A program made the translations under genes and the position numbers. From the NCBI GenBank assembly GCA_040756435.1, contig JBFLZD010000028.1, positions 1 to 46,590 of the forward strand: 46,590 nucleotides of DNA. The letters run 5' to 3'. Below are positions 1 through 46,590 of the stretch, in pieces. The stretch's first letter is position 1. Each line of letters opens with the position of its first letter. This DNA comes from Spirochaetota bacterium (lineage in GTDB: Bacteria > Spirochaetota > UBA4802 > UB4802). A model generated the notes under the pieces. It saw only the letters and a list, made by a program, of their open reading frames with translations, was not told the origin of the DNA and did no database searches.

Positions 1-40
1 TGTGTATTATATGTTAATAAAACAATGGTAGAGGGAAACA

Positions 41-298
41 ATGGGTGTTATAATTAAAGACATAAAAAAAAATAATAATGAGATTATACGAGTGGAAATT
101 TCGGAATATCAGGGAAAAGAACTTATTAATCTTAGAATATGGTATCAGGCAATTGATGATGGTGAGGTTGTTTATAAACCCACACAAAAAGGTGTTGCGC
201 TTTCGGTTGATAAGTTCAGTGAATTACAGGAAGCAATAACAAAGATAGCAGAATATTTGCATGATAAAAAACACGGCACTACACCTCACAATGTATAG
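41..298 (+). CDS. PC4/p15-like single-stranded DNA-binding protein
   Basis: This 85-residue protein looks like the bacterial form of the transcriptional coactivator PC4 (p15) fold, a small dimeric beta-sheet/helix module that binds single-stranded DNA. What is visible is an N-terminal strand region with VEISEYQGKELINLRIWY, then a KPTQKGVALSV segment, then an amphipathic C-terminal helix; this order is typical of the family. Members of this size are common in bacteria and are presumed to act in transcription or DNA repair, but the role here is inferred only from the fold. The start is backed by a GAGGGAAA ribosome binding site. The stop overlaps the 3' end of the opposing FliG-like gene by 20 bases, so the two are convergent. 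Confidence 0.8.
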   Translation: MGVIIKDIKKNNNEIIRVEISEYQGKELINLRIWYQAIDDGEVVYKPTQKGVALSVDKFSELQEAITKIAEYLHDKKHGTTPHNV

Positions 299-1739
299 TT
301 CCATTGCAGTGTAATCTGATCAGAGATTGTATTACCAATTGACGGGCTTTTTTTATCTGCATTTCATCATGAACTATATTTGGATTAAGCACACCATCAT
401 AGACATCCAGAATGCAGTATTGTGCCCCTTGCGGAAATTTCTGTATACAATCACAAACAAGCTTTTTAGGTGTTTGTTTCAAGGCAGTGGCAATAGTAAA
501 CCATCCACAATCAAACAGTATATAATACATCATCTGAGGATCAATACATTTTTTTAACAGCTGGTTAAATGGCATTGTATACAGCATATTGATATGTGAT
601 ACATTTTTTAGGTAATGCTGGACTATTGTATACTGTGACAGGATTGTGTGGTCATAGGTATATTTGTTGTTTACGTATGAGGCTATACTTTTTATTCGCC
701 TGGAAGATAGATAGTTAGATAGTTGATTGAAAAGCTTTGAATTATCATTAAAAGCTGTGGCGATAGTTACATCATCGCAATGCGATAAAATCGTATACAG
801 TAATCCAGATTTTTCTATTTCAGAAAACCATGTTTCAAATGTTTTTTTCTGGAATGTTGATACAATAGCAATATGGTGCAAAACGCTGGTAATTTGATCA
901 ATAAAATTCCCAAATATGAAATATGGTTTGGTTCTTAGTTTTAAATAAAGAATTTCTTCAAAAGCATATATTCCTTCAATAAGGTCCCTTGCTGTTATAT
1001 GGTGTATAGTTTTCCCAACATGAAGAATATCAGATATCAGGTTACTTGAAATATTGTATTTAATTTTTAATGCATGCTGTGGGAATGCTCGTGTTAGCAA
1101 ATACAGATGGTAAGGAGTAAGTATCTTTTCATTCAATAAAAAGTATATCAATTTTTGGAACTCAGTATCTTCCATTGTTTCAAGGATTATTGGCAAAGAT
1201 GGAAACAGGTTGTAGGGGTCGTTGAAGAATTGTAAAAATTGTGTCTCGATATCATTCAATGAATGGCATGTTGTATAATTGCTAACGTTTATTCTAAATA
1301 GTGTGAATAATTCTAGAGGCATATATATAGTAAAATACTCGTCGACAAGGTGTGGATTGTTACAGCGAATATATACACTAAAAAAAATATGCACACTATC
1401 ACATGGTGTATATTCAAGAGGTTTGTTAAAAGCAAAGGTAGCCTGTAACTTTTTTTTTGATAATAAACTTAAACGCAATCCAATATTGGAAATGTTTTGT
1501 TGAATATAATCTATGATAACTTTGAAAATATCTTCAGAATCGGTTGTTATGATTATTGGATACTGTTTTGACGTTAATCTTTTTAATGTTACTACTACAT
1601 AGTATTTCTTTACAATTCTTTTTCCTGCCTGCCATGGAGATAATGCAATCCCTTCACATATGCCTGAACTTAAAATGAAATTATCAAGACCATACAATAA
1701 ACTGTAAAAAATCAGGTGTGATGCAGTATTATAAAACAT
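279..1739 (-). CDS. Hypothetical protein with FliG-C-like helical repeats
   Basis: I do not recognise this 486-residue protein as a whole. The C-terminal 170 residues contain two segments that resemble the helical repeats of the flagellar switch protein FliG: one near residues 313-355 (DDVTIATAF...LFNQLSNYLSSRR) and one near 400-475 (FTIATAL...KKLVCDCIQKF, then a helix ending near KKARQLVIQSLIRL). In FliG the matching segments read roughly as 'tlAlAL...ekIlsnms.ra'. The first 300 residues are mixed alpha/beta with no family I can name. No signal peptide or clear membrane segment is seen. It is the last gene of a minus-strand operon, 19 bases after a receiver-SpoIIE phosphatase. The start has no convincing ribosome binding site, so the N-terminus is uncertain. 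The FliG relation is an inference from pattern only. Confidence 0.6.
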   Translation of the reverse strand: MFYNTASHLIFYSLLYGLDNFILSSGICEGIALSPWQAGKRIVKKYYVVVTLKRLTSKQYPIIITTDSEDIFKVIIDYIQQNISNIGLRLSLLSKKKLQATFAFNKPLEYTPCDSVHIFFSVYIRCNNPHLVDEYFTIYMPLELFTLFRINVSNYTTCHSLNDIETQFLQFFNDPYNLFPSLPIILETMEDTEFQKLIYFLLNEKILTPYHLYLLTRAFPQHALKIKYNISSNLISDILHVGKTIHHITARDLIEGIYAFEEILYLKLRTKPYFIFGNFIDQITSVLHHIAIVSTFQKKTFETWFSEIEKSGLLYTILSHCDDVTIATAFNDNSKLFNQLSNYLSSRRIKSIASYVNNKYTYDHTILSQYTIVQHYLKNVSHINMLYTMPFNQLLKKCIDPQMMYYILFDCGWFTIATALKQTPKKLVCDCIQKFPQGAQYCILDVYDGVLNPNIVHDEMQIKKARQLVIQSLIRLHCNGTIHCEV

Positions 1740-1758
1740 TGCTGTACAAGTTATATAT

Positions 1759-2916
1759 TTATGAAAAATCTATGAACATAAACGCAACATCATCTTTTCG
1801 GTCATGAAGTGGAGAAAAATGGTCAAGTGTCTGTAAAAGATGTTCACAGAAATCTTCGGGTTTTTCATTGTGTTGTTTTAAAAATTTTGCCAGTCTTTGT
1901 TCCCCAAATTCCTCTTTATTCTCATTTTTTATTTCAGTTATTCCATCTGTATAAAGGATGCACCTATCACCGTGTTCAAAATGAATGGTTTTTTGTTCAT
2001 ACAGTGATTCATCCTGGATACCTAAAAATAAACCGTTGGTATCAAGAGCAATAATTTTGTCAGCGCTTTTTCTATAGAATAGCGGGCGCGTGTGTCCAGC
2101 ATTTGTGAATGAGACTGTTTTTTTCTCAACATCTATGACCATATAGAATGCAGTAATGTATTGCATATCTAAAAGTAATCCGCGCATTTCTTCATTAATT
2201 TTTTTCATTAATTCCTTGGTATTTTCTATTTCATATGCGTATATGCTGAATGTCATCTTGGCCATACTCATAACCAGTGCAGCAGGTATACCGTGACCAG
2301 TAACATCAGCTATCAGTACACCAACTTTTGAATCAGAGATTTTGTAGCAATCAAACAGATCACCACCAATATCTGCAATAGGAAGATATCTTCCACTGAT
2401 AGATGGGTATGGAACAAAAGAAAAATCTTTAGGAATGATAAATTGCTGAAGCCGTTTGGCATATTCCAGTTCTTTTTGAATGAGCTGATTTTTTTCATAG
2501 AGTTCATCATGGGCACTTTTTAAGCGAAGCAAGGATTGAACTCGTGCTACCAGTTCTTTCTGGTTTAAAGGTTTTAATAAAAAATCATCTGCACCAATGG
2601 TTAATCCCTTAATCTTGGAGTTTAAATCATCAAGGCCCGTCATAAGAATGACGGGGATGAATTCATTCCCGATGTATTGTTTAAATTGTTCCAGAAAACC
2701 AAATCCATCCAGATTGGGCATAACAATATCAACTAATATTAAATCAAACTGTTTAGATTTTAATGCATTGAGCCCTTCTCTTCCATCTGCTGCTTCAAAA
2801 ACATTTATGTTATATGCTGAAAGAGTATTTTTCACAATTGCTCTGTTTAATTTGCTATCATCAATAACGAGTATATTTTTTGGCATATCAGATGAATGAA
2901 AAGGTTGCAAAATCAT
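1759..2916 (-). CDS. Response regulator with SpoIIE/RsbU-type PP2C phosphatase domain
   Basis: This is a two-domain signalling protein of 385 residues. Residues 13-130 form a receiver domain with all key residues: the acidic pair D19-D20, phospho-acceptor D63 in LVDIVMPNLDG, T93 and K115. A short helical linker (about 130-165) leads to a PPM/SpoIIE serine phosphatase domain with intact metal ligands: GGDLFD, ADVTGHG, YTDG and DDV near the C-terminus. Such proteins dephosphorylate anti-sigma-factor antagonists in partner-switching cascades when the receiver is phosphorylated. No anti-sigma kinase or STAS antagonist is encoded in the window, so the target lies elsewhere. An AAGGAG ribosome binding site supports the start. 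It sits 13 bases after the GGDEF gene in the same operon. Confidence 0.9.
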   Translation of the reverse strand: MILQPFHSSDMPKNILVIDDSKLNRAIVKNTLSAYNINVFEAADGREGLNALKSKQFDLILVDIVMPNLDGFGFLEQFKQYIGNEFIPVILMTGLDDLNSKIKGLTIGADDFLLKPLNQKELVARVQSLLRLKSAHDELYEKNQLIQKELEYAKRLQQFIIPKDFSFVPYPSISGRYLPIADIGGDLFDCYKISDSKVGVLIADVTGHGIPAALVMSMAKMTFSIYAYEIENTKELMKKINEEMRGLLLDMQYITAFYMVIDVEKKTVSFTNAGHTRPLFYRKSADKIIALDTNGLFLGIQDESLYEQKTIHFEHGDRCILYTDGITEIKNENKEEFGEQRLAKFLKQHNEKPEDFCEHLLQTLDHFSPLHDRKDDVAFMFIDFS

Positions 2917-2929
2917 AGTACCTGCTCCT

Positions 2930-5110
2930 TCACTTTACTTTTGTTGATGATGAAAAAAGCGCATATTGCTGTTCAATATATGGCCCGGAAGAATACGTAA
3001 TATTAATATCTTTTATGATTCTGTATTCCTCATCTTTAAGTATATTGGGAGCATAAAGAGGTAGATTAATCTGGTCGCAGAATAATCGCAACCCATTGAT
3101 AATTTTTATTCTGTCTTTAAAGTAATGGAGATTGCGTATTATATGTTCTGATAATATAACCAAAGAAAATTCAATTGTAGAAAGTGACTGCAGTAAATTA
3201 CTCCCGATGTAACAGTTTGAAACAGCAAATTCAACTGGTGTAGTGTTCTTTGAGCTTAATCCATCATAGTGCAAGATGAAAGAGTGTAATTCTATCTCGG
3301 CAATAGCCAAAACTATTTTGTCCAGTGAAAGTTTGGTACACACTTCTTGAAGGGTACTTATCTGTAAAGATAGGTCTATAGAAGGGATCCAGTTGATGAT
3401 AAACGGTAAATGAAATTTGTGAGCCGATACAATATTTGCTAATGAAGAAACAAACTGTAAGTAATGTTCCTCAGATGTAATTGCGTTTTTTATCATTATA
3501 TCAAAAAAGTTTTTTGCCGATACCAGCTGTTTGCTGAATACATGACACAGTGATCGAGTAAATTCAGTATTATAGACTGGTAATAAAAAAATATAATCAC
3601 TGATATCTTTTTTTGAATGAATTTCCTGCCAAAAAGATGAAATAATTTCTGCTTCATTGGCAAGTGATAGCAGGGGTGAAAAATTAGATTTTATTGATTT
3701 TATTTCCTGAAGTATTTTTCTGGCCAGATGTTTATGGAATGGAACAACACCATGGGCATAATGAATTTCAACATGGTGATGTATTGATTGCAGTGATATA
3801 TCCAGCACCAGTTCTTTACAAAGTTTTGTAAATTCTGAAACATTAGTTTTTAATGCTGATGGAAATGGGAACAGGATAGCTATCTCATAATCATAAAGAT
3901 CTGCAACAGTAACATATCGCTCATACGGAAAATGTATCTCGCAAATTTTGGGTATGAGTAAAGAAATATTCTCAATATCATATTCAAAATTTTTATATCC
4001 TCTATACTGGTAAAAATCAACAAGTGGTAAAACTTTAATTATTAAAACCCCTATAGCATCTATTGATGTTTCAAATGAAAGCAGGTTTTCAAGGACAACT
4101 GGGAGGTAGTGATACCCTGTTACAGGTTCGTGAAGAAATGGGTCAATGAAGATGTTTTTTATTATTTTATTTGTTTTTATATATTCCCAGAATTTATCGT
4201 TCCGGGACATTATTGGACTGAACGCATAGACACGGTTTCGTCCATCAGTTTTTGCTGAGTATAATGCCTGATCTGCACGTGACAGTAATTCTGATAAATT
4301 TATACCCATTGAAGGGTATTCTGAAATGCCGGCAGAAAAGCTGACTGAAAAAGACTTGTCAGGTGTATTTGTTTTAAAGTTGATGCTTGAAAACTGGAGC
4401 CTGATACGGTCAATAATTTTTTTTGCTTCTGTTGCCTGGACACCAGGGAAAATAACGACAAACTCTTCACCACCAAATCGTGCGGGTGTATAATTCTCTG
4501 ATTGCAGTGATTTTAGCATATTGGCTAACTGTATCAAGACTATGTCCCCCACAGGATGGCCATAGGTATCATTAATATTTTTAAAGTGGTCAATATCTAT
4601 AATTGTGATTGAGACGCATCTGTGAATGTTGCTTTCTATATCAAATGAAAAACGACGGAAAAATTCTTTGCGGGTAAAAAGGCCAGTGAGGTCGTCAGTT
4701 ACGGATAATAAATACAGTTCATCATGCTGTATCAGTTTTGCATGGACCAGGGAATGCAATTCCTCATTTTTTAATGGTAAAGGGAGATATCCATCAGCAC
4801 CTGCATCAATAGCTGAAATTCTATCCTGTATTTCATTATTATATCCAAAGACTATACAGGGAACATAACGGGTTATAGAATTTTTCTTTATAAGGCTGAC
4901 AAGCTCAAACGCATTGATATCGGTAATATCGGTACCAATTAAAATTATATGGGGCAATTTGTATGAGATAAGGCTTAAAACTTCCATGCCAGTTTTTGCA
5001 AGTGTGATAGTGTATAAAGAGTCAGAAAAAACCTTAGTAATTGTACTGACAGCATCCTCATCTTTTGAAACAATAAAAATCTGATAATTTTTTTCTATTC
5101 TAGTTGTCAT
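2930..5110 (-). CDS. Diguanylate cyclase with degenerate receiver and degenerate C-terminal GGDEF/EAL-like domains
   Basis: This 726-residue protein begins with a receiver-like domain (about 8-125) that has lost the phospho-acceptor: the aligned position in IILIGTDIT is Gly59, and the conserved Lys is Leu near 111. A canonical GGDEF domain follows (about 138-295) with GGEEF at 213-217 and the DIDHFKNIND metal/substrate segment, so it should make cyclic di-GMP. No RxxD inhibitory site is present before it. Residues of roughly 320-470 look like a second, worn GGDEF domain. Residues of roughly 480-715 resemble an EAL fold without its catalytic signature (a strand like IINWIPSID, then AIAEIEL and a late YSSGPYIEQQY). 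The EAL and second GGDEF assignments are inference. It lies 6 bases after pyrF. Confidence 0.85.
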   Translation of the reverse strand: MTTRIEKNYQIFIVSKDEDAVSTITKVFSDSLYTITLAKTGMEVLSLISYKLPHIILIGTDITDINAFELVSLIKKNSITRYVPCIVFGYNNEIQDRISAIDAGADGYLPLPLKNEELHSLVHAKLIQHDELYLLSVTDDLTGLFTRKEFFRRFSFDIESNIHRCVSITIIDIDHFKNINDTYGHPVGDIVLIQLANMLKSLQSENYTPARFGGEEFVVIFPGVQATEAKKIIDRIRLQFSSINFKTNTPDKSFSVSFSAGISEYPSMGINLSELLSRADQALYSAKTDGRNRVYAFSPIMSRNDKFWEYIKTNKIIKNIFIDPFLHEPVTGYHYLPVVLENLLSFETSIDAIGVLIIKVLPLVDFYQYRGYKNFEYDIENISLLIPKICEIHFPYERYVTVADLYDYEIAILFPFPSALKTNVSEFTKLCKELVLDISLQSIHHHVEIHYAHGVVPFHKHLARKILQEIKSIKSNFSPLLSLANEAEIISSFWQEIHSKKDISDYIFLLPVYNTEFTRSLCHVFSKQLVSAKNFFDIMIKNAITSEEHYLQFVSSLANIVSAHKFHLPFIINWIPSIDLSLQISTLQEVCTKLSLDKIVLAIAEIELHSFILHYDGLSSKNTTPVEFAVSNCYIGSNLLQSLSTIEFSLVILSEHIIRNLHYFKDRIKIINGLRLFCDQINLPLYAPNILKDEEYRIIKDINITYSSGPYIEQQYALFSSSTKVK

Positions 5111-5116
5111 TATTCG

Positions 5117-5959
5117 TTAATAACCTAATGTTTCATTTAAAATTTTTAATGCCTCAACCGCCGCCTCATCATAATTTTTGTTATGGTATTGTGATTCCTT
5201 GTATGCATAGTTAATACTACTGGAAGCATTGACCCGATGCAGGCCTTTGATTTTTGAGTTGTTCAATATTTTTATTACAGCTTCCATGTCACCTCCCTGA
5301 GTCCCAATGCCCGGAATGAGAAGTGGGATATCTTTTCCGGATTCTTCAAATACCGTGATAATATCATTGAGTTGCTGAGGAAATGTTGCACCTACCACAG
5401 CACCAATACCTGGAGTATACCATTCAAGTAGTTTTTTTGCAATTAATAAATACAGCGGTTCATTGTTTATAACAATATCCTGTATTTCTGAAGAACTTTT
5501 ATTGGAGGTTTTAACAAGAACATAAAACCCTTTTTCGCGATAGTTACTGGTAAAAGGCTTAATGGAATCAAATCCTAAATAAGGTGACAGAGTAACGGCA
5601 TCTGCATTAAAAAATTCAAAGGCTTCTTTTGCGTAGGCTGTGGCAGTCTTGCCAATGTCACCACGTTTAACATCAAGGATCACAGGAAATCCTTCATTCC
5701 TGAATATCGTGATGACATCACATAACGCAAGCACACCTTCAATGCCGTACTGTGCATAAAAAGCATAATTTGGTTTTACACATGCTGGATAAATATGAAG
5801 CTGCAAACATTTGTTAAGTATGCCCTCATAAAAGGCTACAATAGTATCGCGTATCGATTTCTTTTTGATGGGGATATCTTCAAGTACTGGGTCTAGCCCC
5901 ATGCACACAATACTTTTATTTTTCCTGGAATAGTATGTCAGCGATTCACAATAGTTCAT
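5117..5959 (-). CDS. pyrF: Orotidine 5'-phosphate decarboxylase (type 2)
   Basis: This enzyme converts orotidine monophosphate to UMP, the last step of de novo pyrimidine synthesis, in the cytoplasm. The 280-residue length fits the longer subfamily 2 of the family. Visible motifs are the N-terminal substrate segment MGLDPVLEDIP, the catalytic Asp-Lys stretch DVKRGDIGKTA, and the phosphate-binding PGIGTQGGD near residue 215. The gene abuts the macrodomain gene (adjacent bases) and precedes the GGDEF gene by 6 bases. No other pyrimidine gene is in the window, so it is a housekeeping enzyme carried in a signalling operon. Confidence 0.93.
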   Translation of the reverse strand: MNYCESLTYYSRKNKSIVCMGLDPVLEDIPIKKKSIRDTIVAFYEGILNKCLQLHIYPACVKPNYAFYAQYGIEGVLALCDVITIFRNEGFPVILDVKRGDIGKTATAYAKEAFEFFNADAVTLSPYLGFDSIKPFTSNYREKGFYVLVKTSNKSSSEIQDIVINNEPLYLLIAKKLLEWYTPGIGAVVGATFPQQLNDIITVFEESGKDIPLLIPGIGTQGGDMEAVIKILNNSKIKGLHRVNASSSINYAYKESQYHNKNYDEAAVEALKILNETLGY

Positions 5960-6496
5960 TCACGAAAGCTCCTGTAAATGTTTTGTATAGATTCCATAAT
6001 TCTCATCGTCAAAAAGTACAAAATACACATCTATCACAAAATTTTCTTTTTCCATGAACTCAATGATAGTTGCTAGTGCTATGCTGCATGCTTCATCTTT
6101 TGGGTATCCATACACACCGGTGGAAATAGCGGGAAACGCAATTGATTTACAACCATTGTCCTTTGCAAGTCTCATGCTGTTGTAATATGAATTTTTTAAA
6201 ATAGCAGCCTCATTGTGATTTCCCCCACGGTACACAGGGCCGGGTGTATGAATGACATGTTTAGCTTTAAGCCGGTAGCCTTTCGTGATTTTGGCTTCTC
6301 CGGGTTGAGCCCCACCCAATGTCCTGCATTCTTCTAAAAGCTGTGGTCCGGCGGCACGGTGTATTGCGCCATCGACACCACCTCCACCAAGCAATGAAGG
6401 GTTAGCCGCATTAACTATCGCATCAACTTCCATTTTTGTAATATCACCCTTTAGTATGTGGATATGTTTTAAAATTGTGCTTTTATGTACAGCCAT
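5960..6496 (-). CDS. Macrodomain protein, O-acetyl-ADP-ribose deacetylase family
   Basis: This is a 178-residue, single-domain macrodomain of the MacroD/YmdB type. Such proteins remove acetyl or ADP-ribosyl groups linked to ADP-ribose. The diagnostic segments are all present: GDITKMEVDAIVNAANPSL, the glycine-rich GGGGVDGAIHRAAGP loop, GEAKITKGYRL, HTPGPVY, and PAISTGVYGYP, which holds the diphosphate-binding loop. It is the first gene of the minus-strand operon that runs through pyrF, the GGDEF protein, the receiver-phosphatase and the FliG-like gene. A run of seven G on the coding strand just before the ATG is the likely ribosome binding site. Its physiological substrate cannot be told from sequence. 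Confidence 0.92.
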   Translation of the reverse strand: MAVHKSTILKHIHILKGDITKMEVDAIVNAANPSLLGGGGVDGAIHRAAGPQLLEECRTLGGAQPGEAKITKGYRLKAKHVIHTPGPVYRGGNHNEAAILKNSYYNSMRLAKDNGCKSIAFPAISTGVYGYPKDEACSIALATIIEFMEKENFVIDVYFVLFDDENYGIYTKHLQELS

Positions 6497-6634
6497 TGGT
6501 ACCCCCCCACTGTGTAATGTAGAAAAAATTTTTTTTACATGGTAAAAAAAGGTATTATTAATTGATAATAGTATTCACACTATACGTTTTATTCAAGCAT
6601 ATTTATTGAAAATGTTTACGAGATATATACTACA

Positions 6635-8521
6635 ATGATACGGTATTTTGATATTATTGTTATAGGGGCAGGTCATGCAGGGGCTGAGGCAGCACTGGCT
6701 TCGGCACGCCGTGGTTTTACAACGCTACTTCTAACCGGTAACCTTGATACTGTCTGCCAGATGAGTTGTAACCCTGCTATAGGTGGGCTTGCAAAAGGGC
6801 ATTTAGTGAAAGAGATTGATGCCCTGGGCGGGGAAATGGGTCTTGCAATAGATGAAACGGGCATACATTATAAGATGCTCAATAAAAGCAAAGGACCTGC
6901 AGTATGGGCACCGCGTGCTCAGGCAGATAAAAAGCAGTATCAGTTACGCATGAAGGAAGTTCTTGAAAAACAGAAGAATTTAACAATAATTCAGGATATA
7001 GTTGATGCAATTATTGTAGAAGGTGGGCAGGTACAGGGTGTTGAAACAATACGCGGGCAACAGCATATAGCTAAAGCAGTGATTGTATGTACAGGTACAT
7101 TTTTAAAAGGCTTGATACATATTGGGAATTATAATGAAAAGGCAGGCAGGTTGGGTGATTTCTCGGCTGAGAAGCTTTCAGATTCACTGCGAGCCTTTGG
7201 ATTCCCTGTTAAGCGATTGAAAACAGGAACCCCTCCTCGGGTAAATGGCAATTCAATAGATTTCAGCAAGTGTGAAGTGCAGCATCCTGATCCAGTACCG
7301 GTACCATTTTCGTATAGAACACATTCCATTAATCGCCCACAGGTCCCCTGTTATATTACCTATACAACCGAAACAACACACGCAATTATTACCAATAATC
7401 TTCATCTTTCTCCATTATACTCAGGGAAGATACAGGGGATAGGACCTCGGTATTGCCCGTCAATTGAGGATAAAGTTGTCCGTTTTTCTTCACGCAATAG
7501 GCATCAACTCTTTTTAGAGCCAGAAGGTTTGCACACCAATGAGTACTACATTAATGGTTTTTCAAGCTCATTGCCTGAAGATGTACAGTTAGAGATGATA
7601 AAAACCATACCAGGGCTTGAAGAAGTCCAGGTTATGCGGCCTGCATATGCGGTTGAATATGATTATGTACCTCCTGTGGAGTTATACCACACACTGGAAA
7701 CAAAAAGGGTCAAAGGATTATACCATGCAGGGCAAATAAATGGGACATCAGGATATGAAGAAGCTGCTGCACAGGGTATTATTGCCGCCATAAATGCAGG
7801 TAATAAACTGTTAGGGATGCCACCGTTAGTTTTAAAGCGTTCTGAAGCGTATACTGGTGTACTGATAGATGATCTGGTTACCAAAGGAGCAGATGAACCA
7901 TACAGGATGTTTACTTCACGCGCAGAATACAGGTTACTGCTGAGGCAGGATAATGCTGATGAACGGTTGATGCGTTATGGATATGAAATTGGCCTTATTG
8001 ATAAAGCATTGTATGAGAAGACAGTAGAAAAGTATAAACGAATACAGGAACTGACAGATAGCATTAATACAGTATCTATTGTGATTGATGAAAAGTTACA
8101 TGAAATCCTTAAAAATAAACAGATTGAAATAGAAGAGCGAAATCAGATACAAGCAGGAAAACTTTTGCGAAGACCAGAAATCAGTCTTGATGATGTGTTA
8201 CCGTCTATTATACAAAGCGATAGTAGCCTAATAATGAATGAGCAGGAAGCAAAGATTGTTGAGATGAACATAAAGTATGAAGGCTATATAAAGAAAGACC
8301 TGGAGCGTATAAAAAAGCTGGAACAGATGGAAAACAAAAAAATACCCGAAACCATCAATTATGATGCAATCATAGGACTTAAGAATGAAGCACGGGAAAA
8401 GCTAAAAAAAATAAGGCCTGAAACCATAGGGCAGGCGCTGCGTATTTCAGGCGTTGATCCTTCGGATATATCAATAGTTTTAGTACATCTTGAATCATTA
8501 CACAGAAAACAATCCAATTAA
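6635..8521 (+). CDS. mnmG: tRNA uridine-5-carboxymethylaminomethyl modification enzyme MnmG (GidA)
   Basis: MnmG works with MnmE to modify the wobble uridine (U34) of certain tRNAs, using FAD, NADH and methylenetetrahydrofolate. The 628-residue length is normal. Visible features are the N-terminal Rossmann FAD motif [17 protein letters not shown], the segment [20 protein letters not shown], the GTFLKG motif, the catalytic-region [13 protein letters not shown], and the C-terminal helical MnmE-binding domain ending in EALRISGV-like text ([14 protein letters not shown]). The gene is divergent from the macrodomain operon, separated by about 138 bases. No mnmE is in the window. It is followed by the 2.1 kb gene-free region and then rsmG, the classic gidA-gidB neighbourhood of replication origins. 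Confidence 0.97.
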
Positions 8522-8571
8522 GTTACTAATATTTTCAATAAATTATATGTATTGTATGCTCTGAGATTCAA

Positions 8572-8587
8572 TGTTCCACGTGGAACA
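8572..8587. promoter_or_regulatory. parS-type ParB-binding site
   Basis: The sequence TGTTCCACGTGGAACA is a perfect 16-bp palindrome and extends to a perfect 20-bp palindrome at 8570-8589. It matches the highly conserved bacterial parS centromere consensus (TGTTNCACGTGNAACA), the site where ParB loads for chromosome segregation. It lies 51 bases after the mnmG stop in non-coding DNA. The same 16-mer occurs once more, at 10815-10830. The parA and parB genes are not in the window. Confidence 0.85.
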
Positions 8588-9984
8588 TTATGTCACATAA
8601 CATTACTTCTCAATAAAAAGATTAAATTTAATTAGGAATAAATATCATACTACAAGTAAGGCTGTATACAACAAACTGTTGTGAAATTTTTAAAATTGTC
8701 TGATTATATACAGTGGTCATTATGATATAATCATTTTTACATTTGAGCAGTAAAATAAATATAATAAACACTTAGGAATTTAGATAACAATCAAAAGCTC
8801 ATGCAATGCTTCTATCGATGATGCTATAATAACACGTTATTGAATTGGGTTCATTGTACTAAAAGAATTTTATAAAAGATAAAATAAACATCTCTTAATA
8901 GTATTAAAAAATAAAGAGAAATATTTTCACGTTTCATGTACAGGATTTTGCAATGTAAGGATGAGCAGCAAATTGAAGTAATGGCAGGATTTAGCATGCT
9001 AAATGGCCAGTGTTTAACTGGTAGTAACTAAATTCAATTAAAATGCTATGCAACAAATTTCAGCAGGTGGGTCTTTGGTATAATGTGGTGAAATGATTTT
9101 ACACATACTCATCAAGGTACTTACTATCCATGTTTGACTATCTATACACAGGCACATGAACAAATACTAAATAAAACAGCATGAAGTGATAGGATTATGA
9201 TCTATCATGAATACCATGCTGCAGTTGTAAATTAGTGCTATGATGTTGTCAAAGTGTTTATTAGTAATAAATATCGTTTTATGAGCATATAGAGATAGTG
9301 GTTTAAATATTTTATAGAAGATGTAATGAATTTGATCAATTCATGGTATAATACAGGAAATAATGTGTAATCCATAAGTTTACAATTATTAAATTGAAGA
9401 TGAAATAGTCCAAAGTATATAAAGAGTAGGGGAAAGGGGGTGATGTGAATAAATTTTATATTTAACAAATCTATTGATTATTGATCATTACAGCACTATT
9501 GATTACAATAAAAAAACATGAACTTTCAAGAGAATTAATTTTTAAGATCATATACGGTCTGTGGAATATGTAGGTATTTTATCATAATAATTATAGTATA
9601 GCGGAAAGTTTTGTACATGAAGAAAGCAATATGAAATACATATTGAAAATAAAGATTAATGGTATGGAGATAATTTTTGGCTGATGAAAGAATAAAGTCC
9701 GACACAAAGTAGAAAAATGTAGACTCGTACTCAAAACATCCTTTTGAGGGTATATTCTCAAATAACAAAAACGTAAATGAGGTATCTTTGAATCATATAC
9801 AATTGGGAGAAAGAATTGTCATCAAGAAATGGTATTCCATAAAGGAATATCGGTATGGGAAATAGCACGAATATTACAAAGGCATCCCTCAACAATAAGT
9901 AGAAAGATAAAGTGGAATGTAACAGGTGGATATTGAGTATAAGGCATAAAGAAATCGTAAAAAATTTCATAGCAATGGGGGCCG

Positions 9985-10092
9985 TCGCAAAACAAACCGT
10001 GGGGCTTGCACTGAGCATGTCGAAGTAAAGCAATCTCAATGCATCAGAAGACAAGATTGCTTTGTCACTTCGTTCCTCGCAATGACGTGGGT
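9985..10092. repeat. Widespread interspersed repeat (the 'HCEERSD' type) with palindromic core
   Basis: The segment reads on the minus strand as a GTCATTGCGAGGAACGAAGT-type element. Its accidental translation (RHCEERSDKAI) is a well-known artefact seen in spurious proteins from many unrelated genomes. Next to it is a TGCACTGAGCATGTCGAAGT-type motif that also recurs in other genomes. An inverted repeat is visible: AAAGCAATCT at 10027-10036 pairs with AGATTGCTTT at 10054-10063, extended by CGAAGT (10021-10026) with ACTTCG (10067-10072). It is non-coding and of unknown function. Only one copy is in this window, so its repetitive nature is inferred from familiarity with the motif. Confidence 0.7.
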
Positions 10093-10641
10093 GCAAAGTA
10101 ATTGCAATGAGGTGTCTTTGGGGACACCCTCAGGTGGTATAGCGTCAAATATTGCATGCGTAGTTCGAAAGGCTCACAATCAAGATCGTATAGATGGTCT
10201 CCGAGTGTTCCATAAAATCAGCAACCTTCTATCGAAAGAGGATAGCTTTTCTTAGATTGAAGTACTAAACCAATGCTGTTTAAAACCTGAGCTGTTGTAA
10301 GATTATAGAGTATAGAAAGAACAATGCATTTTTCTTTGGCACTTTCTATTGTTGCTGCCTGGACAAAAGAAAGTGAATGGTGGGATAAGGGCAATCCTAA
10401 AAAATTGCATCAGATAAGAATATTAATCTTGATAATGCACGTATGAATACATACACGTTCACAGAAGTCTAAAAGATGGAAATTTTGGTATGAGATTTTA
10501 CAGGGATAGCTTAATGTTGGAATTCTATCTTGAAATGACAATTACTTTTAATTATTAATTAAGAAAGATTATTGCAAAGAATAATATATTCTGTTATACA
10601 TTGATGATTTATTTATAGCTGAGTACAAGAGAATACGAATT

Positions 10642-11460
10642 ATGCATAATTCAAATTCCGGCATCATACCCCAGGAAATAAACAGAAAGCTGCAGGAATA
10701 TGCACAGCTTATACATGAGTATAATAAAAATACTAATATTACAGGATTAAAAGATAGTGAATCTATTTATAAAGAACTCATCATGGGGAGCATAACGCCT
10801 TTAATGCATGTAGATGTTCCACGTGGAACAAATTTTATAGATATAGGCACAGGTGCAGGGATACCGGGAATCCCGCTATTGCTGTATTTTGGCGGGAATA
10901 TGAAAGGTGTTTTAGTAGATTCAAATAATAAAAAAATTAAATTCCTGTTGAATGCAATAGAAACATTGGGAATAACTAATATAGTTACGGTAATTCAGGG
11001 CAGGGTAGAAGAAATAGCAAAAGAAAAAGCATATAGGGATAATTTTGATTTTGCTGTTGCCCGTGCTTTTGCTCACCCGCTTATGGCACTGGAGTATGGA
11101 CTGCCCTTTGTGAAGCAAGGGGGGTGGATGTATATATATTATGCTCTTAATGTGTATGAAATGAGAATACAAAATAATAAGATAGTGTCTACTGATAAAG
11201 AGATAATAGTAGAGTATAGTGATAATAAACAACATGAAGCAAATAATTTTGCAAAAAATGATATGGCAACATTAATTCACTATTTAAAAAAGCACGCACA
11301 TAATCTTGGCGGACATATGGCTACGCTTGAAGAAGCAAGAAAATTGAAACTATATGAAGGTTTAATCTTTATGAAAGATAGGTACACGCCTGCAAGCTAT
11401 CCACGAAAACATGCTCTTGTAAAAAGGGAAGTTGCGAATGTAAGGGATATAAGTTCATGA
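10642..11460 (+). CDS. rsmG: 16S rRNA (guanine-527-N7)-methyltransferase RsmG (GidB)
   Basis: RsmG uses S-adenosylmethionine to methylate N7 of G527 in 16S rRNA. The fold is clear: an N-terminal helix with YNKNTNITGLKDSESIY, then the SAM-binding motif NFIDIGTGAGIPGIPL around residues 65-80, VDSNNKKIKFL, the RVEEIA region, and AVARAFAHP. The protein is 272 residues, somewhat longer than the usual 200-240, mainly through a longer segment after residue 175. A perfect parS-type palindrome is embedded in the coding sequence as the codons for DVPRGT just before the SAM motif. The stop overlaps the start of the next gene by ATGA, so they are translationally coupled. Confidence 0.93.
   Translation: MHNSNSGIIPQEINRKLQEYAQLIHEYNKNTNITGLKDSESIYKELIMGSITPLMHVDVPRGTNFIDIGTGAGIPGIPLLLYFGGNMKGVLVDSNNKKIKFLLNAIETLGITNIVTVIQGRVEEIAKEKAYRDNFDFAVARAFAHPLMALEYGLPFVKQGGWMYIYYALNVYEMRIQNNKIVSTDKEIIVEYSDNKQHEANNFAKNDMATLIHYLKKHAHNLGGHMATLEEARKLKLYEGLIFMKDRYTPASYPRKHALVKREVANVRDISS
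10815..10830. promoter_or_regulatory. Second parS-type site, inside rsmG coding sequence
   Basis: TGTTCCACGTGGAACA occurs here exactly as at 8572-8587, 2,243 bases away. It is read through in frame as part of codons for Val-Pro-Arg-Gly-Thr of RsmG. A chance second copy of a 16-bp palindrome so close by is very unlikely, so it is probably a functional ParB site. parS sites inside coding sequence are known in other bacteria. Confidence 0.85.
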
Positions 11461-12026
11461 GCCATATAAAAAAGAAATATCTTCTTAGTATGGTTTTGGT
11501 GTATTGTATGACTTTTACAGGAATCAATGCTCAAATAAATCAAGGCCAGCTGCACAGTATGATAATAAAAGATGAAACTCTAATTGCACCAGGCATTGGG
11601 GCATCATCTACGGTGATTGATATGTCTGAACAGGAAGTTTTATTAATAAAGGGGAACCCTTTTGAAAAAACACAACAGGTACAGCATGATTTATTTAAGG
11701 ATGTTTTAAAAATACAATCAGAAATTACGGTACCTTTTCATTATTTATATACTTACCGGAATCCATTAACCATTATAGGATTATATACTGGCAGGGTATC
11801 GTTTATTATTATATGGGGTTCATATGGTGTTTTAATTGATGGTGTGCGTTTATCAAAGGGTATAATGGCAATAGTATTTAATTATGGCAATGAAGGAATG
11901 AAGGTTCTAAAAGATGCAGATGGGTCAATCTACATGTATCCGTCAAAGGGGATTGCGTTTATTGATGAAAAGAGTGATGATACTGTAGATGGGGTAATAA
12001 TTTTCAAGGGTAGTTCAAATCAATAA
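11457..12026 (+). CDS. Secreted or periplasmic hypothetical protein
   Basis: I do not recognise this 189-residue protein. It starts with a typical Sec signal peptide: KKK at residues 5-7, a hydrophobic core (YLLSMVLVYCMTFTG), and a likely cut after NA before QINQGQ. The mature part is predicted mostly beta and has one quite hydrophobic stretch (TIIGLYTGRVSFIIIWGSYGV). No catalytic or binding motif stands out. The start overlaps the rsmG stop as ATGA. It converges on the downstream methyltransferase gene, with 3 bases between the two stops. Confidence 0.6.
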   Translation: MSHIKKKYLLSMVLVYCMTFTGINAQINQGQLHSMIIKDETLIAPGIGASSTVIDMSEQEVLLIKGNPFEKTQQVQHDLFKDVLKIQSEITVPFHYLYTYRNPLTIIGLYTGRVSFIIIWGSYGVLIDGVRLSKGIMAIVFNYGNEGMKVLKDADGSIYMYPSKGIAFIDEKSDDTVDGVIIFKGSSNQ

Positions 12027-12029
12027 TTA

Positions 12030-13784
12030 TTATGCAATAGAAATTTTTGTGGCGATGCTTTCATGGATATGATGTGCAAGCATATCATTAATCCCATATT
12101 CATGAAAAACAATATCATCAATTGTATCCATTAATGTTTTCCGTTTAATTCCATCAACATTCCTGAGTTCTAAAGATAATTTTTTCAAAAGCTTTTTGTT
12201 TGTAGAATTAATTATTTTTATAGGCAGTTTCTCAAGATTACCACGCAAGACTTTAACAGTAAAAAATTGAGTTTCATAAATATATTGCAGCAGGCGAGAA
12301 TTTAAAACAGCTACAAGGACATCAGGGTCCAGCTGCGGTGACAGTGGAATAAAACCATTAACATTGTTAAGTGTATACAATCCATGGGGGTCAACGGCAA
12401 AGGTAAGATACCTGCCGATAAATTTATATAGTATTTTATTTCTTGTAAGGTAACATTGCTGTTCGGCAACTTGTTGTAATGTGGCCACATTATATTTAAA
12501 ATAATGGTTACTGAAATTAATACGAAATTTCTCTACATCTTTGCCTATGATTATTGGATCAGGATGTGTTGAGTTTTTGATAGTGCTAATGTGATAGTCA
12601 TTATTGCCAGTGACAATACCAAGAAAAAATTTAACCCTGTCTTGTAATGTAATATACGGCAGTGTATGAATGTGCTCTAATAATGCTACTGCTTTGCGGG
12701 TATAATTGATGGAGAAGATAGATTCATGGGAAGTACAATACATTTGTTGGGGTATCAAATGTGCGATAGTTGTTAATGATTTTGCATGTTTTATGTGAAC
12801 AATATGTTTCCTGCGAATTTCTTCCCGTGGCTCCTTTTGAACAGTAAGCGATATGGCAGGTGCATACACTCCTTTAAAACAATCTCCCCATTGAACTATT
12901 TCTTTAATTATGGTGTGCGAAAGTAGCATATGGCGTGAGTTCTGATGTGCTTTAATGTTGAGGTATGCTTCAGGAATTAGAAAAGATAAAATTCCGCGTT
13001 CGTGCAAAAAAGAAAGTGACTGCTCAATAAATAACGTAAAACTGTTTATACCACTTTTGGCTGAAAAATAATGCTGTTTGAAGTATTGCTTTTGTTCATG
13101 TGTGAAATGTGCACCCCAGGGGGGGTTGCCAATAATGATATCAAATCCAAATGCATTATTTTTATTAAAAAGGTCTTCTGCTAAAAGCATGTCCCTGTTG
13201 AAAATATTAGTATGGGTTCCTGAAAGTCTTTTTATATTCCACTGTGCAATCATACAGGCAATGGGATCAATATCATAGCCAAAGAGATTATTGTGGCAGA
13301 TAGTGTATGCAGCTTCTTGCTGAGAAATACCATGTTGTTTGTAAAGCTCCATAAGATATTGATATGTATAAATCAAAAACTGACCTGATCCACAAGCAGG
13401 ATCTAAAATTTTAACAGTAAAAGGATTGTCGTGATATTGCAGCGCCTGTTCAACCATATACTGTACAATAGCAGGTGGGGTGAAATATTGCCCTTTCTTT
13501 TTTTTGTCATGGGTGTCTTTGATGTTTTGGTAAATATAACCTGCTATATCACCATGCTGTATTATGTCCCATCCACTCATTACCCGTAGAAGGTCATTGC
13601 ATGCTGTGATTCCCTGATTTGATAATGGGATTGTCATTTCCTTTTGGAAAAGAATATGTTTCAGTATTGCTGTGATGGCATCGGTTCTATTGGCTAAGCC
13701 ATCAATATCTTTTTTTAGTTGCCCAATGCAGAAATCGATATAATGAATGTTATACGTAATATATGAATCAATTTTTTTTTGCAT
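12030..13784 (-). CDS. TaqI-like adenine-specific DNA methyltransferase
   Basis: This protein should transfer a methyl group from SAM to the N6 of adenine in DNA. Of its 584 residues, the first 95 are helical, then come YFTPPAIVQYMVEQAL (about 100-115), SAM motif I DPACGSGQF (128-136), YDIDPIACMIAQWN, and the catalytic NPPW at 220-223. The C-terminal 200 residues (from about 370) resemble a TaqI-type target recognition domain. No endonuclease motif is seen within the protein and no restriction gene adjoins it, so it may be a solitary methylase or a type IIG-like remnant. It is divergent from hypA. There is no clear ribosome binding site before the ATG, so the start is somewhat uncertain. Confidence 0.87.
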   Translation of the reverse strand: MQKKIDSYITYNIHYIDFCIGQLKKDIDGLANRTDAITAILKHILFQKEMTIPLSNQGITACNDLLRVMSGWDIIQHGDIAGYIYQNIKDTHDKKKKGQYFTPPAIVQYMVEQALQYHDNPFTVKILDPACGSGQFLIYTYQYLMELYKQHGISQQEAAYTICHNNLFGYDIDPIACMIAQWNIKRLSGTHTNIFNRDMLLAEDLFNKNNAFGFDIIIGNPPWGAHFTHEQKQYFKQHYFSAKSGINSFTLFIEQSLSFLHERGILSFLIPEAYLNIKAHQNSRHMLLSHTIIKEIVQWGDCFKGVYAPAISLTVQKEPREEIRRKHIVHIKHAKSLTTIAHLIPQQMYCTSHESIFSINYTRKAVALLEHIHTLPYITLQDRVKFFLGIVTGNNDYHISTIKNSTHPDPIIIGKDVEKFRINFSNHYFKYNVATLQQVAEQQCYLTRNKILYKFIGRYLTFAVDPHGLYTLNNVNGFIPLSPQLDPDVLVAVLNSRLLQYIYETQFFTVKVLRGNLEKLPIKIINSTNKKLLKKLSLELRNVDGIKRKTLMDTIDDIVFHEYGINDMLAHHIHESIATKISIA

Positions 13785-13877
13785 GGTAACTATCGGTTAC
13801 AAAAAAATGAAGAAAAGATTGTTCATATTTACATATCGATATATTGTACAAAAACGATTAGCATTTGTGAGGAAACA

Positions 13878-14228
13878 ATGCACGAATTATCCATCATGTC
13901 CAATGTCCTTGATATCGTTGTTCAGCATGCATCACAAAACGGTGCCAGTAAGGTAACTAAAATACATCTTCTGGTTGGGGAATTGTCGGATTATATTCCT
14001 GAATGGATGCAGACATATTTTGATTTTGTAAGCAAGGATACCATTGCTGAGAATGCTGAACTGGTTGTTGAAATGGTGAAGGCATCACTCAAATGTGATG
14101 ATTGCGGCAATGAGTTTACCTTTAATAAAAATGACTGGCAATTTAGCTGCCCTCAGTGTAATTCTCCCAATATCACTATTATATCAGGAAGAGAGCTTAC
14201 GGTAAAAAGTATAGAAATAGAGGGGTAG
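13878..14228 (+). CDS. hypA: Hydrogenase nickel incorporation protein HypA
   Basis: HypA delivers nickel, with HypB, to the precursor of the large subunit of [NiFe] hydrogenases. The 116-residue product starts MHELSIM, which supplies the conserved N-terminal Met-His-Glu nickel site, and carries the zinc site as two CxxC pairs at C73/C76 and C91/C94. The ATG at 13878 is chosen over an in-frame upstream ATG because it begins with the invariant MHE and follows a GTGAGGAAA ribosome binding site. mogA follows after 1 base. The obvious client is the group 4 hydrogenase encoded at 30.4-38.6 kb. The other hyp genes are not in the window. Confidence 0.95.
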   Translation: MHELSIMSNVLDIVVQHASQNGASKVTKIHLLVGELSDYIPEWMQTYFDFVSKDTIAENAELVVEMVKASLKCDDCGNEFTFNKNDWQFSCPQCNSPNITIISGRELTVKSIEIEG

Positions 14229-14229
14229 T

Positions 14230-14718
14230 ATGATGACTATAGCAATAGTTGTAGTGAGTGATAGGTCATACAGAAAAGAGCGTGAGGACCTTTCAGGCAA
14301 GGCTATAGAAGAGTGGGCTAAAGACAGGGGATATAGTGTGGTTGAATTTTGTATTGTTCCTGATGAGCGCGAGATGATAGCACAAACATTGCGGAACCTG
14401 TGTGCAAAGAATATTAATTGTATTTTGACAACAGGAGGGACTGGATTTGCTCCCCGCGATGTCACGCCTGAGGCAACGGCTGATGTTATTGAACGCTATG
14501 CTCCAGGATTTGCTGAAGCCATGCGCCATGCTTCACTTGCAATAACCAAACATGCAATGCTGTCACGGGCAATAGCGGGTATCAGGGGATCTTCAATTAT
14601 CATTAACCTTCCTGGAAGCCCAAAAGCTGTTATAGAGAATTTAGAGGTTATACAGGATGCCCTGCCGCATGCTGTAAGGCTTGTGCAGGGTCAGGTTAAA
14701 GACTGTGCCCATGAATAA
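14230..14718 (+). CDS. mog: Molybdopterin adenylyltransferase, MogA/MoaB family
   Basis: This 162-residue cytoplasmic enzyme belongs to the MogA/MoaB family, which adenylylates molybdopterin ahead of molybdenum or tungsten insertion. The visible motifs are VVSDRSYRKEREDLSG at the N-terminus, the signature TTGGTGFAPRDVTPEAT (about residues 77-93), and the substrate-binding NLPGSPKA near 138-145. It starts one base after the hypA stop with tandem ATG codons, so the two are surely cotranscribed. The pairing suggests a metalloenzyme programme that includes both a [NiFe] hydrogenase and a Mo/W enzyme such as a formate dehydrogenase, but no such enzyme is in the window. MogA and MoaB cannot be separated confidently from sequence alone. 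Confidence 0.9.
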   Translation: MMTIAIVVVSDRSYRKEREDLSGKAIEEWAKDRGYSVVEFCIVPDEREMIAQTLRNLCAKNINCILTTGGTGFAPRDVTPEATADVIERYAPGFAEAMRHASLAITKHAMLSRAIAGIRGSSIIINLPGSPKAVIENLEVIQDALPHAVRLVQGQVKDCAHE

Positions 14719-14947
14719 AATTTGATTGTACTGGCCATCCAACTGTACCGATATTATATATAGTACACCTATCTTTACTGTTTATGTGTTTTCATGCTAC
14801 TACGTGAGTTTATTAAAAAAGTGTTTTTAATGTATGAAAATGCGGTCAATCATCAATTGGTAACACCACCTATGTGATAAAAATGGATTAGGGAGTCAAT
14901 TGGATCAGAGAAGCAGTGAGAAATCTTGATAGAAGTCATATAAGGCT

Positions 14948-16447
14948 GTGATGAAATTTGTTATTATGTATTATGCATATATGAAAAAATCTATGAAACG
15001 ATATCTGAAATATGCTGCAATTGTGGGTGCATACGCGGTATTTCTTTATATACCTGGTATACTGTTTGCAGGGCCAATTGTTGCCATTGAACGTATCATT
15101 GTAGATTCATTGCCTGAGATTACCATAAAGGGTGTAGTACACAAACCGGAAGGAATACAGATTAGTACTTTGGACAGAGAAAATTTTGCCATTGTGGAAG
15201 ATAACACACAAATACATGAGTTTACGGTAAAGTCACTGGATGCAGATGGATATATTGCACTGTGTATTGATGCAAGCAAGAGTTTATCAAAGAAAAATTT
15301 TCTAAAGCTTAAAAAAATAGCTATAAACATTATAAACAAAAGTAAAGGCAAATATAGGTTTATTGTATACAAGTTTAATGATGAAGTTGTAACACTGAGT
15401 ACATTTTCAAAAGATATACCTTCTACTGAAACAATTGAATCAATTCAGCAACATGGCAAACGAACGAAGCTATATAATTGTTTGTTTGCTGCTACTGAAG
15501 AATTAGCTCGAAAGAAAGGTAGAAAATCCATTATACTTTTAACTGATGGAAAAGATGAAGGTAGTTTTATGTTGCCTGATGACGTTGTTACAAATGCCCG
15601 TGAGCATGCAATTCCTATATATACCGTTGTCCCTGAACGGTGTTCAAAAGCTGCTGTAGTGAGCAGATTAAGTAAGATTACCAAAGGGAAATTGTTTGTT
15701 GCCACTGTAGGGGTAGAAGATACGGTGATTGACGTACTCCATACACAGTCGCAATCCGAAACCATACCATTTGAAATAACGTTCAAAACAAAAAAACATG
15801 ATGACGCCATTCATCCCATAGAAGTACAATTTAAACACAGATCCATTCAGGATAATGATACAGGGTATGCAAAATACTCTTTTCCAAAGAATACCTATAC
15901 AATACATACTGATCTGCCATTTGTGGTGCTGGCAGGGATTATTGTGCTTTTAGTGGTAGCGCTGGTTATTGTTATTCTGGTATTTATAAATAAATGGAAA
16001 CAGATCGTTGAGCTTGTAAGCATGCAACGAATTCCTCAGCCAGTGAGTCGTTACTATTCTTTGCTCTATGAAAAAGATGAAGCTGTAAAAAAAGATACAG
16101 ATACGTTGCTTTTATCAACATCTCCTGAATACAGTTATACCAATGCATGGCTGGTTGAAAAAAGCGGACCTGAAACGGGGAAAAAATTTCCTCTTATATG
16201 GGATGAGGTAACAATAGGACGGGATAAAGAGAATACGATAGTCATCAATGATGATGCTGTTTCCTTAAAACATGCAAAAATTAAAAAAGTTGGGAATACC
16301 TACTATTTATTTGACCTGGCAAGTGATAATGGCACATTTTTAAACAATAAGAAATTATTGCGTCCCAAACCTCTTTCTGATTGGGATGAAATACAGATAG
16401 GGCGAACAACCATACTGTTTCGCGGAACAAAGATAAAACAATCATAA
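14948..16447 (+). CDS. Membrane-anchored VWA and FHA domain protein
   Basis: This protein of 499 residues has a signal or anchor segment near residues 18-40 and a periplasmic beta-rich domain. A von Willebrand A domain follows (about 100-265) with the MIDAS signature D108-A-S110-K-S112 and a later LLTDGKDEG. A single transmembrane helix lies at about 322-348, and a C-terminal cytoplasmic FHA domain at about 405-495 carries IGRDKENTI, the SLKHAKI core and DNGTFLN. FHA domains bind phosphothreonine, so it may link an extracytoplasmic ligand to a Ser/Thr kinase pathway; that is inference. The start is either GTG 14948 or the next codon, ATG 14951, after a weak AAGG. The radical SAM gene follows after 1 base. 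Confidence 0.85.
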   Translation: MMKFVIMYYAYMKKSMKRYLKYAAIVGAYAVFLYIPGILFAGPIVAIERIIVDSLPEITIKGVVHKPEGIQISTLDRENFAIVEDNTQIHEFTVKSLDADGYIALCIDASKSLSKKNFLKLKKIAINIINKSKGKYRFIVYKFNDEVVTLSTFSKDIPSTETIESIQQHGKRTKLYNCLFAATEELARKKGRKSIILLTDGKDEGSFMLPDDVVTNAREHAIPIYTVVPERCSKAAVVSRLSKITKGKLFVATVGVEDTVIDVLHTQSQSETIPFEITFKTKKHDDAIHPIEVQFKHRSIQDNDTGYAKYSFPKNTYTIHTDLPFVVLAGIIVLLVVALVIVILVFINKWKQIVELVSMQRIPQPVSRYYSLLYEKDEAVKKDTDTLLLSTSPEYSYTNAWLVEKSGPETGKKFPLIWDEVTIGRDKENTIVINDDAVSLKHAKIKKVGNTYYLFDLASDNGTFLNNKKLLRPKPLSDWDEIQIGRTTILFRGTKIKQS

Positions 16448-16448
16448 T

Positions 16449-17957
16449 ATGCCTCTCAAAGTACTATTGCTATCACCGCCAATATTTGATTTTTATTATA
16501 GCTTTCACCGCTCAGAACCATTGGGGCTTTTGTACATTAAAGAGGTATTAGCAGGATATAACTGGCTTGACGTAACAATCTTTGATGCGCGCTATAAAGG
16601 CACTACCAAAGTAATTCCAACGCCTGAGCTATTCAATTATCTTGATCATATGTATGTAAAAGATACGTCATGGTTTAGCCTTTTTTTTGGGTATAAACGA
16701 TTTGGATATTCGTATGATACTATTGTTAAATATATAAAAGAAAATGCATATGATGTTGTGTGTATAACCTCTTTATTTTCAGCATATCATCATGATGTGG
16801 ATGTTCTTGTAGAAAGAATTAAAAAAGAAACAGGGGCGATAGTTATTGTGGGAGGTTGGGCTGTATGGGCTGATACAAACATTTTAGAAAACGGCAAGGC
16901 TGATTTTTATGTTCGGGGTGATGGTGAAATTACATTGCCTTCGCTCCTTCAGGAGATCCATTGTTCAAATGGCAACATTTCACATCTTCCCAAAATCATT
17001 GATTGTGACAGTTCATTGGTCAATGAATTCTTTATGCATAAATTCCCACATCGTGATACCTGGTATACATATTATGGTAAGCGAATGGCAAATATCATAT
17101 GCAGTAAAGGTTGTGTGTATCACTGCGATTTTTGTTCAATTCATTCTCGGTATCGCTACTACCAGCGCAGTATTGATTCAATACAGCAAGAACTAAAATA
17201 CCTGTATTCACACGGAGTGAAAATAGTCAATTTTGAGGATGACAATTTTTTATTTAACAGGAGGTTTGCTAAACAGTTACTATCGCTTATGAAATACTAT
17301 CATACGAAAGGGATGCAATTTTTATGTATGAATGGTGTAACAGCACCCAATCTATATGCGGTGATTGATGATGCGCTGGAAGCTGGATTTTTAGAATTCA
17401 ACCTCTCGCTTGTTTCATCACATGAAGATGTTGTTGCACATCACAATCGTCCAGCATTACACAAGATTATAAAAGATATTGCCTGGAAAAGTGTGGGGAA
17501 AGTCAGGGTGATAGTGTATATCATTGCGGGGTTACCTGGTGCTACGGTTCAAACATGTATTGATGATATTCTTTTTTTAGCTTCGTTACCTGTGATAATA
17601 GGATTTTCTCCTCTTTACTTGCTTCCGGGTGTGCCATTGTTTGAAAGCATGGGGGTACCTGAAGACAGGCGGTTGTGCAGAGGGAGTGCCTTATATTCTT
17701 TTGGACAAGGGTTTACCAGGGAAGATATTGCATCACTGTGGAAGGTATGCCGATTTATTAACAGGCTTAAAATAGCTGATGGAAGTAATGATGAGGTGAG
17801 AATGCATTATGAGTTCTACAAAAAAGCCTGCCATGAACATGTGTGGTATTATCGTGACGAAAGTGGTTTATGGCATGAAGGCTTTTCGTTTTCTGCAAAC
17901 CTTCCTGAAAGCTTTACTATATGTGATATCAATGGTGCCACACGATATATTGGCTGA
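16449..17957 (+). CDS. B12-binding-type radical SAM protein
   Basis: The protein has 502 residues. The N-terminal part (about 1-170) looks like a cobalamin-binding Rossmann domain of the type found in class B radical SAM enzymes (LLLSPPIFDFYYSFHRSEPLG, then VVCITSLFSAYHHDVD and IVIVGGWAV). The radical SAM core follows with the [4Fe-4S] motif C222-x3-C226-x2-C229 (GCVYHCDFC) and a downstream EDDNFLFN. Such enzymes carry out methyl transfers or rearrangements; the substrate cannot be deduced. The classic DxHxxG cobalamin motif is not apparent, so B12 binding is not certain. It follows the VWA-FHA gene by 1 base and converges on a DNA methyltransferase gene, with 1 base between the stops. Confidence 0.85.
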   Translation: MPLKVLLLSPPIFDFYYSFHRSEPLGLLYIKEVLAGYNWLDVTIFDARYKGTTKVIPTPELFNYLDHMYVKDTSWFSLFFGYKRFGYSYDTIVKYIKENAYDVVCITSLFSAYHHDVDVLVERIKKETGAIVIVGGWAVWADTNILENGKADFYVRGDGEITLPSLLQEIHCSNGNISHLPKIIDCDSSLVNEFFMHKFPHRDTWYTYYGKRMANIICSKGCVYHCDFCSIHSRYRYYQRSIDSIQQELKYLYSHGVKIVNFEDDNFLFNRRFAKQLLSLMKYYHTKGMQFLCMNGVTAPNLYAVIDDALEAGFLEFNLSLVSSHEDVVAHHNRPALHKIIKDIAWKSVGKVRVIVYIIAGLPGATVQTCIDDILFLASLPVIIGFSPLYLLPGVPLFESMGVPEDRRLCRGSALYSFGQGFTREDIASLWKVCRFINRLKIADGSNDEVRMHYEFYKKACHEHVWYYRDESGLWHEGFSFSANLPESFTICDINGATRYIG

Positions 17958-17958
17958 G

Positions 17959-18642
17959 TTATTCTTTATACATGATAAACAGATAATTAAATCCTCGTAA
18001 GAAAAAATTTCCCTCTAATGCTGCCTTGTGGTAATTTCCCATCTGAAGTGTCTTGTTGTGGCGTACTACTGCCATTATATCAATGGGGATAAAATATTTT
18101 GTCAACAGTGAAAACAAACGGAATCCAATAGGTACAAATCCATCTTTTTTATTGTAGTAGTCGCATACGTATAAGCCCATGTGGTGTTCATGTTTTAATA
18201 TTCTATGAATCTCATGTATAACCTGTTCCATAGCGGTAAAATACTCTATTTCAGTTGCTTTCAGTTTGCCAATACAATCCTTTTCGTCAGAATAGGTTAT
18301 ATTGTCGCCATAGGGTGGGTCTATGAAGACAAAGTCAGCTTTATTGTTTTCAAGAGGCAATGAACGTGCATCAGCTTTGATTATGTCTTTGCGGTAGGGG
18401 TGAATATCATAGCCCAGGCATTTTCTACCGGTATCTTTGCAAACATCAATAGTAGTTCCACTACCACACATGGGATCAACAACAAGATCTCCCTTTTGTG
18501 TATAGCGCATAAGAAGATTCCAGATGATATATGACGGTGTAGCACCAGGGTAGTTCTGGTTGCCCTGTTGCTTATCTCCATAATGCTGTGAAGGATAATT
18601 CCACAACGTGGTGGTTTGCATGCTTAATGGTGGTTTAAACAT
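17959..18642 (-). CDS. Solitary N4/N6-type DNA methyltransferase
   Basis: This 227-residue amino-methyltransferase has the order seen in the beta class: a target-side start with WNYPSQHYGD, then motif I DPMCGSGTTIDVC, then catalytic motif IV DPPYGD, with little room for a separate recognition domain. Proteins of this compact type (TLWNYPSQ...PSYIIWNLL) are widespread as solitary methylases. The start at 18642 is chosen because AAAGGGAG lies 7-8 bases upstream; a longer in-frame start at 18702 would add 20 residues with no ribosome binding site. No restriction enzyme gene adjoins it. The modified base and target are unknown. Confidence 0.87.
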   Translation of the reverse strand: MFKPPLSMQTTTLWNYPSQHYGDKQQGNQNYPGATPSYIIWNLLMRYTQKGDLVVDPMCGSGTTIDVCKDTGRKCLGYDIHPYRKDIIKADARSLPLENNKADFVFIDPPYGDNITYSDEKDCIGKLKATEIEYFTAMEQVIHEIHRILKHEHHMGLYVCDYYNKKDGFVPIGFRLFSLLTKYFIPIDIMAVVRHNKTLQMGNYHKAALEGNFFLRGFNYLFIMYKE

Positions 18643-18989
18643 ATACTGCTCCCTTTCTAGTAAACTATACCAGTAAATAAATATATCAATTATTTTAAGC
18701 AATTATTACTAAAAAATAACAGATGGATATTAAAGTATATACTGTTTGAAGTAGTACTATTACGTGAATAATAAAAATAGAAAAAATTTTTTCTCAATTT
18801 TAGATATATCACAGAATGAGAAGAAAAAAAATACTACTAATGCTAAATCAAGTATAGAGAAATAAATAATTTTGGAACAGTGGCATGAGCATTTCCATTG
18901 CCTTTGTATGCATGAATGTGAATTGTCTAATTTTTATAAAGACGAGTAATAAAGTAATACAGATAAAAGGAATATTTTGGAGGAAGTGT
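18643..18989. other. Intergenic region between divergent methyltransferase and sigma-factor genes
   Basis: This is 347 bases of AT-rich DNA that must hold the promoters of both genes. A small perfect palindrome GAAAAAATTTTTTC lies at 18780-18793. An open frame in phase with the sigma gene extends upstream to 18885, but the strong ribosome binding site at 18979-18985 places the true start at 18990. I see no other gene or RNA in it. Confidence 0.5.
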
Positions 18990-19535
18990 ATGGATAATAA
19001 AAGTTCTGATTGCATTGCTCAATGTTATGTTCTGTATGGCAATTATATCAAAAAAATTATTGCACGGTTTTGTTCTGATAAAGATGAAATTGAAGATATA
19101 TTTCATGATGTTTTTTTAAAGTTGTTACATGCTGGCTTTTATAATGATCCCCATTCACGTAAAACTAAAAACTATATCGTAAAGACAACACGACATATAT
19201 GTATTTCCCGTATGAGAAGGGAAATTGCACGGCAAAAGTATTGTAACAGTAAAAATCCAGACACTTTTATGGATATAGAGACTGTCACTGATGTACAATG
19301 CAAGGATATTGGCGATACTGTCATTGATGGTATTATTGTGAGCACTCTCAATGATGTTATTGATGAACTTGAACATGATGAACAAAATCTGATATTTGAT
19401 AAATATTTTCATAACAAGAAATATATACAATTGGCTGCGGAGCAGGGTGTTTCATATCATTTTATAAAAAGAAAGCTTTTAACAGTTAATAAAAAGTTAA
19501 AGCATAAATTGATGAATACTATTGCATATCCATAA
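18990..19535 (+). CDS. ECF-type RNA polymerase sigma factor
   Basis: This 181-residue protein has the two-domain plan of group IV sigma factors. Region 2 is seen as YGNYIKKIIARFCSDKDEIEDIFHDVFLKLL followed by an RKTKNYIVKTTRHICISRMRRE stretch that would bind the -10 element. Region 4 is near the C-terminus (LAAEQGVSYHFIKRKLLTVNKKLKHKL), a helix-turn-helix with a basic recognition helix. The start at 18990 follows TTGGAGGAAG, a very good ribosome binding site. No adjacent anti-sigma factor is recognisable; the next gene encodes a membrane protein with a worn SpoIIE phosphatase domain, about 105 bases on. Confidence 0.85.
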   Translation: MDNKSSDCIAQCYVLYGNYIKKIIARFCSDKDEIEDIFHDVFLKLLHAGFYNDPHSRKTKNYIVKTTRHICISRMRREIARQKYCNSKNPDTFMDIETVTDVQCKDIGDTVIDGIIVSTLNDVIDELEHDEQNLIFDKYFHNKKYIQLAAEQGVSYHFIKRKLLTVNKKLKHKLMNTIAYP

Positions 19536-19641
19536 AGCTTACCGATGGTTTATTATTTAGCTTGAAATTTATCGATATCTATTGTAGAAGTAGCCTGTTT
19601 ATATATGCAACATTAATTCATAGATATCGGAAGGTTTTGCT

Positions 19642-21798
19642 TTGAGATATATAATTATTTTATTTTGTTTTTTTACAATTTTGTATGCTTTGTTTGTAGT
19701 TCTGGTTAATGTTCTGAAGCGGTTTTCGTATGCAGTGAACAGGTGGTTTTCATTTATAGCGTTGCTTACAGCAGCAATGATTTCATGCCTGCTGATTCCT
19801 TTTTTTATTTCAACTATAGCAATAACAGAGTTAACACGCTGGTATTTTGCATTGATTATAATCATTAATCAGGCTTTCTTCCATTATACACAGATATTCC
19901 CACGCTGGGAGAAAAAGAGTCCTCTATTTATTATAATTATTTCAGCAATTCCAGGAGTGGTTACTTTTTTGCTTACGGCGGTAACCGATGGTATAATTCT
20001 TTCTGCTTCTTTTGATGGTCTCCATATTCAGTTTGAATATGGTCAGTTTATAGTGCTGTATCTGGTTGTTTTTGTTTTTTATATTATGGGAACGTTCCTC
20101 ACCCTGTATTATAAAGTACGACGCCTGGAGAATACCTCTTTCAGGTATCAGCTTTTTTATGTGTTTATGGGGAATCACGTTGGTGCACTCATAATACTCA
20201 TTTCTTTTATCATAATGCCCTATGTTTTCAAACGCTTTGAATATCACAGTTTAGGAATATCCTCTGCAGCTTTGCTATTATTGTATATTAATAACTATGC
20301 TATCTCTGATGAGCGATATCTTAACTTTAAAGAATTTTATCTTAAAATTGTGTATTATAGCGTTGTGCTGGTATTTACAGTAATTCCAACATACTGGATT
20401 CTTGTTACCAGTTACCGGTATTTTCTGGCAGGAGGCCAGATACCTGCAGTTGCTGTCGCCTTTTTAAATTTCGTATATTTAGTTTTCTTCACCAGGGTTA
20501 TACAGCCATATTTAGAAAAATTGATTAAAAGAGAATATGCTGAATTAGAAAAACGTTTTAATGAATTTATTCAGGCATTATCGCAGGTTGAAGAATTTGA
20601 AGGTGATCCCACATACTGGGATAGGTTCTTTACTGCCACAATGGATTCACTGGAATACCTTTTTAATGTAACATCTGCTTCATTTTTAATGTATAATGAA
20701 TTGGAAAAGGCATATATTTTGAGCCATGCTATAGGGCAGCAGCCCCAGGTAAAAAGAATATCTGTTGATGATTCACTGGTTCAATTATGCCAGATAGCAA
20801 AAACAACAATACATCAATCATTATTCTACACTGATGAAATATTTAAGCCGTATGATGATGTACTGGCATTGGTAAAAAACAATGCTATTGAAGTTATTCT
20901 CCCATGTTTTGACCAGTCGGGAAAACTTATAGGAATACTTTTTATTTGCCCTCATAAAAAAGGAAGGCCGTATACATTTAATGAAATTGAGTTTATGGAG
21001 TTGTACAGAGTAAAATTTAACAGTGCACTTGTTAATTCACTTCAGATTGAAGAGGTCAAGTCAAAACAGGTTGGCGAACATGATAATTTAGTTGTGAGTG
21101 CTATAAAAAATTCAATTATCCCCCGTCAGATGCCCTATATTGAGCACATCAGGATAAGCTCATTTTTTATGAACAATTCTAATTTAGGAGGGGAATTCTT
21201 CAATGCAAAGGTTTTACATAAAAATGCACTGGCCTTTTTAATAGCCGATTGTTCCTACAGTGGAGTGGATGCAGCAGTATTGGCATTGGAACTCTATGCT
21301 GCGTTTGAGTCTTTATCCCCCCTATATGACACTCCGGAAAAAATTATGCAGTTATTGAACTGGGTGGTATGTACATCCAAATTTACTGAAAGGTATGCCA
21401 CTTCATTTTGTTTTACATTTAACTCTGAAGCACTATCACTGAAATATATTAATGCAGCGTTTAATCCCTTGATTATATATGAAATTCAAAATGATAGTTT
21501 TATAGAGTTAGATACAAAAGGAATCCCCATTGGTATAGAGAAAGATTTTATCTATGAATCAAAAGAATATGTAATCAAAGGGCCATGTATTGGTTGTATT
21601 TACTCTAATGGCATTACGGGTGCTGTAAATCAAACAGGGCAACCATATTCTATTGGAAGAATTAAAGATCTCATAAGACTCCACAACAGTGAAAGCCCTG
21701 CTCTTATAATCAGGCGTATTTCTTCAGACATAGATACATATACAAGCAATACAGCTGTTAAAGAAGATATCAGTATTATTATATTTCGAATAGAATGA
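19642..21798 (+). CDS. Membrane protein with GAF-like and degenerate SpoIIE phosphatase domains
   Basis: The protein has 718 residues. The first 290 hold about eight to nine hydrophobic helices, similar to the 7TM-type sensor modules of bacterial signalling proteins. A short coiled linker (about 290-310) leads to a GAF-like domain (about 320-465). The C-terminal SpoIIE/PP2C fold (about 480-718) has altered metal sites: the expected GGDxxD is G516-G-E-F-F-N521, the DVxGHG loop is DCSYSG at 536-541, TDG is SNG with N656, and the final DD is E708-D709. It is therefore probably a non-catalytic phosphatase homologue that senses or binds rather than hydrolyses. The start is TTG with GGAAGG 7 bases upstream. 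Confidence 0.85.
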   Translation: MRYIIILFCFFTILYALFVVLVNVLKRFSYAVNRWFSFIALLTAAMISCLLIPFFISTIAITELTRWYFALIIIINQAFFHYTQIFPRWEKKSPLFIIIISAIPGVVTFLLTAVTDGIILSASFDGLHIQFEYGQFIVLYLVVFVFYIMGTFLTLYYKVRRLENTSFRYQLFYVFMGNHVGALIILISFIIMPYVFKRFEYHSLGISSAALLLLYINNYAISDERYLNFKEFYLKIVYYSVVLVFTVIPTYWILVTSYRYFLAGGQIPAVAVAFLNFVYLVFFTRVIQPYLEKLIKREYAELEKRFNEFIQALSQVEEFEGDPTYWDRFFTATMDSLEYLFNVTSASFLMYNELEKAYILSHAIGQQPQVKRISVDDSLVQLCQIAKTTIHQSLFYTDEIFKPYDDVLALVKNNAIEVILPCFDQSGKLIGILFICPHKKGRPYTFNEIEFMELYRVKFNSALVNSLQIEEVKSKQVGEHDNLVVSAIKNSIIPRQMPYIEHIRISSFFMNNSNLGGEFFNAKVLHKNALAFLIADCSYSGVDAAVLALELYAAFESLSPLYDTPEKIMQLLNWVVCTSKFTERYATSFCFTFNSEALSLKYINAAFNPLIIYEIQNDSFIELDTKGIPIGIEKDFIYESKEYVIKGPCIGCIYSNGITGAVNQTGQPYSIGRIKDLIRLHNSESPALIIRRISSDIDTYTSNTAVKEDISIIIFRIE

Positions 21799-21838
21799 TT
21801 ATTCCCAATATAATTTATCCAATTATAGTAGTGTCATC

Positions 21839-22945
21839 ATGATTAATATTAATTTTGAAGAATCAGCAAAAACTATTACATCTTTGTTACAGGAACAGAA
21901 AAATATAGCAATTATTATAAAAGGTTCTCCAGATCCAGATGCATTAGCTTCGTCATATTTTTTCTGGAAACTATGTACATTGTTACATGTTAAAGCCACT
22001 ATATATGGATTTATGCCTGCTTCTCTGCCATCTAATAAAGAATTTATATCTATTTTCAATATACCGTTTAACATTGTAGCGGATTTAAAAGAAATAAATC
22101 TTAGCAGATTTTCAGGGTATATTGTATGTGATTATCAGATAGCAGCTCTTGAAGATAATTTTGCTACTATTCCCTGTATAATCCATTTAGACCACCATTC
22201 ACCAGCGGAACATGATGTTCCTGCACGTTTTCGCCTATTAACTGATAAAGTATCTTCAACAAGCACACTCTGTGCATTGTTGATGCAGCATATATCATTT
22301 GTATCATTAGAAGATGTTCCCAGTCTGGCAACATCACTATATGTAGGCATTAAAACGGATTCTGATGATTTTAAACATGTGGGTGAATATGATACAATGG
22401 CACTGGAATATATTAAGCCATTTTGCAATATGACAATAATTGAACAGATTGAAAATACGCCTTTAACTCCGCATGCATTGAGCCTGTTACAGAAAGCAAT
22501 GAAAAACGCCATTGTTTATAAAGATTGGCTTATTGCTGGGGTTGGATTTGTGGAAGAAAGGTATCGTGATACTATCGCCATTATTGCGGATTATCTTTTG
22601 CAAAATAATCCTGTTGAGCTTGTGGTAGTATATGGGGCAGTGTATCATAATAATCACACTAAATTGGATATTGACGCATCATTCAGGACAAGAAGCGAAG
22701 ATTTTGATTTAAATGAGCTCATAAAAAATATTACTCCTGATGGCGGCGGACGCAAGTACAAGGGTGCATTTCAGGTTCATATTGATTATTTTGTACATTG
22801 CCCTGATCAGGATACGTTGTGGGAGATAATAGAAATAACTACAAATCAGATATTAAAAAATCAAAGAGATAGTAGTTTAAAAATTGTATTGCAGAGTAAA
22901 TTTAAAAACTTTAAAAAAATACTTAAACATTTATTTCGCTTATAA
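21839..22945 (+). CDS. DHH/DHHA1 phosphoesterase family protein
   Basis: This 368-residue protein has the two-domain fold of the NrnA/GdpP superfamily, which cleaves short oligonucleotides, pAp or cyclic dinucleotides using Mn2+. The N-terminal DHH domain shows motif I SPDPDALAS (20s-30s), VCDYQ as motif II, HLDHH as the signature motif and GIKTDSDDF as motif IV. The DHHA1 domain near the C-terminus has GGGRKYKGAFQV. In motif I the His that usually lies four residues before the first Asp is Lys, so the metal site is not fully canonical. There is no clear ribosome binding site. It is 40 bases downstream of the membrane SpoIIE-like gene and ends just before a pair of strong hairpins. Confidence 0.85.
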   Translation: MININFEESAKTITSLLQEQKNIAIIIKGSPDPDALASSYFFWKLCTLLHVKATIYGFMPASLPSNKEFISIFNIPFNIVADLKEINLSRFSGYIVCDYQIAALEDNFATIPCIIHLDHHSPAEHDVPARFRLLTDKVSSTSTLCALLMQHISFVSLEDVPSLATSLYVGIKTDSDDFKHVGEYDTMALEYIKPFCNMTIIEQIENTPLTPHALSLLQKAMKNAIVYKDWLIAGVGFVEERYRDTIAIIADYLLQNNPVELVVVYGAVYHNNHTKLDIDASFRTRSEDFDLNELIKNITPDGGGRKYKGAFQVHIDYFVHCPDQDTLWEIIEITTNQILKNQRDSSLKIVLQSKFKNFKKILKHLFRL

Positions 22946-22951
22946 TAATAT

Positions 22952-22990
22952 AAGGGAACTTCTAAAAAACTTTTTTTTGGATGTTCCCTT
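22952..22990. terminator. Long hairpin, likely bidirectional terminator (hairpin 1)
   Basis: AAGGGAAC (22952-22959) pairs with GTTCCCTT (22983-22990). After a single T-T mismatch, the stem continues as TCTAAAAAA pairing with TTTTTTTGGA, leaving a loop of only a few bases. It starts 6 bases after the stop of the DHH gene and lies between two convergent genes, so it would end transcription from the left and possibly from the right. Confidence 0.7.
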
Positions 22991-22992
22991 GT

Positions 22993-23066
22993 GGGCATAA
23001 TACATAGGATAAAACTGCTTTATTTTTATATGAATAATCGGAAAAAAGCAGTTTTAAGAGATGCCC
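22993..23066. terminator. Second hairpin between convergent genes (hairpin 2)
   Basis: A perfect 11-bp inverted repeat, AAAACTGCTTT (23011-23021) with AAAGCAGTTTT (23045-23055), sits inside an outer GGGCAT (22993-22998) / ATGCCC (23061-23066) pair. It lies 20 bases beyond the stop of the SprA-like gene on the minus strand and is a good terminator candidate for it. The right flank (ATGCCCATAGGAAT) could also pair with part of hairpin 1, so the two structures may compete. Confidence 0.6.
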
Positions 23067-23085
23067 ATAGGAATGTTTGATTATA

Positions 23086-26000
23086 TTAAAATAACAGGCT
23101 GAATTGGAAGCCAAGCTCATAAGATATAATCTCACGATTAACGTCATTTGTTTCCCTATTTCTATAGCGCTCCAGTATGCCACGTGCAATACATGAACCC
23201 TGAACATTTTTGTGGACATTTATTGTGAGGCTTGATGATATGCTGTACAGGTCGTATGGTTCAGGTGAAGTGTAGTAGGTATAATTATAGCGGTTCAGTG
23301 TCATGAGATATTCTAATCGAAATATTGGTAATGCTGTTAATGTGTACCAGGTACTGAAGAAATCATAAATAAACGGGACATCTGTTTCATAAATTGTAGA
23401 AAATGTGTATCCCTTGTCAATATTTGTAAATGGTGATTGTACCATCATATTGTAAAAATAGATATCATCTTTTGCCGATCGCTCATTATCATCAATCGGG
23501 ATAAATTCATGCCATTTCTGGGTACGGTAACTAATCCCAAATTTTGCAGCAATACTTGACCTGTCCCATTTAAATGTTGCTCCAATGCTGGGTGTGTACT
23601 CATCCTGCAGTATATTGGAAGTAATACGAAGGTATCTATTCCATTGATATTCTAGTAATGCAGTTGCGGAATGGTACGGAAGATCGGGCCTGTTTGGTCT
23701 GAAAAAACCAGAGGAAAATATTTTCATTAAATCACATGATAATGATGAAACAAGAGTATAGGTAACAACCTGCTGGGAGGCGGTATTAACACCGTTGCGG
23801 TCTGAAACTGAATGAATACTGCTGTTTAAAAATAAAACAAATGGCGATAGTTCCCAGTTGATACTGAATGAAGCATTATCTAACAGCCTGAAATAGTTAT
23901 TGTAATCTGAGAATGGAGTTCCATTAACTTCTGGCTGAGACGATACCGTATGGGTTACAAAATCACGTCCGTGAGCGTAATTTGATCTTCCTTTAAAAAA
24001 ATGCCATGGGGGATAGTGAATAATGTTATATATGGGGCCAGCACATAGATTCAAATAACGACTTACTCCATATTTTTCTTCATAAAAATTTATAGACTCA
24101 CCTTCATAGGGCACATTAATCTCATTCAGTGTGCTTGCACGAGTATAGTTGAATGAACAACTTTTTATACTGGGGAATAAAGTTTGGAGATTTATGGGTA
24201 CAGCAATTGTACTGGATAGAAATCCCTGTGTAGAACGGGTGCGATTGAATCCCAGAGTCATCCATGTATCATAGGATTGCAGGTCTTTGAATTGATTTTC
24301 AAAATATGAGATTTCGTATGTTATAGAAGGGTTTATAAGCTTATAACTTTTAAGGCCAAAGGAAAGTGAACTTTTTTTCAAACGCTCAATAAATCGTATA
24401 CTATCTCCATATATAAAAGGAATGTGATATCCTGAACTAATCTCCTGTGATAATGCTGGGTTTATGTCAGTTACCGTTCCTGAGTAGGTGATAAATTCTT
24501 CTGTTAGTAGTTGTATGTTGGGGGAAATAAAAAAATGAGGTAATTGATAATTAAAATTCATTGAACAGGATTCACGCTGTTTTTTTTGAGTGTTTGTTCC
24601 TGTTGCTACTGATTGGGTGTTTTCTTTGAATATATCTTCTTTAAAAGAAGTATCAAGGAGTAATCTGTATGAAAAATCTCCGCCCAATACATCATGTAAC
24701 GATTGCTGCACGCCAACTGTTGCCTGATGTGTTATTTTGCTGGTGTCATTATCAAATGTGTTTACATCCTGATAATATGCCTGCTTGTTGGTGAAGTTTT
24801 CATAATTATAGAGCAGGTTAAGCTGTGGAATTGTTGTATTGGGAGGTGAGAGGGTTGAGGCAAAATGGATTTGTTTTATACTGGTTATTCCTCTTCTGGA
24901 TGCGGTTACCTGCTCATTAAGACTATCAGTTTGCGATTCTTCCTGAATAAAATCAAGTGATGTGTGCCAGTATGGAAGCACCTGGCAGGTTACTGTTGCC
25001 TGATTATAGTCTTCAGAAATATCATTATATGGTTGACCTATCGTATAAAAATTATTCCCATGCTGTTTTTTTAAATATGATAGGGTAATATCCGAAAACA
25101 CCGGAGTCCCTGCTTGTGTGCGGGTAATCGGTTTGGTAATTTTTATGGTGCCTTCATACCAGTGAGCGGTATCTTCAAGTGTCATGGGGTCGCTGGCATA
25201 GATATCGTCAAGCCAGAATTGGCCACTAGTAGTGGTATTCTGCACTGAAACTGTGATAGCTATTATTCGTTTAAGATCAGGGTTACCTTCTTTTTTTATG
25301 AATTGAGCATTTGTATTGTTGCATTGTAATGACAAAACAATATCTTCCCAGGCTTGCATAAATTGTGGGTTGTATGAGTACTCTAAATAATCATTATCTG
25401 AAGAATGCAAACGGAATATAAGTGTATCACCTGATGTATAATTTCGTATATTAATCCAGCAATGGACATTGCGATAAAACCTGAGATCCATTGGTTTATA
25501 AAATTTTCTTTTTATAGTGGCTGATGTAATTGAAGTATACGTTACATTCAGGGCAGATTCCATAGTCTGGCTGAGTTCTTTTTTACTTTTATCACCATAC
25601 AGACTGGTGTAAATATCACTTTTACTGCGAGCAAATGACTCCTGCGCATATTCTGAATCATTAAGTGAATCAATAAGGGTAAGCTTCACTTTGTCGATAT
25701 CAGTGCCACTTGTGCCATCAATACTATCCACCTGCCAGTGCATGGTAACAAAGCGAATGGTGTCAATGAGGATGGTACCAGTTGCTGCTGATTTTTTTTG
25801 TAATATGAGTCTAATAGCATATATTTTTTTCAATATATCCTCAAATGCATCTGGCAATGCGGTATATAAAGCGGGGTTAGTTTTGTTTATATAAATACGA
25901 ACTCTTTGCCATGTAGTATTGGCACAATCCACGGTAATTGGGGTTATTAATCCGGGAACACGTATATTTTGTTCACCGGTATCAAGCATCCCATTATCAT

Positions 26001-28716
26001 TTAAATCCTCAGTATTGAGCACGCCATCGCCAATGGTGGTAGATGATACAGCAGGCCCAGAGCCCACAACTGTTGTAAATGGATTGTCAAACGTATATCC
26101 TGTATCTTCAGAAATATTTTTATTGGTATCATAATCTAAAAATCCGTTATGATTACTATCTTCAGTATCAAGAATCCCATCACCGTCACTGTCTTCATTT
26201 ATGGAACCTATATCAAGGTACATATCAACAGTACCAGTACCACCTGTACTACGATACCATATCTCAACATATTCTAAGTTGGAAAGATCAGTGGGTTTTT
26301 GGGATAGTGTACGGGTAACAATAGATATACATTCCCCCGATGAAAAATCAAAGTTTAAGCCTAAAGAACGCTGGGATTGCTCGCTCTGGAGCGACGGTGC
26401 AATGTGGCCAGTAGCAACATTATAAGGGCCAGGCTTTTTGGAGTATGGCACATTAATAGGGGTAAAGTCTAAACCATACAGTGTTTCAGGATTATTACTA
26501 TCGCGATAAAATTTATAATAGATGCGGGCACGTTCATTCTGCGATATACTAGGGGGTAAAGAGCCCAATACCCAGTCTTTTTCTGACATTGATACTGTTA
26601 GCCCAGAATAAATTGATTCAAAATCATCTATCAGTCCTTTGCCAAAGGTATTGATGCTGTGATAGCTTTTTGCGTACTCTGCATAGCCTTTGAATAGTAC
26701 CGGTACGGTAATAAGGGATTGCGTAATTTTTGAGGCAAATGCTGATATATCATGAGGGCTCACTTCAACGGAACTATCGGCCTCAATAACCGTAGTTTGT
26801 GTTGGTTCATTGCCTAACAGAGGAACAGTGGATGCCATGCCCTGCGTGGTATACAGAATAGTCCCACCAACATTAATATTTTTATTCAAAGCATAATCAG
26901 CTCGCATGCCACCAACGAATTGCTGGGCCTGTCCTTCAAAGGGGAGGTATTGGTAGCTTATTTCAATATCGGTTTCAGGAGTGATTACAGGATTCCCTGG
27001 ATTGGTGAACTGGAAAAAACCCGATGTGGGGTCAACACTGTACAGGCTTTCGGCAATCTGAATGCCATTAATCTTAACCCGTATGGTGTCAGGGATGATA
27101 TTGACATGTTTTAGCTGAAATCCCCGTGACTGACTGTATCCTGCAATACCAATCTTATACTGGGATACGGTATATGCCTGAGTTTGTGATTCAGTGTAGA
27201 TAATTTTTTGTGATTGAGCGGACAAAAGCTGTTTAAATGGTTCACGAAGCTTAAACGTAATTGCGCCAGTGTTATAATCAATAATGAAATTTCCTAATTT
27301 TTGTATGTCGGTTCTGGACATAGGAAAAAGATTGTTAAAAAAAGATATTTTAACGTCATCAGCACGAATGTTTTGTAGCCCTGTATTATATATTCCGCGA
27401 ATTTCATATATGTCTATGTTTAAAACACCATCGTTGTTGGTATCTTCACTTGGGTCAAGAGTGCCATTAAAATTAGCATCCTCGTGAATTGATGGACCAC
27501 ATTTAATAAACACACATATTTTACCGGGAAATTGCGGATGATTGGTAATTGCAGAAGGGTCGGAAGTCTGTGTGGTCCCACCATTTCGAGTATAAACTGC
27601 AAATATTTTTGCCTGGGGTTTAAAAGCTTTTAACAGGGCGATAGTTCCTGTGGAAAAGTTTATGGTATACTCAGAGCCCTGCTGTAATTTTCTGAAATAT
27701 CCCAAAATGATAGAAGGATTATCCCATCTGTGAAGTTCCAGTAATCCACTTTTATCCTGTGTGATAGCATCATCTGCATACAGTTCAAAACCGGAGCTAT
27801 CGATACCAACAGAATAGGGTGTGTAGGTTGATGGATTGACTGGTGCAGATGTCCATGTAATGGTTGTATACATGTTTGATGGGGGAGTATCCACATTGTC
27901 ATAGCGTTTGAATGGTTCCAGCTGATAATATGTTGCCTTTGTATATTGGAATTCCTGCAATGTAATGCTTGCACTGGAAAAGTTACCCTTAAAATGTTCT
28001 ATCTCACTGACACCCTTTGCCACTGAACCAAACGCTTTGACCTGTAAATTGCCCTTTTTAATGGTAAAATCTATACCCATGCCCTTTGATGTGGTGTCAT
28101 CATACACTGCATATTTTGATTTATTCACTTTTATGGTTATATCACCGGCATTAATCTCACGTAAAACTTCATCGTCTTCTACAGCTTTGTATTGCATTAT
28201 ATAGGTGTTGGTGCGCTGCTGACTATCGTGGTCAATGTATAGGGTAAGACGCTTACCGGCTTTGCCTTCGATATGAAGCTGCATGGTTTGTTCAGGTGTA
28301 AAACCGGATTGGATTAATGCAGATGTTGGTTTGTCTTCATCAAATCGTTTGTACTTATTGCTGGTAAAAAATGACTTTCCATATCGTGCGTTGAGATTCA
28401 TTGAACCATATGACAGAATGTCATAGGGCTCTTCTTCTATGAGTGGTTCGGCTCCGGGGACAGTAAATTTATACTGGGGCTCTATGATGTATTTTGTCCA
28501 GTCTCCCTGATTATAATCAAATGGCGATTGTGCATGGGGTTCTATTTCTGGCTGTGTAGAGGACGGGGGGTGTATTTTTTCCTCTGAAATTTTGTATGTA
28601 GTGATATAATCATTAATGCGTTGGTGAAACGGACGAGATAATTGCTGGGAGATAACTATAGCAGTAGCTGATGACAGCAATAAACCAATAACAATGATAT
28701 TGGATAATGATTTCAT
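23086..28716 (-). CDS. Giant SprA-like outer-membrane protein
   Basis: This is a 1,876-residue exported protein. It has an N-terminal signal segment (KSLSNIIVIGLLLSSATA), a proline-rich linker, and then a region at about 75-215 that resembles the start of SprA/Sov. SprA is the giant barrel that forms the type IX secretion translocon in Bacteroidota; the resembling text is of the kind GKAGKRLTLYIDHDSQ, EVLREINAGDITI. Calcium-binding-like Asp/Asn/Gly repeats (D.N.DG..D) occur near residues 412-430 and 840-920. Two carbohydrate-binding-like segments (YVEIWYRSTGG; near 1090-1150) follow, then a long series of amphipathic strands ending in aromatic FQFSLLF, a beta-barrel C-terminal signal. SprA is usually over 2,000 residues, so this is somewhat short. 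No other type IX gene is in the window. Homology is inferred by pattern only. Confidence 0.7.
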   Translation of the reverse strand: MKSLSNIIVIGLLLSSATAIVISQQLSRPFHQRINDYITTYKISEEKIHPPSSTQPEIEPHAQSPFDYNQGDWTKYIIEPQYKFTVPGAEPLIEEEPYDILSYGSMNLNARYGKSFFTSNKYKRFDEDKPTSALIQSGFTPEQTMQLHIEGKAGKRLTLYIDHDSQQRTNTYIMQYKAVEDDEVLREINAGDITIKVNKSKYAVYDDTTSKGMGIDFTIKKGNLQVKAFGSVAKGVSEIEHFKGNFSSASITLQEFQYTKATYYQLEPFKRYDNVDTPPSNMYTTITWTSAPVNPSTYTPYSVGIDSSGFELYADDAITQDKSGLLELHRWDNPSIILGYFRKLQQGSEYTINFSTGTIALLKAFKPQAKIFAVYTRNGGTTQTSDPSAITNHPQFPGKICVFIKCGPSIHEDANFNGTLDPSEDTNNDGVLNIDIYEIRGIYNTGLQNIRADDVKISFFNNLFPMSRTDIQKLGNFIIDYNTGAITFKLREPFKQLLSAQSQKIIYTESQTQAYTVSQYKIGIAGYSQSRGFQLKHVNIIPDTIRVKINGIQIAESLYSVDPTSGFFQFTNPGNPVITPETDIEISYQYLPFEGQAQQFVGGMRADYALNKNINVGGTILYTTQGMASTVPLLGNEPTQTTVIEADSSVEVSPHDISAFASKITQSLITVPVLFKGYAEYAKSYHSINTFGKGLIDDFESIYSGLTVSMSEKDWVLGSLPPSISQNERARIYYKFYRDSNNPETLYGLDFTPINVPYSKKPGPYNVATGHIAPSLQSEQSQRSLGLNFDFSSGECISIVTRTLSQKPTDLSNLEYVEIWYRSTGGTGTVDMYLDIGSINEDSDGDGILDTEDSNHNGFLDYDTNKNISEDTGYTFDNPFTTVVGSGPAVSSTTIGDGVLNTEDLNDNGMLDTGEQNIRVPGLITPITVDCANTTWQRVRIYINKTNPALYTALPDAFEDILKKIYAIRLILQKKSAATGTILIDTIRFVTMHWQVDSIDGTSGTDIDKVKLTLIDSLNDSEYAQESFARSKSDIYTSLYGDKSKKELSQTMESALNVTYTSITSATIKRKFYKPMDLRFYRNVHCWINIRNYTSGDTLIFRLHSSDNDYLEYSYNPQFMQAWEDIVLSLQCNNTNAQFIKKEGNPDLKRIIAITVSVQNTTTSGQFWLDDIYASDPMTLEDTAHWYEGTIKITKPITRTQAGTPVFSDITLSYLKKQHGNNFYTIGQPYNDISEDYNQATVTCQVLPYWHTSLDFIQEESQTDSLNEQVTASRRGITSIKQIHFASTLSPPNTTIPQLNLLYNYENFTNKQAYYQDVNTFDNDTSKITHQATVGVQQSLHDVLGGDFSYRLLLDTSFKEDIFKENTQSVATGTNTQKKQRESCSMNFNYQLPHFFISPNIQLLTEEFITYSGTVTDINPALSQEISSGYHIPFIYGDSIRFIERLKKSSLSFGLKSYKLINPSITYEISYFENQFKDLQSYDTWMTLGFNRTRSTQGFLSSTIAVPINLQTLFPSIKSCSFNYTRASTLNEINVPYEGESINFYEEKYGVSRYLNLCAGPIYNIIHYPPWHFFKGRSNYAHGRDFVTHTVSSQPEVNGTPFSDYNNYFRLLDNASFSINWELSPFVLFLNSSIHSVSDRNGVNTASQQVVTYTLVSSLSCDLMKIFSSGFFRPNRPDLPYHSATALLEYQWNRYLRITSNILQDEYTPSIGATFKWDRSSIAAKFGISYRTQKWHEFIPIDDNERSAKDDIYFYNMMVQSPFTNIDKGYTFSTIYETDVPFIYDFFSTWYTLTALPIFRLEYLMTLNRYNYTYYTSPEPYDLYSISSSLTINVHKNVQGSCIARGILERYRNRETNDVNREIISYELGFQFSLLF

Positions 28717-28759
28717 GTGTTATAATTACAAGCATGTATAGAACAGGGAAATAAAAATA

Positions 28760-29752
28760 TTACCACATCTTGCTCATATATGGGTAAGGATTTATTGGCA
28801 CCCCGCCTAAACGTATTTCATAGTGACAGTGGCTCCCCGTTGCAGAACCGGTTTGGCCAACATAGGCAACAACCTGTCCTTTCTGTACATTCTGCCCCGG
28901 GAATACTATTACTTTGGAACAGTGCCCATAGATCGTTTCATAGCCGTATTTATGTTTAATTCTGACCATAAATCCATAACCACCACCCCAGGAAGAGGAT
29001 ATGACTACTCCCGGAGCAGTGGCACGTATTTCAGTACCCTGAGGTGCTGCGATATCAATGCCGGAATGAAAATCCCTTCCAAAACCAAATGGGGAACGGC
29101 GCCATCCAAAAAGGGAAGTGATGTGCCCGGGATTAGGAATTATTGACGGGGTGTCATAAATAACTTTATTACGTACATCAATAAAATTCTTTATTGTTTT
29201 TACAGTATTTGTTGTACAGATCAGATCCTTTTGCAATACTCGCAATGTTTTAACTTCAGAAGGCAAAATTGCCGAATATTGACGCATTGAGGGGTCTTCC
29301 ACTGAAATTATGGATGATTCCCAGATTGACTGAGTATTATTGTTATTGGTAGCCAATTCATATAGATCTTCAATATCAGGTTTTATGGAATCTAATTCTT
29401 TATCAAGCTCATTTGTCAGCTGCTCAAACCGTATAAGCTGTGATCGTATATCTTTGTAGTTTGATAGTAAACGTTCTTCTTCACGTTTTACTGCAGCATT
29501 TTTGATTATTGCGTAAGCTGAAGTAACGATAACTATCATCATTAAGGAACTGAAAAAAAGTATGGTGAAACGAGATATCTGAAAATTAAATATTTTCTGT
29601 TCATTGTGGGGAATGAACATTATGGTCATTTTTTCGTGGCCATGTTCAAGGAATTTATCCCACTTTTTAGACCATTGTTTCTTCTTCAGATAATATTTTT
29701 CTTTGAGCTGTCGCTCAATATCGCTCTTTAGTATTTTTAGCTTTACTTTCAT
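28760..29752 (-). CDS. Membrane-anchored M23 metallopeptidase (LytM-like)
   Basis: The protein is about 330 residues with one transmembrane helix near residues 50-75, preceded by a basic cytoplasmic segment containing MTIMFIPHNEQKIFNFQIS, a style familiar from spirochaete M23 proteins. A periplasmic coiled coil (about 80-125) leads to a C-terminal M23 domain. The zinc and catalytic residues are all present: HSGIDIA (His and Asp), YGHCS and SHCHYEIR. It should cut peptidoglycan cross-bridges or, with a partner, regulate an amidase. The start at 29752 follows AAGGAATC; another in-frame ATG 21 bases upstream (29773) lacks a better site. It precedes the SprA-like gene by 43 bases on the same strand. 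Confidence 0.9.
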   Translation of the reverse strand: MKVKLKILKSDIERQLKEKYYLKKKQWSKKWDKFLEHGHEKMTIMFIPHNEQKIFNFQISRFTILFFSSLMMIVIVTSAYAIIKNAAVKREEERLLSNYKDIRSQLIRFEQLTNELDKELDSIKPDIEDLYELATNNNNTQSIWESSIISVEDPSMRQYSAILPSEVKTLRVLQKDLICTTNTVKTIKNFIDVRNKVIYDTPSIIPNPGHITSLFGWRRSPFGFGRDFHSGIDIAAPQGTEIRATAPGVVISSSWGGGYGFMVRIKHKYGYETIYGHCSKVIVFPGQNVQKGQVVAYVGQTGSATGSHCHYEIRLGGVPINPYPYMSKMW

Positions 29753-29929
29753 GATTCCTTTAATAAACAGCACTTTTTATTAAGTGATTCAGGGCAATGG
29801 TTAAAAATATACAATAAATTGCAATAAAAAATAAAATATGCTATCATTGTATTATATCGTATGATAAGCCTGATTAATGCAAGTTTTTTTTATACACTGT
29901 ATAAAGGATAACAGGATTTAGGACAATAT

Positions 29930-30280
29930 ATGGGATGTAAACGGTGTGGAACATGCTGTAATGATATCAGGCTGGCTGAGTCGCCTGAAATGCTAAAGAA
30001 AGCATATGAATACTGGCTAAAGATGCCTTCAGTTGACCCTAAATTTTCTGAGATATATCTTATTTATCCCATGCTGACGTTTATCTATGAAAACAAGTCT
30101 GAGGATTTGCCCTACCATTATTCTTGCAAACATTTTACACGCGATAGCAATGGTCTGGGTGTCTGTAGCATTTACGAAATAAGGCCACGGATGTGCAGAG
30201 ATTTCCCATATTATGAAGGAGTTGAACTTGCTTATGAAGACAAAGTAAGCCCTTACGATGGATGTGGGTATAATGAATAA
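29930..30280 (+). CDS. YkgJ-type cysteine-cluster protein
   Basis: This 116-residue protein has the cysteine pattern of the YkgJ family, thought to bind zinc or an iron-sulfur cluster: CKRCGTCC near the N-terminus, a mid-protein Cys (YSCKHF), then GVCSIYEIRPRMCRDFP. The family has no firmly established reaction. It lies 82 bases upstream of the hydrogenase-antiporter operon on the same strand and may be read together with it, but a separate promoter is equally possible. Confidence 0.87.
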   Translation: MGCKRCGTCCNDIRLAESPEMLKKAYEYWLKMPSVDPKFSEIYLIYPMLTFIYENKSEDLPYHYSCKHFTRDSNGLGVCSIYEIRPRMCRDFPYYEGVELAYEDKVSPYDGCGYNE

Positions 30281-30362
30281 TAGTGAAATAATTGTAGAAA
30301 AATGCTTGTATTATTAACAAATTAATATAGGATTTGATACAGTAGTCTGGCAGAGATTTATA

Positions 30363-30908
30363 ATGACATCTGATGATAAAAAAAATAAGCTTCGTGCAAT
30401 CTTATTTTATACGATGATTGCAGCATATTCCTACCTTGTATTGACTATAGGTTCTGGCAATGATATTCTTTTCTGGTCGTATGAAGAGTTTATTTTTGGC
30501 ACTGTAATCAGTATTATACTGGCATCTGTAACCTACTGGCTTATACCAATAAAGATTACCGGTAAATTGTTAAATCCATTCTTTTATCTTGGGTTAATTC
30601 TATACTTTGCAGGGCCTTTTTTCGTAGCGCTGCTCATAGCTAATGTTGAAGTGATGTATCGGATTATCACCGGGAAAATTAAGCCTGCAATTGTAAAAGT
30701 TGACCCTGAAATTCAGGATGAAATGGGAGTATATTTACTGGCAAATTCGATTACCCTATCCCCTGGAACATTAACCTTAGGTTTTGATCCTGAAAAAAGA
30801 AAATTATTCATTCATTGTTTGTACTGGACTAAAAGCAAAGAATATTCAGCTGTGCCAAAGGATGTTGCAGGCTTTTTACACTTTTTTTTAAAAAAGCTTT
30901 TTAGGTAA
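30363..30908 (+). CDS. mbhA: Mrp-type antiporter subunit E-like protein (MbhA)
   Basis: This is a 181-residue MnhE/MrpE homologue and the first gene of a 14-subunit-type membrane-bound hydrogenase operon. It has three to four hydrophobic helices at the N-terminus (to about residue 100) and a cytoplasmic domain with the family's conserved ANSITLSPGTLTLG segment, near 125-140. In Mrp antiporters this small subunit packs beside the F and G subunits and is needed for Na+/H+ exchange. mbhB starts 6 bases after its stop. The Mbh letter names follow the archaeal Pyrococcus operon, which has the same order. Confidence 0.9.
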   Translation: MTSDDKKNKLRAILFYTMIAAYSYLVLTIGSGNDILFWSYEEFIFGTVISIILASVTYWLIPIKITGKLLNPFFYLGLILYFAGPFFVALLIANVEVMYRIITGKIKPAIVKVDPEIQDEMGVYLLANSITLSPGTLTLGFDPEKRKLFIHCLYWTKSKEYSAVPKDVAGFLHFFLKKLFR

Positions 30909-30914
30909 GCAAGT

Positions 30915-31190
30915 ATGCACATGTATGATTTCAATTCAATATTCCTGTTATCTGCGCTGTTATGCATAGTGTATGTATGTATCATTGTGATACGGATTGC
31001 ATTCAGCCATAATGTGCCCGAACGAATAGTGGCCCTGGATACCATTAACACATTAATAATTGTTATCATGATTGTACTGGGTGCAGCTCAGAAAAAAGCC
31101 TTATATATTGATATTGGAATTGTGTATGGGATTATCTCGTTTATTGGGACATTATATATTGCCCGCTACCTTATAGATGAGAGGAAATAA
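30915..31190 (+). CDS. mbhB: Mrp-type antiporter subunit F-like protein (MbhB)
   Basis: This 91-residue protein is almost entirely three transmembrane helices and matches MnhF/MrpF by size, composition and the short loop FSHNVPERIVALDTINT, where the conserved Asp of the family lies. It is a membrane subunit of the antiporter part of the complex. It ends directly before the GTG start of mbhC, which shows tight translational coupling. Confidence 0.88.
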   Translation: MHMYDFNSIFLLSALLCIVYVCIIVIRIAFSHNVPERIVALDTINTLIIVIMIVLGAAQKKALYIDIGIVYGIISFIGTLYIARYLIDERK

Positions 31191-31598
31191 GTGGATACTT
31201 TTATTGTGTCTTGCCTTGTTATTGGTTTGGTTGTCAATGGTATGAGTATTATTGGGCTCATGCGGTTTCCTGATATATATACCCGTTTGCATGCAGCCAC
31301 AAAAACAACCACGTTTGGCAGTATCTTTGTTGTTTTGGCGATAGTTATTAAAAATATAGTCTACTATGACCAGGCAAGTCTCACAATTGCCATTCATAGT
31401 ATTGTTGCATTACTGGTTATTATCTTTACCAATCCAATCAGTGCTCACGCAATAGCACGAGCATCATTGCTATCAGGCATTAAACCGTTTGGTGTTGTTA
31501 TAAATGAATTTGATTATAAATCGCAGATTAAGTCTGCAGATGAGCTGGAACTTGAAAAGGTAAGTGAAGGAATTCCTGATGAGGATGGTGTACTATGA
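31191..31598 (+). CDS. mbhC: Mrp-type antiporter subunit G-like protein (MbhC)
   Basis: This is a 135-residue MnhG/MrpG homologue with three transmembrane helices. The family signature IIGLMRFPDIYTRLHAATKTTTFG follows the first helix and FTNPISAHAIARA lies after the third. The start is GTG at 31191, with GAGGAA just upstream inside the end of mbhB. About 40 charged residues extend beyond the usual end of the family. Its stop overlaps the mbhD start (ATGATG). Confidence 0.9.
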   Translation: MDTFIVSCLVIGLVVNGMSIIGLMRFPDIYTRLHAATKTTTFGSIFVVLAIVIKNIVYYDQASLTIAIHSIVALLVIIFTNPISAHAIARASLLSGIKPFGVVINEFDYKSQIKSADELELEKVSEGIPDEDGVL

Positions 31599-31837
31599 TG
31601 TATTACTTTTTTCTGGTTATTTCAATTGCCCTGGTAATCACAGCACTGCTCTCTATCTATTTTAGAGATCTTCTGGCAGCAATCGTAAGCTATTCGGTTT
31701 TTTCATTGGTTTTGACAGTACTGTATTTTCTTTTAGATGCACCTGATGTTGCTATTGCAGAAGCTGGTATTGGAGCGGCACTCACTACCTGTATTTTTGT
31801 TATTGCCATCAGAATGACACGGAGAAGGGAAGAATGA
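31595..31837 (+). CDS. mbhD: MbhD-like subunit (DUF4040 type)
   Basis: This 80-residue membrane protein resembles MbhD and the matching segment near the C-terminal end of MrpA. It has two to three helices with the signature DLLAAIVSYSVFSLVLTVLYFLLDAPDVAIAEA, where the acidic residues of the last motif lie in a proposed ion path. It overlaps both its neighbours by four bases (ATGA type), so synthesis of these small subunits is tightly coupled. Confidence 0.88.
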   Translation: MMYYFFLVISIALVITALLSIYFRDLLAAIVSYSVFSLVLTVLYFLLDAPDVAIAEAGIGAALTTCIFVIAIRMTRRREE

Positions 31838-32667
31838 GGTTATTCAGCGTTGTAGCAATTGTTATACTATTTGGGTTTCTTTTTGTTGGAATATTACATC
31901 TACATCCTGTTGGAGAAGCTTTAGGCAATTCGGAAGTGTTACAGGGAAGGCCAGAACAGGGTATTGATATTAATGGTGTTAGCACCATGGATGATTACTT
32001 TTTGCGCAATGGTCAGATTGAAACAAAGTCAAATAACATTGTAGCAAGTGTGGTATTTGATTATCGTGGATTTGACACATTAGGGGAAGCTACCGTTTTG
32101 TTTATTGTTGTAAGCAGTATTTCAATGCTTTTCTTTACATTTTTGAAAAGTAAAAGTATTGTTTCAGCGGGTGTACCTCCTGCAGGTCAATTTCCAAAAA
32201 TTGAGTCAAGAGTCATTACATTTGGATCTTTTATCATGTATATCATGATATTAAGCTTTGGGGTTTATCTGGTGGTTCATGGTCATATCTCACCGGGAGG
32301 AGGTTTCCAGGGGGGCTCTGTTATGGCCTCGGCAACAGCACTTTTACTCATCAGCTTTTTAATCACCCGCCATATGCAACGGACTCGTAAAATTTTCTCT
32401 TTCTTTGAATCTTTGGGGTTAACCATTTTTATTGGATTGGGATTTGCGGGAATTACAATATCGTTTTTATATAATTTTCTTGTTCACACCAGTACTGGAT
32501 TTGGCAGGATGATTGCTTTTGGTCCAAATCAGGGTTATTTAATATCAGCGGGGATATTACCGTTGTTATCACTGGCTGTAGGTATTGAAGTATTTTTTGG
32601 GTTAAGCCTTATCGTTGTAACATTATTTCATGTATCAGGGGTAAAAGATACTAATTCATTACGGTAA
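31834..32667 (+). CDS. Fused MbhE-MbhF subunit (MrpB-like)
   Basis: This 277-residue protein appears to join two subunits that are separate in the archaeal operon. Residues 1 to about 115 look like MbhE: one N-terminal helix, an external loop and IVASVVFDYRGFDTLGEATVLF. Residues of about 125-270 look like MbhF/MnhB, with the family signature HGHISPGGGFQGGSVMASATAL and four helices. In Mrp, the corresponding pieces are the C-terminal tail of MrpA plus MrpB. The reading frame is uninterrupted through the junction (about residues 105-130). It starts by overlapping mbhD (ATGA). Confidence 0.85.
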   Translation: MRLFSVVAIVILFGFLFVGILHLHPVGEALGNSEVLQGRPEQGIDINGVSTMDDYFLRNGQIETKSNNIVASVVFDYRGFDTLGEATVLFIVVSSISMLFFTFLKSKSIVSAGVPPAGQFPKIESRVITFGSFIMYIMILSFGVYLVVHGHISPGGGFQGGSVMASATALLLISFLITRHMQRTRKIFSFFESLGLTIFIGLGFAGITISFLYNFLVHTSTGFGRMIAFGPNQGYLISAGILPLLSLAVGIEVFFGLSLIVVTLFHVSGVKDTNSLR

Positions 32668-32672
32668 TCATT

Positions 32673-33032
32673 ATGTCAGCAATTTTGCTTTATGTAACAT
32701 TTATTCTTTTATTGACCATAGGGATAATCGCACTGTTGTTTAAACGCAACCTTATTAAAATTGTACTGGCATTTAACATCCTGGATTCAGGTATAAACCT
32801 GTTTTTTATTTCTTTAGGATACCGTGAAAATGCCATGGCTCCAATATTCACACTGGCGCCGTTTGATTCTGTTATAACCATGGTATTGCCCACACCTCAG
32901 GCGCTTATATTAACTAACATAGTTATTGGATTTGCTACCACTGCGCTCATGTTGGGAGTTTCTGTGCTTACCTACAGAAATAATAATACTCTGGATACAC
33001 GAAAATTGCGTGGAGTGGAAGAGTATGATTAA
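32673..33032 (+). CDS. mbhG: Mrp antiporter subunit C / NuoK-like (MbhG)
   Basis: This 119-residue protein with three transmembrane helices matches MnhC/MrpC and NuoK. The family motif IVLAFNILDSGINLFFIS is in helix two, and the conserved loop PQALILTNIVIGFATTAL leads into helix three. It forms part of the ion path between the antiporter-like and MrpB-like parts. Its last eight bases overlap the start of mbhH. Confidence 0.9.
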   Translation: MSAILLYVTFILLLTIGIIALLFKRNLIKIVLAFNILDSGINLFFISLGYRENAMAPIFTLAPFDSVITMVLPTPQALILTNIVIGFATTALMLGVSVLTYRNNNTLDTRKLRGVEEYD

Positions 33033-34551
33033 ACATGTCCCTATCTTATTGGTAGCTATCCCGCTTCTTGCTGCTTTCATGATACCAATGATTGGCATGG
33101 TCAATCGTACTGCCCGTACTGTTGTTGGGGCGATAGCTCTGGTAATGATACTGGCTGCATCATATTATATTGCTGGTGATGTTTTAGTCCATGGCCGAAT
33201 TTTATATTATATGGTAGGTTCCTCCAATCCAGAAATAGTAACTGAACATGGATTGACATTCCCAATACGGATAGGATTAAAGATAGATTCATTTTCACTT
33301 TTTTTTATTATAATGACTACAACTCTTGTGTTTATTTTTTATCTGTTTTCCACTCAGTATATTGAAGAAAATGAAAGAAAAAATTATTTTACCGTATTAT
33401 TTATATCAATGGTAGCAGGGATGATGGGGCTACTTGTTGCAAATGACCTGTTTACCTTTTTTGTGTTTCTGGAAATCCTTTCAATTTCCTCAGCAGCCCT
33501 GGTGGCATTCCGGACAGAACGAAAACACCCGCCCTATGCCGGGTATAAATATATGTTTATTAGCGCTGTGGCAACCAGTTTCTTTTTATTAGGGATTGCC
33601 TTCCTGTATGCACAGTATGGATCGTTCAACATTGACTATCTCAAAGAAGCTGTACGGGGAACATTGCTTGATAAAATTGCTATTGTCCTGCTTATAATAC
33701 CGCTGGCAATGAAATCAGGTGTTGTTCCCATGCACATGTGGATACCGGATACCTATTCAGAAGCTCCAGCACCAATCAGCGCAATGGTAAAATTAGGAAG
33801 TTTAATTTGCCTGTATGGTTTATTCCGTATATCATTTTCATTTGGATTGAGCCATGCACATGTCAGCTATCCACTGGGCGTATTGTTTATTGTTTTTGGC
33901 ATACTGTCAATGTTTATAGGTGTGACTCAGGCTCTGGTACAGAAGGATGTAAAACGCCTGATGGCCTTCCATGCGGTCTCTCAGGTGGGGTACATGCTTT
34001 TAGGTATGGGTGTTGGATTAACAGTAGTGAGAGCAGGTGACGCTTCCTTTGCTCTTTTTGGAAAAGTTGCAATGATTGGTGGATTACTCCATGTTGTTAA
34101 CAACGCATTGTATAAGGGATTGCTGTTTTTAACATCAGGTGTTTTGGTAAGGCATTTCAAAACGCGTAATCTGGATGCTATGCATGGATTGGCGCATTAT
34201 GACGTATTTACAACAGTGGTATTTATGATAGCAGCCCTGGCTATATCAGGGATTCCGCCATTTAATGGTTTTGTGTCAAAAATTATTATCTATGAATCGG
34301 TATTCCAGTATAATCCGGTATTGACGCTCATTGCAATATTTGTTTCAATTTTAACACTGGCTTCATTTATGAAAGTATTTTATAGTGCATTCTTAGGTAT
34401 GCCTGCAAACAAAAGGCCAATGGAACAGCCGGTACTGATCAAGTGCAGTATGCTTGTCCTGGCTGTTTTTATAGTAGTTATAGGTATATATCCACAGGGA
34501 ATACTGAAAGTATTAATTGAACCAGCAGTAAATGCATTGGTTAATTTTTAA
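33025..34551 (+). CDS. mbhH: Mrp antiporter subunit D / NuoL-M-N-like (MbhH)
   Basis: This 508-residue protein with about 14 helices is the main antiporter-like subunit, related to MrpD and NuoL/M/N. It would move H+ or Na+ when the hydrogenase turns over. The key charged residues of the family are visible: Glu in FFVFLEILS (helix 5), Lys in LAMKSGVVPMHMW (helix 7), Lys in the AMVKLGSL helix 8, and Lys in NNALYKGLLFL (helix 12), plus the conserved QKDVKRLMAFHAVSQVGYM. The ATG at 33025 follows GTGGAAGAG and overlaps the mbhG stop; a longer in-frame extension to 32926 would run inside mbhG and is rejected. Confidence 0.93.
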   Translation: MIKHVPILLVAIPLLAAFMIPMIGMVNRTARTVVGAIALVMILAASYYIAGDVLVHGRILYYMVGSSNPEIVTEHGLTFPIRIGLKIDSFSLFFIIMTTTLVFIFYLFSTQYIEENERKNYFTVLFISMVAGMMGLLVANDLFTFFVFLEILSISSAALVAFRTERKHPPYAGYKYMFISAVATSFFLLGIAFLYAQYGSFNIDYLKEAVRGTLLDKIAIVLLIIPLAMKSGVVPMHMWIPDTYSEAPAPISAMVKLGSLICLYGLFRISFSFGLSHAHVSYPLGVLFIVFGILSMFIGVTQALVQKDVKRLMAFHAVSQVGYMLLGMGVGLTVVRAGDASFALFGKVAMIGGLLHVVNNALYKGLLFLTSGVLVRHFKTRNLDAMHGLAHYDVFTTVVFMIAALAISGIPPFNGFVSKIIIYESVFQYNPVLTLIAIFVSILTLASFMKVFYSAFLGMPANKRPMEQPVLIKCSMLVLAVFIVVIGIYPQGILKVLIEPAVNALVNF

Positions 34552-34561
34552 GGATACAGTG

Positions 34562-34897
34562 ATGAATATAGTTCAAGTTGAATATCTTCATTGGGCGCCA
34601 TTGTTCTGGTTAGGAATTTTTTTTGGATTAGTTGTTGTGGTGATTATTATTGGCAAACTGTTTTTTAGGAATGATTATAATACAGTTGGTCAGCAAAGCC
34701 TTCCATTCTATTCGGGGACAAGCAATTCCCTGCTGCAACTGATCACCGCAAGCAGTTTATACTGGGGATTTAAGCATACGTTAGATGCCTATTTTTTAAT
34801 CATAAAGAGATTATTCATAAGTGATGTTGAAGATTTTATTCAATGGTTTATCATCATTGTTGCAGGCATGCTTCTTATACTGACTGGGGTACTATAG
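34562..34897 (+). CDS. mbhI: MbhI-like membrane subunit
   Basis: This 111-residue protein has two hydrophobic helices (about 12-32 and 90-110). Between them is a cytosolic segment with LPFYSGTSNSLLQLITASSLYWGFKH that fits MbhI, which anchors the hydrogenase peripheral arm to the antiporter. The start at 34562 is preferred to an upstream in-frame ATG at 34532 that would overlap mbhH; the spacer AAGGATACAGTG before 34562 is a reasonable ribosome binding site. The stop TAG shares its G with the GTG start of mbhJ. Confidence 0.82.
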   Translation: MNIVQVEYLHWAPLFWLGIFFGLVVVVIIIGKLFFRNDYNTVGQQSLPFYSGTSNSLLQLITASSLYWGFKHTLDAYFLIIKRLFISDVEDFIQWFIIIVAGMLLILTGVL

Positions 34898-35328
34898 TGA
34901 AAAATGTAAATTACCGGCATTTGAAGCGTTCATTGTGGGCTTACCATATAAATACAGGATCCTGCAATGCATGCGATATTGAAATATTGGCTACCCTCAT
35001 GCCACGGTATGACGCGGAGAGGTTTGGTATAAAGTTAGTTGGCAGCCCCCGGCATGCTGATGTGCTGCTTGTTACAGGAACCGTTACCGAAAAGATTAAA
35101 GACAATATCCTTCAGGTGTACGAACAGGTTCCCGAACCCAAGCTGGTTATTGTTATTGGAGGATGTGGCTCTACTAAAGGAGTATTCCAGGAATCCTATG
35201 CAATGGCAGGCCCGGTTGATGCAATAATACCTGTTGATGTGTATATACCAGGGTGCCCTCCAAGGCCTGAAGCTATCATTTATGGTATAGCAAAAGCATG
35301 GGAAAAACTGGAAAAATTGCAAAAATGA
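34897..35328 (+). CDS. mbhJ: Group 4 [NiFe] hydrogenase small subunit (MbhJ, NuoB-like)
   Basis: This 143-residue electron-transfer subunit carries only the proximal [4Fe-4S] cluster, as in other group 4 hydrogenases. The four cysteine ligands are visible: C23 and C26 in GSCNACDIE, C90 in IGGCGS and C120 in YIPGCPPRPE. There is no Tat signal peptide, which fits a cytoplasm-facing enzyme. The GTG start at 34897 is chosen because it overlaps the mbhI stop and gives the normal family length. An in-frame ATG 54 bases upstream lies inside mbhI and is unlikely. Confidence 0.93.
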   Translation: MKNVNYRHLKRSLWAYHINTGSCNACDIEILATLMPRYDAERFGIKLVGSPRHADVLLVTGTVTEKIKDNILQVYEQVPEPKLVIVIGGCGSTKGVFQESYAMAGPVDAIIPVDVYIPGCPPRPEAIIYGIAKAWEKLEKLQK

Positions 35329-35346
35329 TGTTATGGTATATATGCA

Positions 35347-35826
35347 ATGAAAACTGAACCTATAGTAACGGTATTACAGAATAAATTAGGAAGCCATATA
35401 CAGGCATCCCGTGAAAAGATTACCAATTATGGTAATGGAATTAACCGTATAACACTCTGGATCAGTATTGACAGGGAGTCTTTTCATTCGGCAATAGCAA
35501 TCCTGAAAACCATGGGAAGGTTGCATATATCAACCCCAATGCCCTATAAAGAGTATGAAGACCGTATTGAGCTTATATATCCGTTTGCGTTGAAAGAAAA
35601 AGATACTAAGTTTTCTGAAATCATGGTTATTATCTCGGTGGATATACCCAAAGACGATTTAAAGATAAGGACAATTACTGATATTGTTCCAGGAGCCCTT
35701 TTTATGGAGCGGGAAACCATGGAAATGATAGGTGTAGAAATTGAAGATATTCCTGACCCAAGAAGGCTTTTTACGGGCAACTATCTTCCTGATGGTGTTT
35801 ATCCGTTGAGGAACCAAAAAAAGTAA
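35347..35826 (+). CDS. mbhK: MbhK subunit (NuoC-like)
   Basis: This 159-residue cytoplasmic protein is related to NuoC, the 30-kDa subunit of complex I. It has the family segment DIVPGALFMERETMEMIGVEIEDIPDPRRLF near the C-terminus (ERE..D..G), which packs against the large subunit. The N-terminal part is weakly conserved, as usual. It has no cofactor motifs. It follows mbhJ by 18 bases and precedes mbhL by 12. Confidence 0.9.
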   Translation: MKTEPIVTVLQNKLGSHIQASREKITNYGNGINRITLWISIDRESFHSAIAILKTMGRLHISTPMPYKEYEDRIELIYPFALKEKDTKFSEIMVIISVDIPKDDLKIRTITDIVPGALFMERETMEMIGVEIEDIPDPRRLFTGNYLPDGVYPLRNQKK

Positions 35827-35838
35827 GGAACTAGTTAA

Positions 35839-37077
35839 ATGAAATCAGATATAACGTATCCATTAAATATTGGCCCCGTTCATCCAGCATTCAAGGAGCC
35901 CATTAAGTTCACGTTCAGGATTGAAGGGGAAAAGGTTGTTGGGGCTGATATTGATTTTGGGTATACACACAGGGCAATAGAGAGGATTGCCCAGGAAAGA
36001 AATTTCATACAGATAATCTATCTTCTTGAAAGGGTGTGTGGAATATGTTCGTTTTCACATCCCATGGCATATTGTCTTGCCATTGAAGATGTTGCAGGAA
36101 TAGAAGTGCCGCCTCGTGCGCGGTATATACGGACTATTGTTGGTGAACTGGAACGCCTGCACTCACATTTATTGTGGACTGGTGTTGCAGCTCATGAAAT
36201 TGGATTTGATACACTTTTTATGTACACATGGAATATCAGGGAGAAAGTCCTTGATTGTTTAGAAGAGCTTACCGGAAACCGCATTAATTATGCCATGCTT
36301 ACAATAGGTGGTGTGCGACGTGATATAACACCTGACAATGCACAAACTATTCATCAAATGCTTGAATACTATGAAGAGTTGTATAACAGAACTTCGGAAA
36401 TATTGCTTGATGATTTAACACTGAGAGCCAGGACCGAAGGAGTAGGAGTCCTGACTACAGAACAGGCTGAGCGATTATGCGCAGTGGGACCAACGGCCAG
36501 AGGTTCAGGATTAATGAAGGATGTTCGGGTTGATTATCCTGTGAATGCGTATTATGAGATACCATGGTTGAAGCCCATATCTCCACGGGATATAGGGAAG
36601 GAACCAATTGGTGATGTGTATGACAGGATGGCTGTGCGTGTGCTGGAGATACAGCAAGCAATAAAGATAATACAGTTCTGTATGGAAAACCTTCCCCAAG
36701 GGGACATTAACACCGGCAGTGGTGCCGTTAAGATGATTAATACACTGAAGAAGTTAGAAGGGGAGGGGATAGGACGGTATGAAGCTCCTCGTGGTGAGGT
36801 GTGCCACTATGTTATACTGGATAATCAGGAACATCCGGTTCAGATAAAAGTAAAGGCGCCAACATATTCCAATGGGTTTGCCTGGGCGCCAATGCTTACC
36901 AATATTGAAATAGCTGATATCCCAATAGTCATTGCTTCAATTGATCCATGTGTGGCATGTGCTGATAGGATGACGTATGTGCAAACTGATGGAAGTAGCA
37001 CAACCATATCCTGGGAAGAATTGCATGCAAAAAGTATACAGAAATATAAAGGGGCACGCAAACGATGTATGAAGTGA
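35839..37077 (+). CDS. mbhL: Group 4 [NiFe] hydrogenase large subunit (MbhL, NuoD-like)
   Basis: This is the catalytic subunit of H2 evolution or oxidation, 412 residues. Both CxxC pairs that hold the NiFe(CN)2CO centre are intact: C67-G-I-C70 in ERVCGICSFSHP and C371-V-A-C374 in SIDPCVACADR. This separates it from NuoD of complex I and from Mbs/Mrp-like sulfur reductases, where one or more of these Cys are lost. A 35-residue tail follows R377; in some group 4 enzymes such a tail is removed after nickel insertion and in others it stays, and no protease gene is in the window. AAGGA lies before the ATG. HypA, encoded at 13.9 kb, should serve its maturation. Confidence 0.95.
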   Translation: MKSDITYPLNIGPVHPAFKEPIKFTFRIEGEKVVGADIDFGYTHRAIERIAQERNFIQIIYLLERVCGICSFSHPMAYCLAIEDVAGIEVPPRARYIRTIVGELERLHSHLLWTGVAAHEIGFDTLFMYTWNIREKVLDCLEELTGNRINYAMLTIGGVRRDITPDNAQTIHQMLEYYEELYNRTSEILLDDLTLRARTEGVGVLTTEQAERLCAVGPTARGSGLMKDVRVDYPVNAYYEIPWLKPISPRDIGKEPIGDVYDRMAVRVLEIQQAIKIIQFCMENLPQGDINTGSGAVKMINTLKKLEGEGIGRYEAPRGEVCHYVILDNQEHPVQIKVKAPTYSNGFAWAPMLTNIEIADIPIVIASIDPCVACADRMTYVQTDGSSTTISWEELHAKSIQKYKGARKRCMK

Positions 37078-38078
37078 TAGGTGTGGCGATAGCTATCGTA
37101 ATTGCAGGTGTAATTGCAGGGCTGTTTCTGAAAGGGATTGATAGAAAACTTGCAGCTTTTATGCAGTCAAGGATTGGGCCACCTATCGCACAGCCGATAT
37201 ATGATATTTTGAAATTAATGCAGAAGCAGACAATTATTCCGGCAACATCAGTGCGGTGGTTGTTTACCGGGGCACCACTGATTGCACTTACTTCAAGCAT
37301 CCTGTTATTACTTTATATTTCCCTTTCCTATGTGTGTTATATAATCGGATTGCAAAGCCCTGTACAGGGTGACCTGATAGTTATACTTTATCTTATTCTT
37401 TTACAATCTATTGCTATAATCAGTGGGGCTTTTGCTTCAGGATCACCATATGCATCTATAGGTGCCCAGCGTGAAATGGTTATTTTAATGAGCACCGAAT
37501 TGCCTATCGCTGTAGTTGTGGTGAGCATAGCCTGGCATGTAGCCGACAGTATGTATAATCCATTTGCCTTACAATCTCTGTTTGAATATACATTATGGCA
37601 TCACGCCGGAGCATTTGGAGTTCTTGGTGGTATTTTGCTGTTTCTTACTATGATACTTGTTCTGCCTGCTGAAATGTCTAAGGTGCCATTTGATCAGGCT
37701 GAGGCTGAGACAGAAATAGCAGAAGGTATGATGGTTGAGTATTCGGGGAAGTTGCTGGCATTTTTGCTTTTAAGTGATGCGTTTAAAGCACTGTCATTTT
37801 CGGCTTTGATAGTTATATTATTTTTCCCCTATACATTTACAAGTTTGTTTGGGCTGTCCTTTTCCATTGGTGGTTATAGTATTATTCCACTGGTTGAAAT
37901 AATCTTTTTTTTAGGTAAAGTTATCTTTATATATAGTATTGGAGTAACTGTAATCAGGGTAATTATGGCACGGTTAAAGATTTCTCAGGTAGCTAAAGTG
38001 TTTCTGTTTGCAGTGTCAGCTATAAGTATTATTGGAATGGTGCTCATTATGTTAGATCCAAAGATGAAAATGATATGA
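37065..38078 (+). CDS. mbhM: Hydrogenase membrane subunit MbhM (NuoH-like)
   Basis: This 337-residue protein with about eight transmembrane helices is related to NuoH. It joins the hydrogenase arm to the membrane arm. Conserved text includes RIGPPIAQPIYDILKLMQK in the first cytoplasmic loop and the acidic VPFDQAEAETEIAEGMMVEYSGK loop, a key part of the energy-coupling region. The start lies inside the last codons of mbhL (13-base overlap), and mbhN starts 10 bases after its stop. Confidence 0.93.
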   Translation: MYEVIGVAIAIVIAGVIAGLFLKGIDRKLAAFMQSRIGPPIAQPIYDILKLMQKQTIIPATSVRWLFTGAPLIALTSSILLLLYISLSYVCYIIGLQSPVQGDLIVILYLILLQSIAIISGAFASGSPYASIGAQREMVILMSTELPIAVVVVSIAWHVADSMYNPFALQSLFEYTLWHHAGAFGVLGGILLFLTMILVLPAEMSKVPFDQAEAETEIAEGMMVEYSGKLLAFLLLSDAFKALSFSALIVILFFPYTFTSLFGLSFSIGGYSIIPLVEIIFFLGKVIFIYSIGVTVIRVIMARLKISQVAKVFLFAVSAISIIGMVLIMLDPKMKMI

Positions 38079-38088
38079 AAGGTGAGCC

Positions 38089-38556
38089 ATGTTAGGAATG
38101 GTATATAAAGTGGTGGAGCAATTGTTTGCAAAAAAATCCACAAATTATTTCCCTTCAAAATATATACTGGAAGATACAGCAACTACTCTCAATAAAGGTG
38201 CAATACATCCACCTATTGCGGTGAAAGAAGGTTTCAGAGGCAGATTAGAGTATAATGTTGAGACTTGTACCGGTTGTGGATTATGCAGCAAGGTATGCCC
38301 TGCCAATGCTATTGAATTATATCCTGCTCTCATTAATGATAAAAAAACAAAACGAATTGTAATATATTTATCACGGTGCACCTACTGTCAGGAGTGTGTT
38401 ACTATTTGTCCCAAAAATTCAATACAGATTACTTCACATTTTTGCATGGCTGATTACAATAAATATAATGCTTCTCTGGTTGTTGGTTTTGAACACAGAC
38501 AGAAATTTGAAATAAAAGAAGAAGGATCCACGGATGTTCAAAAAGAAGGAGATTGA
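38089..38556 (+). CDS. mbhN: Ferredoxin-like subunit MbhN (NuoI-like)
   Basis: This 155-residue iron-sulfur subunit passes electrons, probably from soluble ferredoxin, to the small subunit. It carries two [4Fe-4S] motifs: CTGCGLCSKVCPANA near residues 62-76 and CTYCQECVTICPKNS near 101-115. No NADH-binding partner (NuoE/F type) is encoded nearby, so ferredoxin is the likely donor or acceptor. Its last 23 bases overlap the MoaD-like gene in another frame. Confidence 0.93.
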   Translation: MLGMVYKVVEQLFAKKSTNYFPSKYILEDTATTLNKGAIHPPIAVKEGFRGRLEYNVETCTGCGLCSKVCPANAIELYPALINDKKTKRIVIYLSRCTYCQECVTICPKNSIQITSHFCMADYNKYNASLVVGFEHRQKFEIKEEGSTDVQKEGD

Positions 38557-38797
38557 GATAAAAGTTAAATTGTATAGCGGGTTACATAAAGAAGCCAGCA
38601 TTGACAGGTATAACCCGGATGAAGGATATATACTAAAAATTCCTAAAGGTTCCCGTGTAAGGTATGTGGTAAAACAGTTAGGATTACCCGATATCTACTC
38701 ACTGGCATATTTTTGTAACGGCCAACGTATTGGGATTTTTACAAGGCTGCATGAAGGCGATGAACTTTCATGCTTCAGGCCTTCCGGTGGAGGCTGA
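38534..38797 (+). CDS. MoaD/ThiS-like sulfur-carrier protein
   Basis: This 87-residue small beta-grasp protein ends in the double-glycine tail typical of sulfur carriers (RPSGGG). Such proteins are adenylylated and thiocarboxylated at the terminal Gly and then give sulfur to molybdopterin, thiamin or tRNA. The body has a beta-hairpin start (EIEIKVKLYSG) and a late HEGDELSCF strand, as in MoaD. It is the last gene of the hydrogenase operon and overlaps mbhN by 23 bases, so it is surely cotranscribed. It lies 1 base from the convergent TtcA-like gene. A role in tungsten or molybdenum cofactor, or in tRNA thiolation, is possible; the sequence does not decide. Confidence 0.8.
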   Translation: MFKKKEIEIKVKLYSGLHKEASIDRYNPDEGYILKIPKGSRVRYVVKQLGLPDIYSLAYFCNGQRIGIFTRLHEGDELSCFRPSGGG

Positions 38798-38798
38798 T

Positions 38799-39524
38799 TT
38801 ACAGCAGGTATTCATCGTCCCTGTGGCTTAATGATCTGAAAATGCTTGATTGTGCGCCTTTCACCGATTTATTGATAATTTTTAATAGTTCTTTTGTCTG
38901 TTTTCGCTTGGTTGTATCCTTATAGGGACAATCATTTTCCAAAGGCACAATCGGTAGTGCGTTGCAATATCCTTTCACTTCTGCTTCCGTGAGAAATGCT
39001 AGTGGCCTGATTATCTCCAATGTGCCATTGAACATTTTTAATTTTGGCGGCATTGTCGATAGTTTCCCATGATAGAACATATTCATAAAAAAAGTGACGA
39101 TAATATCATCCTGATTATGACCAAAGGCAATTTTTTTGCACTGAAGTTGGGCGGCAGTTTCAAACAAAGCTTTTCTCCTGAACCATGAACAGACAAAACA
39201 TGGTGATGAATTTTTGTCAGAAAGATCTAATGTTATTTCTTTTACGTATAATGGTATACTGTAATGATGGCAGTATGTCTTAAGTGTTTCAATAGTTTCT
39301 TTGTTATGAAAGTTTGTAATACAGACATGGCAGCAATACAAATTATATGTAATGGGAATGTGGTGTAAACGACGATGTAATGCATCCATCAAAACCAGAG
39401 AATCTTTCCCACCTGAAAGAGCAATGAGTACATTATCATTTGCTCCAATCATGCTGTAGGTATTTATGGCTTTGCCAACAAGTTTTAAAAGTTTTGCAAT
39501 GAGTTTGTTTGTTTGAGTACTCAT
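38799..39524 (-). CDS. ttcA: TtcA-type tRNA sulfurtransferase
   Basis: This 241-residue ATP pyrophosphatase belongs to the TtcA/TtuA family, which thiolates tRNA bases (2-thiocytidine at position 32 for TtcA). The PP-loop SGGKDS is at residues 37-42. The ligands of the [4Fe-4S] cluster are C109 and C112 (SPCFVCSWFRR) and C199 (NDCPY), at the spacing of E. coli TtcA. GHNQDD near 135-140 completes the active site. It lacks the N-terminal zinc-finger pairs of TtuA, which favours TtcA. It is convergent with the MoaD-like gene and divergent from the cheY-like gene, with about 108 bases between. Confidence 0.85.
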   Translation of the reverse strand: MSTQTNKLIAKLLKLVGKAINTYSMIGANDNVLIALSGGKDSLVLMDALHRRLHHIPITYNLYCCHVCITNFHNKETIETLKTYCHHYSIPLYVKEITLDLSDKNSSPCFVCSWFRRKALFETAAQLQCKKIAFGHNQDDIIVTFFMNMFYHGKLSTMPPKLKMFNGTLEIIRPLAFLTEAEVKGYCNALPIVPLENDCPYKDTTKRKQTKELLKIINKSVKGAQSSIFRSLSHRDDEYLL

Positions 39525-39632
39525 AATAAAGCCTTGACGTAAAGATTATGGTATGATTAAGTAGTGTTTGGACAGGAGTAGATGTCAATAGAATTTGTAC
39601 GTAATTATCATAGTGAATGCAGAGGTTTTGTA

Positions 39633-39989
39633 ATGGCTCGTTGTATGATAGTTGATGATTCAAGTTTTATGCGCCGTATTATCAAACAGACATTAGTAGA
39701 AGCTGGTCATGAAGTAGTGGCTGAGGTTGATAATGGCCTTGAAGCCCTGGAAAAATACAGAGAAATACTGCCTGATGTGGTTACAATGGATATTACCATG
39801 TGGGGTAAAGATGGCCTGGAAGCAATATCTGAAATAACCGATAGTTACCCGGATGCCAAAATTATTGTGATATCAGCATTAAATGAAAGAACGTTGAAAA
39901 TAAATGAAAAAGATATCAAAGCCCGTGTGTTTTTAACCAAGCCGTTTGAAAAAAAAGAGCTGTTAGAGGCAATCAATAAAGTCCTGTAA
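39633..39989 (+). CDS. CheY-like single-domain response regulator
   Basis: This 118-residue receiver domain has all functional residues: the acidic pair D8-D9, phospho-acceptor D53 in VVTMDITM, and Lys in FLTKPFEKKE. The usual MPxMDG after the phospho-Asp is MWGKDG here, so the conserved Pro is replaced. There is no output domain. The start at 39633 is chosen because it gives the family N-terminus and has AGAGG 8 bases upstream; an upstream in-frame ATG (39582) would add 17 unrelated residues. The cyclic-nucleotide-binding gene follows by 1 base. No chemotaxis or flagellar genes are nearby. Confidence 0.9.
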   Translation: MARCMIVDDSSFMRRIIKQTLVEAGHEVVAEVDNGLEALEKYREILPDVVTMDITMWGKDGLEAISEITDSYPDAKIIVISALNERTLKINEKDIKARVFLTKPFEKKELLEAINKVL

Positions 39990-39990
39990 C

Positions 39991-41037
39991 ATGGAAGAGC
40001 AATTATTACAATTATATAAAAAAAATGCTGTGGCAGATAGTGCATATTTAATTGCTGATGGCAAGGCATATTTATTTGTTACAGAAGCTGATAAATATCT
40101 TTTGCAGGGCAAAAATCTAATTATTGGTGCCACTGAACTGGTGTTGGGAGCAAAAACTAATGAAAATATAGTAAGGATTGAGACAGCTTTAGCGCTTAAA
40201 GGAACAACAATAAAAAAAATTCCTGCTGCAACACTTGTACAGGGATTGGACAATAGTGCTTTTGCCATGAATCTGGCAATTGTTGAAGCTAAAATTGTAG
40301 TTCTAACCAATGAAATCCTGAAAAAAGATTTGCAGTTGGATTCACAGCTTTTAAAAGAAAAAAACATATGTATTGAATATTATTCAATCATTCAATCTCT
40401 CCAAAAAGAATATGATAAAAGAAGGCTTCCCTGGATAAAAGAGCTTATAGAAAAATATAAAACCAGTTTGATATATAAAAAAGGTGAAGCATTTACACGA
40501 GCAGCAGAATCAATAAAAGTTGAAACACCTCGGGAGCTTTCTTCAAACACTGTGGAATTTCCTGCAGGTTCTGTGTTATGCCAGGAAGGCAGCATTGGCG
40601 ATTTTATGTATATCCTGGAATCAGGCCAGCTTGAAGTATATATACAGAATGCAAAAGTTGCCACGATAGCTGAAAGAGGCACAGTCATTGGTGAAATAGC
40701 AATGTTACTTTCCATGCCGCGTACTGCCACACTGAAAGCCCAAAATACAGTTCTTGTTACAAAAGTAACCAAAGATGATTTAAAAAAATCTTCCTCACCA
40801 CAGCTTATACAGATGTTACTGGTTTCACTTGCCAAGAAACATCAGGCAAACGTAATACATATTGAAGATATTAATGAGAAAAAAGCTCTTGCCTATGCAG
40901 AAAAGAAAGAGCAAGAGCCTCATAAAACAGATATTCACCGGTATATCAATGAACTATCGCAGCTTAAAAGTGCATTAGAAAAAACAATCAACACTAAACA
41001 GGCTGATTATTTAGAGTATATATTGAAAGATAAATAA
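39991..41037 (+). CDS. Cyclic-nucleotide-binding domain protein
   Basis: This 348-residue protein has a canonical cNMP domain at about 185-300, with the beta-roll text FPAGSVLCQEGSIGDFMYILESGQLEVY and the phosphate-binding cassette GEIAMLLSMPRTATLKA, whose Glu and Arg suggest real nucleotide binding. The first 100 residues look like a second, degenerate cNMP fold. There is no DNA-binding or kinase domain; the C-terminus is helical and charged. It starts 1 base after the CheY-like gene, so both probably act in one pathway. It converges on the PadR gene. Confidence 0.87.
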   Translation: MEEQLLQLYKKNAVADSAYLIADGKAYLFVTEADKYLLQGKNLIIGATELVLGAKTNENIVRIETALALKGTTIKKIPAATLVQGLDNSAFAMNLAIVEAKIVVLTNEILKKDLQLDSQLLKEKNICIEYYSIIQSLQKEYDKRRLPWIKELIEKYKTSLIYKKGEAFTRAAESIKVETPRELSSNTVEFPAGSVLCQEGSIGDFMYILESGQLEVYIQNAKVATIAERGTVIGEIAMLLSMPRTATLKAQNTVLVTKVTKDDLKKSSSPQLIQMLLVSLAKKHQANVIHIEDINEKKALAYAEKKEQEPHKTDIHRYINELSQLKSALEKTINTKQADYLEYILKDK

Positions 41038-41039
41038 AA

Positions 41040-41573
41040 TTATTCTACCTCTGTCAGTACTTCACCTTTCTTTAATGATCTCAACCAGTTCAGCTCAGCT
41101 TTTAAATGATTTTCCAGATAGGTGTACACATGTAACTGAGAAGCTGGTGATGTATTCTTTGATTCAGCATCAATCTTTTCACGCAAAGCATTCATCTTTT
41201 CTTTGATATGTTCTACGCGATCTTCAATGAACTGTTCGCGTTGTTCAGGTGAAAGAGAATTTAAAAACATCAGAACTATATCAATATCAAAATGTATGAA
41301 ATTATGGTCAAAATACTGTTTTAACATCTTCTTATAGTACTTTCTTCCATCTGGCAATATTTGGTATATATACCGCTCAGGATTTCCGCCTTCTTTTTCA
41401 GTTCCAATTTTTTTAACCCAGCCATTGTCCAGGGCTTTTTTTATTGCATAGTAAATAGAACCAAATTTAATATCAACATAATCTTCAAGGCGTTCAACAA
41501 TCCTTTTCTTAATTTCATAGCCATAAAGATTTTCCTCCATAAGGAGCCCCAATATGGTAATTTCTATTTTCAT
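41040..41573 (-). CDS. PadR-family transcriptional regulator
   Basis: This 177-residue regulator has the PadR winged helix-turn-helix at the N-terminus (ILGLLMEENLYGYEIKKRIVERL, GSIYYAIKKALDNGWVKK, ERYIYQILPDGRKYY) and a helical C-terminal dimerisation domain. PadR proteins usually repress nearby transport or stress genes in response to small molecules. Its own target is unclear, since the neighbours are a convergent cNMP gene and the ruv operon. A GAGAGGTAGG ribosome binding site precedes the ATG. The 194-base AT-rich stretch to its right should hold its promoter. Confidence 0.92.
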   Translation of the reverse strand: MKIEITILGLLMEENLYGYEIKKRIVERLEDYVDIKFGSIYYAIKKALDNGWVKKIGTEKEGGNPERYIYQILPDGRKYYKKMLKQYFDHNFIHFDIDIVLMFLNSLSPEQREQFIEDRVEHIKEKMNALREKIDAESKNTSPASQLHVYTYLENHLKAELNWLRSLKKGEVLTEVE

Positions 41574-41767
41574 ACCTACCTCTCTATAAAAATTAAATTA
41601 TTTCTTTTAAAATACAATGAAGATTGAAAAAAAGCAATAATATTATTGTATGTTTATAAAAATATTTTAAAAATAATTTAAATTAGATTATATAAATATG
41701 ACTTTATATATAATTATATTTAATATAGTTTAATTTTACTATTTTAATATATCATAACTACTCTGGA

Positions 41768-42355
41768 TTATTTAGATAGTTGTTTTAATGACAAACGGAT
41801 AATAGTTTCACTGTTATGTAAGTCGGGATGTTGTGCCAGTATAGAAGAAACAGTGGATAAAGCCTGTTTTTCATCAAATCCTAACGAAACCAATGCTTCA
41901 ATAGCATCATTCATATAAGGTTTTGTAGCAGATTCCTGAGACAGGATGGTGTCTAATTTTTTTAATTTTCTTTTTAATTCAAAAATAATTTTTTCACTTT
42001 TGCTCTGACCTATGCCCGGGATGGATTTAAATGCCGTTATTTGGTCATTTTTTACAGACGATAGTACCTGCTGAGGAGTCATGGATGATAAAATTGAAAT
42101 TGCTATTGACGGGCCTATTCCAGAAATTGTCAGCAGTAGCGAAAATATCTGTTGCTCTTCTTCAGAGTTAAAACCGTACAACGATATAGCATTTTCCCTT
42201 ACCACCATATGAATGAAAAGTTCAGCACTGGTAGCTGTATTGATTTTTTCATAGGTTGAAAGGGGGATATGTATTTCATAGCCTACACCCTGAACATCAA
42301 GAACAACCCTGGTAGGCTTACAAGAAAGTATAGTTCCCTTTAAAAAAGCTATCAT
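41768..42355 (-). CDS. ruvA: Holliday junction branch migration protein RuvA
   Basis: This 195-residue RuvA binds four-way junctions as a tetramer and loads the RuvB motor. The N-terminal OB domain (MIAFLKGTILSCKPTRVVLDVQGVGYE) is followed by two helix-hairpin-helix motifs (SGIGPSIAISILS and SIPGIGQSKSEKIIFELK) and the C-terminal RuvB-binding domain with EALVSLGFDEKQA. It follows ruvC by 22 bases. ruvB is not in the window, although it is often next to ruvA. Confidence 0.95.
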   Translation of the reverse strand: MIAFLKGTILSCKPTRVVLDVQGVGYEIHIPLSTYEKINTATSAELFIHMVVRENAISLYGFNSEEEQQIFSLLLTISGIGPSIAISILSSMTPQQVLSSVKNDQITAFKSIPGIGQSKSEKIIFELKRKLKKLDTILSQESATKPYMNDAIEALVSLGFDEKQALSTVSSILAQHPDLHNSETIIRLSLKQLSK

Positions 42356-42377
42356 AGTATGTTTCAGTAAACCCTTT

Positions 42378-42869
42378 TTATGATGAAATATTTTTTTGGA
42401 TTATTGAATAACCTGGTAATGCTAAACAATGGCATACTGCAATAGCAAGGGCATCGAATGCATCATCATGCTGTATGATTTCAGGGGCCTTTAATATTTT
42501 TTTTACCATGGTTGTAATCTGATCTTTTGAAGAATGTCCGTAACCCGTTATTGATTGCTTTATCTGTACAGGTGTATATTCAGTATACGGTATATTGTGC
42601 TGAGCCAGCAATAATTTTATCACACCAATCACCTGTGCAACGGGAATAGCTGTTTTAACATTCTTATTGAAAAAGAGTTTTTCAATTCCACAGGATATGG
42701 GGTTATATTTTATTATGATATCTGATAATGCAGTGTATATGCATAACAAACGATTTTCATCAGTGGGCTTTGTTTCTATAACACCACAATCTATATAGGA
42801 AAAAGCATCATTAATGATAGCCCAGCCGCAACGCCCATATCCTGGATCAATGCCAAGTAAATAAGCCAC
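42378..42869 (-). CDS. ruvC: Holliday junction resolvase RuvC
   Basis: This 163-residue endonuclease cuts Holliday junctions symmetrically. The four acidic catalytic residues are visible: Asp in GIDPGYGRCG, Glu in CGIEKLFF, and two Asp in the QHDDAFDALAIA segment near the C-terminus. The start at 42869 follows the yebC stop (42876) by 6 bases, in the common yebC-ruvC-ruvA arrangement. Confidence 0.95.
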   Translation of the reverse strand: MAYLLGIDPGYGRCGWAIINDAFSYIDCGVIETKPTDENRLLCIYTALSDIIIKYNPISCGIEKLFFNKNVKTAIPVAQVIGVIKLLLAQHNIPYTEYTPVQIKQSITGYGHSSKDQITTMVKKILKAPEIIQHDDAFDALAIAVCHCLALPGYSIIQKNISS

Positions 42870-42875
42870 GAAATA

Positions 42876-43622
42876 TCAACTCATATTGTTAATAATATCA
42901 TCAGGTATATCAAAATTAGCATGGACACTCTGAACATCATCATGATCTTCCAGTGCTTCAATAAGTCTCAGACATTGCGAAGCTTTTTGTCCTTCTAAAT
43001 GTACTGTTGTCTGTGGAACATAGGTAATTTCACTGTTCAGGGTTGGCAAATTATTTGAACGGATAACTTCTAAAATATCGTTAAACTTTTCAGGGGCAGT
43101 GTAAACTACGATTGTATTGTCTTCTGTCTTAATATCCTCAACATCATAATCAAGTAAAATTTCCATGACTTTGTCTTCGGTTGTTGCGTTTGCATCGATG
43201 TTTATAACTCCTTTTTTATCAAAAAGATATGCAACGCATCCTGTTTCACCCAGGTTTCCGCCATTTTTGGAAAAAATAGTGCGTATTTCAGGAGTAGTTC
43301 GGTTTTTATTATCAGTCATACACTCAACCATTATGGCCACTCCACCGGGTCCATACCCTTCATACCGAACTTCTTCATATGTTGAGCCTTCAAGAGCACC
43401 AGTACCTTTTTTTATTGCTCTTTCAATGTTATCCATTGGCATATTGTTTTCACGAGCTTTTAATACTGCAGTACGCAATCTGGGATTACTGTTCAGATCA
43501 TCGCCGCCAACGCGTGCTGCAACAGTGATTTCACGTATGAGCTTGGTAAATACCTTTCCTTTTTTGGCATCCTGTGCCGCTTTCCGGTGTTTTATGTTTG
43601 CCCATTTAGAATGTCCTGACAT
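42876..43622 (-). CDS. yebC: YebC/PmpR-family protein
   Basis: This 248-residue protein has the highly conserved family start SGHSKWANIKHRKAAQDAKKGK, the glycine-rich YEGYGPGGVAIMVEC segment, and MTDNKNRT. The family includes transcriptional regulators (PmpR) and, according to more recent work, factors that help ribosomes through difficult proline motifs. The full three-domain length is present. It heads the yebC-ruvC-ruvA operon. Confidence 0.95.
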   Translation of the reverse strand: MSGHSKWANIKHRKAAQDAKKGKVFTKLIREITVAARVGGDDLNSNPRLRTAVLKARENNMPMDNIERAIKKGTGALEGSTYEEVRYEGYGPGGVAIMVECMTDNKNRTTPEIRTIFSKNGGNLGETGCVAYLFDKKGVINIDANATTEDKVMEILLDYDVEDIKTEDNTIVVYTAPEKFNDILEVIRSNNLPTLNSEITYVPQTTVHLEGQKASQCLRLIEALEDHDDVQSVHANFDIPDDIINNMS

Positions 43623-43743
43623 GTTCTATTCTCCTCATTGTACAAGTTTTCAGATAGTATTGCAAAGCAAGAACGAATGGTAGAATCATGACTAATTTTG
43701 TCATTAATAAAATAATCACAAAATTTGCGTAAAAATAATTTTT

Positions 43744-45024
43744 TCAATAACCACGTGAAATTTTCAACTGTATTTTTTCAATTTTTTTTGAGGATTCACG
43801 GATTTTTGTACCTGAAGCGATAGCTCTATTATACCAGTCTATTGCCTGCTGGTATTGCATAATAGTTTCATACGTTGAAGCAATTTTGAAGTACAGTTCC
43901 CCTACGGTAAGTTTGCTATATTCGTGCTCAAGGCGGCGCAATTCTAACTCATTATTTCCTAATTCATCCATAAGAGACTGGTATTCGGGATAGAGTGATA
44001 TGTCCTTTTTATCAAGTAGTGTAGACTTGATAGTGTTAATTTTGATTTTGATCCCTTCAATACTATTTTTTTTATCATCTATGGACTTTTGTATTCTCTC
44101 AGCAATTTGTATAGCCTGGAGATAGTGGTTAAGACTTTCAGTGTAATTTAAATCAATACTGTTGATATCACCAATTATAGCATGTGATATTCCTTTCCTT
44201 ATCAGATCACTATCGCCATATAGTGACAGTCCTTTTGATAGTGAGGTATATGCCAATTTCATGTCTGAAATTTTAGTATAAGCTAAATATCCAAGAGCAA
44301 ATTGTATAGCAGCATCATCAGGGTGGGTATTGAGATATAATTGGTAATGTCGCCCCGCGTTTATAAAGTCACCAATTGATTCATAGCAGTTTGCAGCAGT
44401 TAAATAAAGGTCAGGAGGGGTATCATTGCCTTTTGACTGTATATAGCGGTTGAGATGAAAAAGGGCTTTTTTCTTGTTTTTACCAGGAGCAAGCGCTAGA
44501 GCTAATTCTAATGAATAGTCATAATTATCAGGTTTAATTTCATATGCTTCTTCCAGATAAGTCAAATATGCGTCAAATTTATTGAGGCGTTTAAAAAGGA
44601 GTGCAAGGGAATAGAAGATTATATGGTCTTTTTCACTTATGGTGGTAAACCGTAATGCCTGAATGTAATGCTGTACTGCTTCTTTGTATTTAAATATATT
44701 ATTGTAGCAAAGGGCAGCATTAACATGCAATGTATAGAGGGTATCATTGTTTTCAATAAAAAATGGCTGCAATTTTCTATCAGTGAAGAGTTTTTTCAGG
44801 TCTATACCTTCTTCAATTTTTTCAATAGCAATGTATGAGTCAGGAATCTTTTTATCAGTGCTTCTTGCAGAATAGATTTTATCCAATTGCAATTGTATTA
44901 TCTGTAGGGCATCGGTGAACTTTTTCTGCTGTATCAGAGCAACATAATCCTGGCCACTGCCATCATTATATAGCAGCAATATAGAAAATATAAACAGATA
45001 CAATATTAACGATTTAAATTTCAT
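43744..45024 (-). CDS. Exported TPR-repeat protein
   Basis: This 426-residue protein has an N-terminal signal peptide (KFKSLILYLFIFSILLLYN) and then several tetratricopeptide repeats, visible from about residue 100 onward (for example LHVNAALCYNNIFKYKEAVQ, YDYSLELALALAPGK, and KIASTYETIMQYQQAIDWYN near the end). A coiled coil is likely around residues 310-365. TPRs mediate protein interactions; no enzyme motif is seen. It probably resides in the periplasm or is lipid-free secreted, as no lipobox Cys is present. It lies between pth and yebC on the same strand. Confidence 0.85.
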   Translation of the reverse strand: MKFKSLILYLFIFSILLLYNDGSGQDYVALIQQKKFTDALQIIQLQLDKIYSARSTDKKIPDSYIAIEKIEEGIDLKKLFTDRKLQPFFIENNDTLYTLHVNAALCYNNIFKYKEAVQHYIQALRFTTISEKDHIIFYSLALLFKRLNKFDAYLTYLEEAYEIKPDNYDYSLELALALAPGKNKKKALFHLNRYIQSKGNDTPPDLYLTAANCYESIGDFINAGRHYQLYLNTHPDDAAIQFALGYLAYTKISDMKLAYTSLSKGLSLYGDSDLIRKGISHAIIGDINSIDLNYTESLNHYLQAIQIAERIQKSIDDKKNSIEGIKIKINTIKSTLLDKKDISLYPEYQSLMDELGNNELELRRLEHEYSKLTVGELYFKIASTYETIMQYQQAIDWYNRAIASGTKIRESSKKIEKIQLKISRGY

Positions 45025-45089
45025 ACCATTTAATTTATTTATTTAGTAATATTATCGGTTGGTTTAAAAGGCAAGTTGAATTACAGAAA

Positions 45090-45704
45090 CTATCGCCGAA
45101 TACGTATTTTGGGAAGTTGCCGCTTCTTGATTTTTGGAGCGCCATCAGGATTATACTTATTCTGAACATCTTCAATGCTATGAGTTATAAGCATTCTGAC
45201 CACTTCCTCAGCTTTGTTGAGTACATCAATTAGAATAAGATTTTCATCTTCGGAAAAATCATTGAGAAGATGTTCTTCCATGGTCACGCCTTTTTTAGGA
45301 TAGCCAATGCCTATTCTAACCTTAGCAAATCTGTCCGATTTTAACGCACGGGTAATTGATTCAATACCCGGGTGTTTGAGCTTTGACATAATGGAGTCTA
45401 TTCGTATCTCGCCAAGTGGGAGGGATGGGTCTTCAAGAACACATATAATATCACGCACATTTATTCGCAGAAAAGAGGCAATATAAAGAACCGATTCACC
45501 TAAAAGGGTGACAAAGGTTTGAGGTTTCAACAACACTACATCTTCACCAGAAATCTTGCCACGACCAATAATTGATTTTTTCTTTTTAATGCGGATGTCG
45601 ATATTCTCATTGTTTCCAAGAATATCGACAACCTTGAATCCAATGTTTTGCCTGTTGTTGAAATATTCCTCGCCTGGATTTCCAAATCCTACGATTAGTT
45701 TCAA
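45090..45704 (-). CDS. pth: Peptidyl-tRNA hydrolase family protein lacking catalytic residues
   Basis: The 204-residue protein has the overall Pth fold, and its place just downstream of L25/Ctc matches the usual prs-ctc-pth order. However, key residues of E. coli Pth are changed. N10 is kept (N9 in GFGNPG), but catalytic His20 is Gln19 (NNRQN for TRHN), Asn68 is Thr66 (TFVT for TyMN), Asp93 is Glu91 (LEDPSLPLG for HDELDLPPG), and Asn114 is Pro112 (KHPG for GHNG). A basic tail (KIKKRQLPKIRIRR) extends the C-terminus. It is probably not a normal hydrolase; it may bind RNA or ribosomes in the manner of the CRS2 relatives in plastids, which is speculative. The symbol marks family only. Confidence 0.82.
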   Translation of the reverse strand: MKLIVGFGNPGEEYFNNRQNIGFKVVDILGNNENIDIRIKKKKSIIGRGKISGEDVVLLKPQTFVTLLGESVLYIASFLRINVRDIICVLEDPSLPLGEIRIDSIMSKLKHPGIESITRALKSDRFAKVRIGIGYPKKGVTMEEHLLNDFSEDENLILIDVLNKAEEVVRMLITHSIEDVQNKYNPDGAPKIKKRQLPKIRIRR

Positions 45705-45728
45705 TTATTAACTCCTTGCCTTAAAGTG

Positions 45729-46352
45729 TTATTGCTGTTCTTCAGCTGGTTTGGCTTCCTCAGCTACAGGCTGTGCAACTTCTTCAGCTGCCTTATGCGG
45801 TGCAAGAACAGCTACAACTACCGTTTCTGGTGTGCTAAGAATTGTAACACCTTTTGGAGCAGCAATATCCTTTACATGTATAGATTGCCCTATGGTAAGA
45901 TTTGTTACATCAATAGTAATTTTTTCTGGCAAATCTGCAGGAAGACATTCAACCTCAATTTCACGCTCAATGATTTCCAGTATGCCACCCTGTTTTACAC
46001 CAATTGGAGTTCCGCTAATTTCCACAGGTACTTTTGTGGAAATGGCTTCAGTCATGGTTACTTTAAAAAAATCTACGTGTAGAATTTCATCGGTAATGGG
46101 ATGGCGCTGGTAATCCTTTACAAAGGCTTTTACGGGAGAACCTTTTGAATCTTTTATTTCAAGGTCTATAAGGACATTCTCAGAAATGTGGCCCTTAAAA
46201 ATTTTAAAGAAGTTTTTCTTCTTAACCATTATGGTTTGAGATTCACCGTGAGAGTACAATACTGCAGGTATATACCCCTGTGCTCTGAGCTTATGATTTG
46301 CATTTTTCCCTATCTGGGTTCTTGTTTCAACTGGTAAAACATGTGCTTCCAT
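45729..46352 (-). CDS. rplY: 50S ribosomal protein L25/general stress protein Ctc
   Basis: This 207-residue protein is the long, two-domain form of L25 (Ctc/TL5), which binds 5S rRNA in the large ribosomal subunit. The N-terminal L25 domain begins HVLPVETRTQIGKNANHKLRAQGYIPAVLY, and the C-terminal TL5 domain carries VPVEISGTPIGVKQGGILE. An Ala/Glu-rich tail ends the protein. It has AGAGG before the start and lies between prs (upstream) and the pth-like gene, with about 24 bases to the latter. Confidence 0.95.
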   Translation of the reverse strand: MEAHVLPVETRTQIGKNANHKLRAQGYIPAVLYSHGESQTIMVKKKNFFKIFKGHISENVLIDLEIKDSKGSPVKAFVKDYQRHPITDEILHVDFFKVTMTEAISTKVPVEISGTPIGVKQGGILEIIEREIEVECLPADLPEKITIDVTNLTIGQSIHVKDIAAPKGVTILSTPETVVVAVLAPHKAAEEVAQPVAEEAKPAEEQQ

Positions 46353-46427
46353 ATCAACCTCTTTTAAATTATTTAATATACATTATAGTGAAAATGTTAT
46401 AAAATTCAATAATAAATTTTTTTAAAA

Positions 46428-46590
46428 CTATCGGACAAACAATGAGCTAACTGATTCGCCGTTATGTATGCGGCGTATAGCTTCACCAAACAGTGGCGCC
46501 ATGGATAATATTTTCATGTTTGGCAAAAGTTTCTTTTCTGATATATCAATTGTATTGGTTAAAATGATTTCTTTAAAATCAGCTTTTTTA
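46428..46590 (-). CDS. prs: Ribose-phosphate pyrophosphokinase, 3' end (partial)
   Basis: Only the last 53 codons are in the window; the gene runs off the right edge. Reading back from a TAG stop, the peptide includes FKEIILTNTIDI, MKILSMAPLFGEAIRRIH and NGESVSSLFVR, which match the C-terminal end of phosphoribosyl pyrophosphate synthetase (PRPP from ribose 5-phosphate and ATP). It lies upstream of rplY on the same strand, as in many bacteria, with 75 AT-rich bases between. Confidence 0.9.
   Translation of the reverse strand, partial: KKADFKEIILTNTIDISEKKLLPNMKILSMAPLFGEAIRRIHNGESVSSLFVR

Follow-up and report, generated by a model that had tools for sequence, protein, structure and literature searches.

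A SprA-superfamily giant outer-membrane barrel encoded in a spirochaete genome without a recognisable type IX motor

SprA is the translocon of the type IX secretion system (T9SS), which recent reviews place only in Bacteroidota or in the FCB superphylum (PMC11205867; PMC4793230) and which has also been suggested for the Fibrobacter phylum (PMC11285876). In Flavobacterium johnsoniae, substrates bind to PorV loops inside the SprA pore and exit sideways together with PorV, and when the motor is blocked the loaded substrate is trapped on the translocon, from which the authors deduced that energy is required for release and not for loading (PMC10994853). Searches of open-licence literature gave no account of SprA from Spirochaetota or Elusimicrobiota.

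The gene described here lies on the minus strand at 23086..28716 of the window, by which we mean the whole 46,590-nucleotide stretch of DNA that was analysed, and encodes a SprA-family giant outer-membrane β-barrel protein of 1,876 residues from an ATG start, with exactly the limits given in a first-pass annotation. The host genome, a MAG of an uncultured member of Spirochaetota (3.61 Mb, 126 contigs, 99.65% complete), carries it once. Residues 1-24 (28645..28716, minus strand) form a hydrophobic, signal-peptide-like N-terminus (MKSLSNIIVIGLLLSSATAIVISQQ), and the N-termini of the orthologues are likewise hydrophobic. They are followed by the SprA core, residues 62-1195 (25132..28533, minus strand), which aligns in one stretch to residues 126-1541 of F. 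johnsoniae SprA and contains the conserved motif NTFGKGLIDDFES (residues 689-701; 26614..26652, minus strand), aligned with ‘..IYVDDFEGSQS’ of SprA. Calcium-type Asp/Asn/Gly repeats are found within the core as EDANFNGTLDPSEDTNNDG at residues 412-430 (27427..27483, minus strand) and, in a region of strong cross-phylum conservation, as DSDGDGILDTEDSNHNGFLD ... EDLNDNGMLD at residues 842-913 (25978..26193, minus strand), where the repeats themselves occupy residues 842-861 and 903-912; many of the repeat residues are invariant among orthologues. The C-terminal barrel half, residues 1196-1876 (23089..25131, minus strand), is predicted to consist of long antiparallel strands and closes with ...YELGFQFSLLF, an outer-membrane-barrel pattern whose last residue is Phe. 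The signal peptide, the repeats and the C-terminal barrel signal that the annotation had read from the sequence are all present. Between species of the genus, dN/dS of the gene is 0.06-0.09 in both halves, and the protein is therefore under strong purifying selection.

The likeness to SprA, at first ascribed to the N-terminal region, is real but not restricted to that region, as the match spans the whole protein. NCBIfam model TIGR04189 (SprA/Sov) recognises the ORF at E 3.7e-31 with 107 bits, short of the equivalog cut-off of 200 bits, and is matched by 44/44 aligned homologues from many phyla. When 44 homologues spanning many phyla were built into a profile and compared with the PDB, F. johnsoniae SprA (6h3i_A) was returned at E 6.4e-125 over a single stretch of 1,060 positions (SprA 126-1541), with nothing else at E <= 0.01, whereas the SprA chain was absent from the matches of a profile of 13 sequences from this order only, which was too narrow to find SprA until other phyla were added. 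AlphaFold was run on two separate parts, residues 62-1195 (mean pLDDT 80, pTM 0.49) and 1040-1876 (pLDDT 81, pTM 0.61), and four SprA structures were the best PDB matches to each of the two models, at E 1e-39 to 5e-28 for the former (next 1e-6, more than 20 orders of magnitude behind) and E 1e-12 to 8e-9 for the latter (next 3e-4). Splitting the protein into two separately folded halves keeps the corresponding TM-scores modest (0.31-0.39 on the query); SprA is characterised by a single 36-strand barrel with a lateral opening, and the spirochaete protein has many long predicted strands, in halves modelled apart. The 1,876-residue ORF is a remote but certain homologue of SprA. Separately, Pfam matches of the ORF to DUF2460, PilY2 and ATP-synt_8 were weak and judged to be due to chance.

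Nearly all genomes in the order encode orthologues, mainly of full length and 33-92% identical. Across the phylum, members of the SprA family were recovered from 89/296 sampled Spirochaetota genomes and 65/134 genera; the weakest matches are short or marginal, and single-contig spirochaete genomes are among the carriers. A scan of genome contigs revealed homologues, mostly ORFs of 1,700-2,500 residues, in records labelled Elusimicrobia, Firestonebacteria, Cloacimonadota, Latescibacterota, Fermentibacteria/Aegiribacteria, Zixibacteria, Gemmatimonadota, Krumholzibacteriota, Eisenbacteria, KSB1, Kryptoniota, Ignavibacterium, Fibrobacter and Bacteroidetes. The expectation of a SprA homologue outside the phyla usually named is supported. 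In diverged spirochaetes (L100, L194, L195, L200-L202) the SprA-like ORF is shorter, at about 1,600-1,800 residues, and the next one or two genes encode related outer-membrane proteins, with a FecR domain in the second; these proteins are possible carriers.

In a tree of 85 sequences and 1,063 columns, 41/41 Spirochaetota sequences lie together on the same side of a branch that has 100% SH-aLRT support, and Elusimicrobiota, Cloacimonadota and a Bacteroidota/Ignavibacteria/Kryptoniota set form one group each. The tree was built by a quick search under LG+G4 with no mixture model, was rooted at its midpoint, has several long branches and includes no canonical SprA from Flavobacteriia or Bacteroidia. 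Since this tree follows the phyla, the gene looks ancient and vertically inherited and not like an import from Bacteroidota. The spirochaete identity of the host, which the annotation had left conditional, is likewise upheld by the orthologues across the order and by the position of all spirochaete SprA sequences together in the tree. Public bins of the order do seem to hold some foreign contigs, for example ones encoding long CTD proteins, which speaks for an assembly artefact or a recent horizontal gain, with Bacteroidota DNA inside a spirochaete bin. Such an origin is extremely improbable: the gene order M23-sprA-DHH-SpoIIE is the same in many independent genomes, the spirochaete sequences stay together in a phylum-structured tree, and the single-contig genomes carry family members of their own. 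Synteny and tree together rule out bin contamination or horizontal gain as the source of the gene.

The neighbouring M23 peptidase gene on the same strand, to which the annotation had also drawn attention, lies 43 bp upstream of the sprA-like gene (28760..29773, minus strand) and encodes a membrane-anchored metallopeptidase, in which an N-terminal membrane segment and a coiled coil accompany intact HSGID/HCH zinc motifs. The two genes probably form an operon. The pair is kept in 16/17 order genomes examined, with the M23 gene about 20-190 bp upstream of sprA on the same strand, and in another spirochaete family (L191, L192, L199) related M23 genes are located 3-4.6 kb upstream. Convergent to sprA are genes for a DHH phosphoesterase and a SpoIIE-type phosphatase (window 19642-22945, plus strand), conserved next to it in many order genomes. 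Elsewhere in the window, an operon at 30363-38556 (plus strand) encodes a membrane-bound group-4 [NiFe] hydrogenase-like complex, whose large subunit retains CGIC and CVAC motifs, together with Mrp/Mnh antiporter subunits, and an Eco57I/TaqI-type DNA methyltransferase with a specificity domain is encoded at 12030-13784 (minus strand), amid otherwise ordinary genes. A public record named ‘Bacteroidetes bacterium ADurb.Bin145’ (L039) shows the M23-sprA gene order and the SprA type of this spirochaete order and is for that reason probably a mislabelled spirochaete bin; there, exbB-exbD-exbD-tonB-like genes lie upstream of mlaD-radA-M23-sprA.

The T9SS components searched for were SprA, GldL, GldM, PorV and the CTD, and the type IX export route proposed alongside the SprA-like barrel found no support in the form stated. 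Using a Bacteroidota-built profile, GldM was found in 0/45 order genomes and in 0/52 SprA-bearing genomes of many phyla, and the same search matched 10/41 Bacteroidota genomes as a positive control, 9 of them above cut-off. GldL, whose profile was run without a positive control, was above cut-off in 0/45 order genomes (one weak match) and in 0/44 genomes of a second search (three weak matches), leaving none at the family level. Both Bacteroidota-built profiles were silent in the Fibrobacter genomes searched as well, and divergent motors may thus escape them; our claim accordingly stops at ‘no recognisable motor’. A set of CTD-tagged cargo was not found either, with 0-3 CTD matches per order genome, mostly to one conserved secreted protein of ~120 residues that has little beyond its CTD/FlgD-Ig domain. 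Its gene lies directly 5' of that of a PorV-like barrel, in a housekeeping cluster between tlyA-like and folP-like genes; at L133 9503-10888 (G000:C31), the pair comprises a CTD-only secreted protein of 119 residues and a PorV-like barrel of 338 residues, conserved in the order. Longer CTD-ended proteins are few and mostly sit on foreign-looking contigs of about 3-9 kb, and those in G004, G033 and G039, on small contigs of this kind, were discounted as probable contamination. What the search did recover are PorV-family (NF033709) proteins, which exceed the curated threshold in 30/45 order genomes and which Pfam places in the generic family UPF0164.

These PorV-family proteins and the conserved CTD/FlgD-Ig protein encoded beside a PorV-like barrel would fit a type IX system that is complete but whose motor, ring and cargo signals have diverged too far for Bacteroidota profiles. 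The same may be said of an 874-residue protein (L136 1734-4358; G000:C100) that combines a PorV-like barrel with CHU_C, FlgD-Ig and a C-terminal OmpA domain, in that order, and whose PorV-type match recurs in ORFs of 853-969 residues across the order. We nevertheless consider such a system unlikely, given that GldM is silent in 45 plus 52 genomes while its control works, that GldL is above cut-off in 0/45, that a family of long CTD-tagged proteins was not found and the few long CTD ORFs look like contamination, and that the PorV match is also one to UPF0164. Across the 296 genomes, SprA and the CTD-neighbour barrel occur together only in part, in a pattern confounded by kinship, and we do not count it as proof. 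Of the possibilities raised at the outset, that of a barrel repurposed outside the usual phyla suits these results better, with one correction, namely that the tree indicates an old, vertically inherited gene and not a borrowed one.

LptD, the LPS translocon, likewise forms a large, laterally opening barrel, and in several phyla the surroundings of sprA bring to mind an envelope lipid or LPS pathway, in which the barrel would be the outer-membrane component alongside Lpt or Mla proteins and would not be a protein exporter. Genes lptF and/or lptG adjoin sprA in divergent orientation at no fewer than 19 loci, drawn from Elusimicrobiota, Latescibacterota, Fermentibacteria/Aegiribacteria, Krumholzibacteriota and Gemmatimonadota (Pfam 250-305 bits in the four tested). 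One Cloacimonadota locus reads sprA-mlaD-lipoprotein-mlaE-mlaF, and in several order genomes mlaD, usually followed by radA, precedes M23-sprA, at a distance of two or three genes upstream from sprA. These neighbours hint at a coupling of sprA to envelope biogenesis, which by itself does not prove lipid transport: common descent or shared control can also keep a divergent pair together, and adjacency was counted without a background rate. Furthermore, sprA adjoins no lipid-transport gene within the window, and the known SprA transports proteins. An LptD model matched 0/45 order genomes, but it was also silent in a Bacteroides control genome and its silence is therefore not used as evidence. 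The ORF itself has no Pfam match to LptD. Taken with the neighbours on one side and these observations on the other, a lipid or LPS route seems to us distinctly unlikely.

We favour, with somewhat more than even confidence, a vertically inherited SprA-superfamily outer-membrane conduit that acts in a SprA-like manner without a recognisable GldLM motor. In such a conduit, periplasmic clients, probably Sec-exported proteins, would pass from the periplasm into the very wide barrel and exit through a lateral opening to the cell surface, perhaps being passed to a smaller carrier barrel, for which the conserved PorV-like barrels of the order are possible candidates. As loading in F. johnsoniae appears to need no motor, a SprA pore lacking GldLM could still load its clients and would need some other means of release; release would thus be unpowered or driven by another device in place of a recognisable GldLM proton motor. 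The co-encoded M23 peptidase would likely open peptidoglycan locally, for barrel assembly or for client passage, and the conduit as a whole may serve a small set of clients. What counts against this conduit reading is the score of 107 versus 200 bits on TIGR04189, the modelling of the protein as two separate halves, the Bacteroidota origin of motor profiles that may miss divergent motors, and the lptFG and mla neighbours in other phyla, which point equally to lipid and to protein.

As a single gene, the ORF is a variant of the known SprA, and the surprise lies in the breadth of the family, its apparent vertical descent and the lack of a detectable motor. With SprA-family members in about half the spirochaete genera sampled and GldM undetected in the genomes tested, the translocon appears separated from its motor, making the spirochaete SprA a natural system for asking what an unaided SprA pore does and how the T9SS arose. 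We find it about evenly balanced whether SprA is far older than the T9SS, in which case an ancestral giant translocon would have been present early on the line leading to Spirochaetota, Elusimicrobiota and the FCB phyla, with another or no energy source, and Bacteroidota would later have added GldLM and CTD cargo.

Compared with the described systems, the C-terminal half stands well apart from LptD, whose folds score much worse than SprA when this half is compared with known structures (E 4e-3 vs. 1e-12). The same genomes do encode barrels of the PorV/PorQ family (NF033709), although the match goes to the broad FadL-like family UPF0164, here with a C-terminal TPR. Relative to F. johnsoniae SprA, the spirochaete protein is ~500 residues shorter and under the equivalog cut-off, its gene is accompanied by a co-encoded M23 peptidase, and GldM was not found in the genome. 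We place the ORF in the SprA superfamily and do not class it as a T9SS SprA, because the equivalog score, GldM and cargo were each tested and none supported that assignment. The calcium-type repeats are conserved in the spirochaete protein and look degenerate in F. johnsoniae SprA, as far as a partial alignment goes. Shared with the F. johnsoniae translocon (6h3i, 8gl8) are the profile match, the fold of both halves and the IDDFE-type motif, as well as the signal peptide, the giant size and the C-terminal barrel.
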